Positions 1-51,364 of a stretch of 51,364 nt of DNA are shown here, piece by piece (within the stretch, counting starts at the first letter, position 1; every line of letters starts with the position of its first letter). The notes beneath the pieces were generated by a model. The model made no database searches. It saw only the letters and a program-made list of their open reading frames with translations, and was not told where the DNA came from. A program made the translations under genes and the position numbers. The stretch is from contig JAPLGZ010000307.1 of assembly GCA_026389895.1 (NCBI GenBank), forward strand, positions 1 through 51,364. The letters are read 5' to 3'. This DNA is from Chloroflexota bacterium (GTDB taxonomy: Bacteria > Chloroflexota > Anaerolineae > Caldilineales > Caldilineaceae).

Positions 1-83
1 AATACCGCCGAGCCCACAAGGCCGGTAACCACACTGGTCGGTTAAAATGTCGGCTTGTGAGGGCAGGTAGTCGTAAGTAATGG

Positions 84-286
84 CCCATGTGGATCAAGGT
101 AAGGCTTTTATCGACCAATCGTGCCGGTTGAAACCGGCACCTGCTACAGAAAACCGGTTAAAACCGGTTGGCCTGGCCCGTGATTGTGTGGTCGCCAGTG
201 CGTTTTTGCGCAATTTTTGTACCAGCCGGTGAATTCATTCACCGGTGCAACATTGTCCATTATTCCCTGACCTTGATCCACATGGG
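84..286. repeat. 203-bp element with 17-bp perfect terminal inverted repeats
   Basis: The sequence CCCATGTGGATCAAGGT at 84-100 is repeated as its exact reverse complement at 270-286. Inside are two compact hairpins: 121-140 (GTGCCGGTT, 2-nt loop, AACCGGCAC) and 226-245 (CCGGTGAAT, 2-nt loop, ATTCACCGG), plus a run of AACCGGTT motifs at 151-169. There is no coding capacity. The layout fits a non-autonomous MITE-like or REP-like element. A direct target duplication is not obvious. Confidence 0.55.
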
Positions 287-340
287 TGATGAACCTTGAT
301 GGCCCTACCTGCTAAGAGATAACTGACGCATCTTTACGCA

Positions 341-556
341 GAAAGAGGTGGGAAGGCCGAAACAGCTCGCTCTGTCCCCCTCCCTTCCCAGGGGGGCGGG
401 AGCCTGCCGGGCGCGCGTGGGGTTGCTTTGCCGTCAACCTGAAGGCCACCGCCACCCCCACCTAACCTCCCCCAAACAGGGGAGGAACTAAGGTGGGAAG
501 GCCGAAATAGATCGTTCTGTCCACCAAGCGGCTCCCTCCCTGTTTGGGGTGGGGTG
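341..556. repeat. Two adjacent copies of dispersed palindromic repeat family A
   Basis: The core GGTGGGAAGGCCGAAA followed by a short variable stretch and TTCTGTCCACC appears at about 347-379 (truncated right end) and 492-525. The second copy is flanked by complementary C-rich and G-rich arms containing CCCAAACAGGGG (about 473-484) and CCCTGTTTGGGG (about 538-549). Related copies occur at 35400-35532 and 43462-43580, so this is a dispersed family and not a local coincidence. Confidence 0.6.
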
Positions 557-627
557 CCTGTGCCATGTTATCGGCTAGCAAGCATCATTCGCTTACACTG
601 TGCAGATTGGCCTGATGTAGGATGAAG

Positions 628-1770
628 CTAGGAGCTTGGCGTCGTAATCCTAACCGTTGTGCCATCACCGGGGTGCGACTGGATTTCTAGGCGCCCGCCG
701 AAAAGTGCTAAGCGCTCGCGCACACTGTAGAGACCAAAACCGCTGGCGCGGCTCATCCGGGCAACCGTCTCTGCATCAAAACCTCGGCCGCTATCTTCGA
801 CCTCAATCACCATTTCGTTGTTACAGCGAAAGAGTCTGATCTGCGCTTTTAAGGTGCCGGCGTGTTTGACAATGTTAAATAACAATTCGCGCACAAGCTG
901 GAAAAGCAGCACGCGCAAGTCTTCATTGGGCGCCTGACAGCTGTCATCACAATCTAAGGCGACTTGGAGTGCATGGGTCTCATGCATCTGGCTTGCCAGC
1001 CAACGGAAAACCGCAGCAAGCCCTTCATCTTTCAAAACTGGGGGGCTTAATTCTACCGTCAGTGTGCGGGTGGCTTGAATGGCCGCCCTGACTAAAAAAT
1101 CAATCTCTTCGACATGCTCTCGGACCTCAGAGTCTGGGCTCGGCGCCGCGTCTAGACCAATCAGGTGCGCACGCATCTGAACACCATATAACATCTGTTG
1201 CACATTATCGTGGAGGATCTGAGAGATGCGTCGGCGTTCGCGCTGTTCGGCCAGCGTCAGAGCCGAGGCTAATTCGCGGACTTGTTGATTCTTTTCTTCC
1301 AGATCGGCCGCCTGGATCACGAGTCGGCGTTGTTTCTCTTCTAATTGAATGCGCAGCGCTACTTTTTCGATGGCATTGGTCACCGCATGATCAAGTGATG
1401 CGCGCGAAATGTGGTCCTTAACCAGATAATCTTGCGCCCCTTGTTGCATCGCCTTGACAATGACTTCTGGGCTCTCCTCGCCGGTTAGTACAACCACAGG
1501 AACATTTTGGCGGACACAAACCGAAAGCACCTCAAAGCCATCCACGTCTGGTAGACGATAGTCGAGGAGAACACAATCGGGCCGCAAGTCGTCTATCATC
1601 TGGAGGGCCTGATGGCCCGTGGAGGCATCATAGACAACATAGGGCGCGTGATAGCTTGTCAATAGACTGCCCGTATTTATGCCATAATCGTGGCGCAGCA
1701 AGCGATGCACCACTTCGCGATCAACATCGTCATCCTCAATCAAAAGCACTTGAATTGTATGGTCGGTCAT
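628..1770 (-). CDS. Receiver-HisKA_3 histidine kinase (NarX/DegS-like)
   Basis: This 380-residue cytoplasmic protein has an N-terminal receiver domain (about 7-125) with acidic cluster Asp13-15, phospho-acceptor Asp70 in VLLDYRLPD, Thr95 and Lys118. A coiled-coil linker (about 140-175) leads to a HisKA_3 dimerisation domain with the phospho-accepting His187 in RISQILHDN, then a HATPase_c domain ending in GFGLYSVRERL. HisKA_3 kinases normally pair with NarL-type receivers; the HTH-less NarL-type receiver at 21394-21816 is a possible partner (inference). The start codon overlaps the stop of the Rcp1-type receiver upstream by 4 bp, with GAGG 7 nt before it, so the two are translationally coupled. 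The fused receiver suggests that this kinase is itself controlled by phosphotransfer from another kinase of the island. Confidence 0.9.
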   Translation of the reverse strand: MTDHTIQVLLIEDDDVDREVVHRLLRHDYGINTGSLLTSYHAPYVVYDASTGHQALQMIDDLRPDCVLLDYRLPDVDGFEVLSVCVRQNVPVVVLTGEESPEVIVKAMQQGAQDYLVKDHISRASLDHAVTNAIEKVALRIQLEEKQRRLVIQAADLEEKNQQVRELASALTLAEQRERRRISQILHDNVQQMLYGVQMRAHLIGLDAAPSPDSEVREHVEEIDFLVRAAIQATRTLTVELSPPVLKDEGLAAVFRWLASQMHETHALQVALDCDDSCQAPNEDLRVLLFQLVRELLFNIVKHAGTLKAQIRLFRCNNEMVIEVEDSGRGFDAETVARMSRASGFGLYSVRERLALFGGRLEIQSHPGDGTTVRITTPSS

Positions 1771-2207
1771 GCAGCAGCCTCAGACGGAAATTCGACAATA
1801 CGCCAATACATATCGAGCATCGTGATTAAATTAATAAAATCTTCGCCGACTCGCGATTTTAAAATATAGCCAGCAATCTGTTCATTGTAAGCTGCCACCA
1901 CATCTTCGTCGCGACTAGAGGTGGTGATCACGAAGACAATACTATGCTTTAACGCCATGTCCTGACGTAATTCTTGTAAGAACTCAACCCCGTTCATGCG
2001 TGGCATGTTGATGTCTAGGAGGATGATGTAAGGGCGCGGCAAGCGTACGTAATCACCTTCACCGCGCAAGGCGCGGAAGGCTTCAATCCCATCCGGCACA
2101 ACGGTAAATGCATTGCCGATTTTTTGTTTGCGAAAGGCCCGGACAATCGCTTCCGCATCTACGTCATCGTCCTCTACCAACAACATTTGAACACTTTGTA
2201 CAGCCAT
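1767..2207 (-). CDS. Rcp1-type CheY-like response regulator (copy 1)
   Basis: Single receiver domain of 146 residues without an output domain. The acidic pocket is LLVEDDDVD, the phospho-acceptor is Asp65 in IILLDINMPRMNG, followed by the switch Thr in VITTS and Lys in YILKS. The motif set and the C-terminal extension ending in VEFP match Rcp1, the receiver partner of cyanobacterial phytochrome kinases. The ATG at 2207 is preferred over an in-frame GTG two codons upstream because GAGGTG lies 5 nt before it. It is closely related to the receiver at 21973-22431, so the cluster has twin shuttle receivers. It overlaps the next kinase gene by 4 bp. Likely role: soluble phosphoryl shuttle for the large kinases. 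Confidence 0.9.
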   Translation of the reverse strand: MAVQSVQMLLVEDDDVDAEAIVRAFRKQKIGNAFTVVPDGIEAFRALRGEGDYVRLPRPYIILLDINMPRMNGVEFLQELRQDMALKHSIVFVITTSSRDEDVVAAYNEQIAGYILKSRVGEDFINLITMLDMYWRIVEFPSEAAA

Positions 2208-2477
2208 GAACACACCTCAAGAATATCCTTCCACATTCGTCATTGACGCCATTACATGTTTAGATCTGGGTGCGTACATTGTGCTCATCGGTTTGCTCCT
2301 TTGGGTCTACTTTGCCCTGTGCACTGCCCCATCGGCACCCATAAAATTGGCCACGCATGTTGTCAAATGAATAAGCATTTCCACTCTTTAGTATAGCATA
2401 AGGTTACAAGGCTAACATTAATTGAGCATTAAACGGTATTGATGGTCTAGCGCCTAAACCAGTGTGCTCAACTCAGG

Positions 2478-5400
2478 TTAGGTTTTGGGCCACGTAAAGC
2501 GAAAAGTTGCTCCGCGATCCGGTGCTGCTTCGACCCAGATGGTGCCACCACGACTTTCGACCGTCTTTTTCACAATCGCCAACCCGACACCGCTGCCTTC
2601 CACCTGGTCGCGCGGTTTTAGGGTTTGGAACATTTGAAAAATTCGTTCGTAGAATTGTTCAGGAATACCTGGCCCATCGTCTGTAATGCTAAATTCTATA
2701 CTCGCCCCTAAATCACGCACTGCGATCTGGATTCGGCCATCAGGCTGGTCGTGATGTTTGATCGCATTGTTGATCAAATTCCGCAATACCAGCTCTAGCG
2801 GCACGCGCGCGGTGGTTAATTCTGGCATTTCGGCAGGCGCGGTAATGGTAAAACGCTCGGGTGGGGCGAGCAATTTGAGGATATCGGCGATGAGCGCACC
2901 GGTGTCTACCACTTCTGGGGTCTCTTCCATCCGGCCAATGCGCGAATAAGCCAACAGATCGTCGAGCAATTTTTCCATGCGGTTGACGCGACCATGCAAT
3001 TTGGCCAGGTGCTCTTGCGATTTTGCCGGTAGGCTGTCGCCCGCGTCCTGGCTAATCCAGTGGGCCAGGTGTTCAATGGCACGCAGGGGGGCTTTGAGGT
3101 AGTGCGAGGCCACATAGGCGAACTGATCTAATTCCTGATTGCGATGGACCAATTCTTGGGTGCGCTGCTGTAGTTCAGCTGTACGCTCGGTCACACGCTG
3201 TTCTAATGTCTCGTTAAGCCGCTTTAATTCCGCTTCCTGGTGTTTCAGCTCGGTGATCTCGACCACAAGAATCCCAACCGCCATGGTCGTGCCGCCAGCC
3301 TTTACCGGATAGAAACTGATCATCCAATCGCGCTGCGTACCCTCGGCGATGATGGCCAGGCCGTTGACTTCTATATTATAGATGCCCCGCTCACTGGCAA
3401 AGACCTGATCAATGTTGGCAATCACCCACTCGGATGTGCTTGGCAATACTTCGCGGATCGTCCGGCCTAGATAGGCTGCCACTGGCAAGTGGTAGAGATC
3501 GGCCAGCGTTTGGTTGATGCGCAGGTGTCGATATGCTCGGTCGAAGAACGCGAAGCCAAAAGGGGCATTATCCAGCAAAGATTCGAGGAGCGCCAACAAC
3601 TCGGCCTGTTGCTGCTGGGCCGCCCGCAAAGCCAGTTCACCTGCCTTGCGGGTTGAAATATCTTCGAGCACAGCGATAAAATATTGGGGTGCGCCGGTCG
3701 TCGGTTCTCGTTGCAAAGAGACCGTGAGATTGGTCCAGATCATCGCGCCATCTTTGCGCAAGTAGCGCTTTTCCATGGAATAGGTGGCGATCTCGCCCGA
3801 GAGTAAGCGCTGGTTACTTTGCAGATTCTCCCCTAAATCATCTGGGTGGGTGATGGCGTAAGGCGTCAGTTGGAGGAGCTCGGCGCTGCTATAGCCATAG
3901 ATCTCACAGCTGCGTTGATTCACGCGCAGAAATCGGCCATCAATCGAGACATGGGCTAGACCGACGGCGGCCTGCTCAAAGGTGCCGCGGAAACGGGCCT
4001 CACTCACCCGTAGGGCATCTTCGGCCTGTTTGCGTTCTGTAATGTCGGTGACGAGCGTATAGAACCCCTGGGTTTGTCCATCGCTAGCAATGTGGGGCGT
4101 ATAGGTGAAGAGAAAGATCACGGGCTTGCCATCGCGCCGGTGCGTCTGGACTTCAAACGTCACGGTTTGGCCAGCCAGCGCCGCGGCAATGTAGGGGCGC
4201 GCATGCGCATCTGTGGCTTTGCTGACAAAATTGCTAAGTTTGTGGCCAATGATCTGATCCCGTGGGCGCTCAAACCAGCGCTCATAGGCGGCATTGACAA
4301 ATTGATAACGCTCTTCTCGATCAATGTAGGCGATCAAACTGGGCACCGCATCGGTGATCAAGCGCAACTGCTCTTCGCTGCGCCGGAGTGCTTGTTCGGT
4401 GCGCGCTTTTTCGATGGCGTTCCAAGCCAGTGTCGCCACGGCTTCTACAAGGCCTACTTCGTCGGCGCGCCAAGCACGCAGCGTCGCTTGCTGCACGGTC
4501 AAGGTGGCCACCCACCGATCTTCCCGTAGGCAAGGCGCGGCGATGATCCCCTGTATGTCCAAGCTTTGCAATCTCTCCACAAGCTCAGGCGACAGACGCG
4601 AATCGGTGGTGGCGTCTGTAATGATAATGGTCTGCCCGGCGCGCCCGGCGTCGATCAAGACCGGCGCCAATTCTGCGGCTAATGGACGCGCCCCCTCGAG
4701 CCTGATTGTCCCATCCGCGCGCCAGTCGTGTTGTCGCGTGATATAGCCCGCGTCCAGATCGATTTCATTGAGCGAGCAGCGCGCTACCTGTAAGTACGTG
4801 CCCAGTGTGCTGAGCACGATTCGGCCGATTTGGGTCGGTTCTGCGGCGAATTGCCGAATGTGGGCGCTTAGTTCATTGATAAATTGTTGATTGTTGCGTG
4901 TCCGCCGGGTTTCTGTGATATCGCGCACGGCGCCGATAATGCGCACGACGCGCGCTGTATCATCCAGCAAGGGGCGGGCGTAGCCGCGTAGCCAACGGGT
5001 TTCGCCACTTTTCGTGATAATCCGATAGATGCGGTCGTCTGTCTGGCCTGCCCGCAAAATTTTCTGCCGCTCCTCAATGACGGCGTGGTCGTCAGGATGA
5101 ATGGTCGAGCGCCAACCGTCGATCTGTTCAAACTCGGTAAGGGTATAGCCCGTGATCTGTTCCAGCGCCCCGGCGACCCATTCGAAGCTAATTTTGTCAT
5201 CGGCTTCCAGGCGTAGCTCATAGGCAAGATCAGAGCTTAATTCGGAGACAATCCGGAACCTTTCCTCGCGCACGCGCAACGCTTCTTCGGCTTGCTTGCG
5301 CTGGATAAATTGCCCGATCATCCGGCCAATCGTCATCAACATCTCAATCAAAGAAGACTGGTCAGGCGTCAAGCGTTGGCGCGAAAACCATTCCAACACC

Positions 5401-6245
5401 CCAATACAAAGATCGCCGCCAAGAATAGGAAAGGCAAAGTCAGTGCGAAGACCCAGCACAACGAGGCCTGCGTCGCGCCCCGCGTTGACGCCTGAGAAGT
5501 TGGCTTCTTGGGTAAGATCCGTCACCCAACTGGCCTGTTTTGTTTGCCAGACGCGGCGCGCGAGACTGTCGCCCGCCCCAATGTTCAGCGGTTGGGGCTG
5601 GCGCAAAATGTCAGTGGGCGGCGTTGCTTGGTCCCACGCGGCTTGCGGTTCGATGATCGTTGCTGTTGCGTGGCTGGCGCTGCAGATCAGCTGTTGGTGC
5701 GCGGCGTCTGGTTGCCAAAAAATGCAGAATTCGGCTTCCAGATGAAACGCTAACGCTGGCAATAACTCGCCCATCGCCGCCTCAAGCGTTGTTGCGGTCG
5801 CTAGCACGCGCGTGACGGCTTGTTGGGTGGCCAGTTGTTGTTCGACTTGTTTGCGGTCGGTGATGTCAATGCAACTGCCCGTATAGCCGAGCAGTTCGCC
5901 CGTGGCGGCAAAGTGCGGCGCCCCGCGATCCATCATCCAACAATACTCACCGGTCTTTTTGCGTAGGCGAAAGTCGATCTCAAACGCCTGCTGGCGAGCA
6001 AAGGCTTGCCGGTAAATATCGTTGTAATGCACGGAGTCGTTTAGGTGGATACCTTCGACCCATCCATCACCCAATTCCTGGGCCAAGCTACGGCCTGTAA
6101 AGTCTAGCCATTTTTTATTAAAAAATGTACGCTTTCCGGCCGGATCAGCCACCCAGATCATGGAAGGTATTGTATCGATGAGGGCATGAAAGGGCCCTTC
6201 GTTGATTGAGGGAAATAATGGTATCAAATAGTCTCCGGCATTCAT
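2478..6245 (-). CDS. Multi-PAS/GAF sensor histidine kinase with altered H-box
   Basis: A 1255-residue soluble sensor kinase. Domains in rough order: PAS (17-132), GAF (145-315), PAS (325-445), GAF (450-610), PAS (620-745), PAS (750-870), PAS (880-1000), coiled coil, HisKA (about 1035-1105) and HATPase_c (1140-1255; N-box NLINNAIKHH, DDGPGI, GSGVGLAIVKK). No membrane segment is seen, so it should sense intracellular signals, ligands or redox state through PAS/GAF pockets. The phospho-accepting His1048 is followed by Tyr (ASHYLKAPLRA), where the sister kinases in this window have Asp. The C-terminal core is nearly the same as in the kinases at 6308, 14118 and 22610. It sits 62 bp downstream of the CheB-CheR kinase and upstream of an Rcp1-type receiver, its likely phosphotransfer target. 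The start ATG lacks a strong ribosome site. Confidence 0.9.
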   Translation of the reverse strand: MNAGDYLIPLFPSINEGPFHALIDTIPSMIWVADPAGKRTFFNKKWLDFTGRSLAQELGDGWVEGIHLNDSVHYNDIYRQAFARQQAFEIDFRLRKKTGEYCWMMDRGAPHFAATGELLGYTGSCIDITDRKQVEQQLATQQAVTRVLATATTLEAAMGELLPALAFHLEAEFCIFWQPDAAHQQLICSASHATATIIEPQAAWDQATPPTDILRQPQPLNIGAGDSLARRVWQTKQASWVTDLTQEANFSGVNAGRDAGLVVLGLRTDFAFPILGGDLCIGVLEWFSRQRLTPDQSSLIEMLMTIGRMIGQFIQRKQAEEALRVREERFRIVSELSSDLAYELRLEADDKISFEWVAGALEQITGYTLTEFEQIDGWRSTIHPDDHAVIEERQKILRAGQTDDRIYRIITKSGETRWLRGYARPLLDDTARVVRIIGAVRDITETRRTRNNQQFINELSAHIRQFAAEPTQIGRIVLSTLGTYLQVARCSLNEIDLDAGYITRQHDWRADGTIRLEGARPLAAELAPVLIDAGRAGQTIIITDATTDSRLSPELVERLQSLDIQGIIAAPCLREDRWVATLTVQQATLRAWRADEVGLVEAVATLAWNAIEKARTEQALRRSEEQLRLITDAVPSLIAYIDREERYQFVNAAYERWFERPRDQIIGHKLSNFVSKATDAHARPYIAAALAGQTVTFEVQTHRRDGKPVIFLFTYTPHIASDGQTQGFYTLVTDITERKQAEDALRVSEARFRGTFEQAAVGLAHVSIDGRFLRVNQRSCEIYGYSSAELLQLTPYAITHPDDLGENLQSNQRLLSGEIATYSMEKRYLRKDGAMIWTNLTVSLQREPTTGAPQYFIAVLEDISTRKAGELALRAAQQQQAELLALLESLLDNAPFGFAFFDRAYRHLRINQTLADLYHLPVAAYLGRTIREVLPSTSEWVIANIDQVFASERGIYNIEVNGLAIIAEGTQRDWMISFYPVKAGGTTMAVGILVVEITELKHQEAELKRLNETLEQRVTERTAELQQRTQELVHRNQELDQFAYVASHYLKAPLRAIEHLAHWISQDAGDSLPAKSQEHLAKLHGRVNRMEKLLDDLLAYSRIGRMEETPEVVDTGALIADILKLLAPPERFTITAPAEMPELTTARVPLELVLRNLINNAIKHHDQPDGRIQIAVRDLGASIEFSITDDGPGIPEQFYERIFQMFQTLKPRDQVEGSGVGLAIVKKTVESRGGTIWVEAAPDRGATFRFTWPKT

Positions 6246-6307
6246 CGCACGCTATGGTTCATCGCCATGCCTGGGGTTGCCAACCCCTACACCAGTGATT
6301 AAACGTT

Positions 6308-9300
6308 TTATTTGGGCCAGGTAAAGCGGAATGTCGCGCCTTGCCCGATATCGGATGTCACGCTGATTTGGCCACCACGGCTTTCTACGATCTTTTTAAC
6401 GATGGCCAAACCCATGCCACTGCCTTCGACCTGATCGCGCGGTCTTAGCGTTTGGAACATCTGAAAGATGCGCTCATGGAATTGTGGCGCAATCCCTGGC
6501 CCATTATCGGCAACCGCAAATTCAACAAAGTCACCGCAATCATGCGCGGTGATCTGCACATGGCCATGTATTGGCTCATCCTGTCGGTTGTGACTTTGCA
6601 CCGTATGATGTTTGATGGCGTTGTTAATCAAGTTCCGCAACACGAGTTCCAACGGCACGCGTTCTGTATTTAAAGGTGGTATGGCCGTATCGACGGCAAT
6701 GGTAAAACCTTCTGGCACGGTAAATAGTTTGATAATATCGGCAATCAGCGTCTCTAGCTCAACAATTTCGCTGGTATATTGATAGCGGTCGGCACGCGAA
6801 TAGTCTAACAGATCGTCGAGCAATTTTTCCATTCGGCGGACGCGTCCGCGCAATTTATCCAAATGTTCCTTAGAAGAGACCGGCAATAACGCCTGCGCGT
6901 CTTGCACAACCCAGGCCGAGAGATTATCGATGGCGCGTAACGGCGCTTTGAGATCGTGCGAGGCGACATAGGCAAATTGATCTAACTCACGATTGCGCCG
7001 GATGAGTTCTTGGGTGCGCGCTTCTAGCTCGGTGGTGCGTTCCGCCACCCGCAATTCTAAGGTCTTATTGAGTTCTTGGAGTTCGCGCTCATGGCGTTTG
7101 CGGTCAGTGATCTCTTGGATCACCACGTTAATCCCACTCACTTGCCCATCCATGGCGCGCAGGGGGTAAAAGCTGCCTAACCAGGTGCGTTCAAACGCTG
7201 GTTGGGCTGGCGTGAACCCTGTGATTTCCAGATTGAGCAGCGGCTCGCCTGTCACAATAATCTGGCGCAATTGGGCGTCAAGCGTCTTTGCGATGTCGGG
7301 TACGAGGTCAATGCCGCGGCGACCGATGTGTTCGGCAATAGGGCGGCCATTGATTGCGGCGAGTTGCTCATTGATGCGCACCTGCCGTAAATCGCGATCC
7401 AGCACCGCCAACCCAACCGGGGTTGTGGCATAAATGGCTTCGATCTCGGCTAGTTGCTGGCGAATGGTCACGGCATTGGCGCTCAGCTTCTCTTCGGTCT
7501 CTTTGCGTTCGGTGATATCAAACATCACCCCCAGCAAACGGCGGGCGTTGCCGGTTTTATCATAAAAGCCACGGCCACGCGCTGTCAGCCAGTGAATGCT
7601 CGCATCCGGCCAGACTGTCCGATATTCCACGTTTAACTCTATCTCCTCGCGCAGCGTCCGCTCTACTGCTTGGGCGGTGTGGGCCCGGTCGCGCGGGTCG
7701 AGGATGTTCAGAAAGAGCTCATAAGTGGCCTCGACATCTGGCGTCAGCCCAAAGAGGGCTTTACACTGATCGTTCCAGGTCAAGATGTCTGATTCGCTGT
7801 CCCAATACCAGATGCCCATGTTGGCGGCGGTGGTCGCCAATTGGAGCTGTTCTACGCTGTCGCGCAAAGTCTCTTCGGCTTGCTTGCGATCGGTAATATC
7901 GATACACGAGCCGATATAGCCAACAAACTGGTTATCCGCTTCAAAGCGTGGCACGGCGCTAGCGACGACCCAGCGGTATTCGCCGCTGGCATGCCGCAAA
8001 CGGTATTCCATTTCAAAGGGTTGGCGGGCGGCAAAGGCCGTTAGATAGAGGGTCAGGCAGCGGTCATAGTCCTCCGGATGGATGCCTTCCAACCAGCCGT
8101 TGCCCAACTCTTGTTCCAGCCTGCGCCCGGTAAAGTTGAGCCAAGGTTTATTGAAGAAGCTACACAGTGCATCTGCATCGGCCATCCAAACGAGCACCGG
8201 AGCCGTGTCCGCCATCATGCGGAAACGCGCCTCGCTTTCGCGCAACGTCTCCTCGATCTGTTTGAGATCGCTAATGTCCCGCACAACGTTGAGCACGCCA
8301 ATGATATTGCCCTGAAAGTCGCGATAGGGGGTGCGAACCGAATGAAAGGTGTGCAACACATTGTCGATCATCGAAAAAGTTTCGTTGCGTTGTAACTCGC
8401 CGGTCATTAGTACGGGCGCATCTTCGGCCTGAATGGCGTCCACTATCTCGGCTGGAAATAATGCTTGATAAGACTGGCCGAGCATCTGCTCGCGGGTCAG
8501 CCCCACAATTGCGGCGCCGATGTCATTTACTAATAGATAGCGGCCGGTTACATCGCGCACATAGATGCCGTCATTGGTGCCGTTAATGACGCCTTGCAAA
8601 AGGATGTTATTCTTGTAGAGCGCTTGCTCGGCCTCTTTGCGTTCGGTAATATCATGGCTGGTTTCTAAGATATAGGCTTTCCCCTCATGCTCATAGCGCT
8701 GATGACGGCTCAAAACGGTGATGGCGCGACCATCCTTGGTGATGTGTTGTAGCTCACCGGTCCACTCGCCATCCTGCTGGAGGACGCTTTCAAAATGCTC
8801 GAATGGCTGAGGATGGACCGTCTGCAACAGGTTGTGACTGATCTGGCCGATCGCCTCGGTTTTGGTGTACCCATAAAGCCGTTCTGCGCCCTGATTCCAA
8901 TAGGTGATCGAGCCACCTATATCCCACATAAAGATCGCGTCATGGGTCTGTTCCAACATCAGGGATTGGCGGCGCAGGGTTGCTTCGGCGGCTTTGCGCT
9001 CGGTCACGTCGCGAAAGATGCTCAGGATCAGACGCTTCCCCTCAATATCGGCGCCGCGGGCGCTGCCTTCGACAGGAAAGGTCATTCCATTGGCATGGCG
9101 ATGGCGCGCCTCAAAGAGGATATCCCCTTCACTGGCGCGTTGGATCTGCACCGGCAGCGTGGTGAGGGTGGTGGGGTCGCGCAAATCGTGGAGCCGCTTG
9201 GTCAATAGGGTAGCGTAATCATAGCCATAGGTTGCGACTGCTGCTTGGTTGGCTTCGACAATCCGACCATCGGTATCGATGAACATGATGATCTCGTGCA

Positions 9301-12300
9301 TATGCTCGGCCATCAGCTGATAGCGTTCGAGCGCAGCCTGCACCTGCTTACGCTCGGTAATATCCACCGACACGCCGACAAAGCCAAGCAAGACACCCCC
9401 ATCGGCATAGATTGGCGAATTGAGCACCTGGGCTGGAAAGCTTGTGCCATCGTGGCGTTGCACCATAAATTCGCCTGACCAGCTTTTGCCGTCGCGAAAC
9501 TGGGTGCTCATGGCTGCGGCCTGTTCTTGCGTCGTGTTATTCGGGATAACTTCTGCCGCGTTGCGCCCATGCACCTCGTCGGCCCGCCAGCCATACAACT
9601 TCTCAGCAAAGCGATTCCAATAGATAATCTTGCCCGTTTGGTCGATAGCGATGACGGCCTGCTCCACGACATCCAACAGATTCGCCTGAAACCTAATCTG
9701 CTGCTCGGCCTGCTTGCGTTCGTGGATGTCGCGATTGATACTGATATAGCCGGTAATCTGCTGGTCTGCATCATGCAAGGCAATGGTATTGGCTTCCAAT
9801 TGCAGCAGCGTGCCATCCTTGTGATGATGGTACATGACCTCAGCGATGGCGCGCTTGTTTTGGTCCACTTCTTGCAGGAGTGGTTTGCGTTGTTCTGAGG
9901 TCAGATTGGAATTGACGACAGCTTGGACCGGCCGCCCCAACACTTCATCCGCCTGCCAGCCATAAATCTGCTCAGCGCCGCGGTTCCAGGCCGTCACCCG
10001 TAACTGTTTGTCGGTGGCAATCACCGCATCTTCGATATTTTCTAATAGATAGGCATGATAGCGCAGCTGCTCCTCGGCCTGTTTGCGATCATCGATGTCG
10101 GTTGCTGTGGTATACCATTCCAGCACCACGCCGTTGGCATCGCGCACCGGAGCGCCGCGCTCCAGATACCAGCGATAATGGCCTTCACGGTTGCGCAAGC
10201 GCAACTCCGCTTCATACGCGATGCCAGTCTGCAGGGCTTGTTCCCAGGCGACGCGGTTGGCTGGTGCGTCGTCGGGATGCACCGCCGCCCAAACGCCATC
10301 GCGTAAATTGTCGGCCAGGGGGATGCCACTATAGTCTAACCAACCTTGGTTGACATAGCGTAGGGTGCCTACCGCATCACTGACCCAGACAATTTGTGGC
10401 ATCGCGTCGGCCAGATGGCGGAAGCGGGTCTCGCTGGTCCGTAGCGCGTCCTCAACCGCTTTACGCGCCAGCGCTTCGGCCAGCACGTTGGCGACGGCCT
10501 GTAAGAAATCCACTTCGTAACTGGTAAAGGTGCGAGGTTCGCGGCTGTAAACCCCGAGCACACCATACAATGCTTCGTGGCCGGGAATCACCACCGTCAC
10601 CCCGCTGACGATATTATGCGCGCTTAGCATGGGCGAGGGTTGGAAGCGGTTTTCTTGGCTGATGTTTTCAACAATGACCGGTTGGTCTTCGTGGAAGGTA
10701 TACCAGCTCTGCGTATTGTCTGGCGTGGCGAGCGTGGCCTCGGTCACACTCGTCACGGACCAACCGACGCCAGCTTTGAAGCGCAGCGTTTGTCCATCGG
10801 CTTGCGCCTCCAACACTTTGGCGAATTCCATATGGAGGATTTCCGCGGCGCGTTGAGCTGCCATTCGCATGAGGGCGTCGATATCGTCGCTTTCCAGCGC
10901 TTGACGTCCCAGTTCAGCGACCGTCTGTTGCTGAATTCGCTGTTCGATTTCGTGTTCGGCGCGTTTGAGTTCAGTGATGTCGACCACTGTAATGACCACG
11001 CCATCGATCTGATTGTCGACCGTTCGATACGGGAACATCCGCATGATCGACCAACGGTCGTTGTCACTTTGCACGATCTCTTCAATTTGTTCCAAGGTGC
11101 TCAGCACACGCGCCGCCAATTCGATCAGGCGCGTATGCCGGAGGCGGGACGAAATATGCGCAAAAGGACGGCCTACATCCGTTTCGATTAAATGGAAAAG
11201 CTCGGTGGCGCGGGGGGTAAAGCGCTTGATCCGCAGCGACTGGTCCAAGAAGAGTGCGCCGACGTCGGTCGAGGCCATTAAATTTAGCAGGTCGCTGTTG
11301 ACGCGACCGAGTTCTTCGATTTTTAATTTGAGCTCGTGATTCACCGTGACAAGCTCTTCATTCATCGACTGTAACTCTTCTTTGCTCGTCTCCAATTCTT
11401 CGGTGGTCGATTTCAACTCTTCGTTGATCGATTGTAATTCTTCATTCGAGGCTTTTAATTCGTGGTTGGCGATTTCATGTTCTTCGATAATCGTCTGGAG
11501 GCGCGCCCGTGTGCGCAATAATTCTTCTTCCAGACGACTGATCAGCGAATTGTCCACATCCAGGGTTGCATCTGCGGCTGGCAGACCAACCGCTGCGGTC
11601 TCCTGCCGTTCCTCGAAGACAACCTCTACATATTCTTTGGGGAAGCCCGGCTCTGGCACGGGGCCTACATGCAGTTGAATCAGACACCATTCTTTATTCA
11701 ATTGCACGCGCAGCAGGCGTGAATCTGTGTGCTCGTCTTTGTTCAGCGCCTGATAGAGGGCCGACCGTAAGTCGAGGCGCAATTCGGGCAGCACCTTGAG
11801 CAGAATATTCTGGGTAACCGCGCCTTCACGCTCGCGCAAATAGCGGTCAGCGCCATTAAAAATGTGGGTGATCTCATAATTTTCATTGACCAATACGCGC
11901 GGGGGGGCATAGCGGCGCAGGGTCCATTGTTGATAGAGATCTTCCACACTTTGGACTTTGGGTTTCACTGGCTGGCTGGCTGATTCGAAAATTTTCGAAT
12001 TCATAATGGCCATCGTCGTGGCCGGCAAACGGCGCGGTGTGGTTATCGCCTCGCGGCGTTGGAAGAGATGGTAGCGTTTGTCATTGGTCGCAAAAAGAGT
12101 AGCCGCCGCATCGGCGCTTTCAGAAGTGCCCAGGAAAAGATAGCCCAGCGCGGCAGGCGCGCCTGCCAGCGCATAATGAAAGAGTTCAAAGGTCTTTTCC
12201 TGCGCTTCGCGGTTTAAATAGATCAGCAAATTGCGACAGCTGATCAAATCTAGCTTAGAAAATGGCGGATCTTTGAGTAAATTATGCACCGCAAACAGGA

Positions 12301-13555
12301 CGATCTCGCGTAATTCTAACTTGACGCGATATCCCTCGCTTTCCTTGCTAAAAAACCGTTGCAAACGGGTTGGCGTTACATCGTTGACAATACTCTCTGG
12401 ATAGAGGCCGCGGCGTGCAACGCTAATCGCCTCTTCGTCGATATCAGTCGCAAAGATTTGCAGACGTGGCGACTCGAACATCTGAGCCGCTTGTTCATAA
12501 AAGAGCATCGCCAGCGAATAGGCTTCTTCGCCTGTGGCACAGCCGGGCACCCAAATTCGGATGATCTCATTTTGGCGCTTCGAGGCCAAAATTTGTGGCA
12601 CGACCGTCTTTTCCAATGCCGCAAAATCTTCGGGATCGCGGAAAAAATTCGTCACCGAGATGAGGCAGTCTTTTACAAGCGCGTGGGTTTCGTCTGGATG
12701 TTGGCGCAAATAGGTTAGGTAGGTTTTCAAATTGTCAATGGCATACATCTGCAACCGGCGCGCAATCCGGCGTAGGATGGTAGAGGGTTTATAGTGGCTG
12801 AAATCATGCCCGGTCTGCGTGTGTAATTCGACAAGGATGGCGTTAAACAGGTCAGTGCTGGGGGGCAGCACAGTCTGTTCCTCAGCGCCCTGTTCTTCTG
12901 TGGCCTGGGTATGGGGCATTGGCGCGGCAAGCTTGCCGCGCGCGCCCAACAATTGCTGCGCAAGCCGCTGCGCTGGGCCCATTACATCCACCTGGTTGGT
13001 GGCCAGCGCACGGAGGGGTAGATCCGCCTGTTCGGCCTCTTCGGGCGTCTGCACCAGGGTAAACCCACCTTGTGCTTTGACCGCCGCCAGACCTTGAACC
13101 CCATCGACGCCGGCGCCGGAAAGGATAATGGCGATGGCATTCGCGCCTTGGTCGGCGGCTAACGACTGGAAGAAAGCATCGATGGTGCGCCGGTTGCGTT
13201 TGGCGTCTGCTGGGCTCAAACACAACTGACCCCGCTCTATGTGTAAAACGCGCCCCGGTGGCGCGACATAGATGTGATCGGGTTGGATGCGCATGCCATC
13301 CTCGGCCTGTGTCACCGCCATACTGGTGGTTTGTTGCAAAACTTCGCCCAGTTTGCGCTTGCGATGGGCCGGCAAATGCATAACGAGTATAAAGGCCAGG
13401 CCATTGTCTTCGGGAACGGCCTGGAAGAATTTTTCCAATGCGGCTATATCCCCGGTCGTGCCAATGCCGACAATGGGGAAATCGGCTGGCGCTTGTGCGG
13501 CCAATTCGTTTGGGTTGGCGGATTGGTTGGTCATAGGTTGCTCAATTACTAGCAT
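6308..13555 (-). CDS. Giant CheB-CheR-PAS-GAF hybrid histidine kinase
   Basis: A 2415-residue protein. The N-terminus has a CheB methylesterase-like domain (about 26-205) and a CheR methyltransferase domain (about 235-500) with an intact SAM loop GCATGEEAYS (338-347) and SCRNLLIYL. Then come a PAS domain with a long heptad coiled coil (about 670-775, repeated EELxSxNEEL), a GAF domain (about 905-1050), nine further PAS domains, HisKA with His2200 (ASHDLKAPLRA) and HATPase_c. In CheB the nucleophile motif GASxGG is replaced by GTTGD, while the catalytic His60 and Asp151 (GAGVDG) remain, so esterase activity is doubtful. No chemoreceptor gene is nearby; such CheB/CheR kinases usually work outside chemotaxis. 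Start choice is open: the ATG at 13534 (residue 8) is an alternative, and neither has a strong ribosome site. Confidence 0.9.
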   Translation of the reverse strand: MLVIEQPMTNQSANPNELAAQAPADFPIVGIGTTGDIAALEKFFQAVPEDNGLAFILVMHLPAHRKRKLGEVLQQTTSMAVTQAEDGMRIQPDHIYVAPPGRVLHIERGQLCLSPADAKRNRRTIDAFFQSLAADQGANAIAIILSGAGVDGVQGLAAVKAQGGFTLVQTPEEAEQADLPLRALATNQVDVMGPAQRLAQQLLGARGKLAAPMPHTQATEEQGAEEQTVLPPSTDLFNAILVELHTQTGHDFSHYKPSTILRRIARRLQMYAIDNLKTYLTYLRQHPDETHALVKDCLISVTNFFRDPEDFAALEKTVVPQILASKRQNEIIRIWVPGCATGEEAYSLAMLFYEQAAQMFESPRLQIFATDIDEEAISVARRGLYPESIVNDVTPTRLQRFFSKESEGYRVKLELREIVLFAVHNLLKDPPFSKLDLISCRNLLIYLNREAQEKTFELFHYALAGAPAALGYLFLGTSESADAAATLFATNDKRYHLFQRREAITTPRRLPATTMAIMNSKIFESASQPVKPKVQSVEDLYQQWTLRRYAPPRVLVNENYEITHIFNGADRYLREREGAVTQNILLKVLPELRLDLRSALYQALNKDEHTDSRLLRVQLNKEWCLIQLHVGPVPEPGFPKEYVEVVFEERQETAAVGLPAADATLDVDNSLISRLEEELLRTRARLQTIIEEHEIANHELKASNEELQSINEELKSTTEELETSKEELQSMNEELVTVNHELKLKIEELGRVNSDLLNLMASTDVGALFLDQSLRIKRFTPRATELFHLIETDVGRPFAHISSRLRHTRLIELAARVLSTLEQIEEIVQSDNDRWSIMRMFPYRTVDNQIDGVVITVVDITELKRAEHEIEQRIQQQTVAELGRQALESDDIDALMRMAAQRAAEILHMEFAKVLEAQADGQTLRFKAGVGWSVTSVTEATLATPDNTQSWYTFHEDQPVIVENISQENRFQPSPMLSAHNIVSGVTVVIPGHEALYGVLGVYSREPRTFTSYEVDFLQAVANVLAEALARKAVEDALRTSETRFRHLADAMPQIVWVSDAVGTLRYVNQGWLDYSGIPLADNLRDGVWAAVHPDDAPANRVAWEQALQTGIAYEAELRLRNREGHYRWYLERGAPVRDANGVVLEWYTTATDIDDRKQAEEQLRYHAYLLENIEDAVIATDKQLRVTAWNRGAEQIYGWQADEVLGRPVQAVVNSNLTSEQRKPLLQEVDQNKRAIAEVMYHHHKDGTLLQLEANTIALHDADQQITGYISINRDIHERKQAEQQIRFQANLLDVVEQAVIAIDQTGKIIYWNRFAEKLYGWRADEVHGRNAAEVIPNNTTQEQAAAMSTQFRDGKSWSGEFMVQRHDGTSFPAQVLNSPIYADGGVLLGFVGVSVDITERKQVQAALERYQLMAEHMHEIIMFIDTDGRIVEANQAAVATYGYDYATLLTKRLHDLRDPTTLTTLPVQIQRASEGDILFEARHRHANGMTFPVEGSARGADIEGKRLILSIFRDVTERKAAEATLRRQSLMLEQTHDAIFMWDIGGSITYWNQGAERLYGYTKTEAIGQISHNLLQTVHPQPFEHFESVLQQDGEWTGELQHITKDGRAITVLSRHQRYEHEGKAYILETSHDITERKEAEQALYKNNILLQGVINGTNDGIYVRDVTGRYLLVNDIGAAIVGLTREQMLGQSYQALFPAEIVDAIQAEDAPVLMTGELQRNETFSMIDNVLHTFHSVRTPYRDFQGNIIGVLNVVRDISDLKQIEETLRESEARFRMMADTAPVLVWMADADALCSFFNKPWLNFTGRRLEQELGNGWLEGIHPEDYDRCLTLYLTAFAARQPFEMEYRLRHASGEYRWVVASAVPRFEADNQFVGYIGSCIDITDRKQAEETLRDSVEQLQLATTAANMGIWYWDSESDILTWNDQCKALFGLTPDVEATYELFLNILDPRDRAHTAQAVERTLREEIELNVEYRTVWPDASIHWLTARGRGFYDKTGNARRLLGVMFDITERKETEEKLSANAVTIRQQLAEIEAIYATTPVGLAVLDRDLRQVRINEQLAAINGRPIAEHIGRRGIDLVPDIAKTLDAQLRQIIVTGEPLLNLEITGFTPAQPAFERTWLGSFYPLRAMDGQVSGINVVIQEITDRKRHERELQELNKTLELRVAERTTELEARTQELIRRNRELDQFAYVASHDLKAPLRAIDNLSAWVVQDAQALLPVSSKEHLDKLRGRVRRMEKLLDDLLDYSRADRYQYTSEIVELETLIADIIKLFTVPEGFTIAVDTAIPPLNTERVPLELVLRNLINNAIKHHTVQSHNRQDEPIHGHVQITAHDCGDFVEFAVADNGPGIAPQFHERIFQMFQTLRPRDQVEGSGMGLAIVKKIVESRGGQISVTSDIGQGATFRFTWPK

Positions 13556-13671
13556 AAGGTAAGCCTGTTTAGCCGTTTTAATCTTTGCGCGTTGATCAGC
13601 CTAAAGGATGGTGCAAACAAATGGATCGTAGCGTAGTTCTGGTTAATAACGCATGCCACACATTAAAATTT

Positions 13672-13791
13672 TAACGCAGAGGCGCAGAGAAAAAGCGAGC
13701 AATAGCGGTATACCAACCCTGCTTGCCTGTACTAGACCCGTTTTTGGGCAGAAGTTTTCGTTGTTCTTTGCGGCTCTGCGCCTCTGCGTTA
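13672..13791. repeat. 120-bp inverted-repeat element (GCAGAGGCGCAGAG type)
   Basis: TAACGCAGAGGCGCAGAG at 13672-13689 is the exact reverse complement of 13774-13791. The arms flank about 84 bp of non-repetitive sequence. From general knowledge, sequences of this type occur as dispersed repeats in many unrelated bacterial genomes and often give spurious small protein predictions. It is probably a non-coding mobile or recombinogenic repeat. Confidence 0.6.
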
Positions 13792-13858
13792 GGTTTTTTG
13801 ATGCCCTTGTGTAATGTGAGTTAATCATTATTATGCCAAGTAAATGAATCGGCATTGA

Positions 13859-13928
13859 CGTAGGTGCGGTTTGTCACCGCACAATACGGCGGGTATGCCA
13901 ACCTGTGCGGTGACAAACCGCACCTACG
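13859..13928. repeat. 70-bp palindromic element with perfect 24-bp arms
   Basis: The arm at 13859-13882 (starts CGTAGGTGCGG, ends CACCGCAC) is perfectly complementary to 13905-13928, leaving a 22-nt loop. It could form a very stable hairpin on either strand. No U-tract follows, so it is better read as a REP/MITE-like repeat than as a classical terminator. Confidence 0.65.
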
Positions 13929-14117
13929 CAACAAAAATATCGAAATCTTTACTTTACACGGTAATCATCAGGAATAAAGCCTCTAATACAGCACAGAGCG
14001 CGCCCTAGATTCAGAAAATAAGCGCCGCCATTTATGGCCTATTGACTGTTTTTTGATCAGGTTGTCTTTGGCGACATGGCTTCGGCATCGCTTTGCAGCA
14101 CACCCCAGGCTATAAGA

Positions 14118-16003
14118 TTACCCCTTGGGCCAAGTAAACCAGAATGTTGCCCCTTGTTTTTCGTTGGAAGTCAAGCGAATGGCGCCGCCGTAACTTTCAA
14201 CGGTCTTTTTGACGACGGCCAACCCCATCCCGCTGCCTTCGACCAAATCACGCGGTTGCAGGGTCTGAAACATCTGAAAGACGCGTTCGTGGAATTGTGG
14301 CGCAATGCCCGGCCCATTGTCGGCCACACAAAATTCGACAAAGGCGTCGCCGTCCTGAGCGGATATAGCAATATGACCATCCGGCTGATGATGATGTTTG
14401 ATCGCGTTATCGAGCAGATTGCGTAACACCAACTCCAGCGGGACCCGAAGCGTGCGGAATACCGGCATCTCGACTTGCACCGTGATCGTGAAGAGCCCAG
14501 GCGGGTTGAGCAATTTGAGAATATTGTTGACCAAAACAGTGCTATCCACTTTTCGCTCGGATATTGATAGCGGCCGGCGCGCGAATAGGCGAGCAGATCT
14601 TCCAGCAACTTCTCCATCCGCTGGACACGCCCTTTGAGTTTGGTGAGATGGGTTTTGGAGGCTTCGGGCAAGAACTCATTGGCGTCCTCGGTAATCCAAC
14701 TGGCCAGATTGTCAATCGCCCGCAGTGGCGACCGAAGATCATGCGAGGCCACATAGGCAAAGCGATCCAATTCCTGGTTGCTCTGTTCTAGCTCGACCGT
14801 GCGCTCGGCCACCCGTTGCTCTAAGCTGGCATTGAGCGCCTTTAATTCTTGTTCATAATGCTTGCGTTCGCTGATATCGCGGTTGATGCTCAAATAGCCG
14901 GTAATTTGTTCGTTTTCGTCATAGAGCGCCACCGTGACGCTTTCGGTATAAATGAGGGCGCCATCTTTATGCCGGGTGGTCAGTTCGGCGCGCTGGCGTC
15001 CGCTAACCTTTAACCCGTCAAGCGACTCAGCGATTTGTGGATCGCCACTTTCTGAAAGAATGATCGATTGTACATGCTGGCCTAATACTTCGCTCGCCTT
15101 CCAACCATACATGCGCTCGGCGCCTTGATTCCAGACTGTCAGCCGAAAATTGGCATCTGTCGCCAACACCGCATCATGCATGTTTTTGAGCAGATGAGCA
15201 TGGTAGGCCAGCTGTCGTTCGACCTGTTTGCGTTCGCTCAAATCCAAAATTGCACCCAGAACACGGGTGGCTACCCCCTCAGCATTTCGCATAATCGAGG
15301 CGCGATCCAGGATTTCGGCATATGTGTGATCGGCGCGCTGGTAACGGTATTCCTCACTCCAGGCCGTGGCATTGGCTGCAATACTTGTTTGAAAACTAGC
15401 CACAATGCGCTTCCGGTCGTCGGGGTGGATATGATCGGCCCACCATTGTCGCGAATGTTGTGCATCCAGCGGCCATTGGCCAAAGCGCTGATGATAGGCC
15501 TCATTCCACCACATCTTGCCGGTGATGAGATCCCAATCCCAAATGGCATCGCCGGTGGTGCGCACCGCCAGTGCCCAGCGTTCTTCACTTTCGCGAATGG
15601 TGGCCTCGGCCCGCCACAGCCGTAACAAAGCATTGACATTGGCGAGCAACTCGTCGGCTTCGATGGGGGCGGAGATGTAGGCATCTGCCCCGCCTTCCAA
15701 GGCGCGCGTACGGGTGCCTTGATCGAGATAGGTCGCCGAAATGTGCAACACCATAATCTGGGCTGTTGTCAATGAGGTCTTGATCTGGCGACCCACTTCT
15801 AGGCCACTCATGTCTGGCAGCTTGACATCGAGCAATACGAGCTGGGGTTGGGCTTCCTTTACCAGGCGTAAAGCCTCGCGCCCCGTTTGCGCTTCTAGCA
15901 CGATGTAGCCAGCTCGGCGAAGAATACGGGTTTTTGTATAGAGCCCGATCTCGTCGTCGTCTACATTTAGTATGGTCAGATTATCTGTCGCAGCCATCAT
16001 CAT
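14118..16003 (-). pseudogene. Receiver-PAS-PAS histidine kinase interrupted by a -1 frameshift
   Basis: The reading frame from about 16003 (ATG at 15997 is better placed, 6 nt after GAGGA) encodes a receiver domain (phospho-acceptor Asp59 in LVLLDVKLPD), two PAS domains (about 140-260 and 265-385), and HisKA with the intact box ASHDLRSPLRAI. After the residues YPSEK the frame is lost: the ATPase domain (VDSTVL..., NLLDNAIKHH, DNGPGI, GSGMGLAVVKK) continues in another frame down to 14118. Adding one A to the AAAA run at 14550-14553 (T on the plus strand) restores a 628-residue protein aligned with its sister kinases. As written, the product lacks its ATP-binding domain. This may be a true mutation, phase variation or a homopolymer sequencing error. 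Confidence 0.85.
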
Positions 16004-16085
16004 TCCTCATCATCAACCCTGACCCATCCTTTGCTCATCTTTGCCGAGGAAAAGTGCTGGGTCATTATTCCATATTTTGCACGGA

Positions 16086-18215
16086 TTACTCAAGAATTAA
16101 AACTTCTTTGAGTACTTCGCGCGATAGATTGTTTTTGTTGATAATGGCGTGCGCCTGGGCTGCTAGTAGGCGCTGTTCGGCTTCATCTAACAGCTGCGAG
16201 GTCACAATTACAACGGGGATCGCTTGGGTGTGCGGATCGGCTTTTAATTTTTTCAGCACTTCATAGCCGCTCATTCTAGGCATGTTTAAGTCGAGAAAGA
16301 TCACGCTCGGCTGTAGTGCATACGCCTGGCGTAGGCCTTCCTCACCATTTTCCGCTTCGTGAACCACACCTGGTGCATCGCTGAGTAATTTTGTGATCAA
16401 ATAGCGGGTTGCCTCTTCGTCATCAATCACCAGTAATTGGGTAGTGGTTGCCGGTGGCTCGGCCTGAAGACCCGTGAATTGACTGAGGTGGGCTAAGATC
16501 GCCTCGCGTGTGAGTGGTTTTATACAATAAGCATCCGCCCCCAATGCCAATCCTTTTCGCTGATCTTCAACCGTCGTCGCCACCAAAATCGGAATCTGGC
16601 GTGTTGTTTCATTGGCCTTGAGTTCAGTGAGCAAGCGCCACGACTCTTCGCCGCGCAACATAATGTCCAACACAATGGCGCTGGGTCGCACCTGGGCCAT
16701 CAGCGTGCGCACTTCGCGTAAATTGCGCGCCGACAACAGTTGAAAGTTGGAACCGCGCAGATATTTTTCATAAAGCAAAATTATTTCTGGTTCATCTTCT
16801 ACGAGGAGCACGGGCTGGCGTTGCGGATCGAGCATCCACTCGGCCATGGTAGCCGTAAACTCCTCGGTTGGATCACGATGCTCCAACGGAATGGTGGCGG
16901 TAAAAACTGACCCCACATCTAGTTGGCTGGCCACATCCACGCGGCCACCCAGCAAAGTTGCGAGCCGGCGACACAGTGGCAAACCCAACCCTGTGCCTTT
17001 GACCCGTCCTTGGAGTGGATGTTCAATTTGGGTAAACTCTTCAAAAATCCGCTCCTGGTCTTCTGGCGTAATGCCAACGCCGGTATCGCTGACCGCAAAG
17101 ATCACCGCATCGCCGGTTGGGCTGAGGGTTGCCTTCACCCGCACCTCACCGCGCTCTGTAAATTTGAGCGCATTGGAGATAAAGTTGCGCAGGATCTGCG
17201 AGACCTTTCCTTCGTCGCTGTAGAGAGGTGGAATATCTTTCGGGTCTTCAAAAACTAGATTGACAGCTTCGCTGATCAGCAGGGGCCGTAACATCCCGCG
17301 CAGGGCGCTAAAAAGCGTGGCTGGCGAAAATTCAATCGGGCGCACTTCAATTTTGCCCGCCTCGATCTTGGCCAGATCCAGCAGATCATTGACCATTTCT
17401 AACAACCCTTCGGCACTTTTGCGGATATAGCGCACCTGCTTTTCTTGCTCGCCGGTCAGGTCGCCATCGCTGCGGTCCATGAGCAATTGGGAAAGGGCCA
17501 GAATTGAACTGAGTGGGGTGCGGAATTCGTGGCTCATGTTCGAAAGAAAACGCGACTTCATCTCATCGGCGCGCCGTAAATGATCAGCCTTTTCGTCCAA
17601 CTCGGCATAGAGCGCCACGACACCGCGATTGGTATCTTCCAACTCTTGGTTCAACTGGGCTAATTCTTCGCGCCGTTCGCGTACTTCGGCTAACGCCTGT
17701 AGTAGTTCCTGGTTTTGTTGGCGGATTTCGGCTAAGGGCTCTTGCATTGCGCGGCTGGTTAATTCGCCGACGATCTGCTGTAAACGCGCGGCGGTGACCA
17801 ATGGCGCCCGTTTTGGCAACACTTTTTTTAGCCAGACACTTGTCCCCTGGCCGGGTGTCGACTGGATATCACACTGGTCCATCAGCCGACGCGCCCCGAT
17901 AATACCCAGCCCCATGCCCGTGGGCGACTGGTACTGTTCGGCCAGAATGTGCGCCAACGTAGCAATGCCTGGCCCGCGGTCGCTGATGTGAATCAACAAA
18001 ACTTGGGGCGCTAACTGCCCTTCAAGCTGAAATTCAACCTCGCCACTCTTCGCATAGATAAATGCATTGCGGGCAATTTCAGACACAGCGGTGGCGATGC
18101 GGGTCTGGTCTTGTTGGTCGAAGCCCAAGAGATCGGCGACTTGGCGCGCCCGCTGCCGCGCGCCAACCACATCTTGTTCATATTTGATCGGAAGAGTCAG
18201 GATAGGAACGCTCAT
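16086..18215 (-). CDS. RsbT-like ATPase / histidine kinase / double-receiver hybrid protein
   Basis: A 709-residue hybrid. Residues 1-135 form an RsbT/RsbW-type GHKL ATPase (Glu46 and Asn50 in SEIARN, DRGPGI at 79-84, GMGLGIIGARRL). A coiled coil (145-220) precedes HisKA with His229 (MSHEFRTPLSS) and HATPase_c (about 335-445; NALKF, DTGVGI, GTGLGLPLC), followed by two receivers with phospho-acceptors Asp517 (IVLDIM) and Asp642 (FLDLNMPRMSG). It lies 79 bp downstream of the RsbX-like phosphatase gene. The RsbT-like head would let it touch stressosome STAS proteins while the body runs a phosphorelay, so it is the best candidate link between stressosome and two-component output (inference). The ATG is poorly served by a ribosome site, which suggests coupled or weak translation. 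Confidence 0.9.
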   Translation of the reverse strand: MSVPILTLPIKYEQDVVGARQRARQVADLLGFDQQDQTRIATAVSEIARNAFIYAKSGEVEFQLEGQLAPQVLLIHISDRGPGIATLAHILAEQYQSPTGMGLGIIGARRLMDQCDIQSTPGQGTSVWLKKVLPKRAPLVTAARLQQIVGELTSRAMQEPLAEIRQQNQELLQALAEVRERREELAQLNQELEDTNRGVVALYAELDEKADHLRRADEMKSRFLSNMSHEFRTPLSSILALSQLLMDRSDGDLTGEQEKQVRYIRKSAEGLLEMVNDLLDLAKIEAGKIEVRPIEFSPATLFSALRGMLRPLLISEAVNLVFEDPKDIPPLYSDEGKVSQILRNFISNALKFTERGEVRVKATLSPTGDAVIFAVSDTGVGITPEDQERIFEEFTQIEHPLQGRVKGTGLGLPLCRRLATLLGGRVDVASQLDVGSVFTATIPLEHRDPTEEFTATMAEWMLDPQRQPVLLVEDEPEIILLYEKYLRGSNFQLLSARNLREVRTLMAQVRPSAIVLDIMLRGEESWRLLTELKANETTRQIPILVATTVEDQRKGLALGADAYCIKPLTREAILAHLSQFTGLQAEPPATTTQLLVIDDEEATRYLITKLLSDAPGVVHEAENGEEGLRQAYALQPSVIFLDLNMPRMSGYEVLKKLKADPHTQAIPVVIVTSQLLDEAEQRLLAAQAHAIINKNNLSREVLKEVLILE

Positions 18216-18294
18216 AAGGGTAAGGGTTAGATTGAAATAAAAAACGCTCTAATGTTACGTTTCGGGCGCCCTGGGGGCGCGCCAAGCAACTGCT

Positions 18295-19305
18295 CTATGC
18301 TTCCCGCTCTTGAATGACAAGCACCGTCACATCATCGCGCTCGCGTGTGAAGTCGCGATAGAGGACGCCAGCTACCAGACTGGGATCGTGAGTGATGAGG
18401 CCGGGATAGTTGGCGAGATCCCAATGGGTCGTTAGACCATCCGAATGCAAGATCAGGCGCGCATTGGCCGACCACGGTGTGGTGAATTCTTGAACTTTAC
18501 GCATTTCATGGCCGACAATCCCATTATGTGAGACTAGGTGCCGGCGTTGGCCACCCTCATTGACTTGCGCGCTGATATTGCCAATGCCAGCAAAATGTAC
18601 GATCTGCTGCGACCAATCCACCTGGGCCACCGCCACCGCCGCACCGCGTGTGCTATGGGCGGCCGCATGGGCAACGGTTAGATAGGCGGCGGGGGCCAAG
18701 GTTGGATGCGTATCCAGAACCTGGGTGATCGTTTGCGCGGCTTTGGCTGCATCTGGGCCATGCCCCAACCCATCGGCCACTACAACTGCATAACCATTCG
18801 CCTGGGGTCTGACGGCCCAACCATCACCGCAAAGTTGTTCGCCCGCTTTGGGCAAGGAGACAACACCCAAGTGGTAGGTGGGCCCGAGTGACGGCGCAGG
18901 CCTGGGCTGCAACCAAAAGCGCGCCAAGATTGCCGTGCCTGTGCCCATCTGGGAATAGAGATCAAACTCAGTTGCCAGCCGGCTGATCGCGCCCAGCCCA
19001 GTGCCAGAACTGCCGGCCGTCGAATAGCCATCGCGCAAAGCTTCGTCAATGTTTACAATGCCTGGCCCACGATCCAGCGCCAGCAATTCCAGCCCTACGT
19101 TCCCGGCTTGCTCTAGAGCTCGGATCACTAATTGACCCTGCGTGGCATGTTTCAGCAAATTCGTCGCTGCTTCGGTAACCACCAGGGCGATTTTACCAAT
19201 TTCCGTCTCGTTGAAATTCAGCTTGTAGGCTATATCACTCATCACACGCCGCACTTCTGCTGTCTGGCTGGCTTCTGTGATGGGGAAACATCGTTGTACT
19301 TGCAT
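18295..19305 (-). CDS. RsbT-like ATPase fused to SpoIIE/RsbX-type phosphatase
   Basis: A 336-residue protein. Residues 1-135 are an anti-sigma/RsbT-type ATPase (N-box TEAATNLLKH, DRGPGI at 78-83, GTGLGAISRL). Residues 145-336 are a PP2C-like SpoIIE domain with metal-binding acidic residues in CGDGW (Asp161) and VADGLGHG (Asp178). In the B. subtilis stressosome RsbX dephosphorylates RsbR and RsbS and resets the complex; this protein most likely does that here. The ATG at 19305 is chosen because AGGA sits 9 nt upstream; in-frame TTG (19353), GTG and ATG (19344) codons lie further upstream without a clear site. The start is 241 bp after rsbT, with a GC hairpin between (19470-19495). Confidence 0.88.
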   Translation of the reverse strand: MQVQRCFPITEASQTAEVRRVMSDIAYKLNFNETEIGKIALVVTEAATNLLKHATQGQLVIRALEQAGNVGLELLALDRGPGIVNIDEALRDGYSTAGSSGTGLGAISRLATEFDLYSQMGTGTAILARFWLQPRPAPSLGPTYHLGVVSLPKAGEQLCGDGWAVRPQANGYAVVVADGLGHGPDAAKAAQTITQVLDTHPTLAPAAYLTVAHAAAHSTRGAAVAVAQVDWSQQIVHFAGIGNISAQVNEGGQRRHLVSHNGIVGHEMRKVQEFTTPWSANARLILHSDGLTTHWDLANYPGLITHDPSLVAGVLYRDFTRERDDVTVLVIQEREA

Positions 19306-19469
19306 AATTTGAGTTCCTGAGTGCAAGATGGGTTCACTGCTCATCCGCACCAATTCTTGATTATTGCTTAGTACAGTGTTCGTTCAGTTAGGCGACCATT
19401 TGTAGATTCGGCTTCGGCTTTTAACTGGACAAGGCCGTTAACCAGTCTTTTGCCAGCCTACTGATCCGG

Positions 19470-19495
19470 CTTGGCGCGGCTTGTCACGCGCCAAG
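19470..19495. terminator. GC-rich hairpin between rsbT and the RsbX-like gene
   Basis: CTTGGCGCG, an 8-nt loop and CGCGCCAAG form a perfect 9-bp stem. No U-run follows on the minus strand, so it would at most attenuate readthrough or mark a processing site within the stressosome operon. Confidence 0.35.
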
Positions 19496-19546
19496 CGTGA
19501 CCTACCTAATACTACGAACTACCGAACTATTCACTTTACGCTATAC

Positions 19547-19951
19547 CTATTTCCAACGCGTAATACTGACCCGTGTGCCCTCACCAGGGCGTGAGAAAAT
19601 TTCAAATTCATTGGACAAGCGCTTTGCGCCGCTTAGCCCCAGGCCCAGACCGCCACCTGTGGTATAGCCATCTTTGAGGGCTAATTCGATATCGAGAATG
19701 CCAGGGCCTTGATCGATAAAGGTGAGGCGTAAGCCCGATCGAATACCCTTCTGCACGATTTCGAGTTGCACCTCGCCGCCACCGCCATACCCAAGGGTAT
19801 TGCGCGCCAATTCACTGGCGGCAGTCACAATTTTGGTCTGATCCACCAGGCTGAACCCCAAGGTAACAGCCCATTGCCGCACCATCTGGCGCACGCGTAC
19901 GACGTCTTCCGAAGAGCGAATCGGCATGACCTCATCGCGCTGAACTGGCAT
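19547..19951 (-). CDS. rsbT: Stressosome serine/threonine kinase RsbT
   Basis: At 134 residues it matches the usual RsbT length. It shows the GHKL ATPase motifs: N-box ASELARN, the G1 box DQGPGI and the glycine-rich lid GGGLGLGLSGAKRL. In the family, RsbT is held by the RsbR/RsbS complex, phosphorylates their STAS domains under stress, leaves and activates a partner (RsbU in Bacillus). No RsbU is present here, so the target is probably one of the adjacent two-component proteins. The ATG at 19951 is fixed by AAGGAG about 8 nt upstream; an in-frame TTG at 19972 is not needed. It overlaps rsbS by 20 bp, so translation is coupled. Confidence 0.93.
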   Translation of the reverse strand: MPVQRDEVMPIRSSEDVVRVRQMVRQWAVTLGFSLVDQTKIVTAASELARNTLGYGGGGEVQLEIVQKGIRSGLRLTFIDQGPGILDIELALKDGYTTGGGLGLGLSGAKRLSNEFEIFSRPGEGTRVSITRWK

Positions 19952-20321
19952 TGGCCATCTCCTTTTGATCAAGCATGGTCCTCAATAATTTCATGCCTGA
20001 ATCCACATTCAAGGCTGTACGCACCCCTGGCAGCGATAAGCCCAATTCAACTAGTGTGATCGCCACGGCTGGTTGCATCCCGACAACGACCGTTTCGGCA
20101 TCCAGCACCCGCGCCATAGCAGCAATGTTGCCAATCATGCGCCCAATAAAAGAGTCTACAATTTCTAGCGAAGAGATATCCATCAAGACACCCAGCGCCT
20201 GCGTCTTGACGATTCGCTCTGTTAGATCATCCTGCAATGTCATGACTAACTGATCATGCATATCTACCTGAATCGTAACCAGAAGAAAATCTCCCAGTTT
20301 GAGAATCGGAATTCGTTCCAT
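19932..20321 (-). CDS. rsbS: Stressosome scaffold/antagonist RsbS
   Basis: A single-domain STAS protein of 129 residues. The N-terminus ERIPILKLGDFLLV and the segment VDSFIGR match the B. subtilis RsbS pattern; Ser57 of VDS aligns with its phosphorylated Ser59. With RsbR it should form the icosahedral stressosome core that sequesters RsbT. The ribosome site GGAG lies 8 nt before the ATG. It is 73 bp downstream of rsbR and overlaps rsbT, the canonical R-S-T order. Confidence 0.94.
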   Translation of the reverse strand: MERIPILKLGDFLLVTIQVDMHDQLVMTLQDDLTERIVKTQALGVLMDISSLEIVDSFIGRMIGNIAAMARVLDAETVVVGMQPAVAITLVELGLSLPGVRTALNVDSGMKLLRTMLDQKEMANASSAR

Positions 20322-20394
20322 TGTCTGGCTCCATGTAAGGAGTGATGTGTCGTCCTTGATCTGTGAAGAATTTTGATGACACAGGAATGATCAC

Positions 20395-21258
20395 TTATTT
20401 GTTCGCTCGTGTGAAAGTGGCGCCTGTCCGTTGTAGGGCGATGGCAAAAGCGGCGGCAAGCGTCGCCTTTGTCGTCACGGCCGAGAGATCGACGCCAAGA
20501 TGGACAATGGTTTGGGCGATCTGAGGGCGGATGCCGCTGATAATACAATCTGCTCCCATCAAGCGCGCCGCCGCTACAGTTTTGAGCAGATGCTGGGCCA
20601 CCAAGGTGTCTACGGTAGGCACGCCCGTGATATCAATAATCGCAATGCTGGCGCCTGTATCGACAATCTTTTGCAAGAGATTTTCCATCACCACCTGGGT
20701 GCGGGCGCTATCTAGCGTGCCGATCAAGGGCAGGGCCAGAATATTTTCCCACAATTGCACAACCGGCGTAGAAAGCTCCAGCAATTCTTGCTGCTGGCGG
20801 GCAATCACGTCTTCACGGCTCTTTTGATAGACTTCCACCGTGTAGAGCCCCAGTTGATCGAGCAACAGATTGGTGGTCCAGATATCTTCTGCCAGAAGAT
20901 CGGGTTGCTTTTCTAACTCTTTGCGTAAGCGTGTCAAAAGCGGTTTCTTGAGCGACAAGACGAAAGTAGCCGTTTCGGCTGGGTTAAAACCCTGTTGGGC
21001 GCGTGTGTTAGAGATGTTCGCCAGCAATTCGCGCACCGGCAACCATTCCGGCGTGTTTGTATCGGTGAGACTGCCATGTTGCACGGCGTTGCGCAAACTG
21101 TTCATCAACTGGCGCGATTGTTCGCGGAGTTCTGCTTCTTTTAGCAGACCAGTGCGCCGAGTTGCCGTTGATAATTGGTTGTTAAGCCAATCGGTTAGCA
21201 GCTCTTGTTCATATTGCTTGAGTAGTTCAGGAAAATAACTTTGGCTATTGATCGTCAT
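20395..21258 (-). CDS. rsbR: Stressosome sensor protein RsbR (RsbRD-like)
   Basis: A 287-residue RsbR paralogue. The N-terminal domain (about 1-150) is helical, of RsbRD_N/RsbU_N-like appearance and not a globin or PAS domain. A linker helix (EDVIARQQQELLELSTPVVQ) leads to a C-terminal STAS domain (about 165-280) with DITGVPTVDT; Thr218 sits at the position of the phosphorylated Ser of RsbS, and Thr250 in RPQIAQT is a second candidate. The N-terminal domain should protrude from the stressosome as sensory turret; its signal is unknown. It is the first gene of the rsbR-S-T run, with AAAGGG upstream of the ATG. Only one RsbR is present, so any signal diversity probably comes from the kinases nearby. 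Confidence 0.92.
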   Translation of the reverse strand: MTINSQSYFPELLKQYEQELLTDWLNNQLSTATRRTGLLKEAELREQSRQLMNSLRNAVQHGSLTDTNTPEWLPVRELLANISNTRAQQGFNPAETATFVLSLKKPLLTRLRKELEKQPDLLAEDIWTTNLLLDQLGLYTVEVYQKSREDVIARQQQELLELSTPVVQLWENILALPLIGTLDSARTQVVMENLLQKIVDTGASIAIIDITGVPTVDTLVAQHLLKTVAAARLMGADCIISGIRPQIAQTIVHLGVDLSAVTTKATLAAAFAIALQRTGATFTRANK

Positions 21259-21393
21259 CTGCGGTGCCCTTTATTCAAAAGTAATGATTAATTTGCTTGT
21301 TTTATGGCCTGGCCAGCCGGCTATCATCTTTGGCGCACGTTCCAGATTCTGCCACCATGCATCCCCAAAGGCCAAAATCTTGGTTTCTGTACT

Positions 21394-21816
21394 TTAGGGT
21401 AAGTTCTCTTTCTGTTGGAGCTTTTTATGCATACGTTCGCTCAAATATTGTTTTCCACTAAGCACCGCATAGATCGCATCGATGAGCACCTCCGGCGCTT
21501 GTTCTTTCATAATATACCCGCGTGCCCCAGCCGCGAGCACCCCTTCGACCAAGAGGGCTTCCTCGTGTCCCGAAATGACAAGCATGAGCAGATCTGGCTG
21601 CGTCACTTTTAAGTGGCGCACAAGATCGACACCGCTCATGCCAGGCAGCGACACATCAATGAGGACAAGATCGGGCGCGCAGATCGGAATTGTTATGAGT
21701 GCATCTTCGCCAGAGGCCGCCTCACCACAAACTTCTAGATCAAGCTTACGCTTGATCAGTGAAATGTATCCGCGGCGGATTACGGCATGATCTTCGACAA
21801 TAAAGATTTTACCCAC
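21394..21816 (-). CDS. NarL-type receiver protein without HTH output
   Basis: A 140-residue protein beginning with GTG at 21816, where AAGGAA is positioned 8 nt upstream and the receiver fold starts immediately (GKIFIVEDHAVIRRG). The longer in-frame extension to 21921 has no homologous look. The phospho-acceptor is Asp54 in LVLIDVSLPGMSG, followed by VISGHEE and the Lys of YIMKEQAP. This is the receiver half of NarL/FixJ regulators, but the protein stops after the LSERMHKKL helix, with no LuxR-type HTH. It therefore cannot bind DNA by itself and probably acts by protein contact. A HisKA_3 kinase, the usual partner class, lies at 628-1770. It is 135 bp upstream of rsbR and could be co-transcribed with it. 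Confidence 0.85.
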   Translation of the reverse strand: MGKIFIVEDHAVIRRGYISLIKRKLDLEVCGEAASGEDALITIPICAPDLVLIDVSLPGMSGVDLVRHLKVTQPDLLMLVISGHEEALLVEGVLAAGARGYIMKEQAPEVLIDAIYAVLSGKQYLSERMHKKLQQKENLP

Positions 21817-21972
21817 AGAATTTATTCCTTTTTTACATGCTGCGCCACCAGAAACTAGCTCCTGGTGTATCGAGTGGATAAGCTGGGGCCAATCAAAATG
21901 TGTGCTCAATCTATCAGTCAAAGCGACTCTGCTGTTTTAGACACCACATTCCCTTAAAAACCCTCGATCGGT

Positions 21973-22431
21973 TTACATGAAGAATGTAGAATTATTTTGG
22001 ACTTTGAGAGGAAATTCCACCACGCGCTCATAAGACGTGAACAGAGTGACGATATCGCTAAAATCTCGATCGATATTGGATTTGAGTAGATAGCCTGCGA
22101 TCTGCTCGTTGTAGGCGGCCATCTTGTCGGCTTCACGATTCGATGTGGTCAGCACAAAAACAATGCTCTGACACAATTCGGCATCTTGCCGCAATGCTTT
22201 TAAGAACTCGATGCCATTCATGCGTGGCATATTAATATCTAGTAAGATCAGATAAGGCCGCGGTAAACGAGGATGACCTGCTTCTCCACGTAGGATGCCT
22301 AGGGCCTCTATGCCGTCGGGGACAACGGTAAAGGGATTGGCGATTTTTTGTCGTTTAAAGGCCCGCACAATCGCTTCTGCATCGATCTCATCATCTTCCA
22401 CTAGTAAAATTTGCACAGTCTTATCGGACAT
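21973..22431 (-). CDS. Rcp1-type CheY-like response regulator (copy 2)
   Basis: A 152-residue lone receiver with LLVEDDEID, phospho-acceptor Asp65 in LILLDINMPRMNG, VLTTS and the Lys of YLLKS. It is a clear paralogue of the receiver at 1767-2207; they share long blocks such as VVPDGIEA and AAYNEQIAGY and diverge in the last 15 residues. The ribosome site AAGGGGG lies just before the ATG. It follows the REC-PAS-GAF kinase by 178 bp, the kinase/Rcp1 order also seen at the other end of the island, so it is the probable phosphoryl acceptor of that kinase. Confidence 0.9.
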   Translation of the reverse strand: MSDKTVQILLVEDDEIDAEAIVRAFKRQKIANPFTVVPDGIEALGILRGEAGHPRLPRPYLILLDINMPRMNGIEFLKALRQDAELCQSIVFVLTTSNREADKMAAYNEQIAGYLLKSNIDRDFSDIVTLFTSYERVVEFPLKVQNNSTFFM

Positions 22432-22609
22432 AGGTCCCCCTTCGTTTCAGTGAACAACTGGCGAGTATCTAGGATTTTTCGCCCTTATCGTTTATCTGTG
22501 TCGCCGTTACTGGCTTGCCTGCGTTCAATAAAGCCGCGGATTGTAATAATAGCACAATTTTAGCATTATGTACTGTAAGTTTATCTCATCAATTCGTCTG
22601 ACCTTTTGC

Positions 22610-25108
22610 TTACGTTACCTTGGGCCAAATAAAACGGAAGGTGGCTCCGCGTCCTTGACCAGATGCGACGGTGATGACGCCCCCGCGATTTTCAATGAGC
22701 TTTTTGACGACGGCCAGACCCATCCCACTGCCTTCTATTTTATCACGCGGCTGTAAGGTCTGGAACATCTGGAAGATCCGTTTATGGGCTATTTCAGGGA
22801 TGCCGGGACCATCATCGGCCACGCTGAATTCAACGGCATCCTTCAGGTCGTGGGCCGTGACATGTATATTGCCATCTGTGCGGTCATGATGTTTGATCGC
22901 GTTGTCGAGCAAGTTTCGCAAGATCATCTCCAATGGCACGCGTTGGGTGAGCAACACCGGCATCTCCTTTTCGATGGTAATGCGGAAATCTGCAGGCAAT
23001 GGGAGCATGCGGATCAGATCGGCGACGAGCGCTGCCGTATCCACTGATTCGGATTTGTCCTGTTGGCGACCCGCCTGTGCATAGGTTAGCAGATCGTCAA
23101 GTAGTTTTTGCATTCGTTTGATCCGCCCGCGCAGTTTGAGCAAATATTCCTGCGCAGTGGGCGACAGCCTACTATTGGGGTCCTCATCAATCCAACTGGC
23201 CAAATTGTTGATGGCACGCAGTGGGGCTTTGAGGTCATGCGAAGCGATGTAGGCGAATTGATCAAGCTCCTGGTTGCGGCGCATCAATTCGTCGGTGCGT
23301 TCGGCCACGCGCTGCTCTAAGGTCTCGTTGAGCGCCCTTAGTTCGATTTCCTGATGTTTGTGCGCGGTGATGTCGTAGTTGACGCCAATCGCACGCACGG
23401 GCTGGCCTTGATCGTCACGGATGACCGTGCCATGCCCACCCAACCAACGCACTTCGCCATCTGGGCGCACAATGCGAAAGGTCGCTTGATAATCTTCACC
23501 TTGTTCTAATAGCGCATTGAGCTTATAAATCTGAGCGGCGCGGTCTTCGGGGTGGATATGCGCGAGGAGTGTGTCGAGTTGGAGGTCTGTTGTTTGTGGA
23601 TCAAGCCCAACCAATTCGTATTCATGTTCGTCCCAGGTGATCTGGTTGGCTGCGAAGTGCCAATCCCAGGTGCCCATATCGCCAGCCTGTAGCGCCAAAC
23701 GTAGCCGTTCCTCATTCGCCTTCACCGTCCAAGTGGCGTGGGCGCTTTCGATGGCCGGCCAAAAACGGGTGGCTATCGTCTCTAGCAGGACCACCTCATC
23801 GTCGCGCCAACGGCGCGGCTTGGCGGCTGTCACCATAAGCATGGCCACCGAGCAACCTTCGTGCCGACAGGGCACGGCGAGTAAACTCTGGGTCTGAAGC
23901 TGGGCCACGTCTGCTGAGACAGTCGATGTGGCGTCGATCAAAACAGTATGGCCAGCCTGGACTTCAGCCAGCATGGTTGGTGTCACGAGTGCTGCCAGTT
24001 GTTCATTCGCTAGGTCATTCGGCAAGGTCTGCTGCCAATCAAGTGGGCAACTGTTGGCGGGGACGGTTTGGTTCAGAATATAAAAAATGCTGCGGTCTAC
24101 CTTTAGATGCAGGCGCAACCTGCTGAGAATAAGCGTGATCAGCGCCCGAGGATCAGACAACATGCGAAATTGGTCGCCTACAGCAACCAGAAATTGTTCG
24201 TTGAGTTCGGCTCGTTTACGGGCGTCGATATCGGTGGAAGTGCCAAACCACTGAATAATTCTGCCCTGCGGATCTTGAATCGGCGCACCGCGTTCTAAGT
24301 GCCAACCATAAATGCCATCGGCACGGCGCAGCCGAACTTCGCTCTCATAGGGTTCGCCGGTCTGGAGTGAGTGTATCCATATAGCGTAGTTTGACGCCAG
24401 GTCGTCGGGATGGATTGCCGGCCATAATCCTTGCTCTAGGGTGGCGGCTAGCGTCATCCCCGAATAGGCGAGCCAGCGTTGATTCACATAATTTAAGTGA
24501 CCAGCCGCATCTGTGCTCCAAACAATTTGGGGCATGGCATCGGCTAGTTGCCGAAAGTAGACCGCACTGATCTGTAATGCTTGGCTGGCTTGTTCGCTGG
24601 TGGGGGGTGCTTGCGCTGGCTTGTTGACAGGCAGGATCTGCCTTGCCTGTCGCCGCTGCCATCTTTGTGTCGCAGCAAACCGCTCCAGCGCAGCAAGCAC
24701 CATGTGGCGCAAAGATTCGGCCGTAGGCTGCGACTTATCAAGGATATCTTGGACGCCAGCGGCAAAGGCTTGTGCTATAAGCTCATCATCCAGGCCGTTG
24801 GTCAAAAGTAGCACTGGCGCAGGTAAAGAGCCGGTTTCGCCTTGCCAGTGCTGCAAAATTTCTAAATAAGGCAGATCAGACAGGTGGCGGCTAAGTAAAA
24901 TGATGTCGGGTGGCGTTGGTGAGGGTGGCGCATTTACAGCTGCAGACATTGACGTTGATCGATAATATTGAAGCCCAGCCGCTCCGCTTGTGGCTTCAGA
25001 AAAGAAAAAGGGCTGCACCAAACTTTGGCGTAAGCTGTGCATGATCCTGGTGCGATCCTCAGCAACGTCATCAATGAGGAGGATGTGTAGTCCGCCAGCT
25101 GATACCAT
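22610..25108 (-). CDS. Pseudo-receiver/PAS/GAF/PAS sensor histidine kinase
   Basis: An 832-residue kinase. Residues 8-140 have a receiver fold (ILLIDDVAED), but the phospho-acceptor is Ser73 (IILLSRHLSD) and a Ser/Pro-rich insert precedes it, so this is a pseudo-receiver. Next come PAS (about 185-300), GAF (about 310-470), PAS (480-610), a coiled coil, HisKA with ASHDLKAPLRA and HATPase_c (NLLDNAIKHH, DDGPGI, GSGMGLAVVKK). The ATG at 25108 has GAGGAG 4 nt upstream and begins right at the receiver fold; an in-frame start at 25153 is less likely. It is the first gene of the 25-kb signalling island on the minus strand. The upstream leader contains CTCCTC able to pair with the ribosome site. Confidence 0.9.
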   Translation of the reverse strand: MVSAGGLHILLIDDVAEDRTRIMHSLRQSLVQPFFFSEATSGAAGLQYYRSTSMSAAVNAPPSPTPPDIILLSRHLSDLPYLEILQHWQGETGSLPAPVLLLTNGLDDELIAQAFAAGVQDILDKSQPTAESLRHMVLAALERFAATQRWQRRQARQILPVNKPAQAPPTSEQASQALQISAVYFRQLADAMPQIVWSTDAAGHLNYVNQRWLAYSGMTLAATLEQGLWPAIHPDDLASNYAIWIHSLQTGEPYESEVRLRRADGIYGWHLERGAPIQDPQGRIIQWFGTSTDIDARKRAELNEQFLVAVGDQFRMLSDPRALITLILSRLRLHLKVDRSIFYILNQTVPANSCPLDWQQTLPNDLANEQLAALVTPTMLAEVQAGHTVLIDATSTVSADVAQLQTQSLLAVPCRHEGCSVAMLMVTAAKPRRWRDDEVVLLETIATRFWPAIESAHATWTVKANEERLRLALQAGDMGTWDWHFAANQITWDEHEYELVGLDPQTTDLQLDTLLAHIHPEDRAAQIYKLNALLEQGEDYQATFRIVRPDGEVRWLGGHGTVIRDDQGQPVRAIGVNYDITAHKHQEIELRALNETLEQRVAERTDELMRRNQELDQFAYIASHDLKAPLRAINNLASWIDEDPNSRLSPTAQEYLLKLRGRIKRMQKLLDDLLTYAQAGRQQDKSESVDTAALVADLIRMLPLPADFRITIEKEMPVLLTQRVPLEMILRNLLDNAIKHHDRTDGNIHVTAHDLKDAVEFSVADDGPGIPEIAHKRIFQMFQTLQPRDKIEGSGMGLAVVKKLIENRGGVITVASGQGRGATFRFIWPKVT

Positions 25109-25112
25109 AGTT

Positions 25113-25144
25113 CTCCTCTTTTTGTCTCCTCTTTCACTGAGGAG
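25113..25144 (-). promoter_or_regulatory. Possible ribosome-site-masking leader hairpin
   Basis: On the minus strand CTCCTC (25144-25139) is followed by GAGGAG (25131-25126) and again by GAGGAG (25118-25113), which is the ribosome site 4 nt before the ATG at 25108. The CTCCTC could pair with either GAGGAG, giving two alternative structures, one masking and one freeing the site. This is seen as sequence only; no aptamer-like domain was recognised. Confidence 0.3.
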
Positions 25145-25390
25145 ATCGAACACCTTATTCAGTTACTGATGAACAAATCATGCAAAGTCACGACCGACTC
25201 ACTCAGATCGATGAACGACAGGCGACGTAGAAGCGGCTTGACTTTAGAAAAAGGGGCAGAGTTTTGGCAAGCCATGATTGGGCTACTAGGGAACTTAGTC
25301 GCCTCGGCGACTTCTTGTGCTGTCGGCCCAAAATTTTAACCCTGGGGCTGGGCGCTCAAAGCCACACCAGTAATCGAGCTGCTCAAGTTG

Positions 25391-25491
25391 TTAGAGCGCA
25401 AACTTAGATTGACCGGTAGCACGAACCTGCGCCACCGACAAATCAGACCAGATTTGCTAATGGCGCAGGTTCGTCAATCGCCTTGCTCTAA
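25391..25491. repeat. Nested inverted repeat of about 100 bp
   Basis: Three arm pairs nest in order: TTAGAGC (25391-25397) with GCTCTAA (25485-25491), GATTGAC (about 25408-25414) with GTCAATC (25473-25479), and ACGAACCTGCGCCA (25421-25434) with TGGCGCAGGTTCGT (25461-25474). It lies directly downstream of the ferritin-like gene's end on the opposite side from its start, and may act as a structured 3' end or be a degenerate MITE. Confidence 0.5.
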
Positions 25492-25534
25492 AATTTTAGG
25501 CATCTGAATCTATCGGCTAACGCTCTACACCGAG

Positions 25535-26143
25535 CTAGGCCCGCTGTTTAATATGATCGGCGCTCCAGGCTTCTTGTGTATTGCGCTTGGCTTCTTGGCC
25601 ACTGCTCATGCTTAAGCCAGGGTGATCTTCCAGCAGCTCGCGCGTGACGATCTGCGGAATTACCTGGTTAATTTGTGTGACCAGTGGCGTGATATCTTTA
25701 AGATTGCGCAGCGCCACATCGGCGGTTGTACGGTCATTTAAACCCAAAGCCGTGGTGTGCAACATTGTATAGCTAATGGCGGCCAGGTTGAGCGCGGTAT
25801 AGTCATCGCGTAACATCCGAGACACTTGTTTGCTGCGCACTTTGTCATACAGACCGGCCATCACACCAAGGGTGGAAGTAACGGCATCTTTAATCCCCGC
25901 ACCACCGCCGCCTAGCTGTTCCTCGTGCTTTTCTAATTGGCTGATGTGACTTTGTAGAACCATCGCGATCTGGCTGACGAGTTCACGCGCTTCCGGTTGC
26001 TCTTTTACGCTTTCATCATCAATCTGACGTTTGACCGCTTCCTGAATATGTTTTTCAGTCGCAATCATATCGCTCACATAATGTTGGATCGTCTCTTTGC
26101 GATCATCCATGGTCTCCATCTTGTTTTGCTGCGTCTTCGTCAT
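25535..26143 (-). CDS. Ferritin-like (DUF892/YciE-like) helical protein
   Basis: A 202-residue, strongly helical protein without signal peptide. The segments TIQHYVSDMIATEKHIQEAV and DDYTALNLAAISYTMLHTTA resemble ferritin-like/DUF892 proteins, in which helices with Glu and His carry or once carried a metal site. Such proteins are often stress-induced, but the substrate is unknown. The start has AAAGGAT about 10 nt upstream; Met9 and Met12 are alternative starts. It is the first gene upstream of the signalling island on the same strand, so it may be a stress effector of the system or simply a neighbour. Confidence 0.6.
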   Translation of the reverse strand: MTKTQQNKMETMDDRKETIQHYVSDMIATEKHIQEAVKRQIDDESVKEQPEARELVSQIAMVLQSHISQLEKHEEQLGGGGAGIKDAVTSTLGVMAGLYDKVRSKQVSRMLRDDYTALNLAAISYTMLHTTALGLNDRTTADVALRNLKDITPLVTQINQVIPQIVTRELLEDHPGLSMSSGQEAKRNTQEAWSADHIKQRA

Positions 26144-26667
26144 AATATTTCTATCCTTTACCTTCCTGTTAGCAACTGACTGGACCTGCTAGTCAGCCTT
26201 GCCATCCATTTAGCACGTTACTGCCGGCACACTTTTTCCTTGACTTTGCTTGCCTTGCCGAGAGTAAGGGGTATTGTCTAGCTTAACAGAATATTGCCTG
26301 CTTAACTATGCAGCGGGGCACAGGGATGAGATATATATTTAGTTACATAGAGGATAGCGTTAAATTGCTGGCAAATCAACTGTCTAGCATCCCCTGATAG
26401 GTGTAATGTCTAGATACAGGTAAATGATGTATCTAAATCTATATCTTTATTATGGACCTTGACCGCTGGGCAGATCATCGTTTCATCGGATAATAGTGGA
26501 AGGGAATAATGATTAATGGTGGATTTTCAGAAAGTCGAACGATTAGGCCAATGGCATTTGGTAAAGACTGCGCGTTCCTTACGCGCAATGGTGGGAATGT
26601 GTAGGATTTTATATTTTCATCTTTTCTATTCTATTGATTTCTATTCTATTGATAAGGAGTAATTAAC
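26144..26667. other. 524-bp divergent intergenic region
   Basis: This AT-rich stretch separates the minus-strand ferritin-like gene from the plus-strand LPxTG gene and should contain both promoters. A 31-codon frame (26509-26604) after AAGGGAATA is possible but has no recognisable product. A 6-bp hairpin GCGCGT/ACGCGC occurs near 26571-26587. Next to the LPxTG start is a 15-bp tandem duplication (26624-26653). No confident promoter was assigned. Confidence 0.45.
26624..26653 (+). repeat. 15-bp tandem duplication beside the ribosome site
   Basis: TTCTATTCTATTGAT is present twice in exact tandem (26624-26638 and 26639-26653) and abuts AAGGAG (26654-26659), the ribosome site of the LPxTG protein gene. 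Copy-number change here would alter the leader, not the coding frame. Confidence 0.7.
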
Positions 26668-27315
26668 ATGCGGATTAGGCAAATTTTGTCTCGGGTGCTG
26701 ATGGTGGTGCTGTTTCTTGGTTGTGTGAAGGCCTTCACGTGGCTTCAGCCGGTTGAGGCGGCTACACCGAATGTGGCTAAAATTGCTGAACATGGTCAAG
26801 GTATTACAGGCCAATCTTTGGTGGTGAATTTGCCAGTGCGCCAAGCCGGCACGGTCACCGAAACGGCCACGGTCACCGATACCTCGCCGACAGAGACAGC
26901 AACGCCAGAAGCAACGGCCACCGAAATGGTAAGCGGCACGGCAACGGCAGAGACACCAACGGATACACCAACGGCCGCTGAGACTGAAACGGCTACAGAG
27001 ACACCACAAACCACAGAGACCGCCACCAACACGACTACAGTAGAAGCGCCAACCCTCGTGGACACGCCGACCGCAGAGGTCACGGAGACCGCCACGGCAG
27101 AGCCGCCAACGCCACTCGCCACTGAAACGGCCACCCTCACCGCCACGCTGATGATGGAAACACCAACCGCGATGGCGACCGAAACGCCCAGCACCTTGCC
27201 AGTCACCGGCGCCAGCAGTTCTGGCAATCCCTTGACTTGGTTGTTGGTTGGCTTGGCCTTCGTCTTTGTGGTGGGCAGCGAACGTCTGCTGCGTCGCCTC
27301 TCTAGAAGAAATTAG
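26668..27315 (+). CDS. LPxTG-type cell-surface protein with Thr/Glu/Pro-rich repeat stalk
   Basis: A 215-residue exported protein. Residues 1-31 form a signal peptide (basic N-terminus, hydrophobic VLMVVLFLG, probable cleavage after VEA). Residues about 55-175 are a low-complexity stalk of TETAT, TPTA and ETPT repeats, a likely glycosylated or extended spacer. The C-terminus has the sortase signal LPVTG (177-181), a hydrophobic helix and a basic tail RLLRRLSRRN, the full tripartite sorting pattern. No folded domain is seen in the mature part, so it may be a spacer or coat protein. AAGGAG lies 8 nt before the ATG. It is one of the few plus-strand genes in this half of the window and has its own terminator at 27396-27441. 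No sortase gene is present in the window. Confidence 0.82.
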   Translation: MRIRQILSRVLMVVLFLGCVKAFTWLQPVEAATPNVAKIAEHGQGITGQSLVVNLPVRQAGTVTETATVTDTSPTETATPEATATEMVSGTATAETPTDTPTAAETETATETPQTTETATNTTTVEAPTLVDTPTAEVTETATAEPPTPLATETATLTATLMMETPTAMATETPSTLPVTGASSSGNPLTWLLVGLAFVFVVGSERLLRRLSRRN

Positions 27316-27395
27316 TGCTCGGGGTTATGTCTAATCCAGCACAGAAGTCGAGGTCAGACTGATACCGCGTTAACTTCTGAAGCTTTTAGTTGGAG

Positions 27396-27441
27396 AACAA
27401 TGAGCGATGCCCCCGCCAAAGGGGTATCGCTCATTGTTTTT
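27396..27441 (+). terminator. Rho-independent terminator after the LPxTG gene
   Basis: AACAATGAGCGAT (27396-27408) pairs with ATCGCTCATTGTT (27426-27438), extended by CCCC/GGGG near the loop, and is followed by a T-run. It lies 80 bp after the LPxTG gene stop and could also work on the minus strand for the YihY gene, which ends at 27507. Confidence 0.8.
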
Positions 27442-27506
27442 AGGGATTAAGTAGAGATCCATTATGTTGAACGGGAGGGAGCAACGGCATAATGCCGCCG
27501 TCTCGC

Positions 27507-28652
27507 CTATTTGCGAAATGGTGAGCGAATCAGATTAACGACGGAAAGCACCCCGATAATGCTGACCGCGGTCACTAGATCAACCAAGGGCCGGACCAAA
27601 TTAGGGCGTTGTTTGACTTTGGGTTTTTTAATGGGTTCCACTTCGGCGAGCGGTGGCGGCTTGGGGGCGACCATTACGTCGCCCGTTGCCTGCTCTCCCT
27701 CTGACCCTTCAATTTCTAACCTCTGCTCCACCAACTCTTCGGGCACAGGGGGGGGCTCTTCTTCGAGCAGTGCCTCTTCGCGTTGGCGTGAACCCTTTGT
27801 GCGGCCATATACCTGGGTAAACTCGGCGCCTAAAAAGAAAATTTGCGCTGAATAATAGATCCAGAGTAAGAGCGCTGCCAGTGAACCCGCCGCGCCATAG
27901 GTCGATTGAATTGTACTGTGGCTGAGGTAGAGACTGATCAAAAAGCGCCCGATCGAAAAGAGCAGCGTTGTGGCGACCGCGCCAATCCAGACATCCTGCC
28001 AGACTATTTTGATATCGGGCAAAAACTTGTAGATCAGGGCAAAGACGAAGAGCGTGACAAAAAAGAAGAAGAAAAAATTTGTCACTTGGGTCAACATGCC
28101 CATGCCCGGCCAATAGATATTGACCCATTCTTGCCCAGCGGCGATGATGGTGCTGATTACAAGTGAGAGCAAGAGCAAAAAGCCGCTGATCATCACCGTG
28201 ACCAGCGCCAAAAAGCGATTGACGATAATATCCCGCACGCCCTGGGTGGGCTCAAGTGGCACATCCCAGATCAGGTTGAGTGAACTTTTCAGCTCACTAA
28301 AGACATTGGTTGCACCATACAACAACACCACAATCCCCACCACCGTCGCGAAGATATTGGTCTTTGGCGCGCTGGCATTTTTGAGCATGGTCTGAACCAA
28401 CGCTGCGGTGTTTGGGTCGTTGACATAGCTTTCAATTTGGTGAACGAGTTGTCCCTGAACCGATTCACGGCCCAAGACAAGCCCCGCAATTGCTGTGGCA
28501 ATAATCAGGATCGGGGCGATCGAAAAGAGGGTATAATAGGCGAGGGCAGCGGCAAGCCGAGTCGCGTTATCGGCATTCCATTCTTCCAAGGTCGTTCGTA
28601 GCAAACGCCATGCGATAACCCTTTCTTCCCGAAACATGTCCCTCACCCGCAT
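27507..28652 (-). CDS. YihY/BrkB-family inner-membrane protein
   Basis: A 381-residue membrane protein with the family signature near the N-terminus (RLAAALAYYTLFSIAPILI), about six transmembrane segments within residues 40-275, and the conserved ALLLWIYYSAQIFFLGAEF region. YihY/BrkB proteins are common, and their exact transport function is not settled. A long hydrophilic Pro/Glu-rich extension (about 285-345) is followed by another hydrophobic segment near the C-terminus (VDLVTAVSIIGVLSVVNLI), beyond the usual family length of about 300. Likely envelope-related, next to two AI-2E transporter genes on the same strand. Confidence 0.85.
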   Translation of the reverse strand: MRVRDMFREERVIAWRLLRTTLEEWNADNATRLAAALAYYTLFSIAPILIIATAIAGLVLGRESVQGQLVHQIESYVNDPNTAALVQTMLKNASAPKTNIFATVVGIVVLLYGATNVFSELKSSLNLIWDVPLEPTQGVRDIIVNRFLALVTVMISGFLLLLSLVISTIIAAGQEWVNIYWPGMGMLTQVTNFFFFFFVTLFVFALIYKFLPDIKIVWQDVWIGAVATTLLFSIGRFLISLYLSHSTIQSTYGAAGSLAALLLWIYYSAQIFFLGAEFTQVYGRTKGSRQREEALLEEEPPPVPEELVEQRLEIEGSEGEQATGDVMVAPKPPPLAEVEPIKKPKVKQRPNLVRPLVDLVTAVSIIGVLSVVNLIRSPFRK

Positions 28653-28676
28653 ACCAAACTCACTTTACTCTTTGAA

Positions 28677-28749
28677 CATTCAGCGAAAGTGGCTAGAAGC
28701 GCTGTTTGCTTGCTAGCCATCCACTAGCATAGCACACTTTCGCTGAATG
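28677..28749. repeat. 15-bp inverted repeat between YihY and AI-2E genes
   Basis: CATTCAGCGAAAGTG (28677-28691) is the exact reverse complement of 28735-28749, with an inner GGCTAG/CTAGCC pairing. It fills the 100-bp gap between the AI-2E gene end (28753) and the YihY gene start (28652) and may modulate readthrough between them. Confidence 0.6.
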
Positions 28750-28752
28750 GTC

Positions 28753-29934
28753 TTATATCTTTTCCGTCTTTTCCAACAGTCCATCCAATCGTTCGGCCAT
28801 ATTGTTCATGCGTAACGAAGAGGGGTTCTCTAAGCCCTGAATTAACGCCTGCACTTCATCTAAGCGTGTCCGTAAAATGGAGATATCCGCCGCAGCTGTG
28901 GCTGGCGTCAGCTCGATCCGGGTAGGCGTGGGTGTGGCAAGCAATTCATTCAGGCCAATTTGAATCGCAGTGGCGGCAATGGGCGCCACCAATAGGCCGA
29001 GCAGGCCAAAGGCGTCAACCAGGGCTACCATGACCACCAACACCAACACTTTGGCATAACGATCGCGTGTATAGAGGCGCTTTTCGACAAAAAATTCCAT
29101 CACAATTAAAACCGCGATGGTATAGAGCACCGCGACACTGGCAAGCACTGGTCCGTTATTGAGAGAAGTCACGAGCCAGACCGGAATCACGGCGACAAGC
29201 CCGCCCACCAGCGGCATAAACCAGACCAGGGCGATGAATAGCGCCCACAGAAAAGGGTAATGCACACCTAATAATTTAAACCCGATGGCAAGGGCTGTGC
29301 CGGCCAGTAAACTTTGAATCAACTCGCTGCGAATATACGAGCCAACCCCCGATTCCAACGCGTGCCACACCTTGCGGGCGCGCGCCCGCTGTTCACCTGG
29401 TAGTAAGGAGAGCCAGAGTCTTTCAAAACGGATCTCGTCCGTGGCCCAATACAAGCTGAGAATGATCGAAATTAATAGCTCGCTCACGTTTTCAACCAAA
29501 CTGCCTGTAAACTGAATGGCTGTCGTGGCAAGACTGTCCCCCTCGTTGCCGCCAATAAAGGTCGCAAATTGATCCGCCGAAGGTAGACGGGCTGTCAGAA
29601 AGGCCCCAAAACCCTGGCCCGTCAACCATCGACGCTCAAGACGGCCATAGACGGTATTGATATCTTGCCCCATCTGTTGGACTTCATGCGATAATGGCAG
29701 GCTAATAAGATAGAATAGACCAATCAACCCAAGAACGCCAATGGCATAGACGATACCAGTGGCCAAGGCGCGCGGGACACGTCTTTGCATCAGCGTCTCA
29801 ATCGGGGCGCGCGCTACGGCGGCCAGTGTGAGCGAGAGGACAAAGAGCACAACAATCCGGCGTAGCTCCCAAGTAACAATAAACAAGGTAATCACGCCCA
29901 AAATGACGGCGACAATCGTGGCGATCTTTTTCAT
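28753..29934 (-). CDS. AI-2E family transporter (membrane, copy 2)
   Basis: A 393-residue multi-pass protein with about eight transmembrane segments. Typical AI-2E family traits are the N-terminal hydrophobic pair, the central amphipathic stretch, and the C-terminal block of hydrophobic segments around WALFIALVWFMPLVGGLVAVIP and RDRYAKVLVLVVMVALVDAFGLLG. Family members include TqsA (autoinducer-2 export) and Na+/H+ antiporters, so the substrate cannot be told from sequence. A short cytoplasmic coiled-coil tail ends the protein. Its start overlaps the stop of the upstream AI-2E gene by 4 bp, so the two are coupled and may form a heteromeric carrier. Confidence 0.87.
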   Translation of the reverse strand: MKKIATIVAVILGVITLFIVTWELRRIVVLFVLSLTLAAVARAPIETLMQRRVPRALATGIVYAIGVLGLIGLFYLISLPLSHEVQQMGQDINTVYGRLERRWLTGQGFGAFLTARLPSADQFATFIGGNEGDSLATTAIQFTGSLVENVSELLISIILSLYWATDEIRFERLWLSLLPGEQRARARKVWHALESGVGSYIRSELIQSLLAGTALAIGFKLLGVHYPFLWALFIALVWFMPLVGGLVAVIPVWLVTSLNNGPVLASVAVLYTIAVLIVMEFFVEKRLYTRDRYAKVLVLVVMVALVDAFGLLGLLVAPIAATAIQIGLNELLATPTPTRIELTPATAAADISILRTRLDEVQALIQGLENPSSLRMNNMAERLDGLLEKTEKI

Positions 29935-31409
29935 AATATGGCCTCCACCTGGGAAACCAGATCGGTCTGCTGGGCCGGTTGTTTGGCTACTTCCACTGCA
30001 TTCTCCTTTTGTGTAAGCAGACTGTCTAGATCTAGCACAATCGCTTCGAGTAAATCTTCGGCCCGTTCTGCATCGGGATCAGCCATCGTCCCCCCTTCGT
30101 GGCGCACCTGTTTGCGTACATCGTTGATCAAATCTTGGGCCTCTAAGCGGAGCACACTAAACTGATTTCGATCAAGCGCATCCGCCACAATCGGGCTTGA
30201 TGCCGGCGCTTCTTCGGTAATTGCTTCGTTTAGCACCAGGCGATTAAACAAGATTTGTAAGATGGCGGCCAACGGGATCGCCAGAATCGCCCCGCCCACC
30301 CCAAAAAGCACCCCAAAACCAGCAATCGCCAACAAGGTCACCACCGCATTAACCCCCACGGAGCGATCCATCACGCGTGGGACAATAAAGTGACTTTCCA
30401 AAAACTGGATGCAGGCAATCGCGCCTAATGCCCAAAGCGCTTTCGTTGGATCAACGCTCAGTGTGACCAGAATGATTGGAATCGCGCCGATACTGGGCCC
30501 AAAGGTTGGAATTGCTTCACAGAGTCCCATTAACAAACCCAGGCCGAAGGCATAGGGCACACCAATCGCAAAGAACGCAATCATCGAGGCAATACCAATG
30601 ATGGCGCACAAAATGGCCTCACCACGAAAATAAGCGCCGACTTTGTTTTCAATCTCGGCCAGTAATTCACGTAATTCATCGCGCCGATTCTGGGGTGCCA
30701 GCAAAATCGCACGGCGTGTGATCAGGTCGCCTTCCGAGGTCCAGTAAAACGCCATCAGCAAAATGATAATCGTAACGAAAATGCCATAGCTGAAAGATTT
30801 TACAAATTGCCAGGCCGGTGTGAGCGTATCCACGGCGACTGTTTCATCGGTGCTCGTACTCGAAGCGTTTGCTACGCTGGAAAGTGAAAGCTGGTTGGGC
30901 AGCGATGTACCTAGATTGTGCAAGACGCCGCTCTTTGCATTGAGCAGATATTCATGTAAATTTTTATAATAGGTCGGTAATTGGGCAATCACAGTGTTCA
31001 CTTGGTCGATCAACACAGGCACCGCCAACCAGATAAATCCCCCAATCACGCCAACCAAAACGACAAAGACGAGAATCATTGCTAGCTCCCGTCGAATGCC
31101 GCGCTTTTCTAGCCAGGCAATGGCCGGTCTAAGCCCAATTTGTAGCGTGACCGCCACAAAAAAGATAAAGACCACCATGTAAAATCGGTAGAGTAATAAA
31201 AAGACAAAGACAACACTGATCGCTGTCAATGTTGCCAATGCAACCTGGCGCGCATTCCATTCTATCGAGCGCATACCATTCCCTGCATTCGTCTCGGCGT
31301 TCGGGCTGGCCACAGGCGAGTTCCCCGGTAACACCGGGGCAGCGACCGCAGGCAATACCCCGGTCGAATGACCAGCCAGAGCAGCATTTGGAGCGGATTT
31401 TTTATCCAT
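29931..31409 (-). CDS. AI-2E family transporter (membrane, copy 1)
   Basis: A 492-residue relative of the next gene. After a Pro/Ala-rich N-terminal stretch of about 45 residues come eight transmembrane segments, including IPTFGPSIGAIPIILVTL and VVTLLAIAGFGVLFGVGGA, typical of the family. The C-terminal 90 residues are a hydrophilic, partly coiled-coil tail. The ATG at 31409 has no ribosome site and directly abuts an AT-rich 15-bp direct repeat; the ATG at 31274 (residue 46) has AGGGA 6 nt upstream and starts just before the first membrane helix, so the true start is uncertain. It forms a two-gene unit with the downstream AI-2E gene. Confidence 0.85.
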   Translation of the reverse strand: MDKKSAPNAALAGHSTGVLPAVAAPVLPGNSPVASPNAETNAGNGMRSIEWNARQVALATLTAISVVFVFLLLYRFYMVVFIFFVAVTLQIGLRPAIAWLEKRGIRRELAMILVFVVLVGVIGGFIWLAVPVLIDQVNTVIAQLPTYYKNLHEYLLNAKSGVLHNLGTSLPNQLSLSSVANASSTSTDETVAVDTLTPAWQFVKSFSYGIFVTIIILLMAFYWTSEGDLITRRAILLAPQNRRDELRELLAEIENKVGAYFRGEAILCAIIGIASMIAFFAIGVPYAFGLGLLMGLCEAIPTFGPSIGAIPIILVTLSVDPTKALWALGAIACIQFLESHFIVPRVMDRSVGVNAVVTLLAIAGFGVLFGVGGAILAIPLAAILQILFNRLVLNEAITEEAPASSPIVADALDRNQFSVLRLEAQDLINDVRKQVRHEGGTMADPDAERAEDLLEAIVLDLDSLLTQKENAVEVAKQPAQQTDLVSQVEAIL

Positions 31410-31441
31410 ATTTTATAATTTATCCAATTTTATAATTTATC
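31410..31441. repeat. AT-rich 15-bp direct repeat in the AI-2E leader
   Basis: ATTTTATAATTTATC occurs at 31410-31424 and again at 31427-31441. On the minus strand each copy contains a TATAAA-like -10 element. The repeat lies immediately in front of the first possible AI-2E start codon. Confidence 0.6.
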
Positions 31442-31688
31442 TATGAGTGATCAGATGTTGCCGTTCATGAGAAGCAAAAGAGCCGTGATCAAGCGCGTCT
31501 CCTTGAGGTTATCAAGTATTTACACAACAATGCGTAATATTGATAACCCAATCCATACGCAGCCAACCACGGACAATTGCACAGCATTGGTTACTCTGTA
31601 CTATGCTGGATCTACCTAGCATTTACAATAGATCCAAGGTATAAATTAAAGATATAGATGGATATCCAGGATTTTGAACAGGCCTGTA

Positions 31689-31743
31689 TAAGGGCAAAAA
31701 AAGTAGGGGTCAGGCATGCCTGACCCCTACTTTTTTGCCCTTA
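31689..31743. terminator. Perfect bidirectional terminator palindrome
   Basis: The 55-bp sequence is almost completely self-complementary: TAAGGGC, an A7 tract, GTAGGGGTCAGG, a CATG centre, and the mirror image with T6 and GCCCTTA. It gives a GC stem followed by a T-run on both strands. It sits 65 bp downstream of the transketolase stop and upstream of the AI-2E pair. The core is the kind seen as a dispersed repeat, so it may be a mobile repeat used as terminator. Confidence 0.85.
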
Positions 31744-31807
31744 GCCTGAAATCACATTGAGAACCGGACTTTTGATGTTGACATGCGGCTCACTGTGCTG
31801 AATGAAT

Positions 31808-32824
31808 TCATGACTTGCGGGCAATTACTTGTTTGGCGGCATCTACAATGTTGCTCGCCGTTAGCCCATATTTCTTTAACAAAGCCTGGGCCTCACCCGA
31901 CTCTGCATAGGTATCGTTGACGCCAACAAATTGAATCGGCACCGGTTGCCGCATCGCCACCAGTCGTGCAACTGCGTCACCCAATCCACCAGTGATCAGA
32001 TGTTCTTCGGCCGTTACAATTGCGCCCGTTTCGCGCGCCGCACGTTCAACCGCTTCATTATCTAATGGTTTGATTGTGTGCATGTCCAGCACGCGCGCTT
32101 CGATGCCGTTTTGGCTCAATGTATGCGCGGCTTCCAAGGCCATCGCGACCATAATCCCACACGCAATAATCGTGACGGCATTGCCTTCCCGCAGTTGATT
32201 GGCCTTACCGATCTCAAATGGAATCTCTTCGGTGCTGCCATTTGTGCCGTCATTCGCATAGATAATGGCGGTTTTCGGGCGGCCAGTCCGCAAATAGACC
32301 GGTCCTTCATACTCAAACATGGCCCGTGTTGCCGCTTTGGTAGAGGGGGCATCGGCGGGCACAATCACGGTAAAATTAGGAAAAGAGGTCGCCAGCGCCA
32401 GATCTTCAATGGCCATTTGGCTGGGGCCATCTTCCCCAATGCTGATCCCACTGTGTGAACCGACGAGTTTGACATCGAGCTTGGGGAAAGCGACGCCCAT
32501 CCGGATCTGATCGTAGGCGTTGCAGAGCAGGAAAACGGCAAAACTGGCCGCGACTGGCGTTTTACCGGCTGCCGCCAGACCACTCGCCACGCTGACCAAA
32601 TTGCTCTCGGCAATCCCCATGTTGAAAAAGCGTTCCGGGAAATCTTTGGCAAAATATTCCGTGCGGGTGGAATTGCTCACATCGCCATCGACGACAACAA
32701 TCTTCGCATTGGTGCGCCCTAGTTCACGGAGCGCTTCGCCAAAGGCATCACGCGTGGCTGGCCCTTCTTTGAGCCCCAGTGCTTGCTCGGTCGATTTAGT
32801 CTGAGTAGATTTCGCTGTCGTCAT
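31808..32824 (-). CDS. Transketolase, C-terminal subunit
   Basis: A 338-residue protein covering the pyrimidine-binding and C-terminal domains of transketolase. The conserved Glu that activates thiamine diphosphate lies in FFNMGIAESN, followed by GEDGPSQMAIEDLAL and the transketolase C domain. With the N-terminal subunit it transfers two-carbon ketol units in the non-oxidative pentose phosphate pathway. Split transketolases are common in archaea, Chloroflexota and other bacteria. The start overlaps the N-terminal subunit stop by 4 bp, which couples synthesis of the two chains. Confidence 0.93.
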   Translation of the reverse strand: MTTAKSTQTKSTEQALGLKEGPATRDAFGEALRELGRTNAKIVVVDGDVSNSTRTEYFAKDFPERFFNMGIAESNLVSVASGLAAAGKTPVAASFAVFLLCNAYDQIRMGVAFPKLDVKLVGSHSGISIGEDGPSQMAIEDLALATSFPNFTVIVPADAPSTKAATRAMFEYEGPVYLRTGRPKTAIIYANDGTNGSTEEIPFEIGKANQLREGNAVTIIACGIMVAMALEAAHTLSQNGIEARVLDMHTIKPLDNEAVERAARETGAIVTAEEHLITGGLGDAVARLVAMRQPVPIQFVGVNDTYAESGEAQALLKKYGLTASNIVDAAKQVIARKS

Positions 32825-33873
32825 GATTTATTCTCCATCGGCTTGCCAGTTTCACCTTGCCGAGTTACGATCTCTTTGGCCAGTCGATTGGCCGATCGTT
32901 CGTTGTTGGGTAAACGGGACCCCGCCGGATCGTAGACTGCCCAGGTTCGCTGCTCATCCAGTTCGGCCAGGGCAATTTCGGCTTCTTCGGGTTTAAGTGC
33001 TTCGCCATGTTTGCGGTTGACATCGTTCTTTTCAAAGGGGGAAAGCCCACGGCCTTTTAAGGTATGGGCGACGATCATTTGTGGTTGCTGTGTGACGGTC
33101 TTAACCGCCCGCAGCGCCTCTAGCACTGCTTCCATGTCGTGCCCGTCAATTTCGCGCACATGCCAACCAAACGCTTCCCACTTATCAACGACTGGCTCCA
33201 GGCTGGGCATCACTTTGTTGACTGAGCCGGTTTGTTGAAACTGGTTCAGATCGAGAATACAGGTCAAGTTATCCGCTTGATATTTCGCCGCCGCCATCGC
33301 TGCTTCCCAAATCTGGCCTTCATCACTTTCGCCGTCGCCGATGATCACATAGACGCGATAATCGCGTTTGTCGAGGCGCGCCGCTAACGCATGGCCAAGC
33401 CCAATCGACAAACCTTGGCCCAAAGAACCAGTTGAGGCTTCAATACCCGGCAAGCGGTTCATGATCGGGTGGCCTTCGACCGGGCTATCGGTCTGGCGTA
33501 ATGTGTCGAGCAAGGCTGGGTTAAAATAACCAGCCTCGGCCAATACGGCATAGAGCCCTGGCGCACCATGACCTTTGCTCAAAATAAACCGATCGCGCTC
33601 TTCCCAGTGCGGCTCTTGCGGGTTATAGCGCATCACGCCGCCAAAATAGAGCGCCGTCAAAATATCGATCATGGATAACGAACTCGAGGGATGACCGGAA
33701 CCCGCTTTGGTGGTCATCTCGATAATTTCTCGGCTAAGCCGCCAAGCCGTCTCTTGCAAGGCGGTGAAATCACGGTTGGGTACCATAGCTTCACTTTTAT
33801 TGGCGCCGCTGGCATGCTTGTTCAGCACCGCGGCCACCTTTTCGACTACTTGTTCATTGCTAGATTGTGGCAT
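32821..33873 (-). CDS. Transketolase, N-terminal subunit
   Basis: A 350-residue subunit carrying the thiamine diphosphate-binding domain: SGHPSSSLSM, LSKGHGAPGLYA and the GDG-x(about 25)-N motif (GDGESDEGQ ... LDLNQFQQTG). The ATG at 33873 is fixed by GGAGG 6 nt upstream; an in-frame start at 33921 would add 16 non-conserved residues. It is the first gene of the split-transketolase operon and is divergent from a Gfo/Idh/MocA dehydrogenase at 34171, so the two may share a control region. Confidence 0.93.
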   Translation of the reverse strand: MPQSSNEQVVEKVAAVLNKHASGANKSEAMVPNRDFTALQETAWRLSREIIEMTTKAGSGHPSSSLSMIDILTALYFGGVMRYNPQEPHWEERDRFILSKGHGAPGLYAVLAEAGYFNPALLDTLRQTDSPVEGHPIMNRLPGIEASTGSLGQGLSIGLGHALAARLDKRDYRVYVIIGDGESDEGQIWEAAMAAAKYQADNLTCILDLNQFQQTGSVNKVMPSLEPVVDKWEAFGWHVREIDGHDMEAVLEALRAVKTVTQQPQMIVAHTLKGRGLSPFEKNDVNRKHGEALKPEEAEIALAELDEQRTWAVYDPAGSRLPNNERSANRLAKEIVTRQGETGKPMENKS

Positions 33874-34170
33874 ATCAAGCCTCCTTTTCTTCACCTTAAT
33901 CCAGATAGGCAAACCATTCAATGATCCTGATATATGAGTTCAGGTATAACCTGCGGTACATCTTTGTCACTAGCCTGCATGGACGGATGAGAGATAGTTT
34001 TAAGGCATGCAATCGGCATCGAGTTTGGGTCCAATGCTCACCAAAATCTGGTTGACGTTCACGCCTATCAGTGGTATTGTTCCAGCTAGCTCTTGGTTGC
34101 CCCAGTAAATAGGAGCAAAATCTAGAAAGAATTTTTATAAATTTCTTCACCATTCTCATTTGGAGAGACT

Positions 34171-35244
34171 ATGACGACTGAAAAATTGCGCGTTGGCATT
34201 GTGGGTTGCGGAAATATTGCCGGCCCCTATGCAAAAACCATTAAACCCTTTCCCCAATTGGAATTTATGGGCGCGACTGATGTCATGCTGGAGCGCGCCC
34301 AGGCTTTGGTTGATCAATACGGCGGCAAAGTATATGCCTCGATCGAAGAAATGTTGGCTGATCCGGCCATCGATCTGATTGTCAACCTGACCATCCACCA
34401 TGCCCATCCCGCTGTGATCACCCAGTGTCTGAATGCGGGCAAGCATGTCCACAGCGAAAAGCCACTGGCAATGTCGGTCGAGGATGCTCAAAAGTTGGTC
34501 GCACTGGCCCAGGAAAAGGGCTTACGCCTGAGCTGCTCACCGATCACCTACATGGGTGAGGCGCAACAGACAATCTGGAAGGCAATTCGCGATGGGCAAG
34601 CGGGGCAGGTGCGTGTTGTCTATGCCGAGGTAAACTGGGGGCGGATCGAAGCGTGGCATCCCAATCCAGGGCCATTCTATGATGTCGGGGCGCTCTTTGA
34701 CGTGGGTGTATACCCGCTCACCCTGGTGACCACTTTCTTTGGTCCGGCGCGCCGTGTGACGGCCTTTGGCAAAGTGCTCCATCCAGATCGGGTGACAAAA
34801 GAAGGCGTCAAATTTCATATTGATACGCCAGATTGGGTGGTGGCGGCGGTCGAGTTGGCCAATGGCACCGTCGTGCGGCTGACCACGAATTTTTATGTCG
34901 GCCATCATGGCAAACAGAAGGGCTTGGAGTTCCACGGTGATCTCGGCTCGCTCTGGATTGGCAGCTTCCAGGATTTCCACGCGCCGGTCGAATTTGCCGA
35001 GTTTGGCAAAACTTATGCGCCCGTGCCCTATGTTCGCGAGCCGTTCCAGGGCATCGAATGGGGCCGCTCCGTGGCCGAAATCGCCGATGCGATTGCCGAA
35101 GGACGCCCACAACGGGCCACCGGCGCACAGGCCGCACATGTCGTAGAAATCTGCTGTGCCATTGTGGAATCGTACAAACAGGGCAAGCCGGTGGATGTAA
35201 CGTCAGATTTCCCCGCGCCCTGGCCGATGGAATGGGGACAATAG
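34171..35244 (+). CDS. Gfo/Idh/MocA-family oxidoreductase
   Basis: A 357-residue NAD(P)-dependent dehydrogenase. The Rossmann motif VGIVGCGNIAGPYA (10-23) and the EKPLAM block with the conserved Lys (HVHSEKPLAMS) are intact, followed by the C-terminal alpha/beta substrate domain (GVYPLTLVTTFFG). Members oxidise or reduce sugars, inositols or their derivatives; the substrate is unknown here. GGAGA lies 5 nt before the ATG. It is divergent from the transketolase operon and convergent with the deacetylase-like gene. Confidence 0.9.
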   Translation: MTTEKLRVGIVGCGNIAGPYAKTIKPFPQLEFMGATDVMLERAQALVDQYGGKVYASIEEMLADPAIDLIVNLTIHHAHPAVITQCLNAGKHVHSEKPLAMSVEDAQKLVALAQEKGLRLSCSPITYMGEAQQTIWKAIRDGQAGQVRVVYAEVNWGRIEAWHPNPGPFYDVGALFDVGVYPLTLVTTFFGPARRVTAFGKVLHPDRVTKEGVKFHIDTPDWVVAAVELANGTVVRLTTNFYVGHHGKQKGLEFHGDLGSLWIGSFQDFHAPVEFAEFGKTYAPVPYVREPFQGIEWGRSVAEIADAIAEGRPQRATGAQAAHVVEICCAIVESYKQGKPVDVTSDFPAPWPMEWGQ

Positions 35245-35538
35245 TAGCCGTTGTCAACGGATTTTGGGAACGGATTGAACGGATGGAAGTGGAGAATCCG
35301 TTCTTGGTCGTGTATAGCCACAGATTAGGGCGCAAGCAATCCGCTCAATCCGCTCCCCGAATCCGCTGACCGTGGTTTTGTCAATTAAGGGTAACAGCAG
35401 GAACCCTACCCGCGCCCAAAGGGCTCCCGCTCCCCTGGTAAGGGAGGGGACTGATTGGTGGAAGGCCGAAATGACGCGTTCTGTCCACCAAACGGCTCCT
35501 CCCCTTACCAGGGGGAGGCTGGGTGGGGGTTCTTTGCT
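35245..35538. other. Convergent intergenic region filled with repeats
   Basis: Between the stop codons of the Gfo dehydrogenase and the deacetylase-like gene. An imperfect inverted repeat rich in AACGGATT/AATCCGCT lies at about 35253-35369, followed by repeat family A at 35400-35532. Either could end transcription from both sides. No gene is supported. Confidence 0.6.
35400..35532. repeat. Dispersed palindromic repeat family A, copy 3
   Basis: The core GGTGGAAGGCCGAAAT ... GTTCTGTCCACC (35457-35489) is flanked by CCCCTGGTAAGGGAGGGG (from 35432) and its mirror CCTCCCCTTACCAGGGGG (to 35515). The same design is found at 453-556 and 43462-43580. Confidence 0.7.
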
Positions 35539-37254
35539 CTACCCTTTAGGCGCGGTAATAATTTTTCGACGCTCACCTGCCGCTAGGTTGTTGAGCGTGA
35601 TCACAATATAGTCCTGGCCCCACAACTGCTGGCGACTCACCGTCGCATGGTCAGCTTGTGGGGCTATTTGATTGGGGAGCAAAAGGGTCAGCGCAGGGAT
35701 GGATTGGGGCGTGTAAACTGTGTAGCCATCGGCATCCTGCTCAATTTGGATACTGTTGCGCGCCTTGGTCCAGGCCAACCATTCATCGGCGGAAACAATT
35801 TGCATGCCTTCGGCCAGCGCCGTGTCCCAGCAACCTTCGATCAGTGGACTGGAATAGGTGGCGAAGCTGACGGGGTGCGAGTTGAAGATGATCGGCGTAT
35901 AAAATTCGCGCGCCGCGCGTTGAATGATCTTGTCCGTTTCAAGCAGCGCACGTTCCACCGTCCACTTAAAACTGAAGACAAAGCGCGGGTGGATCAACAC
36001 TTCTTCGGTCCACAATGTAGGTTGCTGATAACAGTTGATAATCTCACCATCTGTATCAACAAAGCGTAGTGGCCGGCCAGAACCAGACATGTAGCCCAAC
36101 GAGAAAGGATGGACGCTGATATAGTTCAACTCCATCTCAATTCCTAAATCAGTCAACAAGCGCGCTGCGTCAACATAACCCAGCCATCGTACGGCATGTT
36201 GGCGGATCGTCTGCGGTGTATGCCCATAATCGCGGCTATGGCGCGCTACATTCGTTTGCAACATACCGGCCACCAATCTGCTTTGCGGGTCTTGGGTGGC
36301 AAGCTCGGCGTGGACATCGGAATCCAAAGCCGGATGCACCGAAAATGTATGCCCTTCCGCTGCCCATGCGTCCATCAATTTTTGATTGATCTTTGTTTCG
36401 GGCACGACATAAAAAGTGGCATGTGCCTGGCGTTTGCGCAAACCAGCCAGTAGCGCCTCAAACTGCTCGATTGTCGACCAATCGTCGTCGCTTGTCATAA
36501 TCACGACACTGTGTTGGCTGGCTTCCGGGTAATACCAAAGCCGTGGCCGCGGTGCGAGCCTTTCGATCAGGCGCGCCAATAAGGCGGTCTGTAAGTCGGC
36601 CTGGGGCAATAACATCTGATCCACATCCAGTTGCCCCACAAAGAGTTCGCTGGGCCGATAGATGCCATCTAGCCCGGCGTAGGAGAGATCGGCATGCTCG
36701 GGATTGCCTTGACGTAAGCGAGCAATGGCGTGTGGCAGATCGTAGGCAAAAAAGATCGCCTCACCATCGCCGATTCTGCTCAAGACGATGCCCGGCTGAC
36801 GCTCGGTCGTCGTCTCAGTTTTGCCAGGGCGAACCTGCGCCATTACGGTCACCGCTGCATCGGCGGCGAGCGACCATCCCACCGCCGGCACAATGATCTG
36901 TACCGGCTCAACGCATAACCCCTGCAAGACCGGATCTTCAGGGTTGGGGTGCAGCCAACCCTGATCAATGCCCTGCCAATTCGCGGTTAACCCAAAGCGC
37001 CGGGCCAATTTAGCGTCGGGCAAAAAGGCCAACAATCGCCCGCCCTGCGCTACATAATCGTAGAGCAATTCCGCCTCAGCCTGGGTCGCACTGAGCCTGG
37101 GCAGAATGACCAGATCCTGTTGCGTTAGCGTTGTCGCCTGGATCTCGGCCAGGTCAAGTTCCGTAAAATCGGCAAAGCCTTCCAACTGTAAAATCTCGGC
37201 CAGGTAATGGCTATAAAGACTATGGGGATCGTTTTTAGCGTGAATCAGTAACAT
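35539..37254 (-). CDS. Polysaccharide deacetylase-fold protein with N-terminal GATase-like domain
   Basis: A 571-residue soluble protein. Residues 1-230 look like a class I glutamine amidotransferase/ThuA-like flavodoxin fold (DLVILPRLSATQAEAELL, YVAQGGRLLAFLPD). Residues about 245-480 resemble the NodB/polysaccharide deacetylase barrel: MTSDDDW (Asp256-258), ATFYVVPE, HTFSVHP (His302, His307) and NSHPVSF. A C-terminal beta-rich part (about 500-571) follows. No signal peptide is seen. Function is unknown; substrate could be a carbohydrate or glycan. AGGAA lies 7 nt before the ATG. It sits among sugar genes on the minus strand. Confidence 0.65.
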   Translation of the reverse strand: MLLIHAKNDPHSLYSHYLAEILQLEGFADFTELDLAEIQATTLTQQDLVILPRLSATQAEAELLYDYVAQGGRLLAFLPDAKLARRFGLTANWQGIDQGWLHPNPEDPVLQGLCVEPVQIIVPAVGWSLAADAAVTVMAQVRPGKTETTTERQPGIVLSRIGDGEAIFFAYDLPHAIARLRQGNPEHADLSYAGLDGIYRPSELFVGQLDVDQMLLPQADLQTALLARLIERLAPRPRLWYYPEASQHSVVIMTSDDDWSTIEQFEALLAGLRKRQAHATFYVVPETKINQKLMDAWAAEGHTFSVHPALDSDVHAELATQDPQSRLVAGMLQTNVARHSRDYGHTPQTIRQHAVRWLGYVDAARLLTDLGIEMELNYISVHPFSLGYMSGSGRPLRFVDTDGEIINCYQQPTLWTEEVLIHPRFVFSFKWTVERALLETDKIIQRAAREFYTPIIFNSHPVSFATYSSPLIEGCWDTALAEGMQIVSADEWLAWTKARNSIQIEQDADGYTVYTPQSIPALTLLLPNQIAPQADHATVSRQQLWGQDYIVITLNNLAAGERRKIITAPKG

Positions 37255-37568
37255 AGAAATTCCTGTTATGTTTTATTGGCTCGCATGGATCGAACTATTC
37301 AGGTGCTTTCGTAGCCAATGTACGGAACTTGATGACTTTTGCTGGCTAAGAAGCGGTTAAAAAGGTTGAGTTGGTACATAAAACTAGTGTGCGATGCACA
37401 GGTTAAGATCACAAATGACCTTTCTGCAGCGGGCTGATCTGTGCGTTGCATTCAGAGCTACGTGTCTAGTTATATTCCGAGCAATCTTCTTCACACACCT
37501 TCATCTCTATACAAATAGATAATAACACGAATTTGTAGCAGGAAAAATTATGAATTATTATTCACCTC
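37255..37568. other. Divergent intergenic region with an imperfect inverted repeat
   Basis: It separates the minus-strand deacetylase-like gene from the plus-strand AAA ATPase. An imperfect inverted repeat (ATGCACAG near 37394, CTGTGCGTTGCAT near 37439) is present. TTGCAT (about 37447) and TATATT (about 37472) could be a weak promoter for the ATPase, but the spacing of 19 is long. An 8-codon frame at 37550-37576 after AGGAAAAATT overlaps the ATPase start. Confidence 0.4.
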
Positions 37569-38822
37569 ATGAATAATAAACATTCAGAGCAAGCATCGTA
37601 CTATGAGCGCTGGCTGACACCTCTGCTTCAAACGGCCAGCACTGAGCATCCTGTTATCGTGTTGACCGGCGCGCGCCAAGTGGGCAAGAGCACATTATTG
37701 CGCCACGCCGAACCGTTTCGTTCCTGGCGTTACCACACGATGGACGATTTTGATAGCTTGCGTCAAGCGACAGAAGATCCCCAAAGTTTATGGGCAGGCA
37801 CGGATGCGCTTGTACTAGATGAGGTGCAAAAAGCGCCTAAGTTAATTGCTGCCGTCAAAAAAGCGGTAGACGAGCGTCAGCCGCCTATGCACTTTGTCCT
37901 TTCTGGCTCAGCCCATTTACTTTTAATGCAGCAGGTCAGTGAAAGTTTGGCCGGGCGCGCCGTTTATTTTATTTTAAATCCAATGACGCTTGGTGAAATT
38001 CACGGTCAACCGCCACCTGTGTTATTGACTGCTGCGCTGGCGGGGCAATGGCCTGCTGAGGCTGACCTGGCGCAATCGTTACCTGACACGACGCCACTGC
38101 TTTTACGCGGATTCTTGCCGCGCCTTTTAACGCTGGAGCGTGCAGAAGCTTGGCCACAATGGTGGGAAGGTTATGTCGCCACTTATCTAGAACGCGATTT
38201 ACGCCAGGTGGCGCAAATTGACGCATTGGTAGACTTTCGCCGGTTGATGGAATTGCTCGCCCTGCGCACCGGACAATTGGTGAACCAATCCGATTTGGGG
38301 CGTGATGCCAGGCTTTCGCAGTCTACGGTTCATCGCTATCTGAACCTGTTAGAAACTACGCATCTTTTTGACCGCCTGCCGGCTTATACCGCTAGCCACA
38401 CGACTCGTCTGCTCAAAGCGCCGAAAGCCTTTTGGACGGATCCAGGACTGGCTGTCTTTCTTGCTGGTTATTTTGACCAGGAGAGCCTGCGTAATAGTCG
38501 TGAATTGGGCAGTTACTTTGAAACGATGATCTATCTCCATTTACGCGTGTTGACTAGTTTGTTGATCCCGCGCGCGCGACTCTATTTTTGGCGTACGCAA
38601 ACCGGTGATGAACCTGACATTGTCGTCGAGCATGGCCGTCGTCTGTTGGCGATTGAGATTAAAATGACCGACAACCCTGGCTATCGCCATGTGGATGGCT
38701 TACGCAAATTCTTGCAGGCTCATCCTCATGCAACTGGCGGATTGCTGATCCACTGTGGCGCGACGATCAAGCGGCTTGATGAAAAGATCGTGGCGGTGCC
38801 TTGGTCCGCATTGACTGGGTAA
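37569..38822 (+). CDS. AAA ATPase of the DUF4143 family
   Basis: A 417-residue ATPase. The Walker A motif is GARQVGKST (residues about 34-42), Walker B is ALVLDEVQKAP and sensor 1 is FVLSGSAHLLL. The central winged-helix region (SDLGRDARLSQSTVHRYLN) is followed by the DUF4143 domain with a PD-(D/E)xK-like element (GDEPDIVVEHGRRLLAIEIKMT). This family is widespread and scattered, often transferred horizontally, and its cellular role is unsettled; links to toxin-antitoxin or defence are speculative. The start has no ribosome site of its own but overlaps a preceding 8-codon frame that does, suggesting coupling. The stop is only 19 bp from the stop of the convergent ABC permease gene. Confidence 0.88.
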   Translation: MNNKHSEQASYYERWLTPLLQTASTEHPVIVLTGARQVGKSTLLRHAEPFRSWRYHTMDDFDSLRQATEDPQSLWAGTDALVLDEVQKAPKLIAAVKKAVDERQPPMHFVLSGSAHLLLMQQVSESLAGRAVYFILNPMTLGEIHGQPPPVLLTAALAGQWPAEADLAQSLPDTTPLLLRGFLPRLLTLERAEAWPQWWEGYVATYLERDLRQVAQIDALVDFRRLMELLALRTGQLVNQSDLGRDARLSQSTVHRYLNLLETTHLFDRLPAYTASHTTRLLKAPKAFWTDPGLAVFLAGYFDQESLRNSRELGSYFETMIYLHLRVLTSLLIPRARLYFWRTQTGDEPDIVVEHGRRLLAIEIKMTDNPGYRHVDGLRKFLQAHPHATGGLLIHCGATIKRLDEKIVAVPWSALTG

Positions 38823-38841
38823 CGTATGTAGTCACCGTGCA

Positions 38842-39753
38842 TCAACCCTTCAAACCCGTAAACACAATCCCTTGAATAAAATAACGTTGCGCAAAGGCAT
38901 AGAGCAGGATGCACGGCAAAGTCACCATGACGCTGGCGGCCATGAGCAGATTCCATTGGGTGGTCTGAAAGCTACGGAAGAGGTTGATGCCCAAGGCCAG
39001 GGTATATTTTTCCGTCGTATTCAAATAGATCAGCGGGTTAAAAAAGTCGTTCCAATGGCCGAGAAAGGTCAGCACCGCCATCACGCCCAGGGCTGGCCGC
39101 GCCTGGGGCAGAATGATGCGCCAGTAGATGCCAAAGGTGCTGGCGCCGTCGATGCGGGCGGCATCGTCCAGGTCTACGGGGAGCCGCATGTAAAATTGAC
39201 GTAACATAAAGACATAAAAGGCGCCACCGCCCAGCCAATAGGGCAAAATGAGTGGCGCATAGGTATCCAGCCAACCTAAGATGCGAAAGAGCACAAAAGT
39301 GGGGATCAACGTGACTTGGTAGGGGATCATGATCGTGCTGAGCAAGACCAGAAAGAGCAGATCGCGACCGGGAAAGCGTAGGCGTGCAAAGCCAAACGCC
39401 ACCAGGCTGGCCGCCGCAATCTGGCCGACCATGGCCAACCCCGTCACCAGAATTGTGTTCGCATAAAATCGCACAAAAGGGATGCGGTCGAAGACCAGGG
39501 TATAGTTATCAAAACGCCAGGGTTGCGGGATCCATTGCGGTGGAAAGATAAAAATTTTGGCCTGGTCTTTGAAGCTAGACGAAAGCAACCAGAGCAGCGG
39601 AAAGAGCATGACCGCCGAGCCAGCCAGGATCACAAGATAGATGAAGGCCTGTTTTAGCCGGGCATAGGTGCGATAGCGGTTGAACCACCCTGGTTGCAAC
39701 GACGCTTTACGCCGCACGGTAGTCAGGCGATTGGGTGAATTGGTTGGCGTCAT
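38842..39753 (-). CDS. Carbohydrate ABC transporter permease, MalG type
   Basis: A 303-residue inner-membrane permease with six transmembrane helices and the EAA loop (DAARIDGASTFGIYWRIILP) that contacts the ATPase. The ATG at 39753 follows AGAGGT by 5 nt and starts one base after the stop of the upstream permease gene, so translation is coupled. It forms a CUT1-type sugar importer with the preceding permease and the binding protein. No ATPase gene is in the operon, so it must borrow a shared MsiK/UgpC-like ATPase encoded elsewhere. Confidence 0.92.
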   Translation of the reverse strand: MTPTNSPNRLTTVRRKASLQPGWFNRYRTYARLKQAFIYLVILAGSAVMLFPLLWLLSSSFKDQAKIFIFPPQWIPQPWRFDNYTLVFDRIPFVRFYANTILVTGLAMVGQIAAASLVAFGFARLRFPGRDLLFLVLLSTIMIPYQVTLIPTFVLFRILGWLDTYAPLILPYWLGGGAFYVFMLRQFYMRLPVDLDDAARIDGASTFGIYWRIILPQARPALGVMAVLTFLGHWNDFFNPLIYLNTTEKYTLALGINLFRSFQTTQWNLLMAASVMVTLPCILLYAFAQRYFIQGIVFTGLKG

Positions 39754-39754
39754 G

Positions 39755-40678
39755 TTACCTCTTGCGAACCTCGCCTTCATAGAAGACCCAGATCGCCGAC
39801 GAACGAAAGACCAGCGCCGTCATGAGCAGAATAGCCAGAAAAAGCACCCAGGCCAGCGCGGCTGCGTAGCCCATGCGGAAAAATTTGAAGGCATTCTGAT
39901 AGAGATAGAGCACATAGAAGAGCGTCGCATAACGCGGTCCGCCTTGGGTCATGATAAACGCCTGGGTGAAGACCTGGAAAGCGAAGATCATATTCATGAT
40001 CAAATTAAAGAAGATCACCGGGGTCATCATTGGCAGTGTGACGGCCCAAAATTTGGCCCAGGCCCCTGCTCCGTCCACTTCGGCGGCTTCATACAAATCG
40101 GTGGGAATGCCCTGCAAGCCGGCCAGATAGATCAACATCGGCCCACCAACCGTCCACAAACTCATGATGATCAGCGAAGGCAGCGCCCATTGGCTGTGGC
40201 CTAGCCAGAGTGGCCCCTCAATGCCAACATAACGCAGTAGCGTGTTGAGTAGGCCAAACTGGGGATTAAAAATCCATAACCAGAGCATAGTGCTGGCAAT
40301 GACTGGCACCAGGGTGGGCATATAAAAGATCGTGCGCCAGAGACTGACGAAGCGCACCTTCTGGTTCATCAGCAGCGCAATGGCAAACGAGAGGATCAAA
40401 CCTAGCGGCGTGCTGGTGACCACGTAGATACAGGTGACTTTCAGGGCTTGCCAGAATAGCTGGTCGTGGATCAGCCGGACATAATTTTCCAGCCCGACAA
40501 AAATCGGTGGCTTGACCACTTCAAAGCTGGTCAGGCTAAAATAAAACGAGGCAATAATCGGCACCAAGATAAAGATCAGCAGACCGAGCAGCCAGGGCAG
40601 AATAAAAAGATAACCCTCAAGTGCCTCACGCTGCGCCACTGGCGATTTAGATTTACGAGCAGAAGGGAACGTGGCCAT
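39755..40678 (-). CDS. Carbohydrate ABC transporter permease, MalF type
   Basis: A 307-residue permease with six transmembrane helices, the P-loop-like periplasmic segment and the EAA loop (YEAAEVDGAGAWAKFWAVTLP). The ATG at 40678 is chosen over an in-frame TTG two codons upstream; the ribosome site is weak (AGG). It is separated from the binding-protein gene by 152 bp containing a 23-bp inverted repeat, which could lower permease expression relative to the binding protein. Confidence 0.92.
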   Translation of the reverse strand: MATFPSARKSKSPVAQREALEGYLFILPWLLGLLIFILVPIIASFYFSLTSFEVVKPPIFVGLENYVRLIHDQLFWQALKVTCIYVVTSTPLGLILSFAIALLMNQKVRFVSLWRTIFYMPTLVPVIASTMLWLWIFNPQFGLLNTLLRYVGIEGPLWLGHSQWALPSLIIMSLWTVGGPMLIYLAGLQGIPTDLYEAAEVDGAGAWAKFWAVTLPMMTPVIFFNLIMNMIFAFQVFTQAFIMTQGGPRYATLFYVLYLYQNAFKFFRMGYAAALAWVLFLAILLMTALVFRSSAIWVFYEGEVRKR

Positions 40679-40713
40679 TAACAATTTAACCTAAAAAAGG
40701 TGATAAACGAATC

Positions 40714-40789
40714 AAACCGAGTGCAACGCACGGTGGACGATAATGATGAGTATGGATGATTGGTCGCCACCGTGCGTTGCACTCGGTTT
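40714..40789. repeat. 76-bp palindromic element with perfect 23-bp arms inside the sugar ABC operon
   Basis: The arm at 40714-40736 (AAACCGAGTGCAACGCACGG and three more bases) is perfectly complementary to 40767-40789, with a 30-nt loop. It lies between the binding-protein gene and the first permease gene, where stable stem-loops often protect the upstream transcript. It may be a captured REP-like element. Confidence 0.7.
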
Positions 40790-40830
40790 TCCCGAATTAG
40801 GTCAAGGTAGGGCCCTACCTCGACCAATTC

Positions 40831-42153
40831 CTAGCGCTTCCATTCCGCGGGACGGCGGGCAAAGATTTCGTCGACCGCTTTGCAGGCGCGTTCAGTTGCT
40901 TCGGCGACGGTGGCTTCGCCCGACCAAATGGCCGAAGTCTCTTGGCTGACCGCCGCCCACCATTCATCGGTATCGGGCGTGGGGTAATAGTCGTGACCAT
41001 ATTGGGCAAAGTCATTCCACAATACGTCGACATTTTGTGGCTTGTGCAGATCCCGATATTCCTGACTGTCAACCACGCTTTTTAAGCCGGGCACGCCATT
41101 TTTCATCATGCCGCGCTGGCCCCCTTCGCCCATCAGAAATTCAATCACTTTCCAGGCCTGTTCCTGATTTTTGCTGGTGCTGAGCAACGACCAGGCATTT
41201 GAACCCATCTGGACACTGCGCGTGCCCGTGTCTTTGTTGATCGGCATGTGGGCAAAATCCCAATCAAAGCCGGCCTCGCGAATGGCACTCTCTTCCCAGG
41301 TGCCGCCAAAATAGATGCCGACTTTGCCTGAAAGGAAGGGATTGGTCTGGCCTTCTAACGAGCTAGGCGGCGGCATGACCTTGTACTTCTGGATCAGATC
41401 TGCCACAAATTGTAGACCAGCCTGCGCTTTGGGATCGGTCAACGTGCACTTGTCGCCAGCCGCGTTGAGCACCGTGCCGCCCGTGCCATGAATAAAAGAG
41501 GTGCTCCAATAAGGCGGGTTGATAATGCCCATGTGGATGCCCCATTGATTGGTGGCCGGATCAGTCATCTTCTGCGCATAGGCCAGCAGATCGTCCCAGG
41601 TCCAATCATCTTTGGGGAAATCCAGACCGGTTGCCTTCAGCAAATCTTTGTTGATATAGAGTGCTTGACCGCCGGCATAGAGCAGACCGCCGTACATGCC
41701 ACCTTGCCAACCCCACTCTGGTTCCATCGGATAGAAGTAGGCACTCATGTCGAGTTTATCGCGATCGATAAATGGTTTCAAATCGACAAACATGCCGCGC
41801 GCGGCGCCTGGCACCACCCAGTTCATCTGGTTGATCGTAATGTCTGGCGCTTGGCCGCCCGCATATTCGGTCTGCAATTTGTCCCAATAGCCATCAATGG
41901 GACGGAATTCAACTTTCACTTTGATATTGGGATTCGCAGCCTCAAACGGTTTGAGGGTATCTTCCAACGCCTTATTCCAGGCGTCACCCAGACCATAAGA
42001 AGCCAGGCGAATTTCGACGGGACCCGCCGCCGCACCAGTGGTTGCCTGACCCGCTGGCGCGGTCACAGGGGCACAGCTACTAAAAAGCACCATGACAAAT
42101 AGCAGCAAGCACAAGACACGCCCTGTGCTTCGCTTGGCGATTGGCTGAAACAT
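40831..42153 (-). CDS. Sugar ABC transporter extracellular solute-binding lipoprotein
   Basis: A 440-residue family 1 solute-binding protein. The N-terminus has a lipoprotein signal peptide with lipobox FSSC (Cys27), so it is anchored to the outer face of the membrane. The mature part has the typical LKPFEAANPNIKVKVEF lobe and Trp-rich sugar-contact segments. The sugar cannot be identified; the co-located Gfo/Idh/MocA and transketolase genes suggest catabolism of a hexose or pentose derivative. AAAGGAG lies 7 nt before the ATG. It is the first gene of the importer operon, behind a clear promoter at 42261-42289. Confidence 0.92.
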   Translation of the reverse strand: MFQPIAKRSTGRVLCLLLFVMVLFSSCAPVTAPAGQATTGAAAGPVEIRLASYGLGDAWNKALEDTLKPFEAANPNIKVKVEFRPIDGYWDKLQTEYAGGQAPDITINQMNWVVPGAARGMFVDLKPFIDRDKLDMSAYFYPMEPEWGWQGGMYGGLLYAGGQALYINKDLLKATGLDFPKDDWTWDDLLAYAQKMTDPATNQWGIHMGIINPPYWSTSFIHGTGGTVLNAAGDKCTLTDPKAQAGLQFVADLIQKYKVMPPPSSLEGQTNPFLSGKVGIYFGGTWEESAIREAGFDWDFAHMPINKDTGTRSVQMGSNAWSLLSTSKNQEQAWKVIEFLMGEGGQRGMMKNGVPGLKSVVDSQEYRDLHKPQNVDVLWNDFAQYGHDYYPTPDTDEWWAAVSQETSAIWSGEATVAEATERACKAVDEIFARRPAEWKR

Positions 42154-42260
42154 GCGTCGCTCCTTTGTGATGAGGATGGGATAGAAAATTTAGTTGTTGT
42201 GTAGTGTGAACAAAATATTAAGTAGAAAGCTTGCGTGGTGCAATATCAATTTGTTAATCC

Positions 42261-42289
42261 AGTATACTGGTCAGATTGAGGGTTGTCAA
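42261..42289 (-). promoter_or_regulatory. Sigma-70 type promoter of the sugar ABC operon with overlapping palindrome
   Basis: On the minus strand TTGACA (42289-42284) and TATACT (42266-42261) are separated by exactly 17 bp. The -10 element lies inside the perfect palindrome CCAGTATACTGG (42259-42270), a plausible repressor operator. The predicted start is around 42254, giving a leader of about 100 nt before the binding-protein ATG. Confidence 0.75.
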
Positions 42290-42296
42290 GCGTGTG

Positions 42297-42382
42297 AAAA
42301 AGCGGCCTCACCCCCGACCCCCCTCTCCTGAATCGAAAGGCTGAGTTCAGAAGAGGGGGCGGGGGGGGTGAGGTCGCTTTTT
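42297..42382. terminator. Bidirectional terminator / repeat family B, copy 1
   Basis: AAAAAGCGGCCTCACCCCC (from 42297) and its near-mirror GGGGGTGAGGTCGCTTTTT (to 42382) form a long C/G-rich stem with T-runs at both ends; the inner parts carry CTCCTGAA and TTCAGAAGAGGGGG. It begins 3 bp after the stop of the Gfo gene and lies just upstream of the sugar operon promoter, isolating the two. A related sequence lies at 46219-46278. Confidence 0.8.
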
Positions 42383-42384
42383 AC

Positions 42385-43437
42385 TTAAAAATTATTATCA
42401 ACCGGCACCATCTGCCCGGTGCGCGCCGACTCGATGCCGGCCACGAGCGCCGCGATCACGCGCGCTGCATCAATCGCCGACATCTGCGGTTGCGCTTTGC
42501 CTTCAATACAATCTAAGAAATGTTCGCATTGCTCGGCAAAATGGTGCACCTGGCGCGTGTCGTGGACACGCGGTTTGTGGTCTTTGAACTGCTCGCGATA
42601 ATCGTGGATAATTTCGGTGCGATGCTCTTCGCGGTTGTTGCGATAGAGCTTGCCGCCCCATAACGTGCCTTCGGTGCCGTAAAGCGTCAAATGTCCACCA
42701 GTTGGGGCATAACCCCGGTTGCCCGATGCCGCAATTAATTTGCCGATCGCACCGTTGGCAAAGGTTAGGGAAACTACATAACAATCATTTAAGGGTAAGA
42801 TTGGTTCGGCTTTGTGGTTGGCAAAGGCAAACACCTGAGTCACTTGGGTCTGCAATGCCCACAACATCAAACCCAGTGGATGACAGCCACCACCCAGTAG
42901 AATATCTTGAGCCGCTTGTGCATTCGTGCGCCACGGGGTTTGGCTGTTCGGGCCGTAAACGGAGCGCAGGTCGGAAATGTAATCACCCTCCGCTAGCCAG
43001 ACTTCGCCAATTTCGCCGGTTTGGTAGGCCGTGGCCATCGCTTGGTAATCGGGTCGGAAGTGATAGACATGGCCGCCCAAGAAGGTTAAACCGGTCTCGC
43101 GTACATCCTGCACAATGCGTGCGGCATCTTCGCGCGTGGTACACATGGGCTTTTCGCACAGCACATGCTTGCCGGCCCGCAACGCGGCGTGGACTTGTTC
43201 GCCATGCAAATGATCCGGTGAACAGATCGAAACCGCCTGAATATCGGGTCGCGCTAAAAACTCATCCAGCGCTCCGTATACCTGGGGGACGCCAAGCCGC
43301 TCTGCTTGTTCCTGCGCTTTGTCCGCATCTACGTCATAGATCGCCAAAACTTCACAACGCGCGTCGGTCTGATAGCCACGAATGTGACCTTCCGCCGCAA
43401 TCCCACCACCGCCGATAATGCCAATGCCGATTGTCAT
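42385..43437 (-). CDS. Gfo/Idh/MocA-family oxidoreductase (second copy)
   Basis: A 350-residue dehydrogenase with the Rossmann motif GIGIIGGGGIAAEGHI at the N-terminus, the conserved CEKPMCT block with its Lys, and a C-terminal domain with GGCHPLGLMLWAL. The ATG at 43437 follows AAGGAAACAAGC. An in-frame extension to 43539 is rejected because it reads through repeat family A. Together with the sugar importer downstream it may act on the imported compound; the substrate is unknown. Confidence 0.9.
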   Translation of the reverse strand: MTIGIGIIGGGGIAAEGHIRGYQTDARCEVLAIYDVDADKAQEQAERLGVPQVYGALDEFLARPDIQAVSICSPDHLHGEQVHAALRAGKHVLCEKPMCTTREDAARIVQDVRETGLTFLGGHVYHFRPDYQAMATAYQTGEIGEVWLAEGDYISDLRSVYGPNSQTPWRTNAQAAQDILLGGGCHPLGLMLWALQTQVTQVFAFANHKAEPILPLNDCYVVSLTFANGAIGKLIAASGNRGYAPTGGHLTLYGTEGTLWGGKLYRNNREEHRTEIIHDYREQFKDHKPRVHDTRQVHHFAEQCEHFLDCIEGKAQPQMSAIDAARVIAALVAGIESARTGQMVPVDNNF

Positions 43438-43461
43438 GCTTGTTTCCTTTTTGAGTAGCAG

Positions 43462-43580
43462 CAACCCCACCCTAACCCTCCCCTGGTAAGGGAGGGGACC
43501 GATTGGTGGATAGAAGAAATTGGTCATTATGTCCACCAAACAACTCCCTCCCTTACCAGGGGAGGGTTAGGGTGGGGTTG
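43462..43580. repeat. Dispersed palindromic repeat family A, copy 4, with perfect 35-bp arms
   Basis: The arm 43462-43496 (begins CAACCCCACCCTAACCCTCC) is an exact reverse complement of 43546-43580. The 49-bp centre contains TTGGTGGA (43503-43510) and TCCACCAA (43532-43539), a second nested pair. The element lies between the transhydrogenase stop and the Gfo start. Its perfect arms suggest recent activity or strong constraint compared with the decayed copies elsewhere. Confidence 0.8.
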
Positions 43581-43628
43581 TTTGCTCGTTATCTCTCTAC
43601 ATTATTTCAAATTAAAGTCCAACCTATT

Positions 43629-45035
43629 TCATCCCAACCGATTGATCCCGTCAAACGCCGCGGTTTTATAACATTCAGCCAGGGTTGGATAGTTAAAGAC
43701 GGTGTTGACAAAATAATCAACTTTGCCGCCAAAGGCCATCACCGCTTGCCCGATATGGATCAACTCGGTGGCGCCTTCACCAATGATGTGGACCCCCAAA
43801 AGTTCGTGGGTTTCCATATGAAAGATCAGTTTGAGCATGCCCGTGCTGTCCCCAATAATCTGGCCGCGGGCGATCTCGCGATAGTGTGCTTTGCCTACTT
43901 CATAGGGAATCCCTTGCGCCGTTAATTCTTCTTCGTTGCGCCCCACCGTCGAAATTTCTGGAATGGTATAGATGCCATAAGGAAACAATTCGGGCACACT
44001 CGTGGCATCAACCCCATGCGCGTGACAGGCCGCCAGCCGGCCTTGCTCCATCGACGTGGAGGCCAGACTAGGGAAACCAATCACATCGCCCGCCGCATAG
44101 ATGTGGGGCACTTCGGTCTGGTATTGTGCATTGACCTGCAAACGCCCGCGCGTATCGGTGCAGAGACCGGCGGCTTGCAAATTTAATTTATCGGTTGCGC
44201 CGGTGCGACCAATACTGTGCAGCGCTGCTTCCGTAATAATATGTTTGCCGCTGGCGAGATGAATATGGACACGTTTGCCGCGCTTGACATCATCGACCAC
44301 CTCGAAGCCTTTGACTTCTTCTCCCAACCGTAATGTCACGCGACTAGAACGCATGTGATAGGCCAAAGCATCAATGATTTCGGCATCGACAAATGGGAGT
44401 AAGCGCTGGCGTTTATCGATCACCGTGACACGAACCCCCAACGCTGCGAAGATACAGGCATACTCGATCCCGATCACACCGGCCCCCACCACCGTCATGG
44501 TGCGTGGCAAATGTTTAAGGTTGAGGATATCATCACTGATCAGAATGTGTTGGCCATCAAAGGTGATATGGGCATCTTTGGTGGCGCTGGTGCCTGTGGC
44601 GATCACAACTGCGCCCGTCGTCACATCCCGATAGCCGCGGCCATCGACGTAATAGAGGCGAATCGTATGTGGATCGACAAAAGCCGCTTCGGCCGCAAGC
44701 AGTTCCACCTGGTTGCGCATCAGCTGATGTCGGGTCACGTCAATTTCGTGGCGGATCACATGCTCGGTGCGAAAGACCAGATCGTCCATCGTGATATGTT
44801 GCTTGACAGTATAAGAGGCGCCATATAGACCGCGCTCCCGATAGCCAGAAAGGTGTAACACCGCTTCGCGCAGGGTTTTGCTGGGAATGGTGCCTGTGTT
44901 AATGCAGACCCCGCCTAGCACCGCTTTGCGCTCCACAATCCCCACCCGTTTATTCAACTTGGCCGATTGAATGGCCGCGCGTTGTCCAGCTGGGCCAGAG
45001 CCAATCACGAGTAAATCATATTCATAGTCTGACAT
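43629..45035 (-). CDS. sthA: Soluble pyridine nucleotide transhydrogenase
   Basis: A 468-residue FAD flavoprotein. It has the FAD-binding GSGPAGQRAA motif (12-21), an NAD(P)-binding Rossmann repeat (GAGVIGIEYACIFAALG) and the C-terminal dimerisation domain. In the disulfide motif of related oxidoreductases the second Cys is Thr49 (CINTGTIPSK), as expected for SthA, which lacks a redox disulfide. It interconverts NADPH + NAD+ with NADP+ + NADH and so balances the pools fed by sugar oxidation. The ATG at 45035 follows AGGAG; a longer in-frame extension is not conserved. Length matches the family (about 466). Confidence 0.92.
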   Translation of the reverse strand: MSDYEYDLLVIGSGPAGQRAAIQSAKLNKRVGIVERKAVLGGVCINTGTIPSKTLREAVLHLSGYRERGLYGASYTVKQHITMDDLVFRTEHVIRHEIDVTRHQLMRNQVELLAAEAAFVDPHTIRLYYVDGRGYRDVTTGAVVIATGTSATKDAHITFDGQHILISDDILNLKHLPRTMTVVGAGVIGIEYACIFAALGVRVTVIDKRQRLLPFVDAEIIDALAYHMRSSRVTLRLGEEVKGFEVVDDVKRGKRVHIHLASGKHIITEAALHSIGRTGATDKLNLQAAGLCTDTRGRLQVNAQYQTEVPHIYAAGDVIGFPSLASTSMEQGRLAACHAHGVDATSVPELFPYGIYTIPEISTVGRNEEELTAQGIPYEVGKAHYREIARGQIIGDSTGMLKLIFHMETHELLGVHIIGEGATELIHIGQAVMAFGGKVDYFVNTVFNYPTLAECYKTAAFDGINRLG

Positions 45036-45349
45036 GCGTTCTCCTGTCTGCGTCAACGTGAAGCTGGCTTTATGATTGGTCACTGGGTCAGATGGCCCAG
45101 TTTTTAGCTTCTTCGCCCCTTTGCGCGACCGAACGACATTGTTCAATGATTTTTCGTTTATGGCTGGACTGTCGCAATAAGCGGCGTCAAATATGAGTGA
45201 ACCATTCATATTTGACGCCGCCTGCAGTCTTTAAGCCCACTGTCAATAACAATTCGCTTGATGGTTGGTGGGGCATATGAACGAGCTGCCCCGATGATTT
45301 CACATTTTGATGATCGAAAGCTTAAGAAATTTAGCCTTGTTTTTTAACG
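45036..45349. other. Intergenic region with a strong hairpin
   Basis: The 314 bp between polyphosphate glucokinase and transhydrogenase hold one clear structure, the stem-loop at 45181-45221, and otherwise AT-rich sequence. The transhydrogenase promoter should lie here, but no good -35/-10 pair was found. Confidence 0.5.
45181..45221. repeat. Perfect 16-bp stem-loop
   Basis: GCGGCGTCAAATATGA (45181-45196) pairs perfectly with 45206-45221 across a 9-nt loop. No U-tract follows on the minus strand, so it may be a regulatory hairpin or a REP-like repeat instead of a terminator of the glucokinase gene. Confidence 0.65.
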
Positions 45350-46090
45350 TTAGACTAACACTTTGGCTGCCATCGCTGCGCCCACGATGCCCGCATCATT
45401 TTGTAACTGGGCTGGGACGATTTGGGCCCGCGTCTGCAGATAGGGTGAAAATTTTTCAAACTTTTTACTCACACCACCGCCAATAATGAACAAATCCGGT
45501 GTGAAGAGCTTCTCCATATATTGCAAGTAGGCATTGACCCGCCCGCCCCACTGTTTCCAACTCAAATCTTTTTCGGTTTTAACACGGGCGGCGGCGCGGT
45601 GTTCGGCATCCTTGCCGCGCAACTCGACGTGACCGAATTCAGTATTGGGCAACAAAACGCCTTCCGTAAAGATTGCACTGCCAATCCCGGTGCCAAAGGT
45701 CAACAAGATGACGACGCCGCTCTTGTAATCCTTGCCCGCGCCAAAGGTCATTTCGGCAATGCCGGCGGCGTCCGCATCATTCAAAACGCGCACCGGACAA
45801 TTCGTCGCCTGGCGAAAGAGCGCTTCGGCATCCGTATTAATCCACGCTTGGTCTACATTGGCGGCCGTGAGGGTTACCCCGTGTAGGACAACCGCCGGAA
45901 ATGTGCAGCCAATCGGGCCGGTCCAGTTAAAATGCTTGATCAATGCTTTAACCGCCTCGGCCACGGCGGCTGGTGTTGAAGGTTGGGGCGTATCAAACCG
46001 TTCGCGCTCAGCCATAAACTCGCCTTTGTCTACATCCACCGGTGCGCCCTTGATGCCGCTACCCCCGATGTCGATCCCCATGATTTCCAC
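45350..46090 (-). CDS. ppgK: Polyphosphate glucokinase (ROK family)
   Basis: A 246-residue ROK-family kinase. The N-terminal phosphate motif [16 protein letters not shown] is of the polyphosphate glucokinase type, followed by the catalytic region [13 protein letters not shown] with its conserved Asp, [12 protein letters not shown] and [12 protein letters not shown]. It phosphorylates glucose using polyphosphate (and often ATP). This enzyme is known mainly from Actinobacteria and Chloroflexota. The start is GTG at 46090 with AGGAG 7 nt upstream; the ATG at 46081 is too far from that site. Confidence 0.92.
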
Positions 46091-46115
46091 TGGTCTTCTC
46101 CTTGTTCTTTTGATG

Positions 46116-46290
46116 GTAACGCGGGCGCCTCACCGCCGCACCCAGCCGTGAACGAGTGGGCTAAGTTCACGGCTGGGTAGACATGTGGTTGCTGTGCGCC
46201 GCTTCTACTGAAGCGTCCCCCTCCCCTGAAACAGCCGGGTGCCCCTCGGGCGCGTTCAGAAGAGGGGGCGGGGGTGAGGCTCCGCGTTAC
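46116..46290. repeat. Composite inverted-repeat element (family B, copy 2)
   Basis: Outer arms GTAACGCGG (46116-46124) and CCGCGTTAC (46282-46290) enclose a perfect 13-bp hairpin CCCAGCCGTGAAC/GTTCACGGCTGGG (46141-46177) and a C/G-rich pair CCCCTCCCCTGAA / TTCAGAAGAGGGGGCGGGGG (46217-46274) related to the element at 42297-42382. It lies between the aminotransferase stop and the glucokinase start. Confidence 0.65.
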
Positions 46291-46358
46291 GATGAATGAA
46301 TAGATTGCGCCTTTGATAGGGAGCTACACAAGAGCGCATACCGTTAGTTGCCTAGGAA

Positions 46359-47630
46359 TTATAATGAACCAAGCACCTTATTTAAGGCTTCGGCCACTTC
46401 TTCGATTTGAGAGCCGCTCAGCTCTGGGCTGACATCAATCTGCACGGCGCGCCCTAACAGATCCAGCGAGCGCGGGCACATATCGGGCGCATATTCAACT
46501 TCCCGGCCATGTGTGCGCCACGGTCCACCCCGTTCCGACCAGGTGCGCTTATTGAGAATCGGCGCCCAGTGGCGGTAAATATGATAATCACTGCGTTCAG
46601 GGTAATAAAGCACCGATGTGCCGACCCCTTCGGCGTTCAAAGCTTTCTTGACCGTATCCGCTTGGGCCGCGGTCGGCGCAAAGAAGATCAGCGAGATGGC
46701 GGCGTCACCTTCGACGTCTGGAATATCGCGGAAGGTGAACCCCTTCTGGCGCGCCACATCAGCCATACTGGCGGTCAGGGTTCGTTTGTTCTGGCGCATC
46801 GTCGTCAACAAATCATCTAACCGTTGCAACTGCACCAGCGCAACCGCGCCGGCGAGCTCACCCATCCGGAAGTTAATGCCCGGCAAGATCTCCTCGGTCG
46901 GAATATTGTTGCGTGTGCCACCGACGACATCATTGTACATGAGGACGCGATCATAGACCTTTTGGTCGCTGGTGATGACCACGCCACCTTCGCCGCTGGT
47001 GATGATCTTGTTGAATTGCAGGCTGAAGGCGCCCGCATCGCCAATTGTGCCCAGACGTTTGCCCTGGTAGCTGGCGCCAGCCGCCTGCGCGACATCTTCT
47101 AATATCTTAAGATTGTGCTTTTGCGCGATGGCTTGCAATTCCGCCATGCGAGAAGGCCCGCCGCGCATATGGACAACGGCAATCGCGCGCGTGTACGGTG
47201 AGATTTTGCGTTCGACATCCAGCGGATCGAGCGTGAGTGACTCGTCAACTTCGGCAATGATCGGCACCGCGCCCATGGCAACCACAGCCGAAGCGGTGGC
47301 GATCCAGGTGTATGCTGGCACAATCACTTCATCGCCAGGGCCAACGCCGAGCCCGGCTAATCCGCACATCAAGGATGCTGTGCCCGATGAAAGCGCCGCA
47401 CTATAGGGGACACCCATAAGCTTGGCAAAAGCCTGCTCGAAGAGGGCCACTTTGGATTCGCCAGGATTTGGCCCATAATAACGAAAAAGGCGCTTGCTGC
47501 GCAACACCTCAACGACAGACGCCTCTTCTTCGGCGCCAATGCGCATGCCGCCGGGAAACATGGGCGGCAGAGGTTGGGTGACGGCGGGTGTGCCACCATC
47601 AATGGCGAGTTTACTAGATGCTGTAGACAT
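46359..47630 (-). CDS. DegT/DnrJ/EryC1/StrS-family PLP aminotransferase
   Basis: A 423-residue aspartate-aminotransferase-fold enzyme. The PLP-binding lysine is Lys208 in AFSLQFNKIITSGEGG; EDVAQAAGASYQG and the N-terminal DGGTPAV are also typical. Members transfer an amino group to keto-sugars or cyclitols, for example in surface glycan or aminoglycoside-like pathways. The substrate here is unknown. The ATG at 47630 is supported by GGAG 9 nt upstream. It stands alone between repeat elements and the toxin-like pair, though in line with ppgK and sthA on the same strand. Confidence 0.9.
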   Translation of the reverse strand: MSTASSKLAIDGGTPAVTQPLPPMFPGGMRIGAEEEASVVEVLRSKRLFRYYGPNPGESKVALFEQAFAKLMGVPYSAALSSGTASLMCGLAGLGVGPGDEVIVPAYTWIATASAVVAMGAVPIIAEVDESLTLDPLDVERKISPYTRAIAVVHMRGGPSRMAELQAIAQKHNLKILEDVAQAAGASYQGKRLGTIGDAGAFSLQFNKIITSGEGGVVITSDQKVYDRVLMYNDVVGGTRNNIPTEEILPGINFRMGELAGAVALVQLQRLDDLLTTMRQNKRTLTASMADVARQKGFTFRDIPDVEGDAAISLIFFAPTAAQADTVKKALNAEGVGTSVLYYPERSDYHIYRHWAPILNKRTWSERGGPWRTHGREVEYAPDMCPRSLDLLGRAVQIDVSPELSGSQIEEVAEALNKVLGSL

Positions 47631-47665
47631 AACAAAAATCTCCAATAGTAAAGTGTTTTTAATCT

Positions 47666-47995
47666 TTAGGCAACGGCCAGGGCAAGGCGCTGGTTGACAA
47701 CATGCCAGAAAGTAGCCACCGCCTCTTGTCTGGCATCAAAAAAATCTTCAAAGAAACCGGAATGATTGAGCGAGGGTGGATACGCATAACGTTCGCCATC
47801 ATCGCCCAATTCATGAATCCAGTCACTTGGTTCGCGCGGATCGATGAGGTCGAAGAGATGATATGGATAGAGGTAAGGGCGTCCCTGGTCGTTCAAGATA
47901 CGGAAATCATTGGCCTCAATCCCAATCACAACATACGCCTGATCTGCTGAAAGGTCAGGATATTGCTCATTTTTAGCGCGTAATTTGATAATCAT
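47666..47995 (-). CDS. Small acidic protein, putative immunity partner
   Basis: A 109-residue acidic protein of no family that I recognise firmly. Features: YVVIGIEANDFRILNDQGRP, a DPREPSDWIHELGDDGERYAYPP stretch and a C-terminal FFEDFFDARQEAVATFWHVV. The composition and layout resemble immunity proteins that lie after polymorphic toxin domains. Its start overlaps the stop of the upstream basic protein by one base (TGATG), with AGGTGA just before, so the two are made in a fixed ratio. The function is inferred from context only. Confidence 0.6.
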   Translation of the reverse strand: MIIKLRAKNEQYPDLSADQAYVVIGIEANDFRILNDQGRPYLYPYHLFDLIDPREPSDWIHELGDDGERYAYPPSLNHSGFFEDFFDARQEAVATFWHVVNQRLALAVA

Positions 47996-48228
47996 CAGTT
48001 CACCTGTTTTTGCTTTATTTCAACGCGACCAATCCCTGGGTGTTCGTACCAATGATACTCAAACTGTCTTCCTCCAATCTCAAAACGAGGACTGCTTTTC
48101 TTGATCCACCAGGATGGTCTACCTCCATAATCGGCCACTAAACGCTCAATATCACGGATTCGATTCCCTTTCGCAATTACACGTGCCTGAGCAAGCATTT
48201 GCGGTGTAAGTTTAAATTCATCGGGCAT
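47995..48228 (-). CDS. Small basic protein, putative toxin-domain partner
   Basis: A 77-residue basic protein: an N-terminal LTPQMLAQARVIAKGNRIRDIERLV helix, then GGRPSWWIKKSS and a C-terminal HWYEHPGIGRVEIKQKQ. The compact form, basic charge and ending look like a detached C-terminal nuclease-type toxin module, but no catalytic motif can be proven. It precedes and overlaps the acidic protein gene by one base. No secretion signal or carrier domain is present. Alternatives are a plain type II toxin-antitoxin pair or an unrelated hypothetical pair. No ribosome site is visible before the ATG. Confidence 0.6.
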   Translation of the reverse strand: MPDEFKLTPQMLAQARVIAKGNRIRDIERLVADYGGRPSWWIKKSSPRFEIGGRQFEYHWYEHPGIGRVEIKQKQVN

Positions 48229-48315
48229 TAGTATAAGTCATCCACCGTTACTGGTCAACCGTTTTCATTTCATACTTGATAGTACGTAGGGGTGCCTAGG
48301 TCGGCGGTTACTAGC

Positions 48316-49116
48316 CTAGCGTTCACTGTTCAGCATATTGATCGCCTTCAAGCCCTCTTCCTTGATCGAATCCAGCACGGCCCGTTTCATGTCGAGAAAG
48401 ATCGGCAAGGTGATCAGGTCGAGGTTGCGCGGGCGGGGCAGATCTACGGTTAGCACCTGTTTAATCCGGCCTGGTCGCGCGGTCATAATGTAGACGCGCT
48501 CGCTGAGAAAGATCGCTTCGTCAATATCATGCGTGACAAAAATAATCGTCTTGGGCGTGCGCTGCCACAAATTGACCAACAATTCTTGCATAATGATGCG
48601 TGTTTGGGCATCCAACGCACCAAAAGGCTCATCCATCAGCAGCACTTCGGGGTCATTGGCCAGGGCGCGTGCAATCGCCACACGTTGCATCATGCCGCCG
48701 GATAATTCTTTGGGATAGTGATGTTCAAAATTCTTGAGGCCGATCATTTCAATGTAATTTTGCGCCACTTGGGTGCGTTCCGCCGCGGGCATCAGCCGCA
48801 ACCGCGAGCCAAATTCGACGTTGCCGCGCACCGTCAGCCAGGGAAAAAGCGTGTACGTTTGAAAGACCATCCCGCGCGCCGCACTCGGCCCGTCAATCTG
48901 CCGCCCATCCAGCCGCACTTCTCCCGCATTCGGTTCGACCAGACCCGCAATCACGCGCAATAGGGTAGATTTCCCACAGCCACTCGGCCCGACAATGCTG
49001 ACAAACTCGCGGTCGGCCACTTCGAGCGACAGGTTATCCACCGCGGTAACCTCTGCACCGCGCCGTGTGCGGAACTTCATCGTGATATTAGAGACGCTTA
49101 ATTTCGGTGTCTGCAT
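48316..49116 (-). CDS. ABC transporter ATPase, SsuB/TauB type
   Basis: A 266-residue ATPase with Walker [11 protein letters not shown]-loop [12 protein letters not shown], signature LSGGMMQR, Walker [13 protein letters not shown] and the His switch FVTHDIDEA. The [13 protein letters not shown] segment is typical of the nitrate/sulfonate/taurine subfamily. It drives uptake with the permease and binding protein encoded upstream. Substrate is unassigned: sulfonate, taurine, pyrimidine precursor and nitrate importers share this design. Confidence 0.92.
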
Positions 49117-49220
49117 AAGGTTTAGGCGAGAAGTGAACTACGAAAGCCTGGCAAGGATTACACGAATTACACGAAAATAAAGCCAGTGTTTTATGCATGC
49201 AATTCGTTGCAAAATAGTTT
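49117..49220. other. Spacer with repeat-like ATTACACGAATTACACGAA
   Basis: The 104 bp between the ABC permease and ATPase genes contain GGATTACACGAATTACACG (about 49157-49175), a short direct duplication that resembles dispersed intergenic repeats seen in other bacteria (general knowledge). No ribosome-site-independent signal was found. Confidence 0.35.
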
Positions 49221-50048
49221 TTAACGAATACGCGGCGACCACGGCAGCACCATCCGATGCAGCCACTTAAAGACAATGTCGCTCACAAAGCCCAGGAAAC
49301 CAATCGTGACCAGGCCGACAAATATTTTATCGGTGCGCAACCCGCGCTGCGATTCAAGGATCATAATGCCCAAACCTTTTTCGGCGGCCACCAATTCGGC
49401 CACGACCAGATAGGTCCAGGCCCAGCCAATCGTGATGCGCAAATTGTCCATGACGCCGGGCAGCGTTGCGGGGATCAACACGTGGGTGACGACGCGCAAC
49501 CGTGACGTGCCCAAGGTATAGGCGCTGTCGAGGAGGTCTTTGGGTACATGCGCAGCCACATCGGCCACCAACAAAATCAACTGGAAAAAGGTGCCGATGA
49601 AGATCACGGCGATCTTCTCTTCGATGCCCAGGCCAATGTAGAGGATTAACAAGGGAATCATCGCGCTGACGGGCAAGTAGCGGATAAAATCGACGACGGG
49701 CTCAAAGAGCGCTTCAAAAAACTTAAAGCTGCCCATCAAAATCCCCAATGGCACGGCCAACACCGCCGCCACTGCCCAACCGATCAGGATTACGCTGGTG
49801 CTGGCCCAGGCGTTTTCCAACAATTCACCGCTGGCGATCATGCGCACGGCTGCGCTTAAGACCGCGGTCGGTGTTGGTAGAAAGTACGATGGCTTCACAA
49901 AGCCGCCATAACTCAGCACAGCCCAGATGCCAAAGAGCAGCGTCAGGCTGAAGATCACAATCGCGGCATAATGCGTGCGCGGGATCGGCTCCTGGGGTCG
50001 CAGGTCATCGCTGAGTCTAAATTTGCGGCGCGCGGTTAATTCGGTCAT
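49221..50048 (-). CDS. ABC transporter permease, SsuC/TauC type
   Basis: A 275-residue membrane protein with six predicted helices and the EAA loop (DSAYTLGTSRLRVVTHVLIP). The region GWAWTYLVVAELVAAEKGLG is a hallmark of this subfamily. It forms the channel of the importer with the ATPase encoded downstream. It is separated from the binding-protein gene by 110 bp containing a 21-bp inverted repeat. The ATG at 50048 has no clear ribosome site. Confidence 0.92.
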   Translation of the reverse strand: MTELTARRKFRLSDDLRPQEPIPRTHYAAIVIFSLTLLFGIWAVLSYGGFVKPSYFLPTPTAVLSAAVRMIASGELLENAWASTSVILIGWAVAAVLAVPLGILMGSFKFFEALFEPVVDFIRYLPVSAMIPLLILYIGLGIEEKIAVIFIGTFFQLILLVADVAAHVPKDLLDSAYTLGTSRLRVVTHVLIPATLPGVMDNLRITIGWAWTYLVVAELVAAEKGLGIMILESQRGLRTDKIFVGLVTIGFLGFVSDIVFKWLHRMVLPWSPRIR

Positions 50049-50075
50049 CGGTGTCCAGTGGGTAATAAAATGATG

Positions 50076-50153
50076 CGTGAGGCGTGATAAGTGATAAGTG
50101 AGATAGGACTGAGTACTTGGTCAACCTTCACGTATCACTTATCACGCCTCACG
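50076..50153. repeat. 78-bp element with perfect 21-bp inverted arms in the ABC operon
   Basis: CGTGAGGCGTGATAAGTGAT plus one base (50076-50096) is perfectly mirrored at 50133-50153, with a 36-nt loop. It lies between the binding-protein and permease genes, the same relative position as the 23-bp element in the sugar ABC operon, and could stabilise the upstream binding-protein message. Confidence 0.7.
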
Positions 50154-50158
50154 TTTCT

Positions 50159-51187
50159 CTATTTTTCTAAATACGACCGGTCCACCAAATCCTCCGCCTT
50201 AATCGGCGTAGTGATCTGGCCGAGTTTGGTCCACAGATCAATCGCAAACTTGGTCGTGCCGATCGCAGTGCCGGTGCCATCGCCGGTGAAGAAAGTGGCA
50301 TTGCGTGCCTTGTCATAGAGTGTCACGCCCTTGAGATCGGCCTTAATATCGTCGGGCTTTTCGTAGAAACCACCAAGCCCCTCTTGCATCAGCTTGGCGG
50401 CGTCGTCTGGATTGTTTTTGGCATATTCGACAGCCTTATCCCAGGCGCGCGCCAGTTTTGTCCCGACCTCTTTGTTGGCCGTCAAGATATCTTTGCGCAG
50501 AATCATGACATCGACAATCAGGCCTGGCGTCTCTTTGGACGTGGTCAAAATTGCCACGTTTTCTGCCTCTGCTGCCTTGGACAAATTGGGCTCCCAAGTC
50601 ACGCCGGCATCCACGCGGGCGGCCGCCATCGCGGCAGGTACATCGCCTTGTTTCATCTTCACCAGCGATACATCGGCGTCGGAAAGGCCATTCTGCTGCA
50701 ACAAAAAGTCGAGCATAAAGTGCGAAACCGAACCGACATTGACGCCAATCGTATGGCCCTTCAAATCTTTGACGGAAGCGATATTCTTATCTTTTAGCAC
50801 CAAAATGCCGTCACCACCCGACGAATCATCCAGCCCGAGAATCGCTACAAACGGTGTCTCGGCTTTCCAGTAGAGGGTCATCGTGTCTAGCGTCGAGACT
50901 AGACCGTCGAGTTGTTGGCCCGCCAGCGCCGTAAACCGGTCTTTGGGATCTTCGACCTTGGTGAGCGTGACATCTAATCCTTCGTCTTTAAAATAGCCTT
51001 TTTCACGCGCAATAAAAAGTGGTCCATAGCCGACCCAGACCGAGTAACCCAGGTTTAACTTGACTGGCTGGGCGCTGCCGGTTTGCGCACCACCGCTGGG
51101 TGCTGCTTGCGGCGTAACACAGGCGGCCAGGATCAGCGCGGTGATTGACACCAGCGCCAAGCCCAAATACAAGCGCTTAAAATTCAT
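50159..51187 (-). CDS. ABC transporter substrate-binding lipoprotein, SsuA/NMT1 type
   Basis: A 342-residue lipoprotein with signal peptide and lipobox LAAC (Cys23). The mature part has the periplasmic-binding NMT1/SsuA fold: LNLGYSVWVGYGPLFIAREKG near the N-terminus and LKGHTIGVNVGSVSHFML in the middle. It is the first gene of a binding protein-permease-ATPase operon. The ATG at 51187 follows GGAGG by 8 nt; an in-frame extension to 51277 lacks support. The ligand cannot be told from sequence. Confidence 0.92.
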   Translation of the reverse strand: MNFKRLYLGLALVSITALILAACVTPQAAPSGGAQTGSAQPVKLNLGYSVWVGYGPLFIAREKGYFKDEGLDVTLTKVEDPKDRFTALAGQQLDGLVSTLDTMTLYWKAETPFVAILGLDDSSGGDGILVLKDKNIASVKDLKGHTIGVNVGSVSHFMLDFLLQQNGLSDADVSLVKMKQGDVPAAMAAARVDAGVTWEPNLSKAAEAENVAILTTSKETPGLIVDVMILRKDILTANKEVGTKLARAWDKAVEYAKNNPDDAAKLMQEGLGGFYEKPDDIKADLKGVTLYDKARNATFFTGDGTGTAIGTTKFAIDLWTKLGQITTPIKAEDLVDRSYLEK

Positions 51188-51364
51188 CTTCAGTTCCTCC
51201 CTGTCATAATTGAGAATGATTGGGGCCAGATTGTTGGCGCTGCCAAGAATTGCGCAGTGGCGCGTTCTGGTTTGCACATGGTGGAAGCAAGCTGAGAACT
51301 TGCCTATGCGATAATCAAGCGTGCCCGTGTAGTATAGGTGAAAATAGCCAAATATGCTATATCG

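What the first reader, a model, noticed from the sequence alone, without database searches (positions are those of the whole stretch)
43462..43580. Dispersed palindromic repeat with perfect 35-bp arms
This copy of family A has flawless arms and a nested inner repeat; other copies at 341-556 and 35400-35532 share the core GGTGGAAGGCCGAAAT...TTCTGTCCACC but have decayed arms. Perfect symmetry suggests mobilisation in trans or a selected role in RNA structure.
Basis: partly seen in the sequence, partly recalled or inferred. Interest (0 to 1): 0.55.

Follow-up and report, generated by a model that had tools for sequence, protein, structure and literature searches.

The report
Palindromic transposable element with triplex-motif arms
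The perfect palindrome is one of at least a hundred copies of a small non-coding mobile repeat whose two arms are a DNA motif long known from many bacteria, and its relatives in sister bacteria carry the end marks of a known transposase family, which suggests how this puzzling motif gets around.

Summary
In detail: 43462-43580 has perfect 35-bp arms and an inner 8-bp repeat. It is one of at least 100 copies in this 8.77-Mb draft genome. Each arm is the "intrastrand triplex motif" (TM; BoxC, PIT) of Holder et al. 2015, so the element is an inverted TM pair. The 8 of 95 copies with perfect arms of 30 bp or more have two arms of one type. In sister species the same pair is bounded by GTAACTRCYC-type inverted repeats and 8-bp target duplications (4 of 11 exact, 9 of 11 with at most 2 mismatches); 15 elements with other palindromes share these ends. 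IS66-family elements in two sister genomes have similar ends and exact 8-bp duplications, as does ISDge4 of Deinococcus in print. Best reading: an IS66-type MITE carrying TMs. In the window's own genome the ends are mostly eroded (22 of 170 recognisable), duplications are gone (1 of 75) and no IS66 transposase was found. Holder et al. found no association of their E. coli motif with mobile elements; this supplies one. A RAYT partner found no support.

The parts
43462..43496 (-). left arm: triplex motif (TM) read on the minus strand: third strand 43465-43472, TTA loop 43473-43475, purine stem 43476-43483, loop 43484-43489, pyrimidine stem 43490-43496
   Evidence: motif of PMC4666352
43497..43545 (.). 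centre, with inner 8-bp repeat 43503-43510 / 43532-43539
43546..43580 (+). right arm: TM on the plus strand: pyrimidine stem 43546-43552, loop 43553-43558, purine stem 43559-43566, TTA loop 43567-43569, third strand 43570-43577
   Evidence: motif of PMC4666352
43580..43592 (-). remnant of the right terminal inverted repeat (read on minus: ATAACGAGCAAAC; a sister genome has GTAACTACCAAGC); no counterpart recognisable on the left
35400..35532 (+). second copy, with a long GC-rich module in its left arm
441..556 (+). third copy; both arm loops differ from the usual one in the same way (CAAACAGG / CCTGTTTGG)
346..424 (+). partial copy next to the third one
42385..43437 (-). neighbouring gene: Gfo/Idh/MocA oxidoreductase
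43629..45209 (-). neighbouring gene: pyridine nucleotide-disulphide oxidoreductase

Best explanation
The repeat is a non-autonomous transposable element (MITE), 103 bp end to end in sister species and about 145 bp in this genome (inferred). Its body is two triplex motifs (TM/PIT/BoxC) in inverted orientation around a short centre, and its ends are short GTAAC-type inverted repeats. It was spread in trans by an IS66-family (ISBst12-like) transposase that makes 8-bp target duplications. Shown here: copy number, arm anatomy, ends and duplications in sister species, and IS66 elements with similar ends. Inferred: that the window's own copy arrived the same way long ago; its left end and its target duplication are no longer visible. 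Its arms look perfect because both are type A; arms of one copy also resemble each other more than arms of different copies, which I attribute to palindrome correction (hairpin-templated repair) or gene conversion rather than to a recent jump.
For: At least 100 copies in the own genome. Arms match the TM consensus; where the purine stem has five Gs before the A, the third strand is of the GGT type in 28 of 29 arms, against 3 of 99 other parsed arms. Sister species: 8-bp flanks at anchored ends of 11 hairpin elements differ at 0,1,2,3,5 positions in 4,3,2,1,1 cases, with no exact match at 5, 6, 7 or 9 bp; 15 elements with other palindromes: 0,1,2,4,5,6 in 5,4,2,2,1,1 cases. End 11-mer GTAACTRCTCA 367 times in G027 against 3 for the reversed control. 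IS66 transposases (NF033517, E about 1e-93) in G018 (two copies, ends GTGACTATTCAGGCTG, duplications GAAAATAC and TCAATTTG) and in G034 (ends GTAACCGTTCAGATG, duplication CCTAATTC). ISDge4 ends and 8-bp duplication in print. In the own genome 22 of 170 ends match the sister-species end at the right offset, against 0.1% of control positions. Arms of one copy match better than mispaired arms (0 of 5000 permutations reach it).
Against: Own genome: only 1 of 75 copies has an exact duplication and there is no other excess, the GTAACTRCTCA end is not enriched (7 against 11) and no IS66 transposase was found (a draft with 908 contigs). Two alike copies on different contigs (96.6%) show no recognisable ends, so spread by another route is possible. 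The window copy has a recognisable end on one side only. No clean empty site was obtained; G018's site keeps the left end and looks like a deletion. In one search the shuffles include some self-pairs.
Confidence: 0.66

Rival explanations
1. REPIN-like element: each arm is a REP-type hairpin unit and the inverted pair is moved by a Y1 (RAYT) transposase, without target duplication.
For: Inverted pairs of hairpins with a variable centre look like REPINs; own-genome copies lack duplications; close copies without GTAAC ends exist; seven Y1_Tnp genes occur in the own genome.
Against: None of the seven Y1 genes has arm-like repeats in up to 1.5 kb on either side. Sister-species copies have 8-bp duplications, which Y1 enzymes do not make (recalled). 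No GTAG tag beside the hairpin in the alignments (tags as in PMC3733652).
Confidence: 0.15
2. Selected structural element: the palindrome is kept for a DNA or RNA function (triplex, cruciform, mRNA hairpin) and its dispersal is old.
For: Arms stay symmetrical while ends and duplications have eroded; loop and purine/third-strand changes go together; the hairpin unit with RACTG is found across phyla.
Against: Copies vary much in the centre and are often asymmetrical (median perfect run 15); Holder et al. and the work they cite found no promoter or terminator activity of the E. coli motif. Palindrome correction explains symmetry without selection.
Confidence: 0.13
3. The TM pair is passive cargo: short IS66-type inverted ends captured an already widespread palindrome once in this bacterial family, as they captured unrelated palindromes. 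This concerns origin and does not exclude the best explanation, which concerns movement.
For: The same ends enclose several unrelated palindromes, one element only 42 bp long; TM hairpins in cyanobacteria lie inside elements with quite different ends.
Against: Order of events was not dated.
Confidence: 0.4

Closest known systems
BoxC / PIT / intrastrand triplex motif TM (Holder et al. 2015, PMC4666352; abstract, passages, sections 15 and 18, and part 1 of 20 seen)
   Same: pyrimidine stem, purine stem, TTA (type A) or other 3-nt loop (type B), G-rich third strand; intergenic; five inverted pairs in E. coli K-12
   Different: in 4 of the 5 K-12 pairs the motifs face the other way; in sister species of the window the pair sits inside IS66-type ends with 8-bp duplications, whereas the paper reports no association with mobile elements
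IS66 family, ISBst12 group, e.g. ISDge4 of Deinococcus geothermalis (PMC12898284; passages seen)
   Same: ends 5'-GTGACTACTCAGCA / 5'-GTAACTGCTCAGCA and an 8-bp duplication in print; sister-species elements end in GTAACTRCTCAG or close variants with 8-bp duplications
   Different: the present element has no transposase gene, is about 103 bp end to end in sister species, and its own-genome ends are diverged
REPINs and GTAG/CGTC REP repeats (PMC3116915 in search listing only; PMC3733652 abstract, passages and sections 5 and 14 seen)
   Same: inverted pairs of short hairpins, many copies, dimers of like or unlike units
   Different: no GTAG tag, no RAYT nearby, 8-bp duplications in sister species

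Membership tests
Intrastrand triplex motif (TM/PIT/BoxC) | three G/C-rich blocks (Y stem, R stem, third strand) with short loops, second loop of TTA or another 3-nt type | tested here: met
   window arms read directly; own-genome arms tallied
Intrastrand triplex motif (TM/PIT/BoxC) | folds into a triplex | not testable with these tools
   needs CD or NMR; done for E. coli motifs in PMC4666352
MITE of the IS66 family | no transposase gene, short, terminal inverted repeats | tested here: met
   sister species; own genome only partly (22 of 170 ends)
MITE of the IS66 family | 8-bp target duplication, in sister species | tested here: met
   4 of 11 hairpin elements exact, 9 of 11 with at most 2 mismatches
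MITE of the IS66 family | 8-bp target duplication, in the window's own genome | tested here: not met
   1 of 75 copies, no excess otherwise; therefore the window copy itself is called a decayed relative, not a proven member
MITE of the IS66 family | ends match an autonomous IS66 element | tested here: met
   sister-species left end against G018 IS66: 10 of the first 12 bases; against ISDge4: 11 of 12. Own-genome L047 end: 6 and 7-9 of 12
REPIN / RAYT system | Y1 transposase gene flanked by the repeat | tested here: not met
   0 of 7 genes
REPIN / RAYT system | GTAG-type tag beside the hairpin | tested here: not met
   alignments

The most novel reading that the evidence does not exclude
The triplex motif found across bacterial phyla is dispersed as palindromic cargo of MITEs: different transposase families in different phyla (IS66-type ends with 8-bp duplications in Caldilineaceae; AGGATGTTTGRWAAGT-type ends beside CTNAG in filamentous cyanobacteria) repeatedly enclose the same hairpin, and short inverted ends tend to capture palindromes in general.
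Probability: 0.35. Interest if true: 0.72.

Novelty: new variant of a known kind. Interest (0 to 1): 0.5.

Why it matters
BoxC/PIT/TM repeats have been known since the 1990s in many bacteria without an explanation of how they spread; Holder et al. state that they found no association of the E. coli motif with mobile elements. Copies with the ends and target duplications of a named transposase family give a testable route: IS66-type transposition in trans. It would also explain why unrelated palindromes in these genomes share one pair of ends.

Tried and rejected
RAYT partner: seven Y1 genes, no arm-like flanks. Rfam: no match in the window. Element-specific 31-base pattern in viral contigs: no match. 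Autonomous partner in G027: the only convergent end pair about 3.2 kb apart that I saw in the listed part of its hits encloses ordinary-looking frames and no recognisable transposase by eye; L137 likewise. IS66 in the own genome: 1 candidate scored, no match. Empty sites by four joined-flank queries: none base-perfect; one deletion scar, two syntenic sites lacking the element. Cyanobacterial elements: 23 of 122 pattern copies have both AGGATGTTT-type ends, with CTNAG on the left in 16 and on the right in 16 of 23, but a true 5-bp duplication is only weakly supported (7 exact against 4.2 by shuffling). Blind duplication search in 56 sister-species copies: 10 with 8 bp or more against about 1.3 by shuffling. 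Literature: sequence strings and topic searches gave no paper linking the motif to IS66 or to MITEs; that library lacks most subscription journals.

Full report
Check of the observation. The 119 bp at 43462-43580 have perfect 35-bp arms (43462-43496, 43546-43580) and an inner 8-bp repeat. They lie in the gap between two minus-strand genes, a Gfo/Idh/MocA oxidoreductase and a pyridine nucleotide-disulphide oxidoreductase. Relatives in the window are at 35400-35532, 441-556 and, in part, 346-424.

Genome-wide. The window is a whole contig of an 8.77-Mb, 908-contig draft. DNA searches and a covariance model built from 42 copies found matches; all 150 scored of 1472 first-look candidates matched, many on both strands because the element is palindromic. 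In the 77 stretches that I fetched and the window, 100 non-overlapping copies were found, of which 95 were long enough to compare arms. The rest of the genome was not scored, so 100 is a lower bound. Some copies lie in twos about 130-155 bp apart.

Anatomy. Each arm has a pyrimidine stem, a loop, a purine stem, a 3-nt loop and a G-rich third strand: in the right arm CCCTCCC-TTACCA-GGGGAGGG-TTA-GGGTGGGG. This is the intrastrand triplex motif described as BoxC, PIT or TM (PMC4666352; abstract, passages, sections 15 and 18, and part 1 of section 20 seen). In the own genome 128 arms could be parsed; the second loop is TTA (type A) in 57 of them (the parse leaves the other arms unread and splits some loops arbitrarily). 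Where the purine stem has five Gs before the A, the third strand is of the GGT type in 28 of 29 arms, against 3 of the 99 others, as a triplex would want; common descent of two arm types would give the same. One side of the centre usually reads ACTGAT, the other GCCG on the opposite strand.

Perfect arms. Perfect runs of 30 bp or more occur in 8 of 95 copies (maximum 38) and in 0 of 95 mispaired arms. The arms of one copy match each other better than arms of different copies (22.9 against 20.3; 0 of 5000 permutations reach it), but a copy's own partner is on average only at the 62nd percentile. All eight have the same loop type on both arms, seven of them A and A, including the window copy. 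Loop variants also tend to pair with their like. So perfect symmetry marks same-type pairs and some within-copy homogenisation, for which correction within the palindrome is a sufficient explanation (inference).

Relatives. Of 61 genomes searched, the own one included, 15 had a match. In one sister genus (g7) the same hairpin pair is bounded by GTAACTRCYC-type inverted ends, mostly 103 bp apart. With ends anchored by that motif, 11 distinct hairpin elements have 8-bp flanks with 0, 1, 2, 3 and 5 mismatches in 4, 3, 2, 1 and 1 cases; 15 elements with other palindromes have 0, 1, 2, 4, 5 and 6 mismatches in 5, 4, 2, 2, 1 and 1 cases; shuffled flanks mostly differ at 4-8 positions, and no exact match exists at 5, 6, 7 or 9 bp (shuffles include self-pairs; copies without a recognisable end motif on both sides were left out). 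A blind search on 56 copies, from several genera, gave 10 repeats of 8 bp or more against about 1.3 by shuffling, and none of 6 bp or more in 25 of 56. The 11-mer GTAACTRCTCA occurs 191+176 times in G027 against 2+1 for the reversed control; G030 21+15 against 0+2; G018 6+11 against 1+1; G032 8+14 against 3+3; G034 17+20 against 11+13; G006 0+1 against 3+2.

Transposase. PF03050 (IS66) was found in 3 of 10 genomes searched, and not in the own one nor in G027, which has most of the ends. Two nearly identical copies in G018 (1549 bp) have ends GTGACTATTCAGGCTG on both sides and exact 8-bp duplications (GAAAATAC, TCAATTTG); one in G034 (1582 bp) has GTAACCGTTCAGATG and CCTAATTC. Both proteins pass the NCBIfam IS66 cut-off. 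Published ISDge4 of Deinococcus, an ISBst12-group IS66 element caught transposing, has ends GTGACTACTCAGCA and GTAACTGCTCAGCA and an 8-bp duplication (PMC12898284, passages); IS66 elements of Frankia also made 8-bp duplications (PMC11946415, passages). The sister-species element's first 12 bases agree with G018's IS66 at 10 and with ISDge4 at 11 positions.

Own genome. The sister-species end GTAACNNCCAAGC is recognisable (8 of 11 bases) at the expected offset in 22 of 170 ends against 0.1% of control positions; the right end of the window copy is one of them. But only 1 of 75 copies has an exact duplication, with no other excess; the GTAACTRCTCA form is not enriched (7 against 11). Two alike copies on different contigs (96.6%) show no such ends. 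Thus the own-genome family is old or was later spread by another route.

Presence and absence. For a G027 insertion the orthologous place in G018 lacks the body but keeps the left 11-bp end, so it looks like a deletion by short homology. For a G023 insertion, G006 and G018 lack the hairpin in the gap beside the same gene; for a G032 insertion, G006 lacks it in the next 300 bp. These are absences in synteny, not base-perfect empty sites. A further query found both flanks only in its own genome.

Wider. In E. coli K-12, 4 of the 5 regions with published pairs have the GGGGACYG tail on one arm, and in 4 of 5 the pair faces the other way from the window element. In the same 122 pattern copies, 23 lie between AGGATGTTTGRWAAGT-type ends next to CTNAG, those that I saw being cyanobacterial; a duplication there is only weakly supported. 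In the own genome the unit is also nested in larger palindromes, and one composite occurs with its inner unit in both orientations.

Conclusion. The element is ordinary in kind (a MITE), but its combination, triplex-motif arms inside IS66-type ends, was not found in print with my searches and offers a mechanism for the spread of a well-known orphan repeat.

Noticed in passing
L276, L277, L282 (own genome): Larger composite palindromes: in L276 and L277 the same outer flanks enclose the inner element in opposite orientations; L282 is an inverted repeat with 146-nt arms, 97% complementary.
   Followed up: partly
window 13859-13928, 40714-40789, 50076-50153, 31697-31736: Other palindromes with arms of 20-26 bp, 96-100% complementary, unlike the present family; no GTAAC ends seen beside them.
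   Followed up: partly
window 42290-42370 and 46250-46330: A further G/C-rich pair (CCTCACCCCCGACC... / ...GGGGGCGGGGGTGAGG) that resembles a type-B triplex motif.
   Followed up: no
L119/L136 (G018:C14:1139-1180): A 42-bp element that is almost nothing but two IS66-type ends, with an 8-bp flank repeat at 7 of 8 positions.
   Followed up: partly
L129 (G027:C97): A GTAAC-bounded element that seems to sit in the loop of another palindrome, with an exact 8-bp duplication.
   Followed up: no
window 2478-13555 and 14171-25153: Very long minus-strand open frames (up to 2415 aa) with repeated segments shared by four of them; they look like multi-domain sensor proteins, not tested.
   Followed up: no
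L149-L266, mostly cyanobacterial loci: Triplex-motif hairpins inside elements with AGGATGTTTGRWAAGT-type ends and CTNAG flanks.
   Followed up: partly
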